Positions 1 to 47,880 of a stretch of DNA of 47,880 nt are shown one piece after another. The first letter of the stretch is position 1. Each line of letters opens with the position of its first letter. The position numbers were made by a program, and so were the translations under genes. This DNA comes from Actinomycetota bacterium (lineage in GTDB: Bacteria; Actinomycetota; CADDZG01; WHSQ01). The notes under the pieces are model-generated. The model worked only from the letters and a program-made list of their open reading frames with translations. It did not search any database and was not told the DNA's origin. The stretch covers positions 1-47,880 of the forward strand of contig WHSV01000019.1 in the NCBI GenBank assembly GCA_009379915.1, read 5' to 3'.

Positions 1-57
1 CACAAAAGGCACGAGGTTTGGGGGCTCGGGGTGTCTCGAGGTCGTTAGGGAACTCGG
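1..57. other. window edge, no gene seen
   Basis: Short stretch downstream of the FabI stop codon. No reading frame, RNA or clear hairpin is supported here. Confidence 0.5.
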
Positions 58-846
58 CTAACCCTCCAGGCGCTCGGGGAGGTCGGCCCCCATCGCGTGG
101 TAGCCACCGTCGACGTGGATGATCTCGCCCGTGATCCGCGACGACCAGTCCGAGAGCAAGAACGCCACCGTGCGGCCCACGGGCTCCGGGTTCGTGACGT
201 CCCACTCGAGCGGTGACTTCTTGGACCACGCCGCGGCGAGCTCATTGAAGCCGGGGATCGCCTTGGCCGCCATCGTCCTGAGGGGGCCGGCAGATACGCA
301 GTTGACCCTGATCCCATCGGCGCCGAGGTAGCGGGCGAGGTAGCGGGTTATCGCCTCGAGCGCCGCCTTGCTGACACCCATCCAGTCGTAGATGGGCCAG
401 GCGACGGTCGCGTCGAAGTCCAGGCTCACGATCGAGCCTCCCGAGCTCATCAGAGGGCGAAACCCTTTCGTCAGCGACTTCAGCGAGTACGCGCTGGTCT
501 GATACGCAGTCTGGACGCTGTCCCAGGGCGTCTCCATGAACGAGCCGCCGAGAGCGTCCGGCGGGGCGAAGGCGATCGCATGAAGGAAGCCGTCGAGCGA
601 TCCCCAGCGGGACTGAATCTCAGTCGCCACCGCTGCTATCTGTTCGTCGTTGTTGGCGTCGAGCTCGAGCACGTCGACCTTGGCCGGCAGCTCGCGCGCG
701 GTGCGCTCGGTCAAGGACATCGCCCTGCCAAAGCTGGTGAGCAGCACCTCCGCTCCCTGCTCCTGCGCGACCTTCGCCGCCGAAAAAGCGATGCTCTGGC
801 GCGTCAGGACGCCCGTGATGAGTAGTTTCTTGTTCTCCAACAACAT
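58..846 (-). CDS. fabI: enoyl-ACP reductase, FabI/InhA type
   Basis: NADH-dependent enoyl-[acyl-carrier-protein] reductase, the last reductive step of type II fatty-acid elongation in the cytosol. The 262-residue protein has the Rossmann start ITGVLTRQSIA (residues 10-20) and the catalytic pattern Tyr153-x2-Met-x3-Lys160 in YDWMGVSK, matching Tyr158/Met161/Lys165 of InhA. Overall similarity is closer to mycobacterial InhA than to E. coli FabI, by eye. I chose ATG at 846, because the purine-rich AGGAGG abuts the alternative GTG at 858 and leaves no spacing. It is the last gene of a minus-strand run and lies about 110 bp after the NYN gene, so it may have its own promoter near the palindrome at 892-907. 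No partner fabG is seen in the window. Confidence 0.93.
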   Translation of the reverse strand: MLLENKKLLITGVLTRQSIAFSAAKVAQEQGAEVLLTSFGRAMSLTERTARELPAKVDVLELDANNDEQIAAVATEIQSRWGSLDGFLHAIAFAPPDALGGSFMETPWDSVQTAYQTSAYSLKSLTKGFRPLMSSGGSIVSLDFDATVAWPIYDWMGVSKAALEAITRYLARYLGADGIRVNCVSAGPLRTMAAKAIPGFNELAAAWSKKSPLEWDVTNPEPVGRTVAFLLSDWSSRITGEIIHVDGGYHAMGADLPERLEG

Positions 847-891
847 TTTGAAGCGCACCCTCCTCGAAAACTCCGTCGGGTAGTGCTACAC

Positions 892-907
892 GATCGTCGA
901 GACGATC
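892..907. promoter_or_regulatory. perfect palindrome upstream of fabI
   Basis: GATCGTC-GA-GACGATC is a perfect 7-bp inverted repeat with a 2-bp centre. It lies 46 bp upstream of the chosen fabI start, in the only sizeable gap of this gene run. Position and symmetry suit a dimeric repressor operator. The regulator is unknown. Confidence 0.4.
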
Positions 908-958
908 ACTACGCCCGCAAAGTATGCCCTTTGACCCCTGGCCCATACCACCGGAGGG

Positions 959-2146
959 TCAGCGAATCAGTGAGAGGAGTTGCTCCGCCCGGGCGATGGT
1001 GGCCCCCAAAGCAATGCACTTTGCCTGAAGCTCCCGGTCGTTCGTGACGACGATCACCGGGTAGTTCGGCCGCTCCTCGAGCAGGGCCACGAGGTGGTCG
1101 TCCGCTATCTCGGGCGGTCTCGAGTAGGCCACCGCGACGGTGCGACGTTTACGTCTCACCGATACCGGCTCGATGAGCGCGCCGTCGAAGACGATCGTGC
1201 TCGGCACCCCCCTCATCCTGGCCAAACGATCGATCTCGTCGACCAGACGGTTGCGTTGGTGCTCGAGGCTGAGATCCCCGAAGCCTCCCTCGGTTTTGCT
1301 CACGTTGTACCCGTCGATCAGGAGAGAGACGTTGGGCTCCTTCAGCCACAGGTCCAGCGTCTCGCGCGATTCGGCCAGCAGTCCCTTCGGAACCTGAAGC
1401 GGTGTGCGGATCTCCGGCGCTCTGGGTTGCGCGACGGATGGCGCTCGGCGAGGCCGGCCGGCGACGCTCGCATCGGAGAGCGCACGCGTCAGCCGGGCGA
1501 TCTCCCTGCGAAGAGACCTTGTTTCGGCTCTCGACTCGTCGCTTGCCGCCCTTGCCTTCTCGGCCTCTCGCTGCGCCCGACGCTCACGGCGTTCGAGCGC
1601 GCCCGTCACCCGGCTCGTCTCCATCCCGGCGACCTCGAGCTCGGCTCTCGCCTGCCTCAATTCGGCTCGGGTGGCCGTAAGAGCGCGTTCGAGTTCCTCG
1701 ACCTTCCTCGCGCTCTCGGCGAGCTCGGCGCGGGCCGCGGCCTTCACCCTCCGGGCCTCCTCGCGCGCGACCTTGACCCTTCGCCGCTCGCGCTCGAGCT
1801 CTTTTTCGACATCCCGTCCGGTCTCCGTTTCCGCCTGATCTGACACCTCCGACATGGCTGCGAGTCGAGCCTCCCAGCCCTCCGCGCGTTCGAGGGCGAT
1901 CCGGAGCACGTTCTCATGGCGCTTGGACGGCCGCAGCTCGCCCTCATCCAGAGCCTGAAGGACCAGCTTGCGCTGCGTCTCGTCCTCGAGCATCTCGAGC
2001 AGCTCGTCTCCGTGACGGGCCAGCGCCTTCGGCCTGAAACCCTTGATCCGGCGTAGGTTCTTGGGCAGATCGAGAGTCGCCGCGCGCCCAACGTAGGCAC
2101 CCAGCGTGTCTACGAGAGCGGCTCGAATGTCCGGTGGAAGGACCAT
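959..2146 (-). CDS. NYN/YacP-like nuclease with long coiled coil
   Basis: 395-residue protein with three parts: a helical N-terminal region (1-100), a charged Arg/Glu/Ala-rich coiled coil (about 110-225), and a C-terminal NYN (PIN-like) domain (about 272-395). The NYN domain shows LLIDGYNV around Asp278 and a later VVTNDRELQ acidic motif, both typical of YacP-family RNA nucleases. The family relative Rae1/YacP of Bacillus cleaves mRNA on the ribosome; whether this protein does so is inference. Its start lies 4 bp after the stop of the CoA-transferase gene, so the two are probably cotranscribed. Confidence 0.82.
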   Translation of the reverse strand: MVLPPDIRAALVDTLGAYVGRAATLDLPKNLRRIKGFRPKALARHGDELLEMLEDETQRKLVLQALDEGELRPSKRHENVLRIALERAEGWEARLAAMSEVSDQAETETGRDVEKELERERRRVKVAREEARRVKAAARAELAESARKVEELERALTATRAELRQARAELEVAGMETSRVTGALERRERRAQREAEKARAASDESRAETRSLRREIARLTRALSDASVAGRPRRAPSVAQPRAPEIRTPLQVPKGLLAESRETLDLWLKEPNVSLLIDGYNVSKTEGGFGDLSLEHQRNRLVDEIDRLARMRGVPSTIVFDGALIEPVSVRRKRRTVAVAYSRPPEIADDHLVALLEERPNYPVIVVTNDRELQAKCIALGATIARAEQLLSLIR

Positions 2147-2150
2147 TGGC

Positions 2151-3329
2151 CTAGACGGCCGAAGCGGCCCGCAAGGCCGCCCGTTCCGCCTCGTCGACGC
2201 CGGCCTCTTCGAGAACCTCGTCGGTGTGCTCGCCGAGGCCCGGAGCGGGGCGGCGTAACAGGTCCGAGGTCATCGAGCGCAGCTTGATGGGGTTGCCGAC
2301 CTGCTTGAGGGACCCGGCCCCCGCGACCTTCGCCTCGATCACCATCGCCCGGTGCCGGACCTGTTCATCGGCGAACGTCTCCGCGAAATCGTTCACCGGC
2401 CCGACGCAAACGTCCAACCCGTCGAAGTGCTCCATCCACTCCGCCCTCGTCTTCGTCGCAAAGAGCGCCTCGAGCTCGGCGAGAACCTCGACACGGCGAG
2501 GACCGGTCGCGAACCCGTCGTCGAGAAGGCCGGCCCGGTCGATTGACTCGCACAGCGCGGCCCAGAAGCGCGGTTCGAGTGCGGCGACGGTCAGCCAGCC
2601 GTCGGCGGCCCGATAGACCCGGTAGCAGGGAAACGCTCCCGACAGGGTCATCAGCTCGCGCTGCGGGACGGTGCCGGAGGCGAAGAACTCGGCCGCATGG
2701 ATGGACGACCACGAGACCGCTCCGTCCAACATCGAGACGTCGCAGAAGTCGCCCCGGCCGGTGACGCCCCGATGCACGAGCGCGGCGAGCACCGCTATCA
2801 CCGCGGACATGCCCCCGCCCGCGAGGTCTCCGATCTGGACTCCGGGGAGTACGGGACGCCCGCCCTCCGCGCCGATGACCGACAACAGCCCCGCGTAGCC
2901 GATGTAATTGGCGTCGTGTCCCGCGACCTGAGCGCGCGGCCCGTCCTGGCCGTAGCCGGAGATGGCGCAGTAGACGAGCTTCGGATTACGTTCGCTGAGA
3001 TCGTCGTATCCAACGCCGAGCCGGTCCAGGACGCCCGGACGAAAAGACTCGATGAGCACGTCGTAGCTCTCGACGAGACTCATCAACAACGCACGTCCCT
3101 CCGACCTTTTCAGGTTGACGGTCATGGACCGCTTGTTGCGGTTTAGCGCGGTGTGTGCGGCCGAGTGCTCGCCCACCATCGGCGGAGACCAGCGTATGTA
3201 ATCACCTTTTCCCGGCTGCTCGACCTTGACCACGTCGGCTCCGAGATCCGCCATGAGCAGCGTCGCGTAACCACCGGGCAACAGCCGAGTGAGGTCGAGG
3301 ACCCTTACTCCTTCTAGCGGGTCGCCCAC
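2151..3329 (-). CDS. CaiB/BaiF-family transferase, alpha-methylacyl-CoA racemase-like
   Basis: 392-residue family III CoA-transferase-fold protein. Two residues decide the subfamily: His138 in AGHDANY and Asp168 in GVQIGDLAGGG. They are 30 residues apart, exactly as His126/Asp156 in the mycobacterial alpha-methylacyl-CoA racemase MCR. The likely reaction is therefore epimerisation of 2-methyl-branched acyl-CoA esters during branched-lipid or sterol side-chain catabolism, not CoA transfer. The GTG start overlaps the stop of the zinc-ribbon gene by one base (TAGTG), implying translational coupling. A different acyl-CoA racemase or transferase specificity remains possible. Confidence 0.87.
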   Translation of the reverse strand: MGDPLEGVRVLDLTRLLPGGYATLLMADLGADVVKVEQPGKGDYIRWSPPMVGEHSAAHTALNRNKRSMTVNLKRSEGRALLMSLVESYDVLIESFRPGVLDRLGVGYDDLSERNPKLVYCAISGYGQDGPRAQVAGHDANYIGYAGLLSVIGAEGGRPVLPGVQIGDLAGGGMSAVIAVLAALVHRGVTGRGDFCDVSMLDGAVSWSSIHAAEFFASGTVPQRELMTLSGAFPCYRVYRAADGWLTVAALEPRFWAALCESIDRAGLLDDGFATGPRRVEVLAELEALFATKTRAEWMEHFDGLDVCVGPVNDFAETFADEQVRHRAMVIEAKVAGAGSLKQVGNPIKLRSMTSDLLRRPAPGLGEHTDEVLEEAGVDEAERAALRAASAV

Positions 3330-3673
3330 TATCCGGCGGGTTCCGATGCGCGGTCCGTTGTTCCTGCGGTCCCGCCCGAGCCGGCCCCGCGCTGTTCCTG
3401 CGGTCCCGCCGAGCCGGCCCCGCGCTGTTCCTGCGGTCCCGCCGAGCCGGCCCCGCGCTGTTCCTGCGGTCCCGCCGAGCCGGCCCCGCGGGTGATCGAA
3501 TCAGACGAGCCACACCACCGGCACACGACCTTCTCGATGTTGCTGTCGAGGACTTCTTCCTCCTCGACGTCGAGCCGGCCCCCCAGTGAATAGTGGTGAA
3601 ACGCGCGCACGCGTTTCGTCTCGAAGATGTCGAAGCGGGTCTTGTTGCCGCACGCGTTGCAGCGATAGCTCAT
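3329..3673 (-). CDS. small zinc-ribbon protein with repetitive tail
   Basis: 114-residue protein. Residues 1-60 hold two CxxC pairs (Cys5/Cys8 and Cys51/Cys54), so it should bind one zinc; the core looks like a conserved small zinc ribbon of unknown role. From residue 62 onward it is entirely the 11-residue repeat GAGSAGPQEQR, encoded by the 33-bp array at 3361-3490. One array unit has an extra C, so the last repeat is read in another frame (GAGSGGTAGT). The tail therefore looks like an acquired addition. The start overlaps the phosphatase stop by 4 nt, and the stop overlaps the next start by 1 nt. Confidence 0.7.
   Translation of the reverse strand: MSYRCNACGNKTRFDIFETKRVRAFHHYSLGGRLDVEEEEVLDSNIEKVVCRWCGSSDSITRGAGSAGPQEQRGAGSAGPQEQRGAGSAGPQEQRGAGSGGTAGTTDRASEPAG
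3361..3490. repeat. 33-bp tandem repeat array 1 (3.9 copies)
   Basis: Units run 3361-3394 (34 bp, one extra C), 3395-3427, 3428-3460 and 3461-3490 (partial). Copies 2-4 are identical over their shared length. The minus strand encodes GAGSAGPQEQR inside the zinc-ribbon gene. The last copy, up to the CCCCGCGG end, is nearly the same as sequences at 12091-12117 and 18477-18503. Confidence 0.97.
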
Positions 3674-5466
3674 TCGTCGTCCGCCTTCATCACCAAGGAG
3701 AACACGACCGTATCGTCCGTGACCGAGCCGAACGCGTGCGCGTCCTGGTAGATGGCTCTGGTCAATTGTGTGGCGGGAAGGCTCGAGTTGCGACTCAAGG
3801 ACTCCGCCACTCGCTCCACGCCGTACAGCTCGCCTTCGTCACTGCGGGTTTCGATGAGCCCGTCGGTGTAGGCCACGAGGACGTCGCCCGGCTCCAGGTC
3901 GATCGCCGCTTCTACGAACCTTTGATTCTCGAACGCACCCACGATGCTGCCGTCGGCTCTCACTTCCTCGGTCTCCTGAGTGCGCGCTCGGTAAAGCAGC
4001 GGCTCGGGATGACCACCATCCGCGAAGGTCAGCACTTGCATACGCGGGTCGTACACGCCGTAGAACATGGTGGTGAACTTGTCCTCGGCGAGTCCCTTGC
4101 ACAGCGCGTTGTTGAGGTGAAACAGAACCGACGCCGGGCTCGGATTACGCATCGCGAAAGCGCGCAGCATGTACTTCGCCATCGCCGTTTGCGCGGCCGC
4201 CTCGGCCCCCTTGCCGGATACGTCGCCCACGACGATGGCCACGCTTCCATCGGTAAGGTTGAACGCGTCGTAGAAGTCTCCCCCCACATCCGCTTCGCTG
4301 CCGGCCGACTCGTAGGTCGCGTGAATCTCGTAGGTGTCACTGCTCGGTATGTCGGTGCTCAGCAGTCCGGCCTGCAGGCTGCGGGCCACTCGTCGCTGGC
4401 GTTCGTAGCGCTGCGCGTTAGCCACGGCCGAGGCCGATTGTGCCACCATGACGCTCAGGGCCTGGCTCTCATCGGGCCCGAGCGAGATCACCCTGTCGAA
4501 AGTCACCACGACGGCGCCCAAGAGCGCCGACTCGGAGCCGGGGATCACGGTGCCGACCGCGCTGAGCGGCCCCTCGTCCACGCCCAGGTGCGATCGCAAG
4601 TCGCGGACCGTGACCGTGCGGCCCTCGAACAGCTCCCCCCAAGCCTCATCGTCCGGGGAAATCCTCCCCAGGGTGTCGTAGATGCTGTGGTCCGGGCCCG
4701 CTCCGCCGGCCGCCACGAACTCCCCCGAGTCACCGTTTCTGAAGTAGAGAAGCGCCCCGTTGCCGCCCAACAGTTCCATCGCTCCGGCCGCTATTTCGCG
4801 CGTTACCGCCGCCAGCCGCAGGGGGCCGCCGACGCGCAGCCCGATGCCTCGCAGAGCCTGGAGCAGGCCGAACCGCCGGGCATTGGCCAGCGCGACCCCC
4901 ATCTGGCGCGCGATGCCGCGGGCGAGCGCTACCTCCTTGGGCCCGAAGCGCTGGGCCTCGGAGAACTCGATTCCCAGGCCCCCGAAATCCTGGCCCCAGC
5001 GCAACAGTGGAATTCCTATGAACGCCCGCACGTCGGAGGCGAGCGCCTCCGCGAGGAGGGGCCGGCCGTCGGTCGCGACGTCCTCGATCAGCTCCGGCTG
5101 CCGCTTGGCCAGGGCGTGGAGCAGAAGCGGCAATCCGTCTCTCTCACGAGCGTCGATGTCCGGGGCCTCGGAGCCGTCCCCGGCGGCGGGCTCATCGCCG
5201 AAGCGACTCAGAACGCGGAAGTCTCCGGCCTCGAGGTCCCAGGTTGCGGCGAAGGAGCGATCGGCCCCGAACAGCTCGCGCGCGATGCGAACCCCCTTGT
5301 CCAGGGTCTCCTCCACGGTACGAACCTCGGCGAGCGCCCCGGACAGGCCGAGCAGAACGTGGGCGACCTCGGAGTCCTCCCGCAGCGACTCGAGGGTCCG
5401 CTCCAGTTCTTCGATGCGCTCTTGCTCCCTGCCCGTCGCGTCCATGCGCTCGGACTCCCTGACCAT
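3670..5466 (-). CDS. GAF-domain SpoIIE-type (PP2C) serine phosphatase
   Basis: 598-residue RsbU/SpoIIE-like phosphatase. It has a short N-terminal coiled coil (about 1-35), two GAF-like sensor regions (about 45-190 and 200-350) and a C-terminal PP2C/SpoIIE domain (about 370-595). The domain carries DVGGDFYD and VVGDVSGKG, the Asp motifs that bind the two metal ions. Such enzymes dephosphorylate anti-anti-sigma factors in partner-switching stress pathways; no anti-sigma or STAS partner is adjacent, so the target is unknown. ATG at 5466 is used; ATG at 5445 is an alternative. It is the first gene of the minus-strand run and is divergent from the SOS-controlled nuclease gene. Confidence 0.88.
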   Translation of the reverse strand: MVRESERMDATGREQERIEELERTLESLREDSEVAHVLLGLSGALAEVRTVEETLDKGVRIARELFGADRSFAATWDLEAGDFRVLSRFGDEPAAGDGSEAPDIDARERDGLPLLLHALAKRQPELIEDVATDGRPLLAEALASDVRAFIGIPLLRWGQDFGGLGIEFSEAQRFGPKEVALARGIARQMGVALANARRFGLLQALRGIGLRVGGPLRLAAVTREIAAGAMELLGGNGALLYFRNGDSGEFVAAGGAGPDHSIYDTLGRISPDDEAWGELFEGRTVTVRDLRSHLGVDEGPLSAVGTVIPGSESALLGAVVVTFDRVISLGPDESQALSVMVAQSASAVANAQRYERQRRVARSLQAGLLSTDIPSSDTYEIHATYESAGSEADVGGDFYDAFNLTDGSVAIVVGDVSGKGAEAAAQTAMAKYMLRAFAMRNPSPASVLFHLNNALCKGLAEDKFTTMFYGVYDPRMQVLTFADGGHPEPLLYRARTQETEEVRADGSIVGAFENQRFVEAAIDLEPGDVLVAYTDGLIETRSDEGELYGVERVAESLSRNSSLPATQLTRAIYQDAHAFGSVTDDTVVFSLVMKADDE

Positions 5467-5487
5467 CGGGCAACTCTAAAACGGGAG

Positions 5488-5539
5488 CCCGATGCTCGAA
5501 CCGGACGCTTGACCCGGACGCTTGAACCGGATGCTTGCT
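5488..5539. repeat. four tandem 13-bp iterons
   Basis: Units at 5488-5500, 5501-5513, 5514-5526 and 5527-5539, consensus CCGGACGCTTGAA. The middle two differ at one base only and the outer two are more diverged. They sit in the divergent promoter region and end 4 bp before the SOS box. They could be a multi-site operator or a set of -35-like TTGA boxes. Confidence 0.85.
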
Positions 5540-5543
5540 ATAG

Positions 5544-5557
5544 CGAACATATGTTCG
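5544..5557. promoter_or_regulatory. LexA (SOS) box of the nuclease gene
   Basis: CGAACATATGTTCG is a perfect 14-bp palindrome matching the Gram-positive/mycobacterial LexA core CGAAC-N4-GTTCG. It ends 12 bp before the chosen ATG at 5570. The same 14 bases occur again at 44188-44201. Confidence 0.88.
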
Positions 5558-5569
5558 TATCGTGAGTCG

Positions 5570-7216
5570 ATGTCGGCCTCCGCCCGCGTGCCCCTCGGCG
5601 TGCAAAGCAGTTTCGAGGATCTCGGGACCGCCCTGTCCGACGTGACCTTCTGCATCGTGGACCTCGAGACCACCGGGGGCTCCCCCGAGCAGCACGCGAT
5701 CACGGAGATCGGAGCGGTGAAGGTCCGCAGGGGGGAGTTCGAGGGAACGCTCCAGACGCTCGTGGACCCCGGCGTATCGGTACCGGCTTTCGTGCGGCTT
5801 CTGACCGGCATCAGCGACGACATGCTCACCGACGCGCCCTCGATCGATGCGGTGTTACCGACTTTTCTCGAGTTCGCCCGCAACACGGTGCTCGTGGCCC
5901 ACAACGCCGGGTTCGACATCGGCTTCCTCAACGCGGCCTGCGAACGACTCGGGTACGAACCCCTCGAGCAGAGGGTCGTGGACACCGCAGGACTGGCTCG
6001 CCGAGTGCTCGGCGGAGAGGTTGCGAACCGCAAACTCGAGACACTGGCCAGGCACTTTCGCTGTCCCCACAAGCCGGCCCACCGCGCGCTGTCGGACGCG
6101 CTCGCAACCACCGACGTACTGCATCACCTGATCGAACGACTCGCAGGTTTCGGAGTGACGACGCTCGAAGACCTGCTGGCTGCGTCGTTCACGAAGATGG
6201 ACGGGACGTTCGCCAAGATCACCCTGGCCGACGATGTGCCGAGCGCAATGGGTGTCTACCGCTTCCTGGGAGCCAACGACGAGACACTCTACGTCGGTAA
6301 AGCGACGGACCTACGGACACGTGTGCGCTCCTACTTCTACGGAGATCAGCGAGCGCGCATGCGTGATCTCCTGCGCGAGACACAGAGAATCGAGTGCGAC
6401 GTGCATCGCACGATGCTCGAAGCCGAAATCGCCGAGGCGCGCGCCATTGCCCTCGAGACTCCCCCCTACAACCGCGCCGGCAAGAGCAGCGGCACCTGGT
6501 ACCTCAAGGTGGTTCTACGAGGACGATCTCCGCGCGTCGCCAGCGCGCGCTCCCCCAAAGAGGACGGGAGCATCTACGTCGGTCCGTTTTCCGCGCGCGA
6601 CGTACGAGGTTTGATCGACTGCCTGCGCGACTCGGGGCCGGTTCATCGCTGCGCCGATCCCGCTCGATGCAACGGTTGCGCGTTCGCGCAGATGAACGCG
6701 TGCAGCGGCGCGTCGCGCTCGCACCGATCCGAGATGGCGCGCGTGGCCCTGGGCCTGCAAACCGATCCCGACCTCATCCTCGCTCCTCTGCACCGCCGGA
6801 TGCTCAGGCTGGCCTACGAGGAGCGCTTCGAGGAGGCCACAGAGCTGCGCCGGCGCGCCGCGGCGTTCGAACGATCGCTCGCCAATCACCTGCAGGCGCT
6901 GGCCCTCATCGACGCGGGCGAGCTCCTAATCGAGTCGAACGGCAGGGCTCTGCTCATCCGGCGGGGTCAGCTCGTCGCGGCGATCGACCGGACCGACGAC
7001 GAGGACACGACGCTCGCCCGGCTCCGGAGCAACGCCCTCATGTTCGACGACGCCCGGTCCTGGATGACGATGTCGGTCAGGCGCGAGGCGCGCGTCATCA
7101 GCTCGTGGCTGAACCGCAACGCGCGCGACACGCGCCTACTCCATGCGACCAGAGGTTGGTCCTTACCCGCGGCAGCGCGTCCGCGCAACCGCTTCGCAGT
7201 GCGCGAGCCGCGTTAG
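5570..7216 (+). CDS. DEDDh exonuclease fused to UvrC/Cho-like GIY-YIG nuclease
   Basis: 548-residue two-domain DNA-repair nuclease. Residues 25-190 are a DnaQ-like 3'-5' exonuclease with Asp31/Glu33 (DLETTG), Asp116 (HNAGFD) and His171/Asp176 (HRALSD). Residues 225-310 are a GIY-YIG domain with GVYRF and LYVGKATDLRTR, followed by a UvrC-like region with a four-Cys cluster near CADPARCNGC. This arrangement is known from actinobacterial DinG/Cho-type proteins annotated as DEDD exonuclease/UvrC fusions. I chose ATG 5570 because the upstream in-frame TTG 5522 and ATG 5531 would place the LexA box inside the coding region. The box implies induction by DNA damage, like E. coli Cho. Confidence 0.88.
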   Translation: MSASARVPLGVQSSFEDLGTALSDVTFCIVDLETTGGSPEQHAITEIGAVKVRRGEFEGTLQTLVDPGVSVPAFVRLLTGISDDMLTDAPSIDAVLPTFLEFARNTVLVAHNAGFDIGFLNAACERLGYEPLEQRVVDTAGLARRVLGGEVANRKLETLARHFRCPHKPAHRALSDALATTDVLHHLIERLAGFGVTTLEDLLAASFTKMDGTFAKITLADDVPSAMGVYRFLGANDETLYVGKATDLRTRVRSYFYGDQRARMRDLLRETQRIECDVHRTMLEAEIAEARAIALETPPYNRAGKSSGTWYLKVVLRGRSPRVASARSPKEDGSIYVGPFSARDVRGLIDCLRDSGPVHRCADPARCNGCAFAQMNACSGASRSHRSEMARVALGLQTDPDLILAPLHRRMLRLAYEERFEEATELRRRAAAFERSLANHLQALALIDAGELLIESNGRALLIRRGQLVAAIDRTDDEDTTLARLRSNALMFDDARSWMTMSVRREARVISSWLNRNARDTRLLHATRGWSLPAAARPRNRFAVREPR

Positions 7217-7890
7217 ACGGCCGTGCGTACCCGCTCGACGCCGTCGAGCAGCCCCCAGATGGCCTCGGCCCCCGCGCGTGCTCCCATTTCGGCTTCGGCG
7301 AGGCTCTGATCGTCACCGGCTACCTCTCCAATTACTTCCGCAAGCTCGTGCGCGTGCTCGACGTCGAGCTCACCGTGCAGCACGAAGTAGTCGGTTGCCG
7401 AGCCTTCGACTCCGTAGAACGAGCGCAGTCCCTCGACCTTGGTGGCTGCGACCTCGGGGGTCTGCGACTCGTAGCCGTAGATCATCCCGAGCCCGAACGC
7501 GACCGAACGGTCCCTCGTGCCCTCGATGAACGCGTCGACGCAGGCTGCCGTCTCGGGCTCGATGTCGGCGCCGTCGAGCTCCGACGCGCTGCGCCCGAGA
7601 CCCTCGGCGAACGTCTGCCACAGACCCGCGTGGTCGCCTTCGATCTCGTCCGCGAGATTGCCCTCGAGGCTCTTGCGCGCGGGCGACTCGGGAAGACGTC
7701 CCGCGAGGCGGCGAAGGTAGGTGGGAAAGGTCTCGACCTGGCGCCAGTACTGGGTGGAGTAGAAGCCGAGGTCGTCGAGGGTCAGCTCTCCGGCCGCCCA
7801 CGCCCGGTAGAAGGGGTGTTCGAGAAGCCTGCGGCCCGCCGACGCCCGGTCGAGGCGTTGGGTGATGTGATCTAGAGCGTCACCGCTCAT
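7213..7890 (-). CDS. CADD-family diiron (heme-oxygenase-fold) protein, putative pABA synthesis
   Basis: 225-residue all-helical protein of the TenA/PqqC superfamily, resembling chlamydial CADD. The metal-ligand set is visible: acidic residues in DEIEGDH with His87, Glu141 in GYESQ, then His172, Asp176 and His179 in LHGELDVEH with CADD's 4 and 3 residue spacing. Lys151 corresponds to the CADD lysine, and Tyr28 and Tyr44 to its sacrificial-tyrosine region. CADD makes p-aminobenzoate for folate from its own tyrosine; the same role here is inference. GGGAGG precedes ATG 7890. Its stop overlaps the convergent nuclease stop by 4 bp. Confidence 0.82.
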   Translation of the reverse strand: MSGDALDHITQRLDRASAGRRLLEHPFYRAWAAGELTLDDLGFYSTQYWRQVETFPTYLRRLAGRLPESPARKSLEGNLADEIEGDHAGLWQTFAEGLGRSASELDGADIEPETAACVDAFIEGTRDRSVAFGLGMIYGYESQTPEVAATKVEGLRSFYGVEGSATDYFVLHGELDVEHAHELAEVIGEVAGDDQSLAEAEMGARAGAEAIWGLLDGVERVRTAV

Positions 7891-8008
7891 CTGCTTTACC
7901 TCCCGCGAAGGAATCCGAGCAGTGACCTTAGCAAGTCGATCAAGAGGGATGCCGAATCCCCGACCTTTTCCCTTTCAAACCCTCCCTTTCACACCCTTCC
8001 TTCAAACC

Positions 8009-8052
8009 ACCGTCATCCCAGACCCCTCATGGGGGTCCAGCGTGACGACGGT
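8009..8052 (-). terminator. hairpin downstream of trpD
   Basis: An inner GACCCC/GGGGTC stem (8021-8026 and 8032-8037) is extended by an outer ACCGTC/GACGGT (8009-8014 and 8047-8052). It starts 17 nt after the trpD stop. There is no T-run, so it is a candidate only. A pyrimidine-rich stretch follows (about 7968-8008). Confidence 0.45.
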
Positions 8053-8069
8053 CTGACGAGGTCCTCGCT

Positions 8070-9107
8070 CTACGGACGCAACGAGCGAGACGTTTCGATC
8101 AGAAGCTCCAGCGATCCGGTCGCGTCGCCCGAGTCGACGGCCCGTGCTGCTCTCTCGAGGCCGTCGGTCAGGTCGTCCGCGGTGCCCGCCGCCAGCAGCC
8201 CCGCGGCCGCATTCAGCAGCACGATGTCCCGCCGCGGGCCGCCCTCGCCGGACATGACTTTGCGGATGTGGGCGGCGTTCTGGGGGGCCGTGCCCCCGGA
8301 GACCGCATCGAGATCGGCCCGATCCAGCCCGAGCTCGACCGGATCGATCGTCCACCGGTGGAGCTCGCCGTCGCGTAGCTCGACCACGTCGGACGGGCCG
8401 GAGGTCGCCAGCTCGTCGAGCCCATGGTGACCGTGAAACGCGATCACGCGCGCGCTCCCCAGCCGGCCCAGAGTGGACACCATCTTCTCGATCATCCGGG
8501 GGTCCGCAACCCCGAGGGCCTGGCGGGTTGCGCCGGCCGGGTTCGTGAGGGGGCCGAGGAAGTTGAAGATCGTGGCGACTCCGAGATCGCGGCGCGGCGT
8601 CGCAGCGTGGCGCATGGCGGGATGGAAGACCGGAGCGAAACAGAAGCCGATGCCCGCCTTGTCGATGCAGGCCGCGACGCCCTCGGGTGGGAGGTCGATC
8701 GCGACCCCCAACGCCTCGAGCACGTCGGCGCTCCCGCAGCGCGACGACGCGGCCCGGTTTCCGTGCTTCGCCACCACCGCACCCGCTCCCGCGCAGACGA
8801 TGGCAGCAGCGGTCGAGACGTTGAACGTGCCGGTCCGGTCTCCGCCCGTGCCGCAGGTGTCCAGCACCTCGCCGTCGACCTCTACCGTTCGGCCATAGGA
8901 CCGCATCGTGCGCACCATGCCGGCGATCTCGTCCACCGACTCACCCTTGGAGCGCAGAGCGACCACGAACCCGGCGATCTGCGCCGGGGTGGCCGCGCCC
9001 TCCATGATCTCGGTCATGGCCTCGGAGCTGGCCTGCTCGGTGAGCGAGTCGCCCCTCATCAGCTTCGAGATCAGGTGCCCCCACGAGAACTGGCTGCCCG
9101 CGTCCAT
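8070..9107 (-). CDS. trpD: anthranilate phosphoribosyltransferase
   Basis: 345-residue enzyme of tryptophan biosynthesis that joins anthranilate to phosphoribosyl pyrophosphate. The PRPP loop CGTGGDRTGT is at residues 85-94 and KHGNRAASS at 114-122, the family's diagnostic motifs; length is normal. No other trp gene is present in the window. A TAAGCT hexamer lies six bases before ATG 9107, so the transcript may be leaderless. A dyad motif (9120-9133) abuts this hexamer. Confidence 0.95.
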   Translation of the reverse strand: MDAGSQFSWGHLISKLMRGDSLTEQASSEAMTEIMEGAATPAQIAGFVVALRSKGESVDEIAGMVRTMRSYGRTVEVDGEVLDTCGTGGDRTGTFNVSTAAAIVCAGAGAVVAKHGNRAASSRCGSADVLEALGVAIDLPPEGVAACIDKAGIGFCFAPVFHPAMRHAATPRRDLGVATIFNFLGPLTNPAGATRQALGVADPRMIEKMVSTLGRLGSARVIAFHGHHGLDELATSGPSDVVELRDGELHRWTIDPVELGLDRADLDAVSGGTAPQNAAHIRKVMSGEGGPRRDIVLLNAAAGLLAAGTADDLTDGLERAARAVDSGDATGSLELLIETSRSLRP

Positions 9108-9113
9108 CGCCCC

Positions 9114-9133
9114 AGCTTAGTGGTCCGCACCAT
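9114..9133 (-). promoter_or_regulatory. trpD promoter with dyad motif
   Basis: On the minus strand, ATGG-TGCGGA-CCAC (9133-9120) is followed directly by the candidate -10 TAAGCT (9119-9114), and the trpD ATG starts six bases later. The dyad half-sites TGG and CCA flank a six-base centre. Near-identical motifs lie at 9166-9179 and 33786-33799. Confidence 0.5.
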
Positions 9134-9165
9134 GAGTAAGGTTCCGTTTTGGCGCGTCTGTATTT

Positions 9166-9179
9166 GTGGTGCGGGCCAC
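9166..9179 (+). promoter_or_regulatory. second copy of the dyad motif
   Basis: GTGGTGCGGGCCAC with GTGG/CCAC arms, followed after one base by TTAGTG on the plus strand. It forms a 13-bp inverted repeat with 9120-9132 (one mismatch, 34-bp loop). No convincing plus-strand gene starts here, so its role is unclear. Confidence 0.45.
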
Positions 9180-9190
9180 CTTAGTGGCGA

Positions 9191-9346
9191 TCAGTGGGCG
9201 CCGCTCGCCTGCACCTCCGCCATGCGCTTTCTGAGGTAACGCCGCTCCGCCTCGCCCGGCCCGCACGAGAGCGCGCGCTCGTAGGCGGCGAGCGCGTCGG
9301 TGCCGCGTCCGAGCCGCCTCAGTAGTTCCCGGTCGCGGGGCTCCAT
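9191..9346 (-). CDS. 51-residue ORF like the C-terminal tail of an ECF sigma factor
   Basis: Translation from ATG 9346 gives a TPR-like helical pair containing RRLGRGTDALAAYERALS and EAERRYLRKRMAEV. This closely resembles the C-terminal tail of SigJ/DUF6596-type ECF sigma factors, by recognition of the pattern only. No sigma region 2 or 4 sequence is found upstream, so this is either a remnant of a deleted sigma gene or a small TPR protein. In the possible start GTG 9352, the codon upstream is a stop. It lies between M20 peptidase and trpD, on the same strand as both. Confidence 0.4.
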   Translation of the reverse strand: MEPRDRELLRRLGRGTDALAAYERALSCGPGEAERRYLRKRMAEVQASGAH

Positions 9347-9384
9347 CTTCACCTAGAAGACGAGCCTTCACCTAGAAGACGAGC
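9347..9384. repeat. 19-bp perfect tandem duplication
   Basis: CTTCACCTAGAAGACGAGC at 9347-9365 is repeated exactly at 9366-9384, just upstream of the 51-residue ORF start. This looks like a recent small duplication. Confidence 0.97.
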
Positions 9385-9423
9385 GGGCGACAGATGGATC
9401 GACAGGTCCCCGAGGTTTTCTTG

Positions 9424-10596
9424 TCAGGAAAGGAGACCGGCGAAGGACCGGGCGTAGATCGCCGCGCAGGCCTCGAGCTCGTCGAGGGAGATGTGCTCGG
9501 TGGCCGTGTGAGCGGCCGCGATGTCTCCGGGGCCGAGCACGATCGTCTGCGCGCCGATCTCGGCCATGAAGCGGGCATCCGATGCCCCGCGGAAACCGAC
9601 CAGCTCGGCGGGCTTGTGCGTGACCTCCGCGATCGCGTCCGAGACCGTGGCGACGAGCTTGCTCGCGGGGTCCACCTCGAACGGCATGCCGGCGAACATC
9701 AGCTCGACCGTCGCGCTGAGCTCCGGATAACGGTCCTTGGCCAGCTCGACCGCGGCCTCGAGCTGGGCGATCAGGTCCTCCGGAGTCTCGCCCGGGATAC
9801 TCCGGCGATCGATCTCGACCGTGCAAGACGCGGGAATGATGTTGACCTTCTCGCCCCCGCTGATGGTGCCGACGTTGAGGCTCGGCCCGCCGAGCACCTC
9901 GTGGGTGATGTCCGGCACCGTGTCCTCGAGGCGCCGCACGACCTCGCTCATGTAATTGATGGCGTTGCGCCCGCGCTCGGGGGCCGAGCCGTGGCCCGCG
10001 AGCCCGTGCGTCGTGAGACGGATCCAGTTCGCTCCCCGCTGCGCCCGGACCAGTCGAAGAGCGGTCGGCTCTCCGACGATGGCCAGGTCGGGCCGGACGA
10101 TGCCCCGCTCGACGAGCCAGCCGGCACCCTTGAACCCCATCGCCTCCTCGTCCGAGACGAACGCCAGCTCCAGAGTCCCTTTGAGCTTCGTGCCCGTCTC
10201 GAGCAGGACGTTGACGGCCTCCAGGGCGGCGGCGCACGGGCCCTTGGCGTCGGCGGTCCCACGCCCGTGCATCACGCCGTCGGCGACGTGGGCCGAATAC
10301 GGATCCCGCTCCCACAGGGCCGGGTTTCCGGCCGGGACGACGTCGATGTGACTGCAGTAGGTGAGCACCGGGGCGTTGCCGGTCCCCGTGCGGGCGATGA
10401 CGTTGGGCCGGCCGGGCTCGGCCTCGTGAACTTCCACGTCGAGACCGAGGTCTCTACAGTAGGACTCGGTCAGGGCTCCGGCGGCGGCCTCGTCTCCGGG
10501 TGGGTTCTCCGACCGGGTTCGGACGAGTTCGGCCAAGCGTCCGACGAGACGGTCGCGGTCGACCGAGGCCGTGGATTGTTCGCCCGGTGCGCTCAT
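9424..10596 (-). CDS. M20-family metallopeptidase (ArgE/DapE type)
   Basis: 390-residue zinc amidohydrolase. The dinuclear site is visible: His83-x-Asp85 (SHIDVVPAG), Asp116 (GTADAKG), the catalytic Glu150 and metal Glu151 (SDEEAMGF), a GEPTA motif, and a C-terminal His in AAHTATEHIS. The family includes succinyl-diaminopimelate desuccinylase, acetylornithine deacetylase and carboxypeptidases; sequence alone does not settle the substrate. Its ATG at 10596 lies only 11-23 bp from the divergent start of the small membrane protein, so the two promoters must overlap or be embedded. Confidence 0.88.
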   Translation of the reverse strand: MSAPGEQSTASVDRDRLVGRLAELVRTRSENPPGDEAAAGALTESYCRDLGLDVEVHEAEPGRPNVIARTGTGNAPVLTYCSHIDVVPAGNPALWERDPYSAHVADGVMHGRGTADAKGPCAAALEAVNVLLETGTKLKGTLELAFVSDEEAMGFKGAGWLVERGIVRPDLAIVGEPTALRLVRAQRGANWIRLTTHGLAGHGSAPERGRNAINYMSEVVRRLEDTVPDITHEVLGGPSLNVGTISGGEKVNIIPASCTVEIDRRSIPGETPEDLIAQLEAAVELAKDRYPELSATVELMFAGMPFEVDPASKLVATVSDAIAEVTHKPAELVGFRGASDARFMAEIGAQTIVLGPGDIAAAHTATEHISLDELEACAAIYARSFAGLLS

Positions 10597-10619
10597 GCTC
10601 TGTAAGGATGGTGACGATC

Positions 10620-10886
10620 ATGACCGGCTACCAACTGTTTCTCCTTCTAGTGATCATCATCTGGCCTTTCGCCATCGGCGCCCTGCTCTTCTCGATGAGC
10701 AGGATAGAGAACTGGATCGGGCGCATGGACGCGGCGACGCCCGAGGAGGCCGGTCTCGAGCCCGTGGCCGGAGGGGAGCGCGAGGTCAGGATCGTCTTCG
10801 GCGACCGGGTCGTGGGTGAGGGAGAGCCCCAGGACGGAGGCCGAGTCGACACGGACGAGACTACGGCCGCCCAGCCGCACGGCTAG
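10620..10886 (+). CDS. small single-pass membrane protein
   Basis: 88 residues: a short N-terminus, one strongly hydrophobic helix (about residues 5-25, LFLLLVIIIWPFAIGALLF), then an acidic soluble tail. I do not recognise a family. ATG 10620 is preceded by an AAGGA-like sequence; ATG 10608 in the same frame is possible. Its TAG stop overlaps the convergent RidA stop by 4 bp through a shared CTAG. Confidence 0.6.
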   Translation: MTGYQLFLLLVIIIWPFAIGALLFSMSRIENWIGRMDAATPEEAGLEPVAGGEREVRIVFGDRVVGEGEPQDGGRVDTDETTAAQPHG

Positions 10887-11263
10887 GCCAGGGCGATGCA
10901 TTCGACCTCGACCCGGGCCCCCTTGGGCAGCGCCGCGACGGCGACGGTTGCGCGCGCCGGTACGTCTCCGGTGAAGAACTCGGCGTAGACCTCGTTGAAC
11001 TCGCCGAAGTCGCCCATGTCTATCAGGAAAGCGGTGACCTTGACCGCGCTGTCGAGGCTCGAGCCGGCCTCGGCGAGGACCGCCTGCAGGTTGGTGAGGC
11101 ACTGCCGCGTCTGGTCGGCGACCGACCCCGTGGTCCTGTCGCCGCCGCCGGGGGTCAGCGCGATCTGACCGGAGCAGAACACCAGCCCGTTGGCGCTGAC
11201 CGCCTGGCTGTAGGCTCCCACCGCCTCCGGAGCGTCCGAGGTCTGAATCACCGTCTTGGTCAC
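10883..11263 (-). CDS. RidA-family (YjgF/YER057c/UK114) deaminase
   Basis: 126-residue protein of normal family length. It carries the conserved ARATVAVAALPKGARVEVECIA region, whose Arg binds the substrate carboxylate, and the N-terminal AYSQAV and FCSGQI motifs. RidA hydrolyses reactive enamine/imine intermediates released by PLP enzymes; related subfamilies have other roles. GTG 11263 is preceded by a purine-rich stretch. It is monocistronic and convergent with the small membrane protein. Confidence 0.92.
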   Translation of the reverse strand: MTKTVIQTSDAPEAVGAYSQAVSANGLVFCSGQIALTPGGGDRTTGSVADQTRQCLTNLQAVLAEAGSSLDSAVKVTAFLIDMGDFGEFNEVYAEFFTGDVPARATVAVAALPKGARVEVECIALA

Positions 11264-11345
11264 CTGACTTTTCCCCCTTGAGTCGAGCCGATCGTGCCGT
11301 GGATGCTAAGCGCGCCTAGCGCTACTTGGGTGTCCGGTGCGGGGC

Positions 11346-11375
11346 CGGGCCCCCGCCTAGAGCGACGGGGGCCCG
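11346..11375 (-). terminator. strong hairpin after rnpB
   Basis: CGGGCCCCCG (11346-11355) pairs perfectly with CGGGGGCCCG (11366-11375) around a 10-nt loop, starting about 9 nt beyond the RNase P RNA 3' end. There is no T-run, as is common for high-G+C terminators. Confidence 0.65.
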
Positions 11376-11383
11376 CAGGTCCC

Positions 11384-11756
11384 GGAAGCAGGCCTGTAAG
11401 CCGGGTTCTGTACTCGCTCCAAAAAGGGCGAGCGGTGACCATCCATCTGGGACGACCGTTGCCGGCCGCCTCGTGCGGCCTACCCGGAGGTGCCTTGCGG
11501 CGGACGAGCAGCCCGCGCCTCCTGCTTGGCCTTGCTCCGAACGGGGTTTGCCGAGCCGCCGCGGTCGCCCGCGGCGCTGGTGAGCTCTTACCTCACCGTT
11601 TCACCCTTACCCGGAGCCGAAGCTCCCGGCGGTTTGCTTTCTGTGGCACTTTCCGCGGATCTCTCCGCCTGGGATTTTCCCCAGCGTCCTGCTCTGCGGA
11701 GCCCGGACTTTCCTCGACCCGCCTCTCGGCGAGCCGCGGTCACCCGGCCTGCTTCC
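11384..11756 (-). ncRNA. rnpB: RNase P RNA, class A
   Basis: The catalytic RNA of RNase P, which removes 5' leaders from tRNA precursors. Helix P1 is visible as 11 paired bases at the two ends (11746-11756 with 11384-11394). The minus strand carries the conserved 5' element GAGGAAAGTCCGGGC and the 3' element ACAGAACCCGGCTTA, plus GGAAAGTGCCACAGAAA in the core. Total length of about 373 nt suits a bacterial class A RNA. Its 5' end begins right after the stop codon of the ECF transporter gene, so it may share that transcript or use a promoter inside that gene. Confidence 0.95.
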
Positions 11757-12793
11757 TCACCCATTATCAACCGCGCGGACGACGAGGTTCATCCTGCATG
11801 CGGCCCGGCCGAGCGCCCCGAGCAGAGGCCGCCCGAGCAGGATCACGAGGGCCGCGTTGCCCACGGCCCGAAACGCGTCCCAGCCGAGCGAGGTGACCGC
11901 GTAGAAGCGGAGGTAACGGCCGAGGTTGGCCGCCCCGCCCAACTCGGGGGGCCCAGCCGATGCTGCTGGTCCCCGCCGCGTAGGGCCAGAACCAGAGGTT
12001 GATGATGGCCCCGAAGGCAAACCCGCTCACCACCCCGTAGGCCGCCAGCCACGCGAGCCTCCCCCGCCGGCTCCCGCCCCCTGCCTTTCTTGCGGTCCGG
12101 CCGAGGCCGCCCCGCGGCAGCCGTCCGGCCCCCATCCCGACCCATCCCACCGCGACCATCTGGAACGGCAGCCAGGGGCCGAGGCCGCCGACGAACAACC
12201 CGGACGCGAACGTGCCGATCGTGCCGAGCACGAACCCGAAGCGCGCTCCGAACGCGTTCCCCCGACCAGCACGACGATGAACATCGCGGAGAACCCGGCG
12301 ATGAATCCCGGCAAGCGCAGCGCCACCATCGCGGCCCCCAGGACGCCGATGAGCGCGACCGCCTTGGGCCCCATGCCTCCTTGGCCCGGCTGCAGAAACA
12401 GAACCGCGCCCAGGCACCCGAGGAGCATCACCAGGATCACCGGCGCGTCCAGCGCGTGCGCCCGCTCGCCGCCGACCGCGGCCGGTAGCGCGAAGGGCCA
12501 GAAGAACGCACCGAGCCCGACCAGGTTCGCCGCCACCAGGGCGGCGTTCTGCAGGGCGTTCGAGGTGGCTCTCGACCGTCTCCGGTCACGTCGAGGATTC
12601 CGGCCGGTCGCTTCACGGACACCACCTCTTGCGGAGATACCGCCGGACATGCCTGCCGCCGCCGCCTGTTCCGGCGTGAGCCCGGCGGCGGTGCGCGCCC
12701 CGCTCTGGTTCGTGACGGCCGCTGCGGGCACGACCGACAGCGCGACGGCGGCGATCACCGCGCACGCAAGCAGCCTGACCCCTCTCGAGACAT
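11757..12793 (-). pseudogene. ECF-transporter substrate-binding (S) component, frameshifted
   Basis: Three overlapping minus-strand frames together spell one membrane protein: a signal-like segment (LLACAVIAAVALSVVPAAA), several hydrophobic helices, GARFGFVLGTIGTFASGLF, GGLGPWLPFQMVAVGWVG, FGAIINLWFWPY and TSLGWDAFRAVGNAALVILL. These match the ECF S-component family that includes the cobalamin transporter CbrT. The frame breaks lie at G/C runs: 12779-12782, 12257-12261 (one base short) and 11946-11951 (one base too many). A good AGAGGAG precedes ATG 12793. A single extra copy of the dispersed repeat sits in a loop (12091-12117). The cobalamin riboswitch upstream supports a B12 or cobalt role. 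It is either a decaying gene or one with homopolymer sequencing errors; no EcfA/EcfT is nearby. Confidence 0.75.
12091..12117. repeat. single copy of the dispersed GC-rich repeat
   Basis: 27 bp differing from 18477-18503 at one position only, and from the last copy of array 1 at a few. It lies inside the ECF S-component gene, between two predicted membrane helices. Confidence 0.85.
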
Positions 12794-12830
12794 GGCCCAC
12801 TCCTCTCTCCGGTCCTCGCCGGAAACGATT

Positions 12831-12855
12831 CGACCCCTCGACAGGACGAGGGTCG
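12831..12855 (-). promoter_or_regulatory. hairpin between riboswitch and start codon
   Basis: CGACCCCTCG (12831-12840) pairs with CGAGGGTCG (12847-12855) with one bulged base and a 6-nt loop. It lies between the aptamer and the ribosome binding site, so it is the candidate expression platform. Confidence 0.5.
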
Positions 12856-12879
12856 GCGACGGAGTGGTCCGTGGCTCGC

Positions 12880-13015
12880 GATCCTCTGCCTCGAAGGTAT
12901 CGAGCCCAACGACGCGAGGGTGACCTGGCTCGTGCGAACGACGTTCGCACCTACAGTTGCGGGACAGCGCCGGAATTAGACCGGACTTCCCCCAGCGCAT
13001 CGCGTGGGTATTGAC
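12880..13015 (-). promoter_or_regulatory. cobalamin riboswitch
   Basis: Read on the minus strand, the leader contains GGGGGAAGTCCGG, then AATTCCGGCGCTGTCCCGC and the B12 box variant GCAACTGT, then a perfect 8-bp stem (GTGCGAAC/GTTCGCAC, 12932-12950), and then GAGCCAGGTCACC. This order and these conserved blocks are those of the cobalamin aptamer. The boundaries are approximate. It sits directly upstream of the ECF S-component gene, so B12 should repress its expression. Confidence 0.88.
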
Positions 13016-13044
13016 TTGTCAGCCGCCCGAGCGTGCATCTCGGG

Positions 13045-13560
13045 TCACGGCCTGAGGTAGCCATCCGACAGAAAAAGTTTGAACCGGTCGTATTCGCCGA
13101 GCCGGAAGGCCACCCAGAACCAGGCCAAGATGGCCACACCGATCAGCTCGCCTCCCCACGTCGTCAGATGCGCGATCGGGTCGAGAAAGAGATCCCAGGT
13201 GTAGGGCTCGCTCGGGGTCGACGAGAACCCGGTGCCGAAGGCCGGCCACAGAAACGTCTCCGGCGCGGCCCACATCCCGTCCGCCACCAGGTGGAGGAGC
13301 CACCCCACGCCGATGCCGAACAGGGACTGCCTCTGGTCACCGCTGAACGCGAGGATGATCAGCACCGTGACCGCGATCGCGGTGAATACCGAGTGGGCAA
13401 TCCATCGCCCCGCCGGACCCTCGAAGAAGAAGAGCCCGAGCCCCCCGTCGACGAAGTCGGGCAGGACGGCTCCGATCAGGATCATCCGGTAGTCGATGCG
13501 GCGGCGGCCCAGCGTGACGTAGACGATGAGGGTCGCGATCCCCAGGTGCCAGAGGAGCAT
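13045..13560 (-). CDS. membrane-bound metal-dependent hydrolase-like protein (YdjM/DUF457 type)
   Basis: 171 residues with about four hydrophobic helices. Conserved polar residues sit at membrane edges: His5 (LLWHLG), LPDFVDG, WIAHS and LLHLVADGMW, the His/Asp pattern of YdjM-like putative hydrolases. The substrate is unknown. The start lies 6 bp after the RNase HI stop, so it is the third gene of a minus-strand operon. The next feature downstream is the cobalamin riboswitch. Confidence 0.65.
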   Translation of the reverse strand: MLLWHLGIATLIVYVTLGRRRIDYRMILIGAVLPDFVDGGLGLFFFEGPAGRWIAHSVFTAIAVTVLIILAFSGDQRQSLFGIGVGWLLHLVADGMWAAPETFLWPAFGTGFSSTPSEPYTWDLFLDPIAHLTTWGGELIGVAILAWFWVAFRLGEYDRFKLFLSDGYLRP

Positions 13561-13566
13561 CCCGCT

Positions 13567-14058
13567 TCAGTCGAGCAACGAGGTCTGGCCGGGCCCCGGC
13601 TTGGGACGGCCGTCGTCCTCCTCGTCGGGCGGCATCCACTGGGCACCCAACTCCCCGACTTGCGCCGCGTCGAGGGCCTGGTTGACGAGCTTGTCGGCGT
13701 CGGAGTTCTTCCCTCTGGCGACGTGCTCGAGCTTCGCCGACCGGAAGCGGTTGAGCAGGCGCTTCGCCTCAACAGCGAGGCCTCGGAGCACGTCGGACTT
13801 GATCTTCCACTCGCCGTTCAGCTGACGCACTACGAGCTTCGAGTCGAGCTTGACCTCGAGGTCCGTCACGCCGCGCGCGTGCGCCAGTTTGAGTCCTTCG
13901 ATCACGGCCGTGTACTCGGCGACGTTATTAGTCGTCTCGCCGATGGAGCGGGATATCGTGTCGAGCTCGGCACCCTCCGAGTCCCGGAGGAGGACGCCGA
14001 TCGCGGCCGGTCCCGGGTTTCCGCGCGCGCCTCCGTCGGCATGCAGGGTGGCCGGCAC
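13567..14058 (-). CDS. RNase HI family protein
   Basis: 163 residues. The DEDD active site is visible as Asp8 (LHADGGARGNPGP), a Glu in NNVAEYTAV, an Asp in VKLDSKLVV and an Asp in GKNSDADKLVN. It cleaves RNA in RNA-DNA hybrids. It resembles the N-terminal domain of mycobacterial Rv2228c but lacks the fused phosphatase domain. A GTG start follows the zinc-ribbon gene by 13 bp. This zinc-ribbon/RNase H pairing is conserved in actinobacteria. Confidence 0.9.
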   Translation of the reverse strand: MPATLHADGGARGNPGPAAIGVLLRDSEGAELDTISRSIGETTNNVAEYTAVIEGLKLAHARGVTDLEVKLDSKLVVRQLNGEWKIKSDVLRGLAVEAKRLLNRFRSAKLEHVARGKNSDADKLVNQALDAAQVGELGAQWMPPDEEDDGRPKPGPGQTSLLD

Positions 14059-14071
14059 GATTAGGGCCTCG

Positions 14072-14800
14072 TCACGTAACGACGAGGATTCGACGGCAGT
14101 TGTCGCAACGCTGAAGTCCGCCCTCGGCTCGCACCCTCTCGGACTCCTTATTGGACAGCTTCGTGTGACAGCCCTCGCAGGTGCCGCCGACTAGCGCGGC
14201 CGCTCCGACGCCACCCTTCTGCTCCCGGAGCCTCTCGTACAGCTTGAGGAGGCTCTCCGGGATGTCGGGCAAGATGGAACCGCGCTGCGCGCGGTGGCGC
14301 TCGAGCTCCGAATCGATCTCGTTCTTGATCGAGGCAACCCTCTCGCCGAGGTCCTTCGCCTGGACGGCGGTCGTCTCGCGCTCCGAGGCCAGCCGCTCCC
14401 AGGTCTCGGTCGCGGACTCGCCCTGAACCATGACCTCGAGCAGCGACTCCTCGAGATCGCTCTGCCTCCTCTTGAGGCTCGCGACCTCGGCCTGGAGGGC
14501 ACTCAACTCCTTTGGATTTGCGACGCTCCCCGAGAACATCCGCTGCTCCTCACGGCCGGTCTTGTCCTCGAGCAGCTTGATCTCGCCCTCGAGGCGAGAC
14601 TGCTCCCGGGCGATCTCGTCTCGCTGCTTGCCGGCGATATCGAGATCCGCCTCGAGCTCGGCAAGCGCGGCGTTCAGCTCCGCAAGCTGCTTGGCCTCTT
14701 CAAGATTCGCCCACCGAAGCTCGAGCTGTTTGACGGCGGTGTCCTCGGCCTGGAGGTCGAGAAGCCGCCCTAGCGCTTCGGGGGTGACATCATTCGGCAT
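14072..14800 (-). CDS. C4-type zinc-ribbon, coiled-coil protein (CT398/DUF164 type)
   Basis: 242 residues: a long coiled coil (about 15-175) followed by a C-terminal zinc ribbon with CEGCH and CDNC pairs. Homologues such as Rv2229c sit next to the RNase H gene; proposed roles involve flagellar or secretion chaperoning in other phyla and are not established here. ATG 14800 is chosen because a TACGCT hexamer lies 7 bases upstream of it, giving a leaderless start. An upstream in-frame extension to 14917 lacks family similarity. Confidence 0.85.
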   Translation of the reverse strand: MPNDVTPEALGRLLDLQAEDTAVKQLELRWANLEEAKQLAELNAALAELEADLDIAGKQRDEIAREQSRLEGEIKLLEDKTGREEQRMFSGSVANPKELSALQAEVASLKRRQSDLEESLLEVMVQGESATETWERLASERETTAVQAKDLGERVASIKNEIDSELERHRAQRGSILPDIPESLLKLYERLREQKGGVGAAALVGGTCEGCHTKLSNKESERVRAEGGLQRCDNCRRILVVT

Positions 14801-14889
14801 TCGACCGAGCGTATCACCGGGTCTTTCTGCGAAACTTAGGTAATCGACGAGACCACGGCACGCCAACCGATCGACGCACGGGGTGGGTA

Positions 14890-15474
14890 ATGGAGAGCGG
14901 AGCGCAGACGTCCGCAACGCAGCGCCATCGGGAGGGAGACCTCCTCGAAGGGATTGCGCGCGGCGACCAGGCCGCGCTCAGGCAGCTTTACCGGGCCTTC
15001 GAAAGACCCCTCTACACGCTGGGAATCAGATGGCTACACGATCAGGCTCTATCCGAGGAACTGGTGCAGGAGGTGACCCTTCGCATCTGGCGGCGAGCGT
15101 CGAGCTTCGATCCGTCGAAGGGCGCCGCGAGCTCTTGGATCTTCGGAATTGCGCGCAATGTCGCCTCGGACCTGGGACGGGCACGGCAGCGCGTGCCCAC
15201 TCCGGTAGGGGATCTGGTCGTCCCTACGGGCTCCGAGCCGTGGGACGAGGAGTCGTCCTGGCAGCAGTGGCAGGTCGCAACTGCCATCCAGAACCTGCCC
15301 GTCGAACAGCAGCGAATCATCCATCTGGCCTACGTGCTCCAGTTCACCCAGTCCGAGATCGCAAAGGCCCTCGACATCCCGCTCGGCACCGTGAAGACGC
15401 GCCTCTACCAGGGGCTCAGGGCACTGCGCCCGATGCTCTCCGAGCTCGGCATCACGGAGGGCGCTGACCGATGA
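14890..15474 (+). CDS. ECF-type RNA polymerase sigma factor
   Basis: 194 residues. Region 2 (about 28-95) carries the LYTLGIRWLHDQALSEELVQ and RIWRRASSFDP patterns, and region 4 (about 133-185) has LPVEQQRIIHLAYV and the helix-turn-helix SEIAKALDIPLGTVKTRLYQG. It resembles the SigK group. The gene overlaps its anti-sigma gene by 4 nt (ATGA), so the two are translationally coupled. It should recruit RNA polymerase when its partner releases it; the target genes are unknown. Confidence 0.92.
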   Translation: MESGAQTSATQRHREGDLLEGIARGDQAALRQLYRAFERPLYTLGIRWLHDQALSEELVQEVTLRIWRRASSFDPSKGAASSWIFGIARNVASDLGRARQRVPTPVGDLVVPTGSEPWDEESSWQQWQVATAIQNLPVEQQRIIHLAYVLQFTQSEIAKALDIPLGTVKTRLYQGLRALRPMLSELGITEGADR

Positions 15475-16268
15475 GCGAGTGTGACTCGGTCGTGCCCGAA
15501 CTTCCGGCGCTCATCACGGGCGAGGTCGACGAGAACCTGGGCGCGCATCTGGAAGCGCACCTCGCGCGTTGCCCGGACTGCCGGCGCGAGCTTCTCGAGA
15601 TGCGAAGGCTGATAGGGCTCGTATCCCGGGCCCCCCTGGAGCACCGTCCACCCGAGCACCTGGAGAACGACGTCTTTGACTTCCTCGAAGTCGAGCCGGT
15701 TGCTCGGGCCGTTCGCAATGCCCCTCTCGAACACGAACCGCCCCCCGATCTCGAGCACAAAGCGTTGGAGCGAGTGGGTGTCGTGAGCTCGGGGCCCAGT
15801 AGGTGGCAGCGCGCCTCCGCGTACCTCGCTCCCGCGCTCGCCGCGTGCCTGCTGATCGTGGGCTTCCTCGCGCTGACAAACGATGACGAAGCAGCGGAGG
15901 ACGGCGCACCTCCGGGCGAGACGCTTACCCGACTGACCTTCGCTCCGCCCTCGGCCGACCCTTCCTGGACGCCGATCGAGGGAGCGATCGTCGAACACGA
16001 TGACGGGACCTTCGAAGTAACCGTCGACTTCGACGACTACCCCGAGGTCTCGGGCGAGAAGAACTGCCGGCTCGATCTCGTGGACGCGGACGGCGACAGC
16101 ATCACCGTGGCGCGCTTCCAGATCTCGAAAGCCAACACCGACTGGTGGTCGGCGAGCTGGACGCTGCCCGGTGATCCCCGTGACTACGAGTCGCTCGAGA
16201 TGTTCGTCGAGGACCGCTCAACGGGGGCCGAACGCTCCGTCCTGGAAGCACCGATCGACGAAGCCTGA
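15471..16268 (+). CDS. zinc-binding transmembrane anti-sigma factor
   Basis: 265 residues. The anti-sigma domain has the ZAS motif His30-x3-Cys34-x2-Cys37 (HLARCPDC). A single membrane helix lies at about 115-135, followed by an external domain rich in acidic residues. Residues 54-67 and 84-97 are an imperfect internal repeat beginning APLEH. It should hold the ECF sigma factor at the membrane until a signal arrives. Its 3' end overlaps the convergent TetR gene by 85 bp. Confidence 0.85.
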   Translation: MSECDSVVPELPALITGEVDENLGAHLEAHLARCPDCRRELLEMRRLIGLVSRAPLEHRPPEHLENDVFDFLEVEPVARAVRNAPLEHEPPPDLEHKALERVGVVSSGPSRWQRASAYLAPALAACLLIVGFLALTNDDEAAEDGAPPGETLTRLTFAPPSADPSWTPIEGAIVEHDDGTFEVTVDFDDYPEVSGEKNCRLDLVDADGDSITVARFQISKANTDWWSASWTLPGDPRDYESLEMFVEDRSTGAERSVLEAPIDEA

Positions 16269-16870
16269 CTTATCGGGCCCGTCAGGTAGCGCTGGAAGGT
16301 CGGGCCCATGGCCAGTGCGACCGTTTCCGGGTGGGCCGAGGCGAGCGGCTCGAGCTTGATTATGTAACGCATGATCAATAGCCCGAAGACCTGGCTGGCC
16401 AGCAGCGTCATCCGCAGGTCCTGGTTGTCGCCGCGCGCCGCCTTCACGATGCGGCCGAGAATCTCGGTGGTGGCGAACTCGCGCACCATGGTCGCGGCCT
16501 GATCGTCGGACATCGCGGTTCGCACGATCGCCACGAGCGGCGCTCGATCCTCCTCCTGGTCCCACACGTTCAACATGAAACGGATCATTCGCTCGCCGAG
16601 ATCCTCGGGATCACCCGTCGCGACGAGCCCTTCGATTATCTCGGCAGGATTGGCCGGCAGATCCATGGCATCGACGAACAGCTGCCGCTTGTTGCCGAAG
16701 TAGTGATGTACGAGCGCGGGGTCGACGCCCGCCGCGCGCGCAACCCTCCGGATCGTCGTCCCGTCGTAGCCGTTGTCGGCAAAGGCGCTCCTGGCCGCCG
16801 CAAGGATCTGCTCGCGCGCTCCGCTCGTGCCCGGACGTCTCCCGGACCTTCGACCCGCCTCCCGGCTCAC
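16184..16870 (-). CDS. TetR-family regulator of the ABC exporter operon
   Basis: 228 residues. The N-terminal helix-turn-helix is IRRVARAAGVDPALVHHYFG, followed by a divergent ligand-binding region. GTG 16870 overlaps the ATPase stop by 4 nt (GTGA), so it is the last gene of a four-gene minus-strand operon. It probably binds the paired dyads at 19584-19615 in front of that operon. Its 3' end runs 85 bp into the anti-sigma gene on the other strand, so the last 28 residues may be an extension without function. Confidence 0.88.
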   Translation of the reverse strand: MSREAGRRSGRRPGTSGAREQILAAARSAFADNGYDGTTIRRVARAAGVDPALVHHYFGNKRQLFVDAMDLPANPAEIIEGLVATGDPEDLGERMIRFMLNVWDQEEDRAPLVAIVRTAMSDDQAATMVREFATTEILGRIVKAARGDNQDLRMTLLASQVFGLLIMRYIIKLEPLASAHPETVALAMGPTFQRYLTGPISQASSIGASRTERSAPVERSSTNISSDS

Positions 16871-17562
16871 GCGACGGCCAACTCTGCGAAGCGCCGTTCG
16901 AAGCTCTCGATTCGCTCGCTCCCCCGCACCGTGTCCCCGACGATCTCGTCCATGGTGCCGGCCAGTACGACCCGGCCACCGGCCATTACCACCAGCCGGT
17001 CGCACTGGTCTGCCTCCTCCATGTGGTGGGTGCTGACCAGAACGCCCGCGCCGGCTTCGGCCGAAGTCCGAATCGTCGTCCACAGGTCCGAGCGGGCGAG
17101 GACGTCGACGCCGGACGTGGGCTCGTCCAGCAGAAGCAGCTCCGGGTGGTGCGCCAGAGCGCCGAGAAAAGCCGTTCGCCTCCGCAGACCGAGCGACAGG
17201 TCGCGGACCAAGACGTCCTTCGATGGCGCGAGATCGCCAAGCGGGGGAGCCTCGACGCCGAACGCCCGCGCGGCGAACTCGAGGTTCTCGGCGACGGTCA
17301 GATCCTCGTACAGGCCGAGCCCCTGGGGGACGTAGCCGATGCGTTTGCGCGCATCCGGACTGATCGTTTCGCCGAACAACTCGACACTGCCTGCAGTCGG
17401 CCTGGTCAGGCCCAGAAGCATCTTCATCAGCGTCGTCTTCCCGGCGCCGTTCGATCCCAAGAGCCCGACCACTTCGCCGCGTGCGACGGTGAGGTCCACG
17501 TCCCTCACCGCGGTGAAGTCACCGAAATCCTTGCCCACTCCTCCCGCGCTCACGAGCGTCAT
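16867..17562 (-). CDS. ABC transporter ATP-binding protein with degenerate signature
   Basis: 231 residues. Walker A is GSNGAGKTT, Walker B is LLLLDEPTSG, and the H-loop is STHHMEEADQ. The ABC signature is unusual: LSLGLRRR in place of LSGGxxQR. Paired with the other ATPase, which has a canonical signature, this suggests a heterodimer with one impaired site. It overlaps both neighbours by 4 nt. The arrangement recalls E. coli YbhF, where two such domains are fused. Confidence 0.9.
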   Translation of the reverse strand: MTLVSAGGVGKDFGDFTAVRDVDLTVARGEVVGLLGSNGAGKTTLMKMLLGLTRPTAGSVELFGETISPDARKRIGYVPQGLGLYEDLTVAENLEFAARAFGVEAPPLGDLAPSKDVLVRDLSLGLRRRTAFLGALAHHPELLLLDEPTSGVDVLARSDLWTTIRTSAEAGAGVLVSTHHMEEADQCDRLVVMAGGRVVLAGTMDEIVGDTVRGSERIESFERRFAELAVA

Positions 17563-18392
17563 GCCGCCACCCCACTCTCTCGTCTGCGAAGTGCGGCGAC
17601 GATGACCGCGTCCTGGAGATCCGGTGTGACGGGTCGAACCGCCGGCGACTCGAATTCATCGAGCGACCACAGGCGCCAGCTCGCGCCGCGGCGCCACGCA
17701 AAGGGTGTGTCGGGGCGTGAGGTTGTCTCGCCCACCACTCCGCTGAAGCCCCCAACGAGCTCGTCCGGAGCTCCCTGCAACAGCACCGTCCCATCGTCGA
17801 GCACGCACACCGTGTCGCAGCGGCCCGCCTCGTCCAGGTAAGTGGTGGTCATCAGCACCGCGGTCTCGTCGCGCGCCGCCTCGCTCAGGAGTCCCCAAAG
17901 CTCCCTGCGACTCACCGGATCGATTCCCGTCGACGGTTCGTCGAGCACGAGCAGCCTCGGTCGGTGAACCAGGGCCATGGCGAGTCCGAGCTTCTGGCGC
18001 ATTCCGCCCGAGAGGTTGCCGCCCAGGCGATCGCTCACATCCTCGAGCCCCGAGCGCTCGAGCAACTCGTCTCGCGCCATGCGGTAGTTGCCGCCGCGAA
18101 CGCCGTAGGCGCCCGCGGCGAATCTCAGGTTCTCCTCGACCGTGAGATCGGGGTAGACGCCGGAGCTTGCCGGCAGGTACCCGACTTCATCGCCATCGGG
18201 GCGGTTGACGGCTCCCGACGATGCTGGCACGAGTCCGAGAAGGGATCGCAACAGCGTGGTCTTGCCGGAGCCGTCTCCCCCCGCCACACCGACCACGGAG
18301 CCCAAGTTCAGGGCCAGACTTACGTCTGCGAGTGCCTGCTTGCCGTCGTAGGCGACCGACACCCGATCGAGCCCCCAATTGGTATCGGTCAT
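17559..18392 (-). CDS. ABC transporter ATP-binding protein
   Basis: 277 residues. Walker A is GGDGSGKTT, the signature is canonical LSGGMRQK, Walker B is LLVLDEPSTGIDP, and a C-terminal extension follows. It should energise the ABC-2 permease encoded just upstream, together with the next ATPase. Start and stop overlap neighbouring genes by 4 nt each. Confidence 0.92.
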   Translation of the reverse strand: MTDTNWGLDRVSVAYDGKQALADVSLALNLGSVVGVAGGDGSGKTTLLRSLLGLVPASSGAVNRPDGDEVGYLPASSGVYPDLTVEENLRFAAGAYGVRGGNYRMARDELLERSGLEDVSDRLGGNLSGGMRQKLGLAMALVHRPRLLVLDEPSTGIDPVSRRELWGLLSEAARDETAVLMTTTYLDEAGRCDTVCVLDDGTVLLQGAPDELVGGFSGVVGETTSRPDTPFAWRRGASWRLWSLDEFESPAVRPVTPDLQDAVIVAALRRRESGVAA

Positions 18393-19555
18393 CGCGCACC
18401 CTCCTCAGCCTGCGGTCCGGCCGAGCCCGCCCCGCCTTGCTCCTGCGGTCCGGCCGAGCCCGCCCCGCCTTGCTCCTGCGGTCCGGCCGAGCCCGCCCCG
18501 CGGGCGACGGCTCGGGGCCGCCGCGACCGCTTGACCTTCGCCGGGGTCAGGTCGTGTCGGAAGCGGACGATCGCGAACGAAAAGATGACGAGGCCCAGCA
18601 CCGCGAGCATCGTCAACGGGAACCAGAGGCCGGCGATCCCCTCGCCTCGCACCATCACCCCGCGCGAGATCTGAGTGAAGTAGGTCAGCGGCAGAAGGTA
18701 GGAAATCCAGCGGATGCTCGCCGCCATCGACGCGACCGGGAAGATCATTCCAGACAGCAGCACCTGTGGGAGCAGGGACATGAGCGCGAGCTGAATGGCT
18801 TGACCCTGGTTCTCGGACACGCTCGAGATCAACACGCCGAGCCCGAGCGTCACGAACAGGAAGAGCAGGGCGCCCAGACCGAGGAGCCACGCCGCGCCCT
18901 CGAAGGGAACGTCGAACAGCCAGGCTCCGACCCCGATGATGACCACGAGATCGATCGCCGCCACGAGGAAGTATGGGGCGACCTTGCCGACGAAAACGTC
19001 GCGCGGCCGAAACGGCATGACGGCGAGTTGCTCGAGCGTGCCCGACTGACGCTCGCGCACGACACCGAGGCTCGTGATCATGGTGCCTACGAAGATGAGG
19101 ATCATCCCTGCGATCGCAGGAACCATGATGGCCGAGGTGTCGAGGTCCTCGTTGAAGAGGATCTCCGGGTCGGGAGCTCCGGGATTCTCTTGGACCCCGG
19201 GGATCTGCGAGAGGGCGGTCAGCGCCGAGCGAGCCGAGAAGAGCTCGGTTCCGTCGATGAGGATGGCTGACCCACCGGGCCCGGAGACCAGCGCGACCGC
19301 GGCGTCGCCGTTCCGCAGTTGTTCCACCGCATCCGACCGGTCCCAGCTCTGATTGGACTCGGTGACGTGGAACAACTCGGGAAGCTGCTCACTGGCGTCC
19401 CCCGGGCCCGCGACCACGGTGGGGATCTCGTCCACGTCGAAGCTCGCCGCGTAGCCGAACACCACCAGCAACAGCAGGGGCATCACGATCATCATGGCGA
19501 GCGTGCGGTGATCCCGGCGCACCTGCCTGAATTCCTTGAGAACCAGCGCCCACAT
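18389..19555 (-). CDS. ABC-2 type exporter permease with repetitive C-terminal tail
   Basis: 388 residues: one N-terminal membrane helix (about 20-38), a large external domain (about 40-175) and five C-terminal helices (about 180-335), the topology of YbhR/YhhJ-like permeases. Exported substrate unknown; relatives export drugs or toxic ions. The last ~35 residues are repeats of GAGSAGPQEQG from the 33-bp array at 18411-18503, which is absent from typical family members. ATG 19555 is preceded by AAGGAGG. First gene of the operon permease-ATPase-ATPase-TetR. Confidence 0.9.
   Translation of the reverse strand: MWALVLKEFRQVRRDHRTLAMMIVMPLLLLVVFGYAASFDVDEIPTVVAGPGDASEQLPELFHVTESNQSWDRSDAVEQLRNGDAAVALVSGPGGSAILIDGTELFSARSALTALSQIPGVQENPGAPDPEILFNEDLDTSAIMVPAIAGMILIFVGTMITSLGVVRERQSGTLEQLAVMPFRPRDVFVGKVAPYFLVAAIDLVVIIGVGAWLFDVPFEGAAWLLGLGALLFLFVTLGLGVLISSVSENQGQAIQLALMSLLPQVLLSGMIFPVASMAASIRWISYLLPLTYFTQISRGVMVRGEGIAGLWFPLTMLAVLGLVIFSFAIVRFRHDLTPAKVKRSRRPRAVARGAGSAGPQEQGGAGSAGPQEQGGAGSAGPQAEEGAR
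18411..18503. repeat. 33-bp tandem repeat array 2 (2.8 copies)
   Basis: Units at 18411-18443, 18444-18476 and 18477-18503, identical over their shared length. The minus strand encodes GAGSAGPQEQG at the C-terminus of the permease, the same peptide as array 1. Beyond the last unit the sequence CCGTCGCCCGCGGGGC (minus strand) is shared with the intergenic element at 45609-45671. Confidence 0.97.
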
Positions 19556-19583
19556 CCGGGCCTCCTTCGGGTCCAGAGCTTAT

Positions 19584-19626
19584 TTCAACGTGCGTTGAGT
19601 TCAACACTTGTTGAATTCCTTGTCAA
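19584..19626 (-). promoter_or_regulatory. promoter and paired TetR operators of the ABC operon
   Basis: Two adjacent 16-bp dyads: 19584-19599 (TCAAC-GTGC-GTTGA core) and 19600-19615 (TTCAAC-ACTT-GTTGAA, perfect). A consensus -35 TTGACA lies at 19626-19621 (minus), and a weak -10 TGAACT at 19603-19598 is 17 bp away, so the operators cover the promoter. The permease ATG is 29 nt downstream. The TetR protein at the end of the operon is the likely ligand. Confidence 0.7.
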
Positions 19627-19710
19627 GCCGGGTGAGCGAGGTCGGCTGGGCGAGGCCGCCGAGGGGAAAATGGACGGGACCGCGCCTGGTGGGTCTTAAT
19701 CTGCGGCGCT

Positions 19711-21831
19711 ATGGAGCAATGGCCCGGAATCCCCTATCCGCTCGGAGCCACCTGGGACGGCGGGGGAACCAACTTCGCGCTGTTCTCGGAGAACGCCACC
19801 GGCGTCGAGCTGTGCCTGTTCGACGATTTTGACGCCGAGACGCGTCTCGACGTGACCGAGGTCGACAGCTTCGTGTGGCACTGCTACCTGCCGGGGGTCG
19901 GACCCGGGCAGCGCTACGGCTACCGTGTCGACGGACCCTTTGCACCCGAGAGGGGACACCGGTTCAACCGTCACAAGCTGCTCCTCGACCCGTACGCGAA
20001 ATCCATCGACGGTGACGTCGACTGGTCCGAGGAGGTCTTCGGCTACAGCTTCGACGCGGGTCACGAAGCGGATCTCACCTTCAACGAGTCGGACTCGGCC
20101 CCAGGGGTGCCGAAGTCGGTCGTCATCGATCCGACCTTCGACTGGGAGGGCGACGAGGCCCTGCGTACACCGTGGCACCGGACGGTCATCTACGAAACCC
20201 ACGTCAAGGGTTTCACCTACACGAACCCCGCGATCCCCGACGAGATCAAGGGGACCTATGCGGGCCTCGCCCACCCCGCGTCCATCGAGCACCTGCAGTT
20301 GCTCGGCGTCACGGCGATCGAGCTCATGCCGGTACACCACTTCCTGCACTCGCAAACTCTGACCCACAAGGGTCTGCGCAATTACTGGGGTTACGACTCG
20401 ATCGGATTCCTCGCTCCCCACGCGGGTTACAGCGCGTCGGGAGTGAAGGGGGAACAGGTTCCCGAGTTCAAGAGCATGGTCAAGACGATGCATGCGGCGG
20501 GTATCGAGGTCATCCTCGACGTCGTCTACAACCACACCGGAGAGGGCAACCACATGGGTCCGACGGTGAGCTTTCGCGGTATCGACAACGCCGCCTACTA
20601 CCGGTTGCTCGACAAAGACAGGCGCTTCAACATGGACTTCACCGGGACGGGTAACTCGCTCAACGTGCGCCACCCCCAGGTGCTCAAGCTCATCATGGAC
20701 AGCCTTCGTTACTGGGCCATTGAGATGCACGTCGACGGATTTCGTTTCGACCTCGCGTCGGCGCTCGCACGCGAGTTGTACGAGGTCGACAGGCTGAGCG
20801 CGTTCTTCGACATCATGCATCAGGACCCCGTGCTCTCGCAGATGAAGTTGATCGCCGAGCCGTGGGATGTGGGCGAAGGTGGGTACCAGGTCGGGAACTT
20901 CCCTCCCGGATGGAGCGAGTGGAACGGCAAGTACCGCGACAGCATGCGGGACTTCTGGCGCGCCGCCGAGGCGGGTGTCGGCGAGTTCGCGTTCAGGTTG
21001 ACGGGCAGCTCCGACCTCTACAAGGACGACGGACGACGACCAAACGCTTCGATCAACTTCGTTACCGCGCACGACGGATTCACGCTGAACGATCTCGTCA
21101 GCTACAACGAGAAGCACAACGACGCTAACGGCGAGGACGGCAAGGACGGGGAGAGTCACAACCGCTCCTGGAACCACGGAGTCGAAGGAGAGACCGACGA
21201 TTCCGAAATCCGGGCGCTGCGCGAGCGGCAGAAGCGGAACTTCATCGCCACCCTCGCGCTGAGTCAGGGCGTGCCGATGCTCCTCGGCGGCGACGAGATC
21301 AGCCGCACTCAAGGGGGAAACAACAACGCCTACTGCCAGGACAACGAGATCAGCTGGTTCGACTGGAGTCTGCGCGACGAGAACCTCACCTTGCTCGGCT
21401 TCGCTCGGCGCTTGATGCAGTTCCGGCGCGACCATCCCGTGCTGCGCCGGCACAGGTGGTTCATGGGCCGAGCGATTCACGGCGAGGGCACCACCGACAT
21501 CGCATGGTTGAACCCCGGCGGAGACGAGATGACGGAGCAGCAATGGAACGACGGTTTCGCCAAGTCGGTCGGCGTCTTCCTCAACGGCGACGAGATCGCA
21601 ACCCTCGGCCCCCGGGGAGAGCGCATCACCGACGACAGTTTCCTGCTGTTCTTCAACGCACACCACGAACGCATGGACTTCATCGTTCCCGTCGGAGGCT
21701 ACGGCAGGGCGTGGAACGTCGTCCTCGACACGAACGAGCCTCTACTCGACGAGGGTGCTCGCTCGTACAAAGCCGGCGACGCGATCGGCCTGGAGGCGCG
21801 TTCCCTCGCGGTACTGCGGCGCGTCGAGTAG
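19711..21831 (+). CDS. glgX: glycogen debranching enzyme GlgX
   Basis: 706-residue GH13 isoamylase-type enzyme that hydrolyses alpha-1,6 branches of (phosphorylase-trimmed) glycogen. An N-terminal CBM48-like domain begins PLGATWDGGGTNFALFSENA. The GH13 barrel carries DVVYNHTGEG, the nucleophile near Asp347 (GFRFDLAS), the acid near Glu382 (LIAEPWD) and FVTAHDGFT. ATG 19711 follows a TAATCT hexamer by 8 bases. It is divergent from the ABC operon and stands at the left end of the alpha-glucan gene group. Confidence 0.95.
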   Translation: MEQWPGIPYPLGATWDGGGTNFALFSENATGVELCLFDDFDAETRLDVTEVDSFVWHCYLPGVGPGQRYGYRVDGPFAPERGHRFNRHKLLLDPYAKSIDGDVDWSEEVFGYSFDAGHEADLTFNESDSAPGVPKSVVIDPTFDWEGDEALRTPWHRTVIYETHVKGFTYTNPAIPDEIKGTYAGLAHPASIEHLQLLGVTAIELMPVHHFLHSQTLTHKGLRNYWGYDSIGFLAPHAGYSASGVKGEQVPEFKSMVKTMHAAGIEVILDVVYNHTGEGNHMGPTVSFRGIDNAAYYRLLDKDRRFNMDFTGTGNSLNVRHPQVLKLIMDSLRYWAIEMHVDGFRFDLASALARELYEVDRLSAFFDIMHQDPVLSQMKLIAEPWDVGEGGYQVGNFPPGWSEWNGKYRDSMRDFWRAAEAGVGEFAFRLTGSSDLYKDDGRRPNASINFVTAHDGFTLNDLVSYNEKHNDANGEDGKDGESHNRSWNHGVEGETDDSEIRALRERQKRNFIATLALSQGVPMLLGGDEISRTQGGNNNAYCQDNEISWFDWSLRDENLTLLGFARRLMQFRRDHPVLRRHRWFMGRAIHGEGTTDIAWLNPGGDEMTEQQWNDGFAKSVGVFLNGDEIATLGPRGERITDDSFLLFFNAHHERMDFIVPVGGYGRAWNVVLDTNEPLLDEGARSYKAGDAIGLEARSLAVLRRVE

Positions 21832-22262
21832 ACGAACCATTTCCCATGGTCTCCTGACCAAGGTCGATGCATGACCACTGCCGGCCGAGCGTGGGGAGGG
21901 TTAGCGCAGTAGGTCTGCTGGAGAGACTCACCGGTCGGTGCGGTCGGTGCGGTCGGCGACTACCACTCCGAGCGCTATTACCGGCAAAGTCTCCAGCAAG
22001 ACCTATCTCCTCGAAGGTCTCCTATTGCCCAAGCTATTGTCGGTTCCGCGTGCACTCCCGGAGCAGCCACCCGCACAGAAAGCACCACGACACCACCCGC
22101 GTCGTCTCCGTCTCCACGGTTGCGAGCCGGGTCCCGCCCTCGGTGCGCGGTATACGCCACCCCAACTGCGGGGCTCGACCAGATCTAATGGTCGACCTCC
22201 TCAGCTTCGATTCCAACCTTGAGACTCACGCAAAACGCCGGAAGTTCACGTAGCTTTGGTTC
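21832..22262. other. 431-bp intergenic region
   Basis: No gene with family similarity or good coding character was found on either strand, and no tRNA or known riboswitch was recognised. It contains a short GGTC/GACC hairpin just after glgX (near 21851-21863), a small 9-bp tandem repeat of GGTCGGTGC (21933-21956), and a candidate -10 at its right end. Small ORFs here have no recognisable features. Confidence 0.5.
22251..22262 (+). promoter_or_regulatory. leaderless-type -10 of the metallopeptidase gene
   Basis: TAGCTT (22251-22256) lies six bases before ATG 22263, and there is no ribosome binding site between them. This spacing predicts a transcript that starts at or next to the start codon. 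Confidence 0.5.
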
Positions 22263-22625
22263 ATGGATCACGCCGAGTTCGAGAGGTTGGTCGCGGACGC
22301 GATCGACTCCCTGCCCGCAGACATCGCGGAGGCGATGGAGAACGTCGACGTCCTCGTCGAGGACGAGCCGGCGGCGTACCTGGTTGCCGAGCTCGATCCC
22401 GGTCAAACCCTCTTCGGGCTCTATCACGGGGTGCCGCTCACGGCACGGGGGCCCAGCACCTACTTCGGCGCGATGCCCGACCGGATCTCGATCTACAAGG
22501 GCCCTCTGACGCGCGCTTTTCATCACCCCGACGACATCCGTAACGAGGTGCGCATCACGGTCATCCACGAGATCGCACACCACTTCGGCATCAGCGACGA
22601 GCGCCTCGACGAGCTGGGCTGGTAG
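22263..22625 (+). CDS. small zinc metallopeptidase (PF06262-type)
   Basis: 120 residues, normal for this minigluzincin-like family. The zinc motif is His102-Glu103-x2-His106 (VIHEIAHHFG), followed by SDERLDELG which supplies the downstream acidic ligand. Substrate unknown. The next gene starts 7 bp after its stop, so the two are probably cotranscribed. Confidence 0.87.
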   Translation: MDHAEFERLVADAIDSLPADIAEAMENVDVLVEDEPAAYLVAELDPGQTLFGLYHGVPLTARGPSTYFGAMPDRISIYKGPLTRAFHHPDDIRNEVRITVIHEIAHHFGISDERLDELGW

Positions 22626-22632
22626 GTAGCTC

Positions 22633-23670
22633 ATGGTCAAGCTTCCGCCACGCGTCGTGGCCGGAGACACGGTCGCCATTGCGTCGCCCTCGTGGGGAGC
22701 ACTCGGCCGCTGGCCGCACCGGCTTAAGCGCGGCGCCGCCTACCTCGAGTCGCTGGGCCTGAAGGTCAAGATCATGCCGAACGCCTTGAAGTCCGAGGGG
22801 TGGGTGGCGGGAACCCCACAGGAGCGAGCCGACGATGTCAACGCCGCGTTCGCGGATCCCGATATCGATGTGGTGATGGCCGCGATCGGAGGCAACCACT
22901 CGAACCAGGTCGCGCCCCTGCTCGACTTCGATAGCATCTCCGAGCATCCGAAACCCTTCATCGGCTTTTCGGACATGACCGTCCTTCATTGGGCCATCCA
23001 TCAACGCACCGGCTTGGTTACGTTTTACGGACCTTCGCTCGTGCTGGGGCTGGCCGAGGACGGCGTCGGCGAGGGCCTCCACGTCCTGGAGTACACCGAC
23101 CGCTACTTTCGCGCGGTGCTGATGGGCGGCGACGCCATCGCCTACGACGCCGCCCCCTCGTGGACACAGGAGTTTCTCGACTTCGACAAGAAAGCCGATG
23201 TGGGCAAGACGCGTCACAAGGAGCCCAGCCCCGGATGGGCCGTCCTACGTGAAGGCGAGGCGCGCGGTCCGCTGCTCGGCGGTTGCCTCGAGACCATCGC
23301 CTGGCACCTCAAGGGGTCCGAGTGGTGGCTCGATCTTGAAGGCGCGCTGCTGTTCTTGGAGACCTCCGAGGAGGCACCCTCACCCGCGCACGTCGACGGC
23401 TATCTGACCGACTTCGAGCAGCTCGGCGTGTTCGACGCGGTGACCGGGTTGGTGGTTGGACGCCCGGCTTACTACGAGCACGACGATATCGAGCTCCTGT
23501 ATCACGTTCTGCACGAGCGCACGGAGCGAGCCGGCATCCCGGTGCTGGCGAATTTCGACTGCGGACACACCGATCCGATGGCAACGCTGCCGCTCGGAGC
23601 GGAGATGCAGCTGGACACCGGCGTCGGAGCCTTCACCACGTTGGCGGCACCGACCGCCCCGCGGACGTAG
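22633..23670 (+). CDS. S66-family peptidase (LD-carboxypeptidase/MccF type)
   Basis: 345 residues. The nucleophile elbow is at Ser113 (GFSDMTVLHW), with a Glu in LLFLETSEE and a His in DCGHTDPMATLPLG completing the Ser-Glu-His triad. The family cleaves L,D-peptide bonds in murein recycling, or acyl-sulfamoyl adenylates (microcin C self-immunity). Sequence alone does not separate these. A GGTAGG precedes the ATG. Confidence 0.87.
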   Translation: MVKLPPRVVAGDTVAIASPSWGALGRWPHRLKRGAAYLESLGLKVKIMPNALKSEGWVAGTPQERADDVNAAFADPDIDVVMAAIGGNHSNQVAPLLDFDSISEHPKPFIGFSDMTVLHWAIHQRTGLVTFYGPSLVLGLAEDGVGEGLHVLEYTDRYFRAVLMGGDAIAYDAAPSWTQEFLDFDKKADVGKTRHKEPSPGWAVLREGEARGPLLGGCLETIAWHLKGSEWWLDLEGALLFLETSEEAPSPAHVDGYLTDFEQLGVFDAVTGLVVGRPAYYEHDDIELLYHVLHERTERAGIPVLANFDCGHTDPMATLPLGAEMQLDTGVGAFTTLAAPTAPRT

Positions 23671-23683
23671 TTTCGCCAGATCC

Positions 23684-23702
23684 GGGCCCCGACCTCGGGC
23701 CC
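23684..23702. terminator. candidate bidirectional terminator
   Basis: Two GGGCCC hexamers separated by CGACCTC can pair with each other between the convergent LD-carboxypeptidase and phosphorylase genes, which are only 40 bp apart. No T-run. Confidence 0.35.
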
Positions 23703-23710
23703 CGAACCCT

Positions 23711-26248
23711 CTAGGCCCAGGTGATCAGGCCCACATCCATCGGGTTGGGCAGATCCTCGTGTGCGGGGATCACGCGCACCGCGAAGCCGTAGAGGCCCGC
23801 GCGCTCAGCGGTAAACATGCCGCTGTAGCTCGCCACGCCGTCCTTGACCGAGCCCGACTCCATCGCGACGATCTGCGGCTTGGTCATCTCGCCGTTGGGG
23901 CCCACCGGACCGTGGGCCAACTGCACCATCACGTCCGATGTGTCCAGCTCGCCGAGCGATACAACGGCGGAGACCGTGCGCTCGTGGCCCACGTCCGCGG
24001 CGGTGACATCACCCTCGACGTCGAGGATCTTGACTCCGGTCCACGCGGCACGCACTCGGTTCTTCCAGCGTGCGAGGGCCCTGGCGCGCTCGTAGCCGTC
24101 TCTCTTCATCGCCTCGCCCTGTAACGCGGCCGGCTCGTACAGCTCGGCAACGTAGTCGCGCACCATGCGGTCCGCGGTGACGAACTCACCGATGCTCTGG
24201 ATCGAGTCCTTCACGCGTTCCGTCCAACGGCGAGGTACCGGGCCCTCGGAACGATCGTAGAACCGAACGGAGATCTCACGTTCGAGGAGGTCGTAGAGGG
24301 CGTTGGCGTCGACTCGGTCCTGGTAGTCGAGATCGGACGAGGCGTCAACAGTTCCTATCGCCCATCCGTTGCTGCCGTTGTAGCACTCGTCCCACCAACC
24401 ATCGAGGATCGAGCAATTGAGCGCTCCGTTGAGCGCCGCCTTCATGCCCGATGTTCCGCATGCCTCGAGCGGACGCCGGGGATTATTCAGCCACACGTCG
24501 GCGCCCTGCGTCAGTATTCGCCCGACTTCCATGTCGTAGTCCTCGATGAAGGCAAAGCGGAGACGAATCTCCGGATCGCGGGCAAAATGCACCAACTCGC
24601 GAATCATCTCTTTCCCACCGTCGTCGCGCGGGTGCGCCTTGCCGGCGAGGACGACCTGAATCGGTTTGTCCGAGCTCAGCAACAGGCCCTTGAGTTTCTC
24701 GGGGTCGGACAGCAGGAGCGTCCCTCTCTTGTACTGAGCAAAGCGACGCGCGAATCCGACCGTCAACACCCCCGGATCGAAGACTTCGTCGGTTCTCTTG
24801 ACTTCGGACTCAGAGGCTCCCCTCGCGAGCAGTTGTTTGCGCAGTCGCTCGCGCACGAAGTAGACCAACCGCTCGCGGGCGCGGTCGCGCGCCCGCCACA
24901 GCTCGGCATCGGGCACCTCGTTGATCCTGTTCCAGCGTGCCCCTCCGTTCTCGGCCCAACCGGGCGACAACCTGCGGTTGAAGATCTCCGCGAGCTCAGG
25001 CCCGAGCCAGGTCGAAGTATGCACTCCGTTGGTGATCGACGTGATCGGCACCTCGTCCTCGGGCACCTCGGGCCACAACACCTTGAACATGGAGCGCGAC
25101 ACTCGACCGTGCAGCTTGCTGACGCCGTTGGAACGACCGGCGAGTCGGAGCCCCATAATGGCCATGTTGAACACCGGGTCACCCTCGTTCTGGGTCTCGA
25201 GGCCGAGTGCCATCAGTTCGTCGAACGTCGCGCCGCACTCCTTGACGAACGACTCGAAGTAACGACCCATGAGGTCGAGGTCGTAGCGGTCGATCCCGGC
25301 CGGCACCGGCGTATGCGTCGTGAAGACGGTCGACGTCCGCACGGCCTCCACCGCCTCGCCGAAACTGAGATCGCCGTCCGCCACGAGCTCCCTGATGCGC
25401 TCGAGATTCAGAAAGCCCGCGTGCCCCTCGTTCGAGTGGAATACGCCCGGGTCGTGGCCGAGAGCGCGCAGCACACGCGCTCCGCCGATGCCGAGCACGA
25501 TCTCCTGTCGGAGTCGGTGCTCGCTCCCACCCGCGTAGAGCCGATCGGTGACCTCGCGTTCCTCCGGGGCGTTGTCCTCGATGTCACAGTCGAGCAGGTA
25601 CAGCGGAACGCGGCCGACTTGGGCGCACCACACCTGGGCGACGCACCGGCGTCCCTCGAGGTCGACGTCGATCTTCAGTGGTCCGTCGTCACCCGCCGGC
25701 ACCAGGGTGAGCGGCATGCCGTGCGGATCGAGCGCCGGGTAACGCTCCTGCTGCCACCCGTCCGCGCTCAGTTGTTGACGGAAGTAGCCCTGCCGGTAGA
25801 GAAGACCGATTCCGATCATCGGAAGCCCGAGGTCGCTTGCTGCCTTGAGGTGGTCGCCCGCAAGAACGCCGAGACCGCCCGAGTAGGTTGGCAGCGCCTC
25901 GCTGACGCCGAACTCCGGCGAGAAGTAGGCGATGGTCTCCATCTCCCCGCGGTGGCCTTGATACCAGCGAGGCTCGTTGAGGTAGCGGTCGAGCCCGTCC
26001 TTCACGGAGGCGAGGAAGGTCAAAAAGGGGCTGTCCTCGGCCAGCTCGGCGAGGCGTTCCTTCGAGACGATTCCCAGCAAGCGGACCGGGTCGTGCCCCG
26101 CGGCCTCCCATGCCTCGGGGTCAACCCAACGGAACAGGTCAAGAGCGCGTCCGTCCCACGACCACCTGAGGTTCGTCGCTATGGCGGATAGAGCTTCCAG
26201 TGGTTCGGGTAACGACGCGCGAACCGCAAAACTCCTGAGTGCCTTCAT
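23711..26248 (-). CDS. glgP: alpha-glucan (glycogen) phosphorylase
   Basis: 845-residue GT35 phosphorylase that releases glucose-1-phosphate from alpha-1,4-glucans. It is of the short actinobacterial type with an N-terminal DUF3417-like region (NLRWSWDGRALDLF). Landmarks include YFSPEFGVSEALPTYSGGLG, TTHTPVPAG, NEGHAGF and the PLP region EACGTSGMKAALNG with its lysine. ATG 26248 (MKALRSF) is chosen since the upstream extension to 26377 is not family-like and would overlap the glgE start. It is divergent from glgE, with a 127-bp shared promoter region. Confidence 0.94.
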   Translation of the reverse strand: MKALRSFAVRASLPEPLEALSAIATNLRWSWDGRALDLFRWVDPEAWEAAGHDPVRLLGIVSKERLAELAEDSPFLTFLASVKDGLDRYLNEPRWYQGHRGEMETIAYFSPEFGVSEALPTYSGGLGVLAGDHLKAASDLGLPMIGIGLLYRQGYFRQQLSADGWQQERYPALDPHGMPLTLVPAGDDGPLKIDVDLEGRRCVAQVWCAQVGRVPLYLLDCDIEDNAPEEREVTDRLYAGGSEHRLRQEIVLGIGGARVLRALGHDPGVFHSNEGHAGFLNLERIRELVADGDLSFGEAVEAVRTSTVFTTHTPVPAGIDRYDLDLMGRYFESFVKECGATFDELMALGLETQNEGDPVFNMAIMGLRLAGRSNGVSKLHGRVSRSMFKVLWPEVPEDEVPITSITNGVHTSTWLGPELAEIFNRRLSPGWAENGGARWNRINEVPDAELWRARDRARERLVYFVRERLRKQLLARGASESEVKRTDEVFDPGVLTVGFARRFAQYKRGTLLLSDPEKLKGLLLSSDKPIQVVLAGKAHPRDDGGKEMIRELVHFARDPEIRLRFAFIEDYDMEVGRILTQGADVWLNNPRRPLEACGTSGMKAALNGALNCSILDGWWDECYNGSNGWAIGTVDASSDLDYQDRVDANALYDLLEREISVRFYDRSEGPVPRRWTERVKDSIQSIGEFVTADRMVRDYVAELYEPAALQGEAMKRDGYERARALARWKNRVRAAWTGVKILDVEGDVTAADVGHERTVSAVVSLGELDTSDVMVQLAHGPVGPNGEMTKPQIVAMESGSVKDGVASYSGMFTAERAGLYGFAVRVIPAHEDLPNPMDVGLITWA

Positions 26249-26375
26249 CCGCACAGTGTCGCGCAGGGCAAGTAGAGCAAAGTAGCCTCCTTGATTACGC
26301 AATTTTGCGGAGCACAGGGCTCGCGGGCCCGGGCCCTGACACAAAAAGACCAGCCAACAACTGCCAGGAAGGAGC

Positions 26376-28349
26376 ATGGCCGGCGTGAAGTCTTTCCTTC
26401 GAAGAGGTCACGTCATCATCGAGAGCGTCGAGCCCCAGGTCGACTGCGGCCGCTATCGCGCCAAGGCCATCGCCGGCGACGACGTTGATGTGGGCGCGGA
26501 CATCTACAGGGACGGGCCCTCGGTTCTCGCCGCCGCCGTGCGCTTCAGGGGTCCGGGCGACAAGAAATGGTCCGAGTACCGCATGACCCATGTCGACAAC
26601 GACCGGTGGGTTGGCTCGTTCACGCCGGACCGCATCGGTGACTGGGAGTTCGCGGTCGAGGCTTGGACCGACCGCTTCGCGACCTGGCGCCGCGACCTCG
26701 TCAAGCGGGTCGAGGTCGGACAGGACGTCGACGCCGAGCTGCTGGAGGGGGCCCAGATCCTGGAGGACCACCTGAAGGCCCTCCCGGCGGCCGAGCGGAA
26801 GAAGGTCAGGGAGACGATCGTCTCGATGCGGTTGCCCGCCCAAGAGTCGACATCCGGTTTTGAGGATCCCCGCATCAAGGCGGCGCTCGACAAAGGGACC
26901 GCCGAGCTCATGTCGAAGCACCACTCCCGGTCGGGCTCGACGGTGACGAAACCGGCCCTTCAACTGACCGTCGATCGCGAGCTGGCGCGCTTCGGCGCGT
27001 GGTACGAGTTCTTCCCGCGCTCGACTGGAAGGACGGGCGAGCACGGAACCTTCGACACCGCGGCCGAGGAGCTCGCGCGGATCGCGGGCATGGGTTTCGA
27101 CATCGTCTATCTGCCTCCCATCCACCCCATCGGCACCACCTTCCGCAAGGGGCCCAACAACACGCTCGATCCGGGCGAGGACGACGTCGGCGTCCCGTGG
27201 GCCATCGGCGGTCCCGACGGCGGGCACACTGCGATTCACCCCGACCTCGGCACCTTCGACGACTTCAAGCGGTTCACCAAGGAGACCGAGCGCCACGGGC
27301 TCGAGGTCGCACTCGACTTCGCCATCCAGTGCTCACCCGATCACCCCTGGGTCACGGAGCACCCGGAGTGGTTCGAGCACCGGACCGATGGCTCGATCCG
27401 CTACGCAGAGAACCCCCCGAAGAAGTACCAGGACATCTACCCGATCAACTTCGACACAGAGGACCGCGAGGGTCTGTGGACCGAGCTGAAGGGAATACTC
27501 GACTTCTGGATCGACGCCGGCGTGAAGATCTACCGCGTCGACAACCCGCACACCAAAGCGCTGCCGTTCTGGGAGTGGGCCATCGGTGCCATCAAGGCCG
27601 AGCACCCAGATGTCATCTTCCTGTCCGAGGCCTTCACGCGCCCGAAGGTCATGAAGGGCTTAGCCAAGCTCGGCTTCACCCAGAGCTACACCTACTTCAC
27701 CTGGCGCAACACGAAGGACGGGCTTACCGAGTACATGAGGGAGCTGGCCGGGACCGACATGGCGAAGTACTTCAGGCCCAACTTCTTCGCCAACACACCC
27801 GACATCCTGCACGAGTACCTGCAGACGGGGGGTCGGCCCGCGTTCAAGGTCCGTCTGGTCCTCGCGGCCCTTCTTTCTCCCGCCTACGGCATCTACTCCG
27901 GTTACGAGCTGGGTGAGAACACGCCGGTGGCGCCGGGCAGCGAGGAGTACCTCGGCTCCGAGAAGTACCAATTGGTGCAGCGCGACTACACCGCCGAGGG
28001 CAACCTCAACCGATTCATCACCCGCATCAACCGGATGCGCAAGGCGTATCCGGTCCTCCACCACCTCACGAACCTGACCTTCCACCAGGTGGACAAGCCG
28101 AACCTCATGGCGTTCTCGAAGTCCCTTGCCGGCGAGACGTCGATCCTCGTCGTTGTGAACCTCAACCCGTACCACTGGGAGGAGGGCATGCTGACACTCG
28201 ATCTCCACGCACTCGGGCTGGACTCATGGGCCACCTTCAAGGTCCACGACCTGATCTCGGACGAGACCTACGAGTGGCAGGGAGCGCAGGCGTACATACG
28301 TCTCGACCCGTTTAGCGAGCCGGCCCACGTCTTCAGGGTCCTGAGGTAG
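26376..28349 (+). CDS. glgE: alpha-1,4-glucan:maltose-1-phosphate maltosyltransferase GlgE
   Basis: 657-residue GH13_3 enzyme that transfers maltosyl units from maltose-1-phosphate to linear alpha-glucan. The N-terminal domain has VKRVEVGQDVDAELLEGA. The barrel carries YLPPIHPIGTTFRKG, DFAIQCSPDHPWV, the nucleophile near Asp389 (KIYRVDNPHTK) and the acid near Glu418 (FLSEAFTRP), close to Asp394/Glu423 of the M. tuberculosis enzyme. AGGAAGGAG lies very close to the ATG. First gene of the operon glgE-treS-mak-glgB. Confidence 0.96.
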   Translation: MAGVKSFLRRGHVIIESVEPQVDCGRYRAKAIAGDDVDVGADIYRDGPSVLAAAVRFRGPGDKKWSEYRMTHVDNDRWVGSFTPDRIGDWEFAVEAWTDRFATWRRDLVKRVEVGQDVDAELLEGAQILEDHLKALPAAERKKVRETIVSMRLPAQESTSGFEDPRIKAALDKGTAELMSKHHSRSGSTVTKPALQLTVDRELARFGAWYEFFPRSTGRTGEHGTFDTAAEELARIAGMGFDIVYLPPIHPIGTTFRKGPNNTLDPGEDDVGVPWAIGGPDGGHTAIHPDLGTFDDFKRFTKETERHGLEVALDFAIQCSPDHPWVTEHPEWFEHRTDGSIRYAENPPKKYQDIYPINFDTEDREGLWTELKGILDFWIDAGVKIYRVDNPHTKALPFWEWAIGAIKAEHPDVIFLSEAFTRPKVMKGLAKLGFTQSYTYFTWRNTKDGLTEYMRELAGTDMAKYFRPNFFANTPDILHEYLQTGGRPAFKVRLVLAALLSPAYGIYSGYELGENTPVAPGSEEYLGSEKYQLVQRDYTAEGNLNRFITRINRMRKAYPVLHHLTNLTFHQVDKPNLMAFSKSLAGETSILVVVNLNPYHWEEGMLTLDLHALGLDSWATFKVHDLISDETYEWQGAQAYIRLDPFSEPAHVFRVLR

Positions 28350-28352
28350 CGA

Positions 28353-30005
28353 GTGGAGAAGCTCAGGTCCGACCCTGAGTGGTACAAGACCGCGGTCTTC
28401 TATGAGGTCTACGTCCGCAGCTTCTTCGACAGCAACGCCGACGGATACGGCGACTTCAGGGGGCTCATCGAGAAACTCGACTACCTCGAGTGGCTGGGAA
28501 TCGACGTCATCTGGCTGCTGCCCTTCTATCAGTCGCCTCTGCGAGACGGCGGGTACGACATCAGCGACTTCTACTCGATCCTCCCCGAGTACGGAAACCT
28601 CAACGACTTCATGGAGTTCGTCGAGGAGGCGCACAAGGGCGGCATTCGTGTGATCGTCGACTTCGTGGTCAACCACACATCGGACGAGCACCCCTGGTTC
28701 CAGGAGGCCCGAAAGCCAGGCTCACCGAAACGGGACTGGTACGTCTGGAGCGACGACCCCGAGAAGTACTCGGACGCGCGAGTGATCTTCGTCGATACGG
28801 AGAAGTCCAACTGGACCTGGGACGATGATGCCGAGGCTTATTACTGGCACCGGTTCTTCGGCCACCAGCCGGATCTCAACTTCGACAACCTCGAGGTTCA
28901 GGAACAGGTGCTCGCCGCGCTGAAGTTCTGGCTCGACCTCGGTCTCGACGGTTTCAGGCTCGACGCGGTCCCCTACCTCTTCGAACGGGAGGGAACGAAC
29001 GGTGAGAACCTCCCGGAGACGCACGACTTCCTAAAGCGCGTTCGCAAGGAAGTGGACTCGAACTTCGAGGACATCGTGCTGCTCGCCGAGGCGAACCAAT
29101 GGCCCTCGGATGTCGTGCAGTACTTCGGTAACAACGGGGACGAGTGTCACATGGCGTTTCACTTCCCACTCATGCCCCGCATGTTCATGGCGGCGCGCAG
29201 GCAGGTTCGCTACCCCATCGTCGAGATCCTCGACCAGACTCCCAAGATCCCCGAGAACTGCCAGTGGGGAATCTTCCTGCGCAACCACGACGAGTTGACG
29301 CTCGAGATGGTGACCGACGAAGAGCGGGACTACATGTACAACGAGTACGCGAAGGATTCCCGCATGAAGCTGAACCTGGGGATTCGCAGACGTCTCGCTC
29401 CCCTGCTCGAGAACTCGCGTGACCAGTCCGAGCTCTTCCACGCAATGCTGCTCTCCCTGCCGGGCACGCCGATCGTCTACTACGGAGACGAGATCGGCAT
29501 GGGGGACAACGTCTACCTCGGAGACAGGGACGGTGTGAGGACCCCCATGCAGTGGAGCGGCGACCGCAATGCAGGGTTCTCCAGCGCCGACTTCGCCCAG
29601 CTCTACCTGCCGGTGCTTATGGACCCCATCTACGGGTACGCGGCCTGCAACGTGGAGGCCGAGCTGCGCAGCCCGCACTCGTTTCTGCACTGGTTCAGGC
29701 AGCTACTGGCGATCCGCAAGCAACACCCCGTGTTCGGGCTGGGCTCCTTCGAGGTGCTGCACCCGGACAATGCCGCGATACTTGCTTTCATAAGAAGGCA
29801 CGGAGAAGACGTGGTGCTGTGCGTGAACAATGTCTCTGGTAGGGCCCAGGCGGTCGAGCTTGACCTCTCACCGTACGAGGGCATGTACCCGGTCGAGTTG
29901 ATGGGCCGCGAACGTTTCCCCCGCATCGGAGAGCTCCCCTACCTGTTGACCATCCCGGCCCACGGCTTCTACTGGTTTCAATTGACGAACGAGGATTCGC
30001 AATGA
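28353..30005 (+). CDS. treS: trehalose synthase (maltose alpha-D-glucosyltransferase) TreS
   Basis: 550-residue GH13_16 enzyme interconverting trehalose and maltose. It shows the VVNHTSDEHPWFQEARK region, the nucleophile near Asp203 (GFRLDAVPYLF), LLAEANQWP with the acid, and FLRNHDELT. It supplies maltose to the maltokinase encoded next. A GTG start lies 3 bp after the glgE stop, and the stop overlaps the maltokinase ATG by 4 nt. Confidence 0.95.
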   Translation: MEKLRSDPEWYKTAVFYEVYVRSFFDSNADGYGDFRGLIEKLDYLEWLGIDVIWLLPFYQSPLRDGGYDISDFYSILPEYGNLNDFMEFVEEAHKGGIRVIVDFVVNHTSDEHPWFQEARKPGSPKRDWYVWSDDPEKYSDARVIFVDTEKSNWTWDDDAEAYYWHRFFGHQPDLNFDNLEVQEQVLAALKFWLDLGLDGFRLDAVPYLFEREGTNGENLPETHDFLKRVRKEVDSNFEDIVLLAEANQWPSDVVQYFGNNGDECHMAFHFPLMPRMFMAARRQVRYPIVEILDQTPKIPENCQWGIFLRNHDELTLEMVTDEERDYMYNEYAKDSRMKLNLGIRRRLAPLLENSRDQSELFHAMLLSLPGTPIVYYGDEIGMGDNVYLGDRDGVRTPMQWSGDRNAGFSSADFAQLYLPVLMDPIYGYAACNVEAELRSPHSFLHWFRQLLAIRKQHPVFGLGSFEVLHPDNAAILAFIRRHGEDVVLCVNNVSGRAQAVELDLSPYEGMYPVELMGRERFPRIGELPYLLTIPAHGFYWFQLTNEDSQ

Positions 30006-31441
30006 ACATCGACGTGCAGTCACTCGTAGAGCTCCTTCCCCAACAGCGTTGGTTCGGCTCCAAGGACCGCATGCTGCAGAGCATCGACGTCCGCGACCAT
30101 GCCGTACTCGACGAGAATCAAGAGGGCGGGGAATCCGTCGTTCTAGCGCTGCTCGACGTTGTATTCACAGATGGGGCGAACGCGATCTACCAGATGCCCC
30201 TGCTCGTGAACCAATCCGGCGGTGTGCGCGACGCTATGGATGACGTCGGCCGACTCAGCGTGTTCGGGCGGGCCCTGGCGCGCGGCGAGACCTACAAGGG
30301 GGACCATGGGGCCTTCCGTTTCGGCGGGCCCGGCCTCGACCCTCTGGCACCGCCCGGCCACGGGTCCGTCAGAGTCATGGGGGCCGAGCAGTCCAACAGC
30401 TCGATCGTCCTGGACGATGCCGTCATCCTCAAGTTGATTCGCCGCGTCGAGGAGGGCGACAACCCGGAGCTCGAGCTGAATCGCTTCCTTACGAACGAGG
30501 GCTTCGAGTACATCCCCGCCCAGGTCGGCGAGATCTTCTACGAGGAGGAACACCCCGAGGGCGAGGGTGTCAACATCGACCTCGGCATCGCGCAACAATT
30601 CATCGGCGACGCCACCGAGGGCTGGAGCGAAGCGCTGAAGCACATCTCGGCTCTGTACGACGGGATCTCGGGAGTCGAGGACGCCTCGACAAAGCGCCAG
30701 CAGGTCGAGTCCATGACCTCGACCCTGCTCGAGGAGCTTGCCGCACTCGGAGAGGTCACGGCCGGCCTGCACATCCTGTTCGGACGAGGCCAGGAACACG
30801 ATCCCCAAGTGGCGCGCGAGTCGGCGACGGCGCAGGACCTCTCGGACTGGGCGATGCACGCGCGCCACGCGCTTGCGGCGCTTCCGAGGCCCATCCCAGG
30901 GCTCACCGACGAGCTCGTCGGAGCCGTCGACAAGCGGCTGAATGCGATCGAGGACCTCGATGATGTGGGGGCCAAGACGAGGATCCACGGCGACTATCAC
31001 CTCGGACAGGCGCTTCTCGGCCCCCGTGGGTGGCTGATCCTGGACTTCGAGGGTGAACCGCTCCGGTCGCTCGAGGAACGACGGTCTCTGCAGTCTCCGC
31101 TGCGCGACGTCGCCGGAATGCTCAGGTCCTTCTCCTATGCCACCTACTCGGCGCTCTACGAACGCGCGGAACCCGAATCGGATCGCTGGCGTCAGCTCGT
31201 GCCGTGGGCCGAGACCTTCGAGGGGCTGGCGCGCGACTACTTCCTCCAGGCCTATCTCCGTACCAGCCACGAGGCCGACCTGCTGCCGCAAGACCGCGAC
31301 AACCTGCAGAGGTTGCTCGACTTCTTCGAGCTCGACAAGGCCCTCTACGAAGTCAACTACGAGATCGGGCACCGGCCCGATTGGGTTCGCATCCCACTGC
31401 GCGGAATCATCGACGTGATCAACAGGAGCGATACCGGATGA
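30002..31441 (+). CDS. mak: maltokinase (Pep2/Mak)
   Basis: 479-residue kinase that phosphorylates maltose with ATP to maltose-1-phosphate, the GlgE donor. The aminoglycoside-phosphotransferase-like C-terminal lobe carries RIHGDYHLGQALL (catalytic Asp) and LILDFEGEP (metal-binding DFE). The N-terminus has PQQRWFGSKDR, typical of the family. It is separate from treS rather than fused. It overlaps treS and glgB by 4 nt on either side. Confidence 0.94.
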   Translation: MNIDVQSLVELLPQQRWFGSKDRMLQSIDVRDHAVLDENQEGGESVVLALLDVVFTDGANAIYQMPLLVNQSGGVRDAMDDVGRLSVFGRALARGETYKGDHGAFRFGGPGLDPLAPPGHGSVRVMGAEQSNSSIVLDDAVILKLIRRVEEGDNPELELNRFLTNEGFEYIPAQVGEIFYEEEHPEGEGVNIDLGIAQQFIGDATEGWSEALKHISALYDGISGVEDASTKRQQVESMTSTLLEELAALGEVTAGLHILFGRGQEHDPQVARESATAQDLSDWAMHARHALAALPRPIPGLTDELVGAVDKRLNAIEDLDDVGAKTRIHGDYHLGQALLGPRGWLILDFEGEPLRSLEERRSLQSPLRDVAGMLRSFSYATYSALYERAEPESDRWRQLVPWAETFEGLARDYFLQAYLRTSHEADLLPQDRDNLQRLLDFFELDKALYEVNYEIGHRPDWVRIPLRGIIDVINRSDTG

Positions 31442-33336
31442 CCGCCGAACCGCAGGCTCCGGCCTGGCTCGGAGACATCGACCTCTATCTGCTCGGAGAG
31501 GGCAAGCACAGACGGCTCTTCGAAAAGCTCGGGGCTCACCGCATGACCCACGAAGGAACCGACGGGGTCAGCTTTGCGGTCTGGGCTCCTGCCGCGCGCT
31601 CGGTGAGCGTGGTCGGCGACTTCAACTCGTGGAACGGCCGCGCCCACCCAATGCGCGTGCTCGGCGACTCGGGGGTCTGGCAGACCTTCGTTGCCGGCAT
31701 CGAGGACGGACAGAACTACAAATTCGAGATCGTCAACGCCGATGGCAATATCACGTTGAAGACCGACCCCTTCGCGTTCGCAACCGAGGTGCCTCCAGAC
31801 ACGGCCTCGAAGATCTACACCCCCGGCTACGAGTTCGGCGACGGAGACTGGATGACGCAGCGGGCCGCGGCCCATCCCTATTCGAGTCCCATGTCCGTCT
31901 ACGAGGTCCACCTCGGTTCCTGGCGGCACGACGCCGGGGGCGCGTCTCTCAACTACCGCGAGGCCGGGGATCAGCTCGCGCGCTACTGCAACGAGATGGG
32001 CTTCACTCACGTCGAGTTCCTGCCGCTGGCCGAGCACCCCTTCGGCGGTTCGTGGGGTTACCAGGTGAGCCACTACTTCGCGCCTACGTCTCGCTTCGGC
32101 ACCCCCGACGACTTCAAGTACATGATCGATACACTGCACCGGGCGGGCATCGGCGTACTCGTCGACTGGGTTCCCGCCCACTTCCCGCGCGACGAATTCG
32201 CTCTAGCGCGCTTCGACGGCACCGCGCTCTACGAGCATCTCGACCCGAGGCAGGGCACCCACCCCGATTGGGGGACTCTGATCTTCAACTACGGTCGAAC
32301 CGAGGTCCGCAACTTCCTCATCTCGAACGCGCTTTACTGGATCGAGGAGTTCCACATCGATGGACTGCGGGTCGACGCGGTCGCCTCGATGCTCTACCTC
32401 GACTACTCCCGCGAGGAGGGCGACTGGGTTCCCAACCGGTTCGGGGGCCGCGAGAACCTCGAGGCGATCGATTTTCTCAAGGAGCTGAACACCGTCGTCC
32501 ACGGTGAGCACCCCGGCGTGATGATGATCGCCGAGGAATCGACCGCGTGGCCTGGCGTCAGTCGTCCGATCTACGTGGGCGGCCTCGGTTTCGGCTTCAA
32601 GTGGAACATGGGCTGGATGCACGACACGCTCGACTACTTCAAGCACGACCCCATTCATCGCAGATACCACCACAACCAGCTGACTTTCTCGCTCATGTAC
32701 GCGTTCAGCGAAAACTTCGTGCTCCCGCTGAGCCACGACGAGGTCGTCCACGGCAAGGGATCGCTGCTCAACAAGATGTCCGGTGATCCGTGGCGCAAGT
32801 TCGCCAACCTGCGCTCGCTATACGCCTATATGTGGGCGCATCCCGGAAAGAAGCTGCTCTTCATGGGAGGCGAGATCGCCCAGTACAGCGAGTGGAACCA
32901 CGATGCCCAGCTCGACTGGCCCACGCTCCAGGACGACCGCCACGCGGGTGTCCAGCGCCTCATGGCCGACATCAACCGCGTCTACGGGGACTGCCCCTCT
33001 CTATGGGAGGTGGACGACGAACCCGACGGGTTCCAATGGATCGACGCCAACGACGCGGACAACAACGTGATCTCGTTCTTCAGAGCCAACCAGGGTCGCT
33101 CCGAGCACCTGGTCTGCATCGCCAACCTGTCTCCGATACCTCGCTACAACTTCCGCGTCGGATTGCCCACGAAGGGTGAGTACACCGAGGTGCTGAACAC
33201 GGACTCCGAGAGCTACGGCGGCAGCAACGTCGGCAACCTCGGCGTGGTGGAGGCCGAGCCGGTGCCGTGGCACGGACTCAACCATTCGGCGATGGTCGCG
33301 CTCCCCCCGCTGGCGGTTCTCTGGCTGCGCGCCTAG
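31438..33336 (+). CDS. glgB: 1,4-alpha-glucan branching enzyme GlgB
   Basis: 632-residue GH13_9 enzyme introducing alpha-1,6 branches. A CBM48 domain (about 30-130) has SFAVWAPAARSVSVVGDFN. The barrel carries DWVPAHFPRDEFAL, the nucleophile near Asp313 (GLRVDAVASMLYLDYSR), the acid near Glu366 (MIAEEST) and LPLSHDEVVHGKGSL. ATG 31438 overlaps the maltokinase stop; longer upstream frames are shadow. Last gene of the operon, followed by a clear terminator. Confidence 0.96.
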   Translation: MTAEPQAPAWLGDIDLYLLGEGKHRRLFEKLGAHRMTHEGTDGVSFAVWAPAARSVSVVGDFNSWNGRAHPMRVLGDSGVWQTFVAGIEDGQNYKFEIVNADGNITLKTDPFAFATEVPPDTASKIYTPGYEFGDGDWMTQRAAAHPYSSPMSVYEVHLGSWRHDAGGASLNYREAGDQLARYCNEMGFTHVEFLPLAEHPFGGSWGYQVSHYFAPTSRFGTPDDFKYMIDTLHRAGIGVLVDWVPAHFPRDEFALARFDGTALYEHLDPRQGTHPDWGTLIFNYGRTEVRNFLISNALYWIEEFHIDGLRVDAVASMLYLDYSREEGDWVPNRFGGRENLEAIDFLKELNTVVHGEHPGVMMIAEESTAWPGVSRPIYVGGLGFGFKWNMGWMHDTLDYFKHDPIHRRYHHNQLTFSLMYAFSENFVLPLSHDEVVHGKGSLLNKMSGDPWRKFANLRSLYAYMWAHPGKKLLFMGGEIAQYSEWNHDAQLDWPTLQDDRHAGVQRLMADINRVYGDCPSLWEVDDEPDGFQWIDANDADNNVISFFRANQGRSEHLVCIANLSPIPRYNFRVGLPTKGEYTEVLNTDSESYGGSNVGNLGVVEAEPVPWHGLNHSAMVALPPLAVLWLRA

Positions 33337-33359
33337 CCGCACGGGCCCCGCGAAAACTC

Positions 33360-33385
33360 GGAAAAAGGCCGGGACCGGCTTTTCC
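33360..33385 (+). terminator. intrinsic terminator of the glgE operon
   Basis: GGAAAAAGGCCGG and CCGGCTTTTCC pair across a short GA loop, with TTTTCC as the 3' arm, 24 bp after the glgB stop. Its A- and T-rich arms could make it work in both directions. Confidence 0.75.
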
Positions 33386-33478
33386 TGCGACGGGGGCTCC
33401 CACAGAGCTCCCAGTGCGAACTAACGCCGGATCAGGTTGAAGTGCCGCCGACCCATGCCTCCACCGGACGCCGCCATG

Positions 33479-33491
33479 TAGTGTCATCGGC
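33479..33491 (+). promoter_or_regulatory. leaderless-type -10 of the 90-residue gene
   Basis: TAGTGT (33479-33484) lies seven bases before ATG 33492, with no ribosome binding site between. Confidence 0.5.
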
Positions 33492-33764
33492 ATGAGCGAA
33501 CGAGAGGTGCTCGACAAGCTGTCCACCAAGGAGTTGCACGACCGAGCGATGGCACATGCGCGCCGCCACGTCGACGTGGGGTTTTTGTGGGACCTCATCA
33601 AAGCGGTTCCGGTAGCCGAGGCCGCGGCGGGACACAAGGGAGAGGCCGAAGCCGACGTCGTGAGTCTCACCTCGCTCATCACCGACGTCCTCCATTCGGA
33701 CGAGGCGGAGGTCGCAGAGCAGCTTCGGCCCCTTTACATCGACTACCTGGCCGAGCACACCTAG
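33492..33764 (+). CDS. small helical protein of unknown function
   Basis: 90 residues, all predicted helix, acidic overall, with SEREVLDKLSTKELHDRAM and a HVDVGFLWDLIKAVP hydrophobic core. No signal peptide, metal motif or known domain is recognised. Regular codon use and a well-placed -10 support it as a real gene. It lies alone between the glgE operon terminator and the MFS gene. Confidence 0.7.
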   Translation: MSEREVLDKLSTKELHDRAMAHARRHVDVGFLWDLIKAVPVAEAAAGHKGEAEADVVSLTSLITDVLHSDEAEVAEQLRPLYIDYLAEHT

Positions 33765-33785
33765 CTCCTACCCGGTTTCCTCTTT

Positions 33786-33812
33786 GTGGGGCGGTCCACT
33801 TAGGGTTCGCCA
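33786..33812 (+). promoter_or_regulatory. MFS gene promoter with dyad motif
   Basis: GTGG-GGCGGT-CCAC (33786-33799) is followed by the candidate -10 TAGGGT (33801-33806) and, six bases on, ATG 33813. The same motif and spacing precede trpD on the other strand. Confidence 0.5.
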
Positions 33813-34970
33813 ATGACCCGGGAGATAAGGCGGGCATTGGTGGCCACGTTCATCGCGCGCAGTGCGGCCAACGGAGCGCTGCGCGTCGTGTATCCCTTCC
33901 TGCCCGCCATCGCCCGCGGCTTGGGCGTCAGTCCGGCGGCGCTGTCCTCGCTGATCGCCTTGAGAAACCTCGGGGGCCTCGCCACTCCCGTCGTCGCCCG
34001 CCTGGCCGAGCGGCGCGGGCGCCGTTGGATGATGCTCGTCGCGATGACGGCGGTGACGCTCGGGTGCATCCTGACCGCTTCGTCCAACGTCTGGCTCGTT
34101 GCCGGCGTCGGAATAGTGCTGGTGGGGTTCGCCAAGCCGGCCTTCGACATCCCCATGCAGGCGTGGTTCGGTGATCGAGTTCCCTACTCGGAACGAGGAC
34201 GAATCTTCGGAATCACCGAGCTCACCTGGTCGGTCGGTCTCGTGGCGGTCGTCCCGGTCTCAGGCTTCCTGATCGAGCGAACGAGTTGGAGGGCGCCCTT
34301 CATCCTCGTCTCCTTCGGGGCCGCCATCGGTACCGTCGCCGTGGCCAAGGGCATCGGATCGGACCGCCCACACGAGCACGTCGAACGCTCTCTTGAACTC
34401 ACTCCCCCGAGGGTTCGCATCCTCGCGACCGCGCTGCTGTTCAGCATTGCGGCCGAGATTCCCTTCATCGTGTACGGGCAGTGGCTGGAGGGCTCCTTCG
34501 CTCTCTCCGTTGCAGGCATCGGCACCTTCACGATCGCAATCGTCGTGGCCGAGTTGCTCGGCGAGGGGCTCGTAACGGCCTATGCGGACAGGTGGGGGCT
34601 CCGCCGAATGTTCCTCGGAGGGTTGCTCGTCTCCGGGCTCGCTTACCTGGCGTTCTCTCTGACCGGCGCGGCCCTCGGCCTGGCCACGATCGTGGTCGTC
34701 ATCTGGATCGCGTCGTTCGAGGTGACCATCGTGGCGGCCATACCGTTCGCGACCGAGATGGCGACGGAGGCGCGCGAGCGTCTGCTCTCACTGTTCGCGG
34801 TGATGATCGCGACGGGGCGCGCGGTCGGAGCGCTGATCGCGCAACCGCTTTTCACCACCGGAGGCATCGGTCTGGTGGGCGTGGTCTCCGCGGTCTGTGT
34901 GGGCATCGCGGCGCTGCTGCTCCTGGGAGTGGAGGAGCACGCGACCCCCGACGCAGCGATTCATCCCTGA
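33813..34970 (+). CDS. MFS transporter
   Basis: 385 residues with about twelve hydrophobic helices in two halves. The loop between helices 2 and 3 has RLAERRGRRWM, the major-facilitator A-motif region. Substrate unknown; length and pattern suit a drug/metabolite efflux type. Convergent with the R2lox-SCP2 gene. Confidence 0.87.
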   Translation: MTREIRRALVATFIARSAANGALRVVYPFLPAIARGLGVSPAALSSLIALRNLGGLATPVVARLAERRGRRWMMLVAMTAVTLGCILTASSNVWLVAGVGIVLVGFAKPAFDIPMQAWFGDRVPYSERGRIFGITELTWSVGLVAVVPVSGFLIERTSWRAPFILVSFGAAIGTVAVAKGIGSDRPHEHVERSLELTPPRVRILATALLFSIAAEIPFIVYGQWLEGSFALSVAGIGTFTIAIVVAELLGEGLVTAYADRWGLRRMFLGGLLVSGLAYLAFSLTGAALGLATIVVVIWIASFEVTIVAAIPFATEMATEARERLLSLFAVMIATGRAVGALIAQPLFTTGGIGLVGVVSAVCVGIAALLLLGVEEHATPDAAIHP

Positions 34971-34975
34971 GTCAG

Positions 34976-35030
34976 CGAAGGTTCAACCCAAGGAGGACGT
35001 GGATCACGTGCTTATCGGGTCAGACCTTCG
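34976..35030. terminator. candidate hairpin between convergent genes
   Basis: CGAAGGT (34976-34982) can pair with ACCTTCG (35024-35030) between the MFS and R2lox genes. The loop is long (41 nt), so support is weak. Confidence 0.25.
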
Positions 35031-35053
35031 AGCATGAAGCGGCGGACTCCCGC

Positions 35054-36316
35054 TCAGCCGAGCTTGAACAGCTTGGACGCCTTCGCTTTGGCGGCCAGCG
35101 AGCCCCGGAGCCTCAATCGACGCCCGGCCAGCGACCTCACCGGATGGGTCCGTTCGACCGCGATCTTGGCCCATTCCGAGGTCGTCGTCTCGAGGGTCAG
35201 CGCGGGGGTTCCGGCAAGTCCCGGCTTCGCTTCGGCGTGTCCGTTCGTGACCACGATGTGCCAAGGATCGCCGTCGGTGAACCTCCATTCGATCGGGCCC
35301 TTCAGAGAACGCGCCACGTCCAGATCGATCGACTTGGTCATGCTGTCAAAGAGAATCTCGAGTGCTTCGCCGGTGGGTTCGGGCTCGCGCCTGTCGTCAC
35401 CGAGAATGCCCGCCTCGATCAACACCCACAGCCTCCGCGCCCTTTCCTCGTAGGGAAGCGATCGGTCCTCGCGCCGAAGAAGTGCCACCTCCTCCGGATC
35501 GATGCCCATTCGTCCGAGCTTCATCTCGAAGCTGCGGAGGCCGAACGCGTAGATCTCCTCGAGCGTGAAGCCGAAGGCCTCCGTGTAGTCACGATCGAAA
35601 TTCGGCGGGATGAACACTCCCACGGCCCACGGCAGCACTCGATCCCACAGCTCGATCGCGGCCGCACGGCATTCGTCCGAATCCCTGACGAGGTCGCCCA
35701 GGAAGGCGATTCCGAAAGCGACGTGTCTCGATTCGTCGCGCGCGACGTTGTTGATGCCCGCGAAGAAGCCCGGCAGCATGGCCTTTTCCTCGAGGTATCG
35801 CTGGATGAAGTGCTGGCCCGCTATGGCGAGCATTCCCTCGACCACGACGTGGTAGAGAGCGAGGCTCTGGGCCAGGAGCGCTTTGTCTGTGGGCCTTCGT
35901 CTCAGGGCGTTGGTAACGCGGTCGAGCTCGTCGAAGACCTGCCTGAACCCCCAGGTGAGATACGAATCGACGGCGCCGAGCGTCGAGGCCGTGTCGGTTC
36001 CCAGCCCTGCGACCTCTCGCACGAAACGGTCGAAGAAGACGTGATGACGCGCTTCGTCGACGATCTGGGTCGTCAGGAAAAGGCTTTCCGGAAAGCCCTC
36101 GGCCGCGTCGAGAACCGGCGTGAGGTCGCGCGCGACGGCCTCCTCCCCCACCAGGAAAAGCGAATAGTTCCAAAGCAGAGCGTCACGCTGCTTGTCGTCG
36201 AGTTTCTCGCGCCAGTCCACGATGTCGCGCGAGAAATCGATATCGGTTGCGCTCCAGCTGAAGCGCTCCCACTGCCGGTAGAGCTTCGCGTACGAAATAG
36301 ACTCCCGGCGTTCCAT
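35054..36316 (-). CDS. R2-like ligand-binding oxidase (R2lox) fused to an SCP2-like domain
   Basis: 420 residues. Residues 1-300 have the ferritin-like R2 fold with all metal ligands: Glu58 (VGEEAV), Glu88/His91 (DEARHH), Glu160 (VVVEGM) and Glu195/His198 (RDESRHV). Val61 and Tyr155 sit at the positions of Val71 and Tyr162, the pair forming the ether cross-link in M. tuberculosis R2lox (Rv0233), so this is R2lox rather than RNR R2. Residues about 310-415 resemble a sterol-carrier SCP2-type domain (SLKGPIEWRFTDGDPWHIVV, then PALTLETTTSEWAKI). The fusion suggests oxidation of a bound lipid, which is inference. ATG 36316 overlaps the TetR stop by one base (TGATG). Confidence 0.85.
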   Translation of the reverse strand: MERRESISYAKLYRQWERFSWSATDIDFSRDIVDWREKLDDKQRDALLWNYSLFLVGEEAVARDLTPVLDAAEGFPESLFLTTQIVDEARHHVFFDRFVREVAGLGTDTASTLGAVDSYLTWGFRQVFDELDRVTNALRRRPTDKALLAQSLALYHVVVEGMLAIAGQHFIQRYLEEKAMLPGFFAGINNVARDESRHVAFGIAFLGDLVRDSDECRAAAIELWDRVLPWAVGVFIPPNFDRDYTEAFGFTLEEIYAFGLRSFEMKLGRMGIDPEEVALLRREDRSLPYEERARRLWVLIEAGILGDDRREPEPTGEALEILFDSMTKSIDLDVARSLKGPIEWRFTDGDPWHIVVTNGHAEAKPGLAGTPALTLETTTSEWAKIAVERTHPVRSLAGRRLRLRGSLAAKAKASKLFKLG

Positions 36317-37146
36317 CACTTCGTCCACGAGGCAGCACCCTCCCGGCCAGATGCGGCGTAGCGTTCGAGTCCAACCCAGACGAGGGTCACGAGCTCCTCG
36401 ACGAGCTGAGCGCGCGGCGTCTCTGGGCTTCGGCGGAGCTTCGCTGCGCCTTGTCGAGCGAAAGGCTCGGAACCCCGCCCTCCGGGCGAGCGAGTCTCTG
36501 GGCTTCGGCGGAGCTTCGCTGCGCCTTGCCGAGCGAAAGGCTCGGAACCCCGCCCTCCGGGCGAGCGAGTCTCTGAGTGCTCCAACCACCATTCGCCGGC
36601 CATCTGAACGGCTCCAACGACCGCAAACGCAAGTGGTTCCGCGAAGTCCCCCCGCTCGTTGGGATGGGACTCGTCACCTCCGAGCAACTCGATGCGCGCC
36701 ACGGCGGCGACCTCCAGCGCCACATCGCGCACGAACGCGACGATCGCGTCGTGCACCTCGCGCTGCTCGGTCTGCGCCCGGTGGACGAGGAAACGGTAGA
36801 CCTGCGGCTCGCTCTCGAGCCACGAGAGATAGGTGTCGATGGTCAGCGCCAGCCGCTCCCTCGGAGCCGTCGCGCGCTCGAGCGAATCCACGATCTCGCT
36901 CATCAGGGCATGGGCGTAGCGTTCCGCGAGGGCCGTGTAGAGGCCGCCCTTGTCGCCGAAGTGGCGATAGAGGATGGGCTTGGTGATCCCCGCCTCGCTC
37001 GCGATGACGTCCATCGAAGCGGCCGGCCCGTCTCGACGGATGACGTTGTCCGCCGCGTCGAGCAACTCCATCCGGCGCTGGGCCCGGCGCACCTTGGAGT
37101 CCCGCATCCGTCCGGCCGAGCTCCCGGATCGTCCTCGTCCCTGCAT
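36316..37146 (-). CDS. TetR-family regulator with a duplicated insertion
   Basis: 276 residues. The helix-turn-helix is MDVIASEAGITKPILYRHFG. Normal ligand-domain helices run to WWLEHSE and resume at PRAQLVEELVTLVWVGLERY. Between them lie two copies of a 25-residue block (GGRGSEPFARQGAAKLRRSP and flanks) encoded at 36420-36569. Relatives are expected to lack this block. ATG 37146 is chosen because a TACGCT hexamer lies seven bases upstream of it (leaderless). The dyads over this promoter indicate autoregulation, and the R2lox gene is translationally coupled downstream. Confidence 0.88.
   Translation of the reverse strand: MQGRGRSGSSAGRMRDSKVRRAQRRMELLDAADNVIRRDGPAASMDVIASEAGITKPILYRHFGDKGGLYTALAERYAHALMSEIVDSLERATAPRERLALTIDTYLSWLESEPQVYRFLVHRAQTEQREVHDAIVAFVRDVALEVAAVARIELLGGDESHPNERGDFAEPLAFAVVGAVQMAGEWWLEHSETRSPGGRGSEPFARQGAAKLRRSPETRSPGGRGSEPFARQGAAKLRRSPETPRAQLVEELVTLVWVGLERYAASGREGAASWTK
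36420..36569. repeat. 75-bp tandem duplication inside a TetR gene
   Basis: Units 36420-36494 and 36495-36569 differ at one base (T/C). 75 bp keeps the reading frame (25 codons). Each unit contains a CGAGC-GAAAG-GCTCG hairpin (36455-36469 in the first copy) and a GCCC/GGGC dyad. A third unit starts at 36570 and breaks off after a few bases. Confidence 0.97.
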
Positions 37147-37183
37147 GTTACCGAGCGTAACCATTACTTCGAGTAACTGTCAA
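37147..37183 (-). promoter_or_regulatory. TetR/R2lox operon promoter with two operators
   Basis: Dyads GTTAC-CGAGC-GTAAC (37147-37161) and TTACT-TCG-AGTAA (37164-37176). On the minus strand a consensus -35 TTGACA (37183-37178) and -10 TACGCT (37159-37154) are 18 bp apart, and ATG 37146 follows 7 bases after the -10. The dyads overlap the core promoter, as expected for repression by the encoded TetR protein. Confidence 0.72.
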
Positions 37184-37247
37184 TATCATCCTCCAGCATT
37201 ACGGGCCAATCGTCGCCCGGCACGATGCGGGGGAAGGTCACCGGACC

Positions 37248-37259
37248 TATATTTCGTTC
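37248..37259 (+). promoter_or_regulatory. leaderless-type -10 of the kinase gene
   Basis: TATATT (37248-37253) lies six bases before ATG 37260. A GGTC-ACCG-GACC dyad is just upstream (37237-37247 region). Confidence 0.55.
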
Positions 37260-38456
37260 ATGAAGCAACAACTTGGGATCCAGGCTCGTCTGCGCCGCCT
37301 CGATCCCCGCTTGGTGGACGGCCTCCTCGGACTTGTCTTGGCGATCGTTTCCCTGCCCGCCGTCATGCCCCTGATCGAGGAGAGCCGCCGGGACGCAGAC
37401 GGCTGGTCGATCGCACTGATCCTGCTGATGACCCTGCCCATCGCGTTCCGCCGGGTCGCTCCCGACGTGGTGATGGTGACGACGGGGGCCGCGACCGTCG
37501 CCTACTACACCCTCGGCTATCCGGACACCCTCGCGGCCATCGGGACGCTGATAGCGCTCTACTCGGTGGCCGCCCACGGCAATCGGAGACTTGCCGTCCA
37601 AGCTCTGATCGGAACGGCCATAGGTCTGTCGATCAGTGTCCTGGTGGCCGAGTCCGGAGAATTCACGCCCCAGATCCTCGTGTCGAACTACATCATCTAC
37701 GGCACCGCGTGGGTGATCGGCGACAACATGCGGACCCGGCGCGCCTATACCCAGGAACTCGAAGCTCGAGCGGAACGGCTCGAGGGAGAACGCGAGACAC
37801 AGTCGCGCGAGGCAGTGATCGAAGAGCGACGACGCATCGCGCGCGAGATGCATGACGTGGTCGCGCACAACGTCAGCGTCATGGTTGTACAGGCGGGGGC
37901 CGCCCGGAGAATCATCGAATCCAAGCCCGAGCAAGCGCGCGACGCTCTGTCGTCGATCGAGATGACCGGGCGTCAGGCTCTCACCGAGATGCGCCGCCTG
38001 ACGGGTGTCCTCCGTCGCGAGGGAGAGGCGTACAAGACACCGCAGCCGGGACTCGGTTACCTCGAGAAACTCATCGAACAGACGCGCGAGGCCGGCCTTC
38101 CCGTCGAGGTGACCATCGAGGGCCAGCCCTACGAGCTACCTCAGGGCGCGGACCTATCGGCGTTCCGCATCGTGCAGGAGGCGCTAACCAATTCGTTGAA
38201 ACACGCCGGTCCGTCCCATGCATCGGTCTGCATCAAATACTCCCCGAATAAGCTCGAGCTGCGCGTGACGGACAATGGACGCGGTGCCGCCGAGCGATTG
38301 TCGAACGGATCTGCCGGGGGCCATGGATTGGTAGGAATGCGCGAACGCGTCGCCATGTTCGGGGGCGACTTGAAGAGCGGTCCCCTGCCCGGTGGCGGTT
38401 ACGAGGTGCAAGCAACGCTTCCTCTCGAGACTGTCGGTAAATGGTCAAGGTCCTGA
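37260..38456 (+). CDS. NarL-type sensor histidine kinase
   Basis: 398 residues. Four to five membrane helices span about 20-155, a coiled segment runs 160-190, the HisKA_3 phosphoacceptor is His198 (RRIAREMHDVVAHNVSV), and the ATPase domain has QEALTNSLKHAG, VTDNGRGA and GHGLVGMRERV. It should sense a membrane or extracytoplasmic signal and phosphorylate the response regulator encoded next, which it overlaps by 16 nt. Confidence 0.93.
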   Translation: MKQQLGIQARLRRLDPRLVDGLLGLVLAIVSLPAVMPLIEESRRDADGWSIALILLMTLPIAFRRVAPDVVMVTTGAATVAYYTLGYPDTLAAIGTLIALYSVAAHGNRRLAVQALIGTAIGLSISVLVAESGEFTPQILVSNYIIYGTAWVIGDNMRTRRAYTQELEARAERLEGERETQSREAVIEERRRIAREMHDVVAHNVSVMVVQAGAARRIIESKPEQARDALSSIEMTGRQALTEMRRLTGVLRREGEAYKTPQPGLGYLEKLIEQTREAGLPVEVTIEGQPYELPQGADLSAFRIVQEALTNSLKHAGPSHASVCIKYSPNKLELRVTDNGRGAAERLSNGSAGGHGLVGMRERVAMFGGDLKSGPLPGGGYEVQATLPLETVGKWSRS

Positions 38457-39106
38457 TCGCAGACGATCAGGCTCTCGTGCGCACCGGCTTCCGGATGATT
38501 CTGGACGCCGAGGACGACGTCGAGGTGACAGGAGAGGCGGCCGACGGCCTCGAGGCGATCGCAGCCGCGCGGAGCGAGCGGCCCGACGTGATTCTCATGG
38601 ACGTTCGAATGCCCAACATGAACGGCATCGAAGCCACACGCCGGCTGGTCGACAAGGACGACGTCGACCCGATTCGCGTTCTCATCTTGACGACATTCGA
38701 TCTCGACGAATACGTCTACGACGCGCTTCGAGCGGGGGCCAGCGGCTTCCTTCTCAAGGACGCGCCGCCCGAGAATCTCGTGCAGGCGGTCCGTGTCGTC
38801 GCTCGGGGGGAGGGACTCCTCGCCCCCTCGATCACCAAGAGGCTCATCGAAGAGATCGCGCAGCGGCCTCCCCAACACACCGCGCCTCCCGAGGCACTGA
38901 GGTCCCTGACGCAGCGCGAGCTCGAGGTTCTTCAATTGGTGGCGCGCGGTCTCTCCAACCAAGAAATCGCCAAGGAGTTGTTCGTCAGCGAGACGACGGT
39001 GAAAACGCACGTGGGCCGCGTGCTCATGAAACTCGGGGTACGCGACTGGGTCCAAGCGGTAGTGCTTGCCTACGAATCGGGAATCGTCCGGCCGGGAGTG
39101 GGCTAG
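38441..39106 (+). CDS. NarL/LuxR-family response regulator
   Basis: 221 residues. The receiver domain has the acidic pocket ADDQ (Asp8/Asp9), the phosphorylated Asp54 (ILMDVRMP), a Thr in LILTTFD and the Lys in LLKDAPP. The LuxR helix-turn-helix is [25 protein letters not shown] (about 150-174). It pairs with the kinase upstream. Its likely targets include the ABC genes 119 bp downstream, by position only. Confidence 0.94.
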
Positions 39107-39211
39107 TCATCCTCTTGGTGGAGGGCATTTCGGGCATATCGCGCGCGATCTTCATCCCCAGGTCGGACCACGAATCACAGCCAGAAGGACGAACTCGCCC
39201 GAGCCAACCAT

Positions 39212-39224
39212 TAGCGTGGCGCCA
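39212..39224 (+). promoter_or_regulatory. leaderless-type -10 of the MacB-like operon
   Basis: TAGCGT (39212-39217) lies seven bases before ATG 39225, with no ribosome binding site between. Confidence 0.5.
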
Positions 39225-40031
39225 ATGAGCGAAGTCAGTCAAGAAGGCAGTCAAGAGGAGGCATCGGTGCAATCCGTGAAAGAGGAAGCCGTCCCTCGTC
39301 CCGTGCAACGCATCGCCTCGCGCGCCGTCGACGTGGCCAAGGTTTACGGTGCCGGCAGCACCGCCGTACGCGCCCTCGACGGCGTCGACATGGAGTTCGA
39401 GACCGGAAAGTACGCCGCCATCATGGGACCGTCGGGTTCGGGCAAGTCGACGCTGTTGCAATGCCTGGCCGGGCTGGATCAGGTCACCTCCGGCGTGATC
39501 TATCTCGGTGACGTCGACGTGACCTCTCTCAACGAGAAGCACCGCACGATGCTCAGGCGCGACAAGATCGGGTTCATCTTTCAGTCCTTCAACCTGATCC
39601 CGAGCCTCACCGCGAAAGAGAACATCACGCTCCCCATGGACCTCGCGCGCCGCAAGCCCGACGCCGAGTGGCTCGACGGGCTCCTGGACATCGTGGGCCT
39701 GAAAGACCGTCTGCGGCACCATCCCTCAGAGCTCTCGGGAGGCGAGCAACAACGCGTCGCTGCGGCGAGAGCTTTGGCGAGCCGGCCGGAGATCGTCTTC
39801 GCGGACGAGCCAACGGGAAATCTCGACTCCAAGCGCGGCGGGGAGATGCTGGCGTTCATGCGCCGCGCGGTCAAGGAGTTCGGGCAGACGATCATCATGG
39901 TCACGCACGATCCCATCGCTGCGAGCTACTCGGACCAGGTCGTGTTCCTCGAGGACGGCAAGATCGTCGACCTCATGGAGGGCCCGACGGTTGAGAAGGT
40001 CCTCGACCGCATGAAGACGCTGGAGAGCTAG
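39225..40031 (+). CDS. MacB/LolD-type ABC ATPase
   Basis: 268 residues. A charged N-terminal extension of about 30 residues precedes the ATPase. Walker A is GPSGSGKST, signature LSGGEQQR, Walker B IVFADEPTGNLDSK, the last phrase being typical of MacB/LolD/FtsE-type proteins. It powers the large FtsX-type permease encoded 3 bp downstream. ATG 39225 is supported by the -10 just upstream; earlier in-frame starts have no family similarity. Confidence 0.93.
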   Translation: MSEVSQEGSQEEASVQSVKEEAVPRPVQRIASRAVDVAKVYGAGSTAVRALDGVDMEFETGKYAAIMGPSGSGKSTLLQCLAGLDQVTSGVIYLGDVDVTSLNEKHRTMLRRDKIGFIFQSFNLIPSLTAKENITLPMDLARRKPDAEWLDGLLDIVGLKDRLRHHPSELSGGEQQRVAAARALASRPEIVFADEPTGNLDSKRGGEMLAFMRRAVKEFGQTIIMVTHDPIAASYSDQVVFLEDGKIVDLMEGPTVEKVLDRMKTLES

Positions 40032-40034
40032 ACC

Positions 40035-42599
40035 ATGTGGAGGACGACCGTCAAGGGACTGATGGCTCACAAGCTGCGCCTCGCCTTGACCGCGCTGGCA
40101 GTGGTTCTGGGAGTCGGATTCATCGGCGGCACCTACGTTCTGACGGACACGATCAACAAGAGCTTCGACGAGCTCTTTGCCGACACGACGCAGGGAGTCG
40201 ACGTCTTCGTCCGATCCGACACCGCGTTCGAGTCACAAAACGCGTCCGGAAGCGGGGACCGCGAGGCGATGCCCGAGGAGGTGCTCGAGACCGTTCAGGG
40301 GGTCGATGGAGTCGACACCGCCACCGGAAGCGTCGGAGGATACGCCCAGCTCGTCGACAAGGAGGGGGAGGCCATCGCCCCGCAGGGCCCACCCACGCTG
40401 GGGTTCGGATATCCCGACGACGAGACCACGGAGAACGAGGACTCGGCCGTCACCATGCGCGCCGGCCGGGAGCCGGCAACCTCCGACGAGGTGATGATCG
40501 ACGCGGCAACGGCAGAGGATCACGACTTCTCGGTGGGCGACAGCGTCGACGTTCTGTTCGAGGGCCCCAAGAGGACCTTCGAGGTTGTCGGGATCATCGG
40601 ATTCGGCGAGGCCGACAATCTCGCCGGCGCCACCCTTGCGGTCTTCGAGCTCGAGGCCGCCCAGGAGTTGTTCAACAAGGAGGGCACGCTCGACTCGATC
40701 GAGGTCACGGCCGAGGAGGATGTGTCGCCGGGCGAGCTTCGCAACCGTATCGCGACGGCGGTCCCCGACGGGATCGAGGCGCAGACGGGTGACTACATCG
40801 CCGACGAGCAGTCCGACAGCGTGCAGGAGGCGCTCGGGTTCTTCAACACCGCGCTTCTGGTCTTCGGCTTCATCTCCCTCTTCGTCGGTGCCTTCATCAT
40901 CTTCAACACGTTCTCGATCGTCGTGGCACAACGCACGAGGGAGTTTGGCCTGCTGCGCGCAATGGGGGCCTCGGGCCGCCAGATCCTCGGGTCGGTCCTG
41001 GTCGAGTCGGTAATCGTCGGCTTCCTCGCCTCCCTCGTTGGACTTGTTGCAGGATTCGGCATCGCCGCGGGACTACAGGCCATGCTCCGGGTCTTCGGCC
41101 TCGACCTGCCTTCCACGGGACTCGTCTTCGAGCCTCGAACGGCGATCATCGGCTTGACCGTTGGAGTGCTGGTGACCCTGATCTCCGCGATCGGCCCCGC
41201 TCGGCGCGCGTCTCGAATCTCGCCGATGGCCGCCTTGCGTGAGGCGAGCCCTCAGCAAGCCACCTTCTCGCGCAAGCGACTGCTCGTCGGAGCGAGTGTC
41301 ACTCTTATCGGAGCGGCGATCCTGGGCGCGGGTCTGTTCGTCAGCCTCGACAACGCGGTCTCCTACGTGGGGCTGGGTGCTGCCGTCATCTTCTTCGGAG
41401 TCACGGCTCTCAGCCCTCTCTTCGCAGAGCCGCTGGCGCGCGCGATCGGTGCGCCGATTCAGGCCTTGCTCAACGTGCCGGGGAAGCTCGCGCGCCAGAA
41501 CTCGCGGCGCAATCCGAAGCGCACGGCCTCGACCGCGGCCGCTCTGATGATCGGGCTCGCGCTGGTCAGCATGGTCAGCATCTTTGCTGCCTCGATCAAA
41601 GCCACTTCGAGCAGGATCCTCGACGAGAACCTGAAAGCGGACTTCATCATCACCAGCTCGGCGGGCGGCGGCTTCGGCGGCTTCAGTCCCGAGATCGCCG
41701 CGGGGGCGGCGGAACAGCACGAGATCGGGGCGGTCGCAGCCGTTCGCTACGGCGAGTTCCGGCTCGACGGCGCCAGCAGGTTTCTTTCTGCTACAGACCC
41801 GGACACCATCGAAGAGGTCACCAGCCTCGGGGTTGTCGAGGGCGACGTCGGTGATCTGGACGGCGGTGGCGTGTTTCTTTCGACCGATGTCGCCGAGAGC
41901 GAAGCCCTCACGGTCGGCGACGACCTCACCATGGAGTTTCCCGCCGATGGCAAAACCGATGTTCCGGTCGACGGAATCTTCGAGACCACCGACATCGTGG
42001 GTTCCGATTTCCTTGTGTCGCTCGACACCTATGCCGAGCAGTACACGACGAACCTCGATTCCGTGGTGCTCGCAACGGTCGCGAGCGGTGTCTCGACGGA
42101 CGACGCGCGCGCCGCCATCGACACGGCAACGAGCGATTTTCCGAACGTGACGGTCGAGAACCAAGCCGAGTTCAAGGAGACTCAGGCCGGACTGGTCGAT
42201 CAGTTGCTCGGCCTCATCACCGCCCTTCTGGCGCTCGCCCTCGTCATCGCCCTCCTGGGGATCACGAACACGCTTGCGCTGTCCGTCTTCGAGCGCACAC
42301 GGGAACTCGGGCTCTTGCGAGCGGTCGGAATGTCTCGCCGCCAGGCTCGTTCCATGATCCGCTGGGAATCAGTGATCATCGCGGTCATCGGAGCGGTGCT
42401 CGGCCTGGTGGTTGGAGGAGTCTTCGGCTGGGCCCTCGTCACATCGCTCGCCGACGAGGGCATCAGCGAGTTCGCCGTCCCGACCGGACAGCTGATCGCT
42501 TACGTGGTCGCCGCCGGAGCAGCGGGCATCGTTGCCGCGATCCCTCCGGCGCGTCGCGCGGCCCGGCTCAACGTGTTGGAGGCAATCGCCACGGAGTAG
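40035..42599 (+). CDS. FtsX/MacB-type ABC permease
   Basis: 854 residues. Two FtsX-like halves each combine a membrane helix, an extracellular MacB-core domain and three helices: helix near 15-37, external domain to about 265, helices near 270-300, 325-350 and 370-395; then central helices about 420-475, a second external region about 510-720, and helices about 725-755, 780-810 and 815-840. The QRTREFGLLRAMGAS and ERTRELGLLRAVGMS motifs mark both halves. Such systems act on lipoproteins, peptides or envelope signals; the cargo is unknown. Confidence 0.92.
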   Translation: MWRTTVKGLMAHKLRLALTALAVVLGVGFIGGTYVLTDTINKSFDELFADTTQGVDVFVRSDTAFESQNASGSGDREAMPEEVLETVQGVDGVDTATGSVGGYAQLVDKEGEAIAPQGPPTLGFGYPDDETTENEDSAVTMRAGREPATSDEVMIDAATAEDHDFSVGDSVDVLFEGPKRTFEVVGIIGFGEADNLAGATLAVFELEAAQELFNKEGTLDSIEVTAEEDVSPGELRNRIATAVPDGIEAQTGDYIADEQSDSVQEALGFFNTALLVFGFISLFVGAFIIFNTFSIVVAQRTREFGLLRAMGASGRQILGSVLVESVIVGFLASLVGLVAGFGIAAGLQAMLRVFGLDLPSTGLVFEPRTAIIGLTVGVLVTLISAIGPARRASRISPMAALREASPQQATFSRKRLLVGASVTLIGAAILGAGLFVSLDNAVSYVGLGAAVIFFGVTALSPLFAEPLARAIGAPIQALLNVPGKLARQNSRRNPKRTASTAAALMIGLALVSMVSIFAASIKATSSRILDENLKADFIITSSAGGGFGGFSPEIAAGAAEQHEIGAVAAVRYGEFRLDGASRFLSATDPDTIEEVTSLGVVEGDVGDLDGGGVFLSTDVAESEALTVGDDLTMEFPADGKTDVPVDGIFETTDIVGSDFLVSLDTYAEQYTTNLDSVVLATVASGVSTDDARAAIDTATSDFPNVTVENQAEFKETQAGLVDQLLGLITALLALALVIALLGITNTLALSVFERTRELGLLRAVGMSRRQARSMIRWESVIIAVIGAVLGLVVGGVFGWALVTSLADEGISEFAVPTGQLIAYVVAAGAAGIVAAIPPARRAARLNVLEAIATE

Positions 42600-42610
42600 G
42601 TTGGCCCTCC

Positions 42611-44119
42611 TTGAATCAGGCTACGCAGCAATCGACACCGCGCCGGCGCGCGCTGATCATCGCCGGAATCGCCCTCGCCCTGATCGCGGGGGCGATTCTC
42701 GTGCTTGCGGTGACGGACGATCCGCCGCCTTCGACCTCTCCTCCTTCGGGGAGCCCATCCCCCTCGCCGAGCCCTTCGGTTAGCACCTCGCCAAGCGGTT
42801 TGACGGCGCGGCTACAGGAGGCCGTAACGGTCGACGGCGTCACGCGGCACCTCGAGGAGTTCCAGCGCATCGCGGATGAAAACGGCGGCAACCGCTACAC
42901 GGCCACGCCGGGCCACGAAGAATCCGCCGCCTACGTTGCGCGCGTTCTGAGGAACGCGGGATACGAAGTGAGCTTCGACCGGTTCGACGTCACCGTTTAC
43001 GAGGAGAATGCCCCCTCGGTCCTTCAACGCAGAGCGCCGTCCAGGACCTTCTTCGAGAACAGCGCCGACTTCACCACCTTCAACTTCTCGCCGTCGGGCT
43101 CGGTGACCGGCCGGCTGACATCTGTGGGCGTGACCCCCGAAACCGACGGTTTGGGTGGATGCGAGGAGAGCGCGTTCTCGGGCTTCCCGAGCGGGGACAT
43201 TGCGCTCGTCCAGGCGGGGCCCTGCACGCTCACCGACCAGGTGCTGAACGCCCAGGACGCGGGAGCATCCGCCGCCTTGGTGATGTTCACCCCTGAGCTC
43301 GCCGACACCTCGGCGGGGGTGCTTAGACCTACCCTCGCGAGCAGTGAAGTCACGGTTCCCGCTCTCGCCGTCAGCACCAAGCTGGGGGTGGAGTTGGCGC
43401 GATCTGGCACGCGCGTGCACCTCGAGGTGGCTGGCGAGATCGCCGAGCGCAGCACACGGAACGTCATTGCAGAGCAGAGCGGGGAGACCGACGACGTCGT
43501 GATGGTGGGGGCGCACCTGGACTCCGTCCCCGACGGCCCGGGGATCAACGACAACGGATCGGGATCGGCATCGATTCTCGAGCTCGCGGTCGCGCTGTCC
43601 GGCGTCGAGACTCGCGAGGGAGTTCGGTTCGCGTTCTGGAGCGCGGAGGAGCTCGGCTTGATCGGTTCCGACCACTACGTATCGGAGCTGAGCGACGCGG
43701 AGAGGAACCGCATCACGGCTTATCTCAACTTCGACATGGTGGCTTCGCCCAACTACATGCGTCTCGTCTACGGAGACAGCCTCGGCAACGTCGACGATCC
43801 CGCGGCTATCAAGAACCTCTTTCTCGACTACTTCGCAGAACGGGACCTCGACACCGACCTCATCGACCTTTCCGGCCGTTCGGACCACGGCCCCTTCGAG
43901 CGCGCGGGTATCCCGGTTGGGGGTTTGTTCACGGGGGCCGAGATGATCAAGGATCGCGAGGCCGCCCGGCTATTCGGGGGCGAGCCGGGCCGCCCAGGCG
44001 ATCCCTGCTATCACCTCGCATGTGACGACATCGAAAACATCAGCGAGGAATCCCTCGATCAGCTGTCGGACGCGATCGCCTTCTCGGTGGCCACTCTCGC
44101 GACCTCAGGCGAGCTCTAG
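42611..44119 (+). CDS. secreted/anchored M28 aminopeptidase with PA domain
   Basis: 502 residues: a signal anchor at 13-34, a Pro/Ser-rich linker (about 37-62), a PA-type insert (about 155-275) and an M28 zinc peptidase domain (about 280-500). Metal ligands are visible as GAHLDSVPDGPGINDN (His and Asp), the SAEELGL Glu pair, LNFDMV (Asp) and CYHLACDD (His). It should trim peptides outside the membrane. A TTG start lies 11 bp after the permease stop, so it may be cotranscribed with the ABC pair and process its cargo. Confidence 0.87.
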   Translation: MNQATQQSTPRRRALIIAGIALALIAGAILVLAVTDDPPPSTSPPSGSPSPSPSPSVSTSPSGLTARLQEAVTVDGVTRHLEEFQRIADENGGNRYTATPGHEESAAYVARVLRNAGYEVSFDRFDVTVYEENAPSVLQRRAPSRTFFENSADFTTFNFSPSGSVTGRLTSVGVTPETDGLGGCEESAFSGFPSGDIALVQAGPCTLTDQVLNAQDAGASAALVMFTPELADTSAGVLRPTLASSEVTVPALAVSTKLGVELARSGTRVHLEVAGEIAERSTRNVIAEQSGETDDVVMVGAHLDSVPDGPGINDNGSGSASILELAVALSGVETREGVRFAFWSAEELGLIGSDHYVSELSDAERNRITAYLNFDMVASPNYMRLVYGDSLGNVDDPAAIKNLFLDYFAERDLDTDLIDLSGRSDHGPFERAGIPVGGLFTGAEMIKDREAARLFGGEPGRPGDPCYHLACDDIENISEESLDQLSDAIAFSVATLATSGEL

Positions 44120-44179
44120 CGCGATCTACGCGGGACTGGCCCGAACCTCCAAGTAATCGGACGGATCGGGAGAAATCCC

Positions 44180-44208
44180 TTGCCTATCGAACATATGTTC
44201 GATAGAAT
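44180..44208 (+). promoter_or_regulatory. LexA-controlled promoter of the DUF222/HNH gene
   Basis: -35 TTGCCT (44180-44185) and -10 TAGAAT (44203-44208) are exactly 17 bp apart. The spacer holds the SOS palindrome TATCGAACATATGTTCGATA (44185-44204), perfect over 20 bp. LexA binding here would block RNA polymerase. Confidence 0.88.
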
Positions 44209-44266
44209 GAGGTATGTTGTCCGGTTGATCCCTTTCAGGTTGGCTTTCCAAGAGAGGTGCCGCCAG

Positions 44267-45454
44267 GTGGACTACTACAGCCACAGGAGCACGGCCCAGC
44301 TCACCACCGACCTCGAGGTGCTGAAGCAGATCGAGGGCTCGATTCGGCGCCAGAAGCTCGAGAGCATCGCGGAGCTGCAGCGGCGACGGGTGTGGCGCGA
44401 CGACGGGGCCAAGGACATGGCCCAGTGGGTCGCGGCCCGCTGCGACGAGTCCCGCTGGCGGTCGCGCCGCTGGGTCGACGCGGCCCAGGCCATCGAGGGC
44501 CTCCCGGAGATTCGCCGGGCCCTGTCGCGCGGCGCTCTGTCGCTCGATAAGGTCTGCGAGCTCACCCGCTTCGCCACGCCGGAGACCGAGGTCGGGCTCG
44601 TCGCCTGGGCTCGGGGGGTCTCTCTGGGGACGGTCAAGAAGAGGGCCGACGAGGCGACGGTCGATCCGATCGAGGAGGTCAAAGCCGACGACGACGCGCG
44701 CTCGCTTCAGTGGTGGTACGAGGACAACCGCAGGCTCCACCTGGAGGGCTTCTTGCCGGCCGATCAGGGTGCGACCGTGGTCAAAGCGCTCGAGCGGCTC
44801 GCGGACAAGCTGCCGTCTGATCCCGACGCGGAGCGGGCCTACACGCTCGATGCCCGCCGGGCCGACGCGCTCGTGGCGTTGAGTTCGCAGGCGATCGCCG
44901 ATGATCCCGACTCGGCGAGGGCTAGAGTCAACCTCCACGTCGATCTCGCCGCGCTCACGGCTCGCAGCGGCTCCGGGGCACTCGAGTCGGGCGGGATCGT
45001 GCATCCTGAAGTCGCCTCGTTGTTGTGCTGCGACTCGATCGTGCAGTCCGTAATCCACGGCGACGGGGGCCACACTGTCGGCATCGGACGGGCCTCGCGC
45101 AACGTGCCCGAGTGGCTCCATCGCCAGCTCCGGTTGCGCGACGGGGGCTGTACCTTTCCTGGGTGCCACCACAAGCGTTACGTCAAGGCGCACCATATCT
45201 GGTGGTGGGAGTGGGGCGGGCCGACGAATCTCGACAATCTCGTGTACGTCTGTGAGTTCCACCACAAGCTCATTCACGTCCACGGCTGGCGGGTCGAGCT
45301 CGGCAAGAGAGCCGGGGTCGTGTACTGGTTCAAGCCCAACTACGAGCCCTACGAGCCCAATCGGGCCCCGCCCGAAACGCCGGGGCGAGACGGCCTCACC
45401 GGCTCGATCGAACAGCGGGAACTGGTCGGAGCCCAGCCCCACGCTTCCGGCTGA
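44267..45454 (+). CDS. DUF222 / HNH endonuclease-like protein (13E12 family)
   Basis: 395 residues: an N-terminal DUF222 region (about 1-290), then an HNH motif built from RDGGCTFPGCHHKRYVKAHH, NLVYVCEFHH and the following His/Trp. This is the organisation of the mycobacterial 13E12 repeat family. I chose GTG 44267 because AGAGAGG lies 9 bases upstream; TTG 44180 and ATG 44207 lie in or next to the promoter. Members of this family in M. tuberculosis are known LexA targets, and the box here fits. Function in DNA damage is not established. Confidence 0.85.
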   Translation: MDYYSHRSTAQLTTDLEVLKQIEGSIRRQKLESIAELQRRRVWRDDGAKDMAQWVAARCDESRWRSRRWVDAAQAIEGLPEIRRALSRGALSLDKVCELTRFATPETEVGLVAWARGVSLGTVKKRADEATVDPIEEVKADDDARSLQWWYEDNRRLHLEGFLPADQGATVVKALERLADKLPSDPDAERAYTLDARRADALVALSSQAIADDPDSARARVNLHVDLAALTARSGSGALESGGIVHPEVASLLCCDSIVQSVIHGDGGHTVGIGRASRNVPEWLHRQLRLRDGGCTFPGCHHKRYVKAHHIWWWEWGGPTNLDNLVYVCEFHHKLIHVHGWRVELGKRAGVVYWFKPNYEPYEPNRAPPETPGRDGLTGSIEQRELVGAQPHASG

Positions 45455-45608
45455 CCCTTTCTCGCGGCGCGATCCCGTTCGACCTGGGCTTGGGGCTCCT
45501 CGATCGTGGGCACGCTTCCCCCAGGTGCTCACCCGAAGTCGGTTAGTAGATGACCGGCGAGTAGACGGTTCCATGGCCGGGCATCTTGGTTGCGGAGGAA
45601 TGAGAAGA

Positions 45609-45671
45609 GACCCGTCGCCCGCGGGGCCGTTTCGGCGGGACCGTAGGAACTGCGTAGGCCGGCGACGGGTC
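45609..45671. repeat. 63-bp palindromic copy of the dispersed GC-rich repeat
   Basis: Perfect 11-bp inverted ends GACCCGTCGCC (45609-45619) and GGCGACGGGTC (45661-45671) enclose a segment that, on the plus strand, matches the minus strand of arrays 1 and 2 (GCGGGGCCG, TCGGCGGGACCG, AGGAAC). It lies between the HNH gene and the convergent yceI. It may also serve as a terminator. Confidence 0.75.
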
Positions 45672-45685
45672 CGTTGCAACAGCTC

Positions 45686-46263
45686 TTAGTTCTGCAACAC
45701 GGCCTGAACCTCTATCTCGATATCCAGCGACTTGCTCACGAGAACGCCGCCGGCTTCGAGTGCCTGGTTCCAGTTCATCCCCCAGGACGCACGCTCGAGC
45801 ATGGTCGAAGCGCTGAACAACACTTTGGTCTGTCCGAAGGGGTCGGTCGCGACGCCCCCAGCCTCAACGTCGAGCGTCACCGGCCGAGTCACACCGCGAA
45901 TCGTGAGGTCACCCACGACATCGTAGCGGTCCCCGCCCCTGTGGCTCAGCTTGGTCGACCTGAAGGTCAACTCGGGGTATTCGTCGGCGTTCAAGAAGTC
46001 CGGCGAGCGCAGGTGGGCGTCCCGGTCCGGTGCATTCGTATTGATGCTCGCGGCCTTTATCGAGGCCTCGGCCCACGACTTCTCGGGGTCCTCGTCGATG
46101 TGGATCGTGCCCGAGAATTCCTCGAACCGCCCTCGGACCTTGGTGATGGCGCCATGTGGCGTGCAACGGCCTCGATGCTCGTGTGGGCCGGGTCGATGAC
46201 CCAGTCCCCCGCCCGCGGCAGCCTGACCCCGTTGACCTCCCGTACTGCGGTGTTTGTGCTCAC
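45686..46263 (-). pseudogene. YceI-family lipid-binding protein, frameshifted
   Basis: Two minus-strand frames join into one YceI-like lipocalin: the first (from GTG 46263, with GGAGGG upstream) reads GDWVIDPAHTSIEAVARHM, the second ITKVRGRFEEFSGTIHID through SWAEASIKAASINT to LDIEIEVQAVLQN. A single base is missing near 46147-46153 in GGCGCC, which is not a long homopolymer. YceI proteins bind isoprenoid-type lipids and are often controlled by a divergent MarR gene, as here. It is either a broken gene or a sequencing error. Confidence 0.75.
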
Positions 46264-46297
46264 TGCTGTGCCCTCCGTTCGGCAGTATCGGATTTAC

Positions 46298-46360
46298 TTG
46301 TTCCTACAACTGTTGCTGGCTCAACCATATTCCCCCCCATGATGGTTGTTCTTGCAACTG
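46298..46360. promoter_or_regulatory. repeated MarR-type operators in the yceI-marR divergon
   Basis: TTGTTCCTACAACTG (46298-46312) and TTGTTCTTGCAACTG (46346-46360) agree at 13 of 15 positions. The first contains a perfect TTGT-TCCT-ACAA dyad. They lie between the divergent starts, so both are likely operators of the MarR protein. Confidence 0.65.
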
Positions 46361-46388
46361 GTTTACCGGAGGGCCTATTCTGGGGGGG
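46332..46388. repeat. C7 and G7 tracts forming an inverted repeat
   Basis: CCCCCCCA (46332-46339) and TGGGGGGG (46381-46388) are perfectly complementary. The G-tract runs directly into the candidate GTG start of marR. Slippage here could change expression, and it is also a place where sequencing may fail. Confidence 0.75.
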
Positions 46389-46879
46389 TGCCGGAACTCG
46401 CCGAAGTCGATCAGCTCAAGGACGATGACAGACTTACGGCGTGGAGGCTGTTCCTCGAGTCCTACCGCCGCGTCCTGGACACGCTCGACGACGAGCTGCA
46501 GTCGGAGCGGGGTCTATCGCTGGCCTGGTTCGACGTGCTCGTTCAGCTATTCAACGCCCCGGATCACCGGCTTCGCATGAACCAGCTCGCGAGTCGCATC
46601 CTGCTCTCGAAGAGCGGACTCACGCGCCTGGTCGACCGAATGGAGGCCGCGGGGTTAGTCGAACGAGCCTCGTCGCCCACCGACCGACGGGGGTCCTTCG
46701 CAGTGCTGACCCCGAGGGGCGAAGGGGTCTTCAGGGATGCCTTCCCCGTCCACCTCGACGGCATCCACAAACACTTCGCCCGTCACCTGACGGCTGCCGA
46801 GGCAAGGACCCTCGCGAAGGTCTTCGAGAAGATCAGGGGGCCGCTGACAAGCGCCGCGGAGTGCGCTCCCCCGGACTGA
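46388..46879 (+). CDS. MarR-family regulator
   Basis: 163 residues from GTG 46388. The winged helix spans about 40-110, with MNQLASRILLSKSGLTRLVDRMEAAGLVERASSPTDRRGS, and dimerising helices lie at both ends. The upstream in-frame TTG 46346 lies within a candidate operator and is rejected. It probably represses itself and yceI in response to a small molecule. Confidence 0.85.
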   Translation: MPELAEVDQLKDDDRLTAWRLFLESYRRVLDTLDDELQSERGLSLAWFDVLVQLFNAPDHRLRMNQLASRILLSKSGLTRLVDRMEAAGLVERASSPTDRRGSFAVLTPRGEGVFRDAFPVHLDGIHKHFARHLTAAEARTLAKVFEKIRGPLTSAAECAPPD

Positions 46880-46897
46880 GCCCGGTAGCGCCACCTC

Positions 46898-47696
46898 TCA
46901 GCCGACGGCATACGCGATTCTCTTTAGCTCGTCGTCGGTCAGGTCGAGATCTCGGGCCGCGACGTTCTCCTCGAGGTGCACCGGCGAGGACGTGCCCGGG
47001 ATCGGGATCATCACGGGGCTCTTGTGCAACAGCCACGCGATCGGTACCTGCGCCGGTGTCGCTCCGTGCTCCCGCGCGACCTCGTCGAGCGGTCCACCGG
47101 GTTTCGCGAGGTTGCCGCTGGCCATCGGAAACCACGGGATGAACGCGATCCCCTCCTGCTCGCAGACGTCGAGAACAGCTTCCGAGTCTCTCCTGCTGAC
47201 GCTGTAGTTGTTCTGCACCGAGACGACCTCGACGATCGACTGGGCCAGGGACAGATGATCCCTGGTCACGTTCGAGAGCCCGATGTGTCGAATCTTGCCC
47301 TCGCTCTGCAGCTCCTTCAATGCCCCCACCGACTCGTCGTACGGAACGAAAAGATCCACCGTGTGGAGTTGGTAGAGCTCGATGGCCTCGAGACCGAGTC
47401 GCTTCAGGCTTCCCTCGCACGCCTCCTTTAGGTGCTCGGGGCGTCCCATCCGGGCCGGATCGTCCCAGCCCTCCCTTGGTTGCGATCACCAGGTCGCCGG
47501 GATAGGGGCGAAGACTGGCGCCGATCAGCCGCTCGCTGGACCCGTAGGCATCGGCTGTATCGATGAAGTTGATACCGAGCTCGATCGCGCGCTCGAGGAT
47601 CCTTCTCGCCTCATCCGGATCACCGGGGAGGCGCATGGCTCCGAAGCCAAGCCGGTCGATGGTCCTGCTTCCGATATCGAAGGTTGGATTGATCAC
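46898..47696 (-). pseudogene. aldo/keto reductase, frameshifted
   Basis: Two frames join into one AKR: GTG 47696 reads INPTFDIGSRTIDRLGFGAMRL to IATKGGLGRSGPDG, and then, one base shifted, GRPEHLKEACEGSLKRLGL to DDELKRIAYAVG. The tetrad is complete across the join: Asp and Tyr in FIDTADAYG, Lys in ATKGG and His in YQLHTVD. One extra base in the CCC at 47445-47447 explains the break. NADPH-dependent carbonyl reductase activity is expected if the frame is intact in reality. Convergent with marR, 18 bp apart. Confidence 0.8.
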
Positions 47697-47880
47697 GCGT
47701 GGTTCGCTCTCCCGATGCCCGAGAAGCAATTCGCTGCCTCGAGGCACAACCCGTGCGAGGGCTCAACCTTCCCCACGCGGGCATCGCCCAAGTCTCGCCC
47801 GGTGAGTTGGGGAGGATCACTACGGGAAGCTCACCGGCGTGCGGCAATGTGACGAAGCACTAGGCCCTCGTCAAGACCGC
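47697..47880. other. window edge with two inverted repeats
   Basis: No gene is supported. CGATGCCCG (47713-47721) pairs with CGGGCATCG (47778-47786), and CCGGTGAG (47799-47806) pairs with CTCACCGG (47830-47837). These may be regulatory or terminator structures of the gene beyond the window. Confidence 0.4.

Follow-up and report, generated by a model that had tools for sequence, protein, structure and literature searches.

ECF-CbrT of L. delbrueckii is an ECF-type cobalamin transporter (PMC5997447). In the available part of their paper, Burroughs et al. (2007; PMC1796856) predict B12-scavenging operons, mainly of low-GC Gram-positive bacteria, in which transcobalamin-like SLBB and toroid proteins accompany CbiO/CbiQ. 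The locus described here lies in the window, i.e. the whole stretch of 47,880 nucleotides analysed, which is the entire contig C137 of the draft genome of an uncultured Actinomycetota bacterium (3.39 Mb, 158 contigs, 95.3% complete). It is probably what is left of an ECF-type cobalamin uptake operon under riboswitch control, which decayed recently beneath an intact aptamer; most likely, a dying uptake operon has been caught mid-decay. The literature searched contains no paper describing a decayed B12-uptake operon like that of the window.

The operon is found complete in related genomes. The order in one of these, G006, is YdjM, riboswitch, toroid protein, beta protein, EcfT, fused EcfAA′, S component, CobU and CobT, and an identical five-gene block, from the toroid protein to the S component, is found 3′ of a riboswitch in G010, G014 and G057. 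In these intact relatives, binding of adenosylcobalamin by the leader would reduce expression of an uptake system of five genes. These encode two secreted proteins predicted to catch B12 (one a terpene-cyclase-like toroid, the other with a transcobalamin-beta-like domain), EcfT, the fused EcfAA′ and the S component. The transport substrate would be cobalamin, to judge from the riboswitch and neighbouring cob genes. As far as the accessible text on ECF-CbrT goes (PMC5997447), the relatives resemble that system in having S, EcfT and EcfA and a cobalamin riboswitch, with CobU and CobT added in G006. They differ in that the profile of their S components misses the solved CbrT, and the window has no motor. 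The relatives likewise carry a toroid protein and a secreted beta protein, as do the systems in the portion of Burroughs et al. (2007; PMC1796856) cited above, but here the bacteria are Actinomycetota and the two proteins are encoded by separate genes, both of which are absent from the window. Measured against that portion of the source, the relatives' operon is an extension of the 2007 prediction and not a discovery.

The predicted fold of the beta protein (mean pLDDT 83) has the beta domain of human transcobalamin as its best match (Foldseek E 5.1e-4). Fourteen entries for transcobalamin, haptocorrin and intrinsic factor reach Z values of 11.5–12.4, followed by a Ruminococcus gnavus protein at 10.6, and the next row drops to 6.7. 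The putative link to transcobalamin comes from the predicted fold only, and the beta-protein profile finds no solved structure by sequence. Assignment to DUF4430 was considered and rejected, as none of 12 members matches that Pfam family. The toroid protein resembles squalene-hopene cyclase, and one of ten members also matches a eukaryotic cobalamin-binding family. The toroid and beta proteins would be the counterparts of the two domains with which transcobalamin sandwiches B12. At another locus, L097, the protein encoded at 2025–2972 and its relatives form a group of secreted and, by eye, membrane-anchored proteins that belong to actinobacterial B12 operons and are predicted to fold like the transcobalamin beta domain. 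The L097 beta protein adjoins a separate toroid protein, and the pair would constitute a two-gene transcobalamin counterpart unrecognised by Pfam.

At Rfam cut-offs the window contains two RNA families, RNase P class A RNA and the AdoCbl riboswitch. An earlier note, based on the sequence of the window, had pointed to conserved cobalamin aptamer blocks in the leader and had proposed a covariance-model search, and the search bears it out. The AdoCbl model RF01482 matches over its full length (positions 1–149 of 149) at 13017–12870 of the minus strand with the core intact, at 56.9 bits (cut-off 50; E 6.6e-8), and the RF00174 Cobalamin model scores 41.4 bits on the same leader. A core motif, derived from leaders of the host family, is exact at 12953–12990; it occurs once in the window and in none of 100 shuffles. 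The core columns of the aptamer are invariant across eight aligned leaders, that of the window among them. AdoCbl scores elsewhere in the family are 71.9 bits in G015, 58.4 in G007, 53.7 in G012 and 51.8 in G002, and the riboswitches of the intact operons of G014 and G057 score 27.7 and 31.1 bits, below the general cobalamin cut-off of RF00174 (31.5). By its sequence the window aptamer is without sign of wear; it retains its core and should still bind cobalamin. No second cobalamin riboswitch was found in the 158-contig genome. A riboswitch match alone is no proof of a working transporter, and the window copy differs from a typical cobalamin riboswitch in that it precedes a broken and mostly absent operon.

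The riboswitch and its flanking genes are arranged as in relatives. All features of the locus are on the minus strand. The upstream neighbour and synteny anchor is a gene for a YdjM-family membrane protein at 13045–13560 (PF04307, 1.8e-9), a family present in 13 of 16 genomes searched. The downstream anchor is the RNase P RNA at 11381–11755 (285.1 bits), and such an RNA is found in the flank 3′ of the S gene at seven of 19 loci scanned. A likely ribosome binding site (12810–12801) and ATG (12793–12791) of the lost first gene have the same position relative to the aptamer as in relatives. A helix of seven pairs covers this binding site, and 46% of 500 shuffles match or beat it; a helix over the site exceeds chance in only two of eight leaders (G012 and G006; <3% of shuffles), the window leader not being one of them. 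The folded window leader has a z of −1.66, and a scan of 11300–13700 yielded no promoter-like or terminator-like sites.

What follows the leader differs from the intact operon. Riboswitch and S component are ∼4.4 kb apart in G006 but 0.3 kb apart in the window, so that by hand calculation ∼4 kb is absent from the window. With tblastn, genes for the toroid protein, beta protein, EcfT and EcfA are lacking beside the S pieces, and within this assembly their absence is firm. Among 80 named loci with an S homologue, 78 have EcfA (at least 38% identity, lower matches being dropped) and 72 have EcfT; the 80 are the best of 589 relatives, and some are truncated by contig ends. One of the two loci without EcfA, L148, has its S gene at the contig start. 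The beta protein is present somewhere in 28 of the 80 loci and the toroid protein in 23.

The ends of the putative deletion are placed by gene order and position in the relatives. Behind the ATG, whose frame stops after 12 codons, a signal-peptide-like frame at 12684–12793 is out of frame with the ATG and, by position and character, is probably a remnant of the toroid-protein gene; a profile of the toroid N-terminus from six relatives does not detect it. Next to it, 12654–12680 probably encodes the very end of the fused EcfAA′ ATPase; in the relatives, too, EcfA precedes the S gene. Of 1202 segments in the six-frame translation of the window, a profile of the EcfA C-terminus places this one first, with E values (0.14 for the segment, 0.37 for the domain) that are not significant alone, and the five-residue core of the peptide is exact in four of ten intact EcfA tails. 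These similarities are suggestive only, and the signal-like N-terminus is probably the signal peptide of the toroid gene fused to the end of EcfA. In 11740–13060 both direct and inverted repeats are short and give no clue to the joint. The unusual signal-like N-terminus remarked on in the earlier note is present, but it most likely stems from the deleted genes and is separate from the S component.

The S component itself is in pieces. The first, at 12255–12551, matches residues 7–105 of the G006 S component (tblastn, 61%); the second, in another frame at 11953–12261, matches residues 104–195 (65%); and the C-terminal piece with its stop, at 11757–11951, is in the first frame again, as shown by alignment of the translation with ten intact S components. 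In three-frame translation the S frame runs to ∼12255, a second one takes over from 12261 as far as ∼11953, and the first then continues to the stop at 11757. The S component therefore does not lie in a single open frame; homology supports two breaks, at 12255–12261 and about 11946–11952. The start codon of the window S gene was not located. Of the three frame breaks at G/C runs that had been noticed originally, these two stand, both at or beside G/C runs of five or more, and the third (12779–12782) falls outside the S component, between the ATG that follows the ribosome binding site and the signal-peptide-like frame. The joined pieces, with X at the breaks, have their best match outside their own genome in G004 (E 1.3e-93), and S-component matches are found in 26 of 61 genomes searched, the host's own counted. 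Pfam gives ECF_trnsprt on one S frame below threshold (14.7 vs 30.7 bits), and a profile of 17 S homologues matches neither the solved CbrT nor any other solved ECF protein. Identification of the gene as an S component is thus upheld by homology, but its likeness to CbrT is not. A search for the S component in viral contigs gave eight stretches that fitted the pattern, none of which proved to be a relative.

Despite the breaks, the pieces show little drift. They are 59–68% identical to ten intact homologues, eight from the host's family and two from another, and their mean identity of 64.5% is within the range of the ten homologues themselves (60.5–68.6%). Of 79 columns invariant in the ten, 74 are retained, four are changed and one is at a break; when each homologue is left out in turn, it retains 79 of 80 to 86 invariant columns. 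Since the pieces are as conserved as intact genes, either decay set in very recently or the small frame breaks are errors.

The same locus in sister genomes is in related states: a stub, a clean loss and a replacement by BtuFCD. In G002 the riboswitch (51.8 bits) is followed after 31 bases by an S-component match to residues 167–258 of 264 only, then by an open reading frame that by eye resembles a CoA-transferase, and then by the RNase P RNA. Two further riboswitches of that genome are near CobQ, CobD and CbtA-like genes, and its own B12 synthesis genes could explain the loss. In G005 the RNase P RNA begins 30 bases after YdjM with no riboswitch between them, and one riboswitch is found elsewhere in the genome; the region concerned (L094, 6814–7743), where the operon is gone, is followed by a second, partial RNase-P-like stretch. 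In G007 the same riboswitch precedes a BtuF-like protein (PF01497), a FecCD-family permease (4.8e-90), an ATPase and then CobU, an importer arrangement of the BtuFCD kind that the window is without. At this locus (L044) the BtuFCD-like genes and CobU replace the ECF system, which the congeneric G014 retains. G001 has EcfT and EcfA directly 3′ of a riboswitch, and its beta protein is behind a second riboswitch on another contig, so that the operon is split over two riboswitches (L050 and L049).

The check for B12-dependent genes that had been suggested turned up several. The host genome encodes a protein of the methylmalonyl-CoA-mutase family along with a separate B12-binding protein, and another protein in which OAM_dimer and B12-binding matches are combined. 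These are among five PF02310 matches, four of them above cut-off, and there is one cobalamin adenosyltransferase (PF01923). A joined query of ten proteins found no match in this genome for toroid protein, beta protein, EcfT, CobU, CobT, BtuF, BtuC, CobQ, CobD or CbtA. Independent positives of this query are CobT (44%) and CobU (38%) in G002 and CobU (53%) in G007, the remaining matches of these two genomes being to their own sequences; G014 served as positive control for the toroid, beta-protein and EcfT searches. PF02361 overlooks EcfT in G004, G009 and G014, where tblastn detects it, and because it misses real EcfT the ten-protein search is taken as the main test of absence. FecCD has one weak match (27.9 bits; cut-off 26.5). 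ABC_membrane_2, which we take as a proxy for BacA-type B12 importers, has none in the genome. Two other CbiQ-family T components are encoded on contigs C51 and C118, and an EcfA query gave only other ATPases among the matches listed, the best (40% identical) on C51. The C51 locus (L066) is a second ECF-type cluster of the genome, in which a fused 609-aa double ATPase adjoins a CbiQ-family T component and a small membrane protein. Since the genome retains B12-dependent families, and none of the importers tested for is recognisable in it, loss of the importer should be costly.

It had been asked from the outset whether the transporter is decaying under its riboswitch or the assembly has homopolymer errors. 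Decay is the better of these two, but the main lesion, the absence of ∼4 kb, had been overlooked. Loss of the ECF motor and of two secreted proteins is beyond what homopolymer errors can produce, and this favours decay; the small frame breaks may still be such errors. A broader version of the error hypothesis has the cell carrying the full operon and the metagenome contig skipping 4 kb and bearing small indels. The small drift of the S pieces and the draft state of the genome are in its favour, and so are the retained B12-dependent families and adenosyltransferase; the strongest point against real loss is a B12 need with no recognised importer, which is why this explanation, though unlikely, keeps some weight. 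Against it, the absent genes were found on no other contig of the bin, and parts of the same operon were lost in other members of the family too. In addition, 32 of 39 distinct neighbouring open reading frames scanned have Pfam matches in one open frame, some of the other seven being alternative frames. Twenty-five neighbouring open-frame genes (29.2 kb) contain 73 G/C runs of at least five, and the remnant six; for two random breaks on 79 runs the chance of both falling in the remnant is ∼0.005 by hand calculation, a partly circular control in that the 25 genes were hand-listed and chosen as open frames, with eight other neighbouring open reading frames that have family matches omitted.

Conservation of the pieces also suits the idea that only the dedicated motor was deleted and that an S component is still made, alone or with another ECF motor, the breaks being errors or bypassed. 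The T components on C51 and C118, the former adjoining the fused double ATPase, would be candidate partners. Two frame breaks supported by homology and a start codon that was not located render this rather improbable. A new arrangement, in which the riboswitch drives a short secreted peptide from the signal-like frame and the S pieces are unrelated debris, could make use of the good ribosome binding site and ATG 3′ of the aptamer; but the signal-like frame is out of the ATG's frame, which ends after 12 codons, and the idea is highly improbable. Decay of the operon under its riboswitch is therefore the preferred explanation. We infer that the living cell carries these lesions and, as to the order of events, that a deletion, probably joining the start of the first gene to the end of EcfA, removed ∼4 kb. 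The motor and the catching proteins would thereby have been lost, frame breaks would have split the S gene, and the aptamer would now control nothing able to import B12. B12-repressed B12 uptake, originally proposed for the window, is suggested by the relatives' operon, but the window is without EcfT and EcfA.

The locus is ordinary in kind and informative as an intermediate. If the lesions are real, a single locus of one family displays several stages of loss or exchange of B12 uptake, the riboswitch surviving the genes it controlled, and a genome with B12-dependent enzymes is left with no recognised entry route for B12. Perhaps the only recognised B12 importer of a bacterium that needs adenosylcobalamin has just been lost and the sensor kept, so that the cell relies on an undescribed route or on the bare S component with a borrowed motor. 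This is unlikely, but if true the family's locus would be a natural series of partial loss, BtuFCD replacement and clean erasure.

Elsewhere in the window, an alpha-glucan cluster at 19711–33336 encodes a CBM_48/amylase protein, a phosphorylase, GlgE, an alpha-amylase-family enzyme, a maltokinase-like protein and a branching-enzyme-like protein. The open reading frame at 35054–36592 displays an unusual pairing: it matches the ribonucleotide reductase small chain (3.2e-16) and, at its C-terminus, SCP2 (3.7e-6).

Follow-up and report, generated by a model that had tools for sequence, protein, structure and literature searches.

An R2lox-like oxidase with a predicted C-terminal SCP2 domain in Actinomycetota

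To our knowledge, which substrate R2lox uses physiologically has been an open question ever since the discovery of these proteins. The locus described here bears on it, and raises a question of its own: is an R2lox-type oxidase joined here to a lipid carrier, and does that carrier indicate what the oxidase works on? The window, by which we mean the whole stretch of 47,880 nucleotides that we analyzed (contig WHSV01000019.1, from an uncultured Actinomycetota bacterium), contains one reading frame that covers both parts:

35054..36316, minus strand: R2lox-SCP2 fusion gene, 420 aa (ORF, Pfam matches to RNR small chain and SCP2, AlphaFold)
35462..36316, minus strand: R2lox-like ferritin-fold oxidase domain, residues 1-285 (PDB sequence matches, fold match, residue mapping)
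35057..35371, minus strand: SCP2 (sterol carrier protein 2-like) domain, residues ~316-420 (Pfam PF02036, predicted fold, Foldseek)

The frame opens with an ATG at 36316, and its stop codon ends at 35054. Pfam matched Ribonuc_red_sm to residues 11-216 of the product (E 2.1e-16) and SCP2 (PF02036) to residues 332-418 (E 2.5e-6; 28.2 bits versus a cut-off of 21.3). The linker and first helix of the C-terminal part start at about 285-316, and the SCP2 domain extends to residue 418. When modeled with AlphaFold using an alignment of its relatives, the whole protein reached a pLDDT of 94.8 and a pTM of 0.91, the latter suggesting that the oxidase and SCP2 domains are docked in a fixed mutual position. 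The Pfam name of the N-terminal domain, RNR small chain, would fit a ribonucleotide reductase small subunit extended at its C-terminus by something unrelated. However, the nearest solved sequences are R2lox proteins (7qbk, 6qrz, 3ee4, 7qbp and 4hr0), as are the structures nearest to the full-length model in Foldseek (7qbp, 4ac8 and 5dcs). NCBIfam ranked five R2lox models above the RNR models, and the protein lies away from the NrdB-type rows in the tree. Tree, fold and sequence ranking thus rule out the reductase reading, which we regard as extremely improbable. Judged from its sequence and predicted structure, the protein is an R2lox-like oxidase with a genuine SCP2 domain at its C-terminus.

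How closely does the oxidase domain follow the known enzymes? The roles of the functional residues of GkR2loxI have been assigned previously (PMC6060897, PMC6399176), and its alignment with the window protein bore out the claim of the initial annotation that every R2lox ligand is kept, together with the Val61/Tyr155 pair. All six metal ligands aligned one-to-one, at locally constant offset (E58=E69, E88=E102, H91=H105, E160=E167, E195=E202 and H198=H205), and so did the ether cross-link pair (V61=V72, Y155=Y162) and the tunnel residue (A164=A171). The sole published functional residue that differs is Tyr175, a second-sphere residue that hydrogen-bonds the site-1 water (PMC6060897, PMC6399176) and is not a formal family criterion; the window protein has Gln168 in its place. 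Gln168 is found in nearly the whole fusion clade, with Glu in three rows that have lost metal ligands, and Tyr is found in the classical R2lox clade. In the main fusion clade, none of the six ligands varies, and the equivalents of both V61 and Y155 are kept in 23 of the 28 SCP2-bearing tree rows, the Tyr being gone in a sub-clade of five. The window protein did not reach the cut-off of the curated NCBIfam R2lox models, its best score being 139.8 bits against the 315 required by NF006202. Because of the Gln at the Tyr175 position and these scores far under the cut-offs, we call the protein R2lox-like rather than plain R2lox, a member, by sequence, of a sister clade to classical R2lox. The label R2lox oxidase given at first therefore stands for the fold, the ligands and the cross-link pair; it goes too far as regards the clade, residue 168 and the family cut-offs.

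SCP2 is a frequent add-on domain, and SCP2 domains bind many different lipids. The resemblance of the ~105-residue C-terminal region to SCP2, also proposed from the start, proved sound. Besides the Pfam match, which recurs in the relatives L012, L016, L019, L068, L074, L090 and L096, the C-terminal 138 residues modeled by themselves gave a pLDDT of 93.3. Foldseek aligned this predicted tail with alkylsulfatase C-termini (E 4e-7) and with human SCP-2 (6e-7) at a probability of 1.00, and the solved SCP2 relatives that it listed include ligand-bound members, for example 1ikt and 1pz4. Neither the R2lox proteins of the PDB nor 39 plasmid records carrying R2lox-like sequences had an SCP2 extension, in agreement with the view that known R2lox proteins are stand-alone; all 39 records covered less than 80% of the window protein. 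Two outcomes named beforehand as speaking against the fusion were a tail folding as something other than SCP2 and an SCP2 domain in already described R2lox proteins, and neither occurred. In the open-licence literature, which our search covered, we found no published description of an R2lox/SCP2 fusion.

The window derives from a draft genome of 158 contigs, a setting in which two neighboring genes could have been joined by chance or by an assembly artefact. Against this, the identical two-domain reading frame recurs in many independent assemblies, which rules the explanation out, and the dN/dS of the tail is well below 1; we consider such a joining vanishingly improbable. We found the fusion in about two dozen Actinomycetota genomes from five families. 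The window's own family accounts for at least 11 of them, and the others belong to families f3, f8, f31 and f40, likewise in Actinomycetota, with named Thermoleophilaceae MAGs among the carriers. Outside Actinomycetota, the search comprised one scan of genome contigs and the plasmid records. In each of two oxidase-domain trees, all 28 SCP2-bearing rows fell into one clade (96/90 and 97/88), with classical R2lox forming a separate clade. The tree neighbors of the fusion clade are short R2lox-like proteins, one of which (L002) is encoded in the window's own genome. A single gain of the SCP2 domain suffices to explain this tree; given that the most distant tails (L090, L095, L096 and L016) are only 13-16% identical to that of the window protein, the domain may also have been acquired repeatedly. 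On these sequence comparisons, the fusion is real and old, and its architecture is conserved. Two damaged copies were also seen, at L008 1501-2754 and L055 9662-10954, one with an in-frame TGA and the other split over three frames; each reflects either an assembly error or a decaying gene.

What surrounds the gene? In the window, the fusion is preceded by a regulator gene:

36316..37164, minus strand: TetR-family regulator gene (Pfam TetR_N and TetR_C_32)

The TGA of the TetR gene and the ATG of the fusion overlap by one base. From this arrangement, the two genes are likely co-transcribed, and the overlapping regulator would presumably control its own expression. A homologous TetR gene adjoins the fusion in L046 and L048, TetR genes lie next to or near further fusions (L036, L102 and L103), and in mycobacteria a TetR gene is found directly upstream of stand-alone R2lox. 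The TetR coding sequence of the window also carries, at 36419-36575, an in-frame 75-bp unit repeated 2.1 times in tandem (98% matches), which lengthens the protein by about 2 x 25 residues. The genome contains 27 matches to its 33-bp core at up to 3 mismatches, and the reversed control 0; the unit looks like a dispersed repeat element, and the repeat showed no exceptional RNA folding. Separately, 33-bp tandem repeats with similar units are present at two distant window sites (3359-3490 and 18409-18501).

Ten relatives (L038-L045, L047 and L055) have the fusion beside one or two conserved acyl-CoA dehydrogenase genes, located downstream and/or divergently upstream, and beyond these there are usually RNase D and NYN-domain genes. 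Acyl-CoA dehydrogenase genes flank the relatives only; around the window copy there are otherwise trehalose/glycogen genes and genes for a two-component system and a MacB-type transporter, with no ferredoxin or reductase gene recognized next to it. The window also holds a GlgE-type alpha-glucan cluster at 26376-33333, encoding GlgE, an alpha-amylase-family enzyme, a maltokinase-like protein and GlgB. Near classical R2lox there are genes for fatty-acyl-CoA ligase, for alcohol and aldehyde dehydrogenases and for ferredoxin, and on a Rhodococcus plasmid stand-alone R2lox is accompanied by genes for an alcohol dehydrogenase, a reductase and a ferredoxin.

On an M. avium plasmid, the two parts of the fusion are present as separate adjacent genes. 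The order there is acyl-CoA dehydrogenase, (IS element), TetR, R2lox, a 136-aa SCP2-family protein, acyl-CoA ligase and alcohol dehydrogenase, the SCP2-family protein being the 'hypothetical protein' at L116 4083-4493, directly after R2lox. Its profile match to the fused tail is weak (7.7% probability), and its SCP2 membership rests on its homologues. Another mycobacterium (L205) has the same SCP2-ligase-alcohol dehydrogenase cassette with no R2lox nearby. That a stand-alone R2lox adjoins a free SCP2 gene is not a general rule, as this was seen at only 1 of 22 R2lox loci. We therefore treat the adjacency in M. avium as no more than suggestive.

The presence of SCP2, together with acyl-CoA dehydrogenase genes beside the fusion in relatives, suggests that the substrate is of the long-chain acyl or alkyl class. 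On balance, and by sequence and model, we consider it probable, if not strongly so, that the protein activates O2 as a dimetal-carboxylate oxidase of R2lox type and is fed a long-chain acyl or alkyl lipid by its own SCP2 carrier. In this model, the SCP2 pocket would take up a long-chain acyl or alkyl molecule (a fatty acid, acyl-CoA, alcohol or alkane being the candidate cargo) from the membrane or cytosol and would present it to the hydrophobic tunnel running to a Mn/Fe (or Fe/Fe) center. There the lipid would be hydroxylated, desaturated or otherwise oxidized in a two-electron step. Because acyl-CoA dehydrogenase genes flank the fusion in relatives, the product would be expected to pass into acyl-CoA metabolism, and the overlapping TetR regulator probably senses a lipid or an acyl-CoA. 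The initial proposal that a fused lipid carrier points to the substrate class thus holds at the level of the long-chain class; which lipid is carried, its transfer from domain to domain, the type of reaction and the electron donor are what we infer beyond that level.

Published work bears on this model in both directions. A fatty acid is bound in the R2lox tunnel (PMC6399176, PMC6060897), and in stand-alone R2lox proteins it is bound with no SCP2 present (PMC6399176), which makes the domain unnecessary for access of the ligand; L002 and other short relatives in the same genomes likewise do without it. The SCP2 domain could then be a tether, an oligomerisation module or a membrane-docking module that places the oxidase in the cell without delivering its substrate, with the oxidase taking its substrate itself from the membrane or cytosol. 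However, solved relatives of the domain (1ikt, 1pz4) use the SCP2 fold to carry hydrophobic ligands, and the domain is kept throughout a deep clade, which makes such a purely accessory role unlikely in our judgment. The substrate, called unknown at the outset, has meanwhile gained a partial clue, as GkR2loxI lysates are reported to show modest alkane degradation; a metal-ligand mutant was only slightly less active (PMC10867098), and we consider this clue weak.

One branch of the fusions adds a further argument against the model. Five full-length fusions (L009, L010, L012, L085 and L086) form a single clade (100/99) in which Val or Ile replaces E58 and Cys or Thr replaces Y155, and three of the five have also lost H91; all retain E88, E160, E195 and H198. 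By the assignments of PMC6060897, the damage falls on site 1 and spares site 2. Both domains are under purifying selection (w ~0.06-0.2, the values for the more distant pairs being rough because their synonymous sites are almost saturated) and, as far as the contigs reveal it, these fusions hold the same operon slot as the intact copies of other genomes. The SCP2 domain persists despite the missing Mn-site ligand, and therefore the oxidase and lipid-carrier functions are separable. The sub-class may comprise mononuclear-iron enzymes or non-catalytic lipid carriers that have taken over that slot. Intact and ligand-loss paralogues are not obligately paired, since G009, a 95% complete genome, carries a ligand-loss copy only.

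These five proteins, with both domains conserved in an unchanged operon position, fit the idea that the protein is chiefly a regulated lipid binder or sensor. Its metal site would then make only the self-limiting Val-Tyr cross-link, as a structural or redox switch, with no external substrate, and cross-linking is indeed the best-established R2lox reaction (PMC6399176). Nevertheless, a one-time structural role explains the invariant ligand set of the main clade less well than catalysis does, and the alkane degradation reported for GkR2loxI (PMC10867098) also argues against it; we judge this idea improbable. A more specific form of the carrier-fed oxidase model, in which SCP2 hands a long-chain lipid straight to the R2lox-type metal center and the ligand-loss fusions are a derived sub-class, is tentative, and we hold it to be possible but rather doubtful.

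A natural lipid-carrier fusion kept across a deep clade indicates a substrate class for R2lox and makes the substrate question testable: any cargo of the SCP2 domain becomes a leading candidate for the substrate of an R2lox-type center. The fusion thus lends testable support to the idea that R2lox-type enzymes act on fatty-acid-like molecules, and the ligand-loss sub-clade offers a natural experiment to part lipid carriage from O2 chemistry.

Finally, we compared the window protein with known systems. The R2lox proteins of M. tuberculosis (3ee4/4ac8), G. kaustophilus (GkR2loxI, 4hr0), S. acidocaldarius (6qrz, 7qbk) and S. erythraea (7qbp) share with it the fold, the six metal ligands, the Val/Tyr pair, the tunnel Ala171 and the preceding Gly68, and mycobacterial R2lox also shares the adjoining TetR gene; identity to GkR2loxI is ~31% over the aligned part. 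Unlike these proteins, it has Gln168 for Tyr175, the ~105-residue C-terminal SCP2 domain and a sister-clade position. Its nearest relatives outside the fusion clade, the short R2lox-like proteins L002, L091 and L098-L100 from its own lineage and the Streptomyces plasmid protein L113, have a Gln168-type oxidase domain like that of the fusion. The short relatives terminate soon past residue ~300, with no SCP2 match where scanned, and L113 lacks both the Val and the Tyr of the cross-link. The tail (residues 283-420) has a predicted fold in common with SCP2 (PF02036) and with the SCP2-like domain of alkylsulfatases (PF14864; SdsA1, Pisa1), where it is likewise fused C-terminally to an enzyme working on alkyl chains. 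In the window protein, by contrast, the domain is attached to a dimetal oxidase and not to a sulfatase or to one of the other enzymes that carry SCP2, and it is 13-20% identical to those SCP2 relatives.
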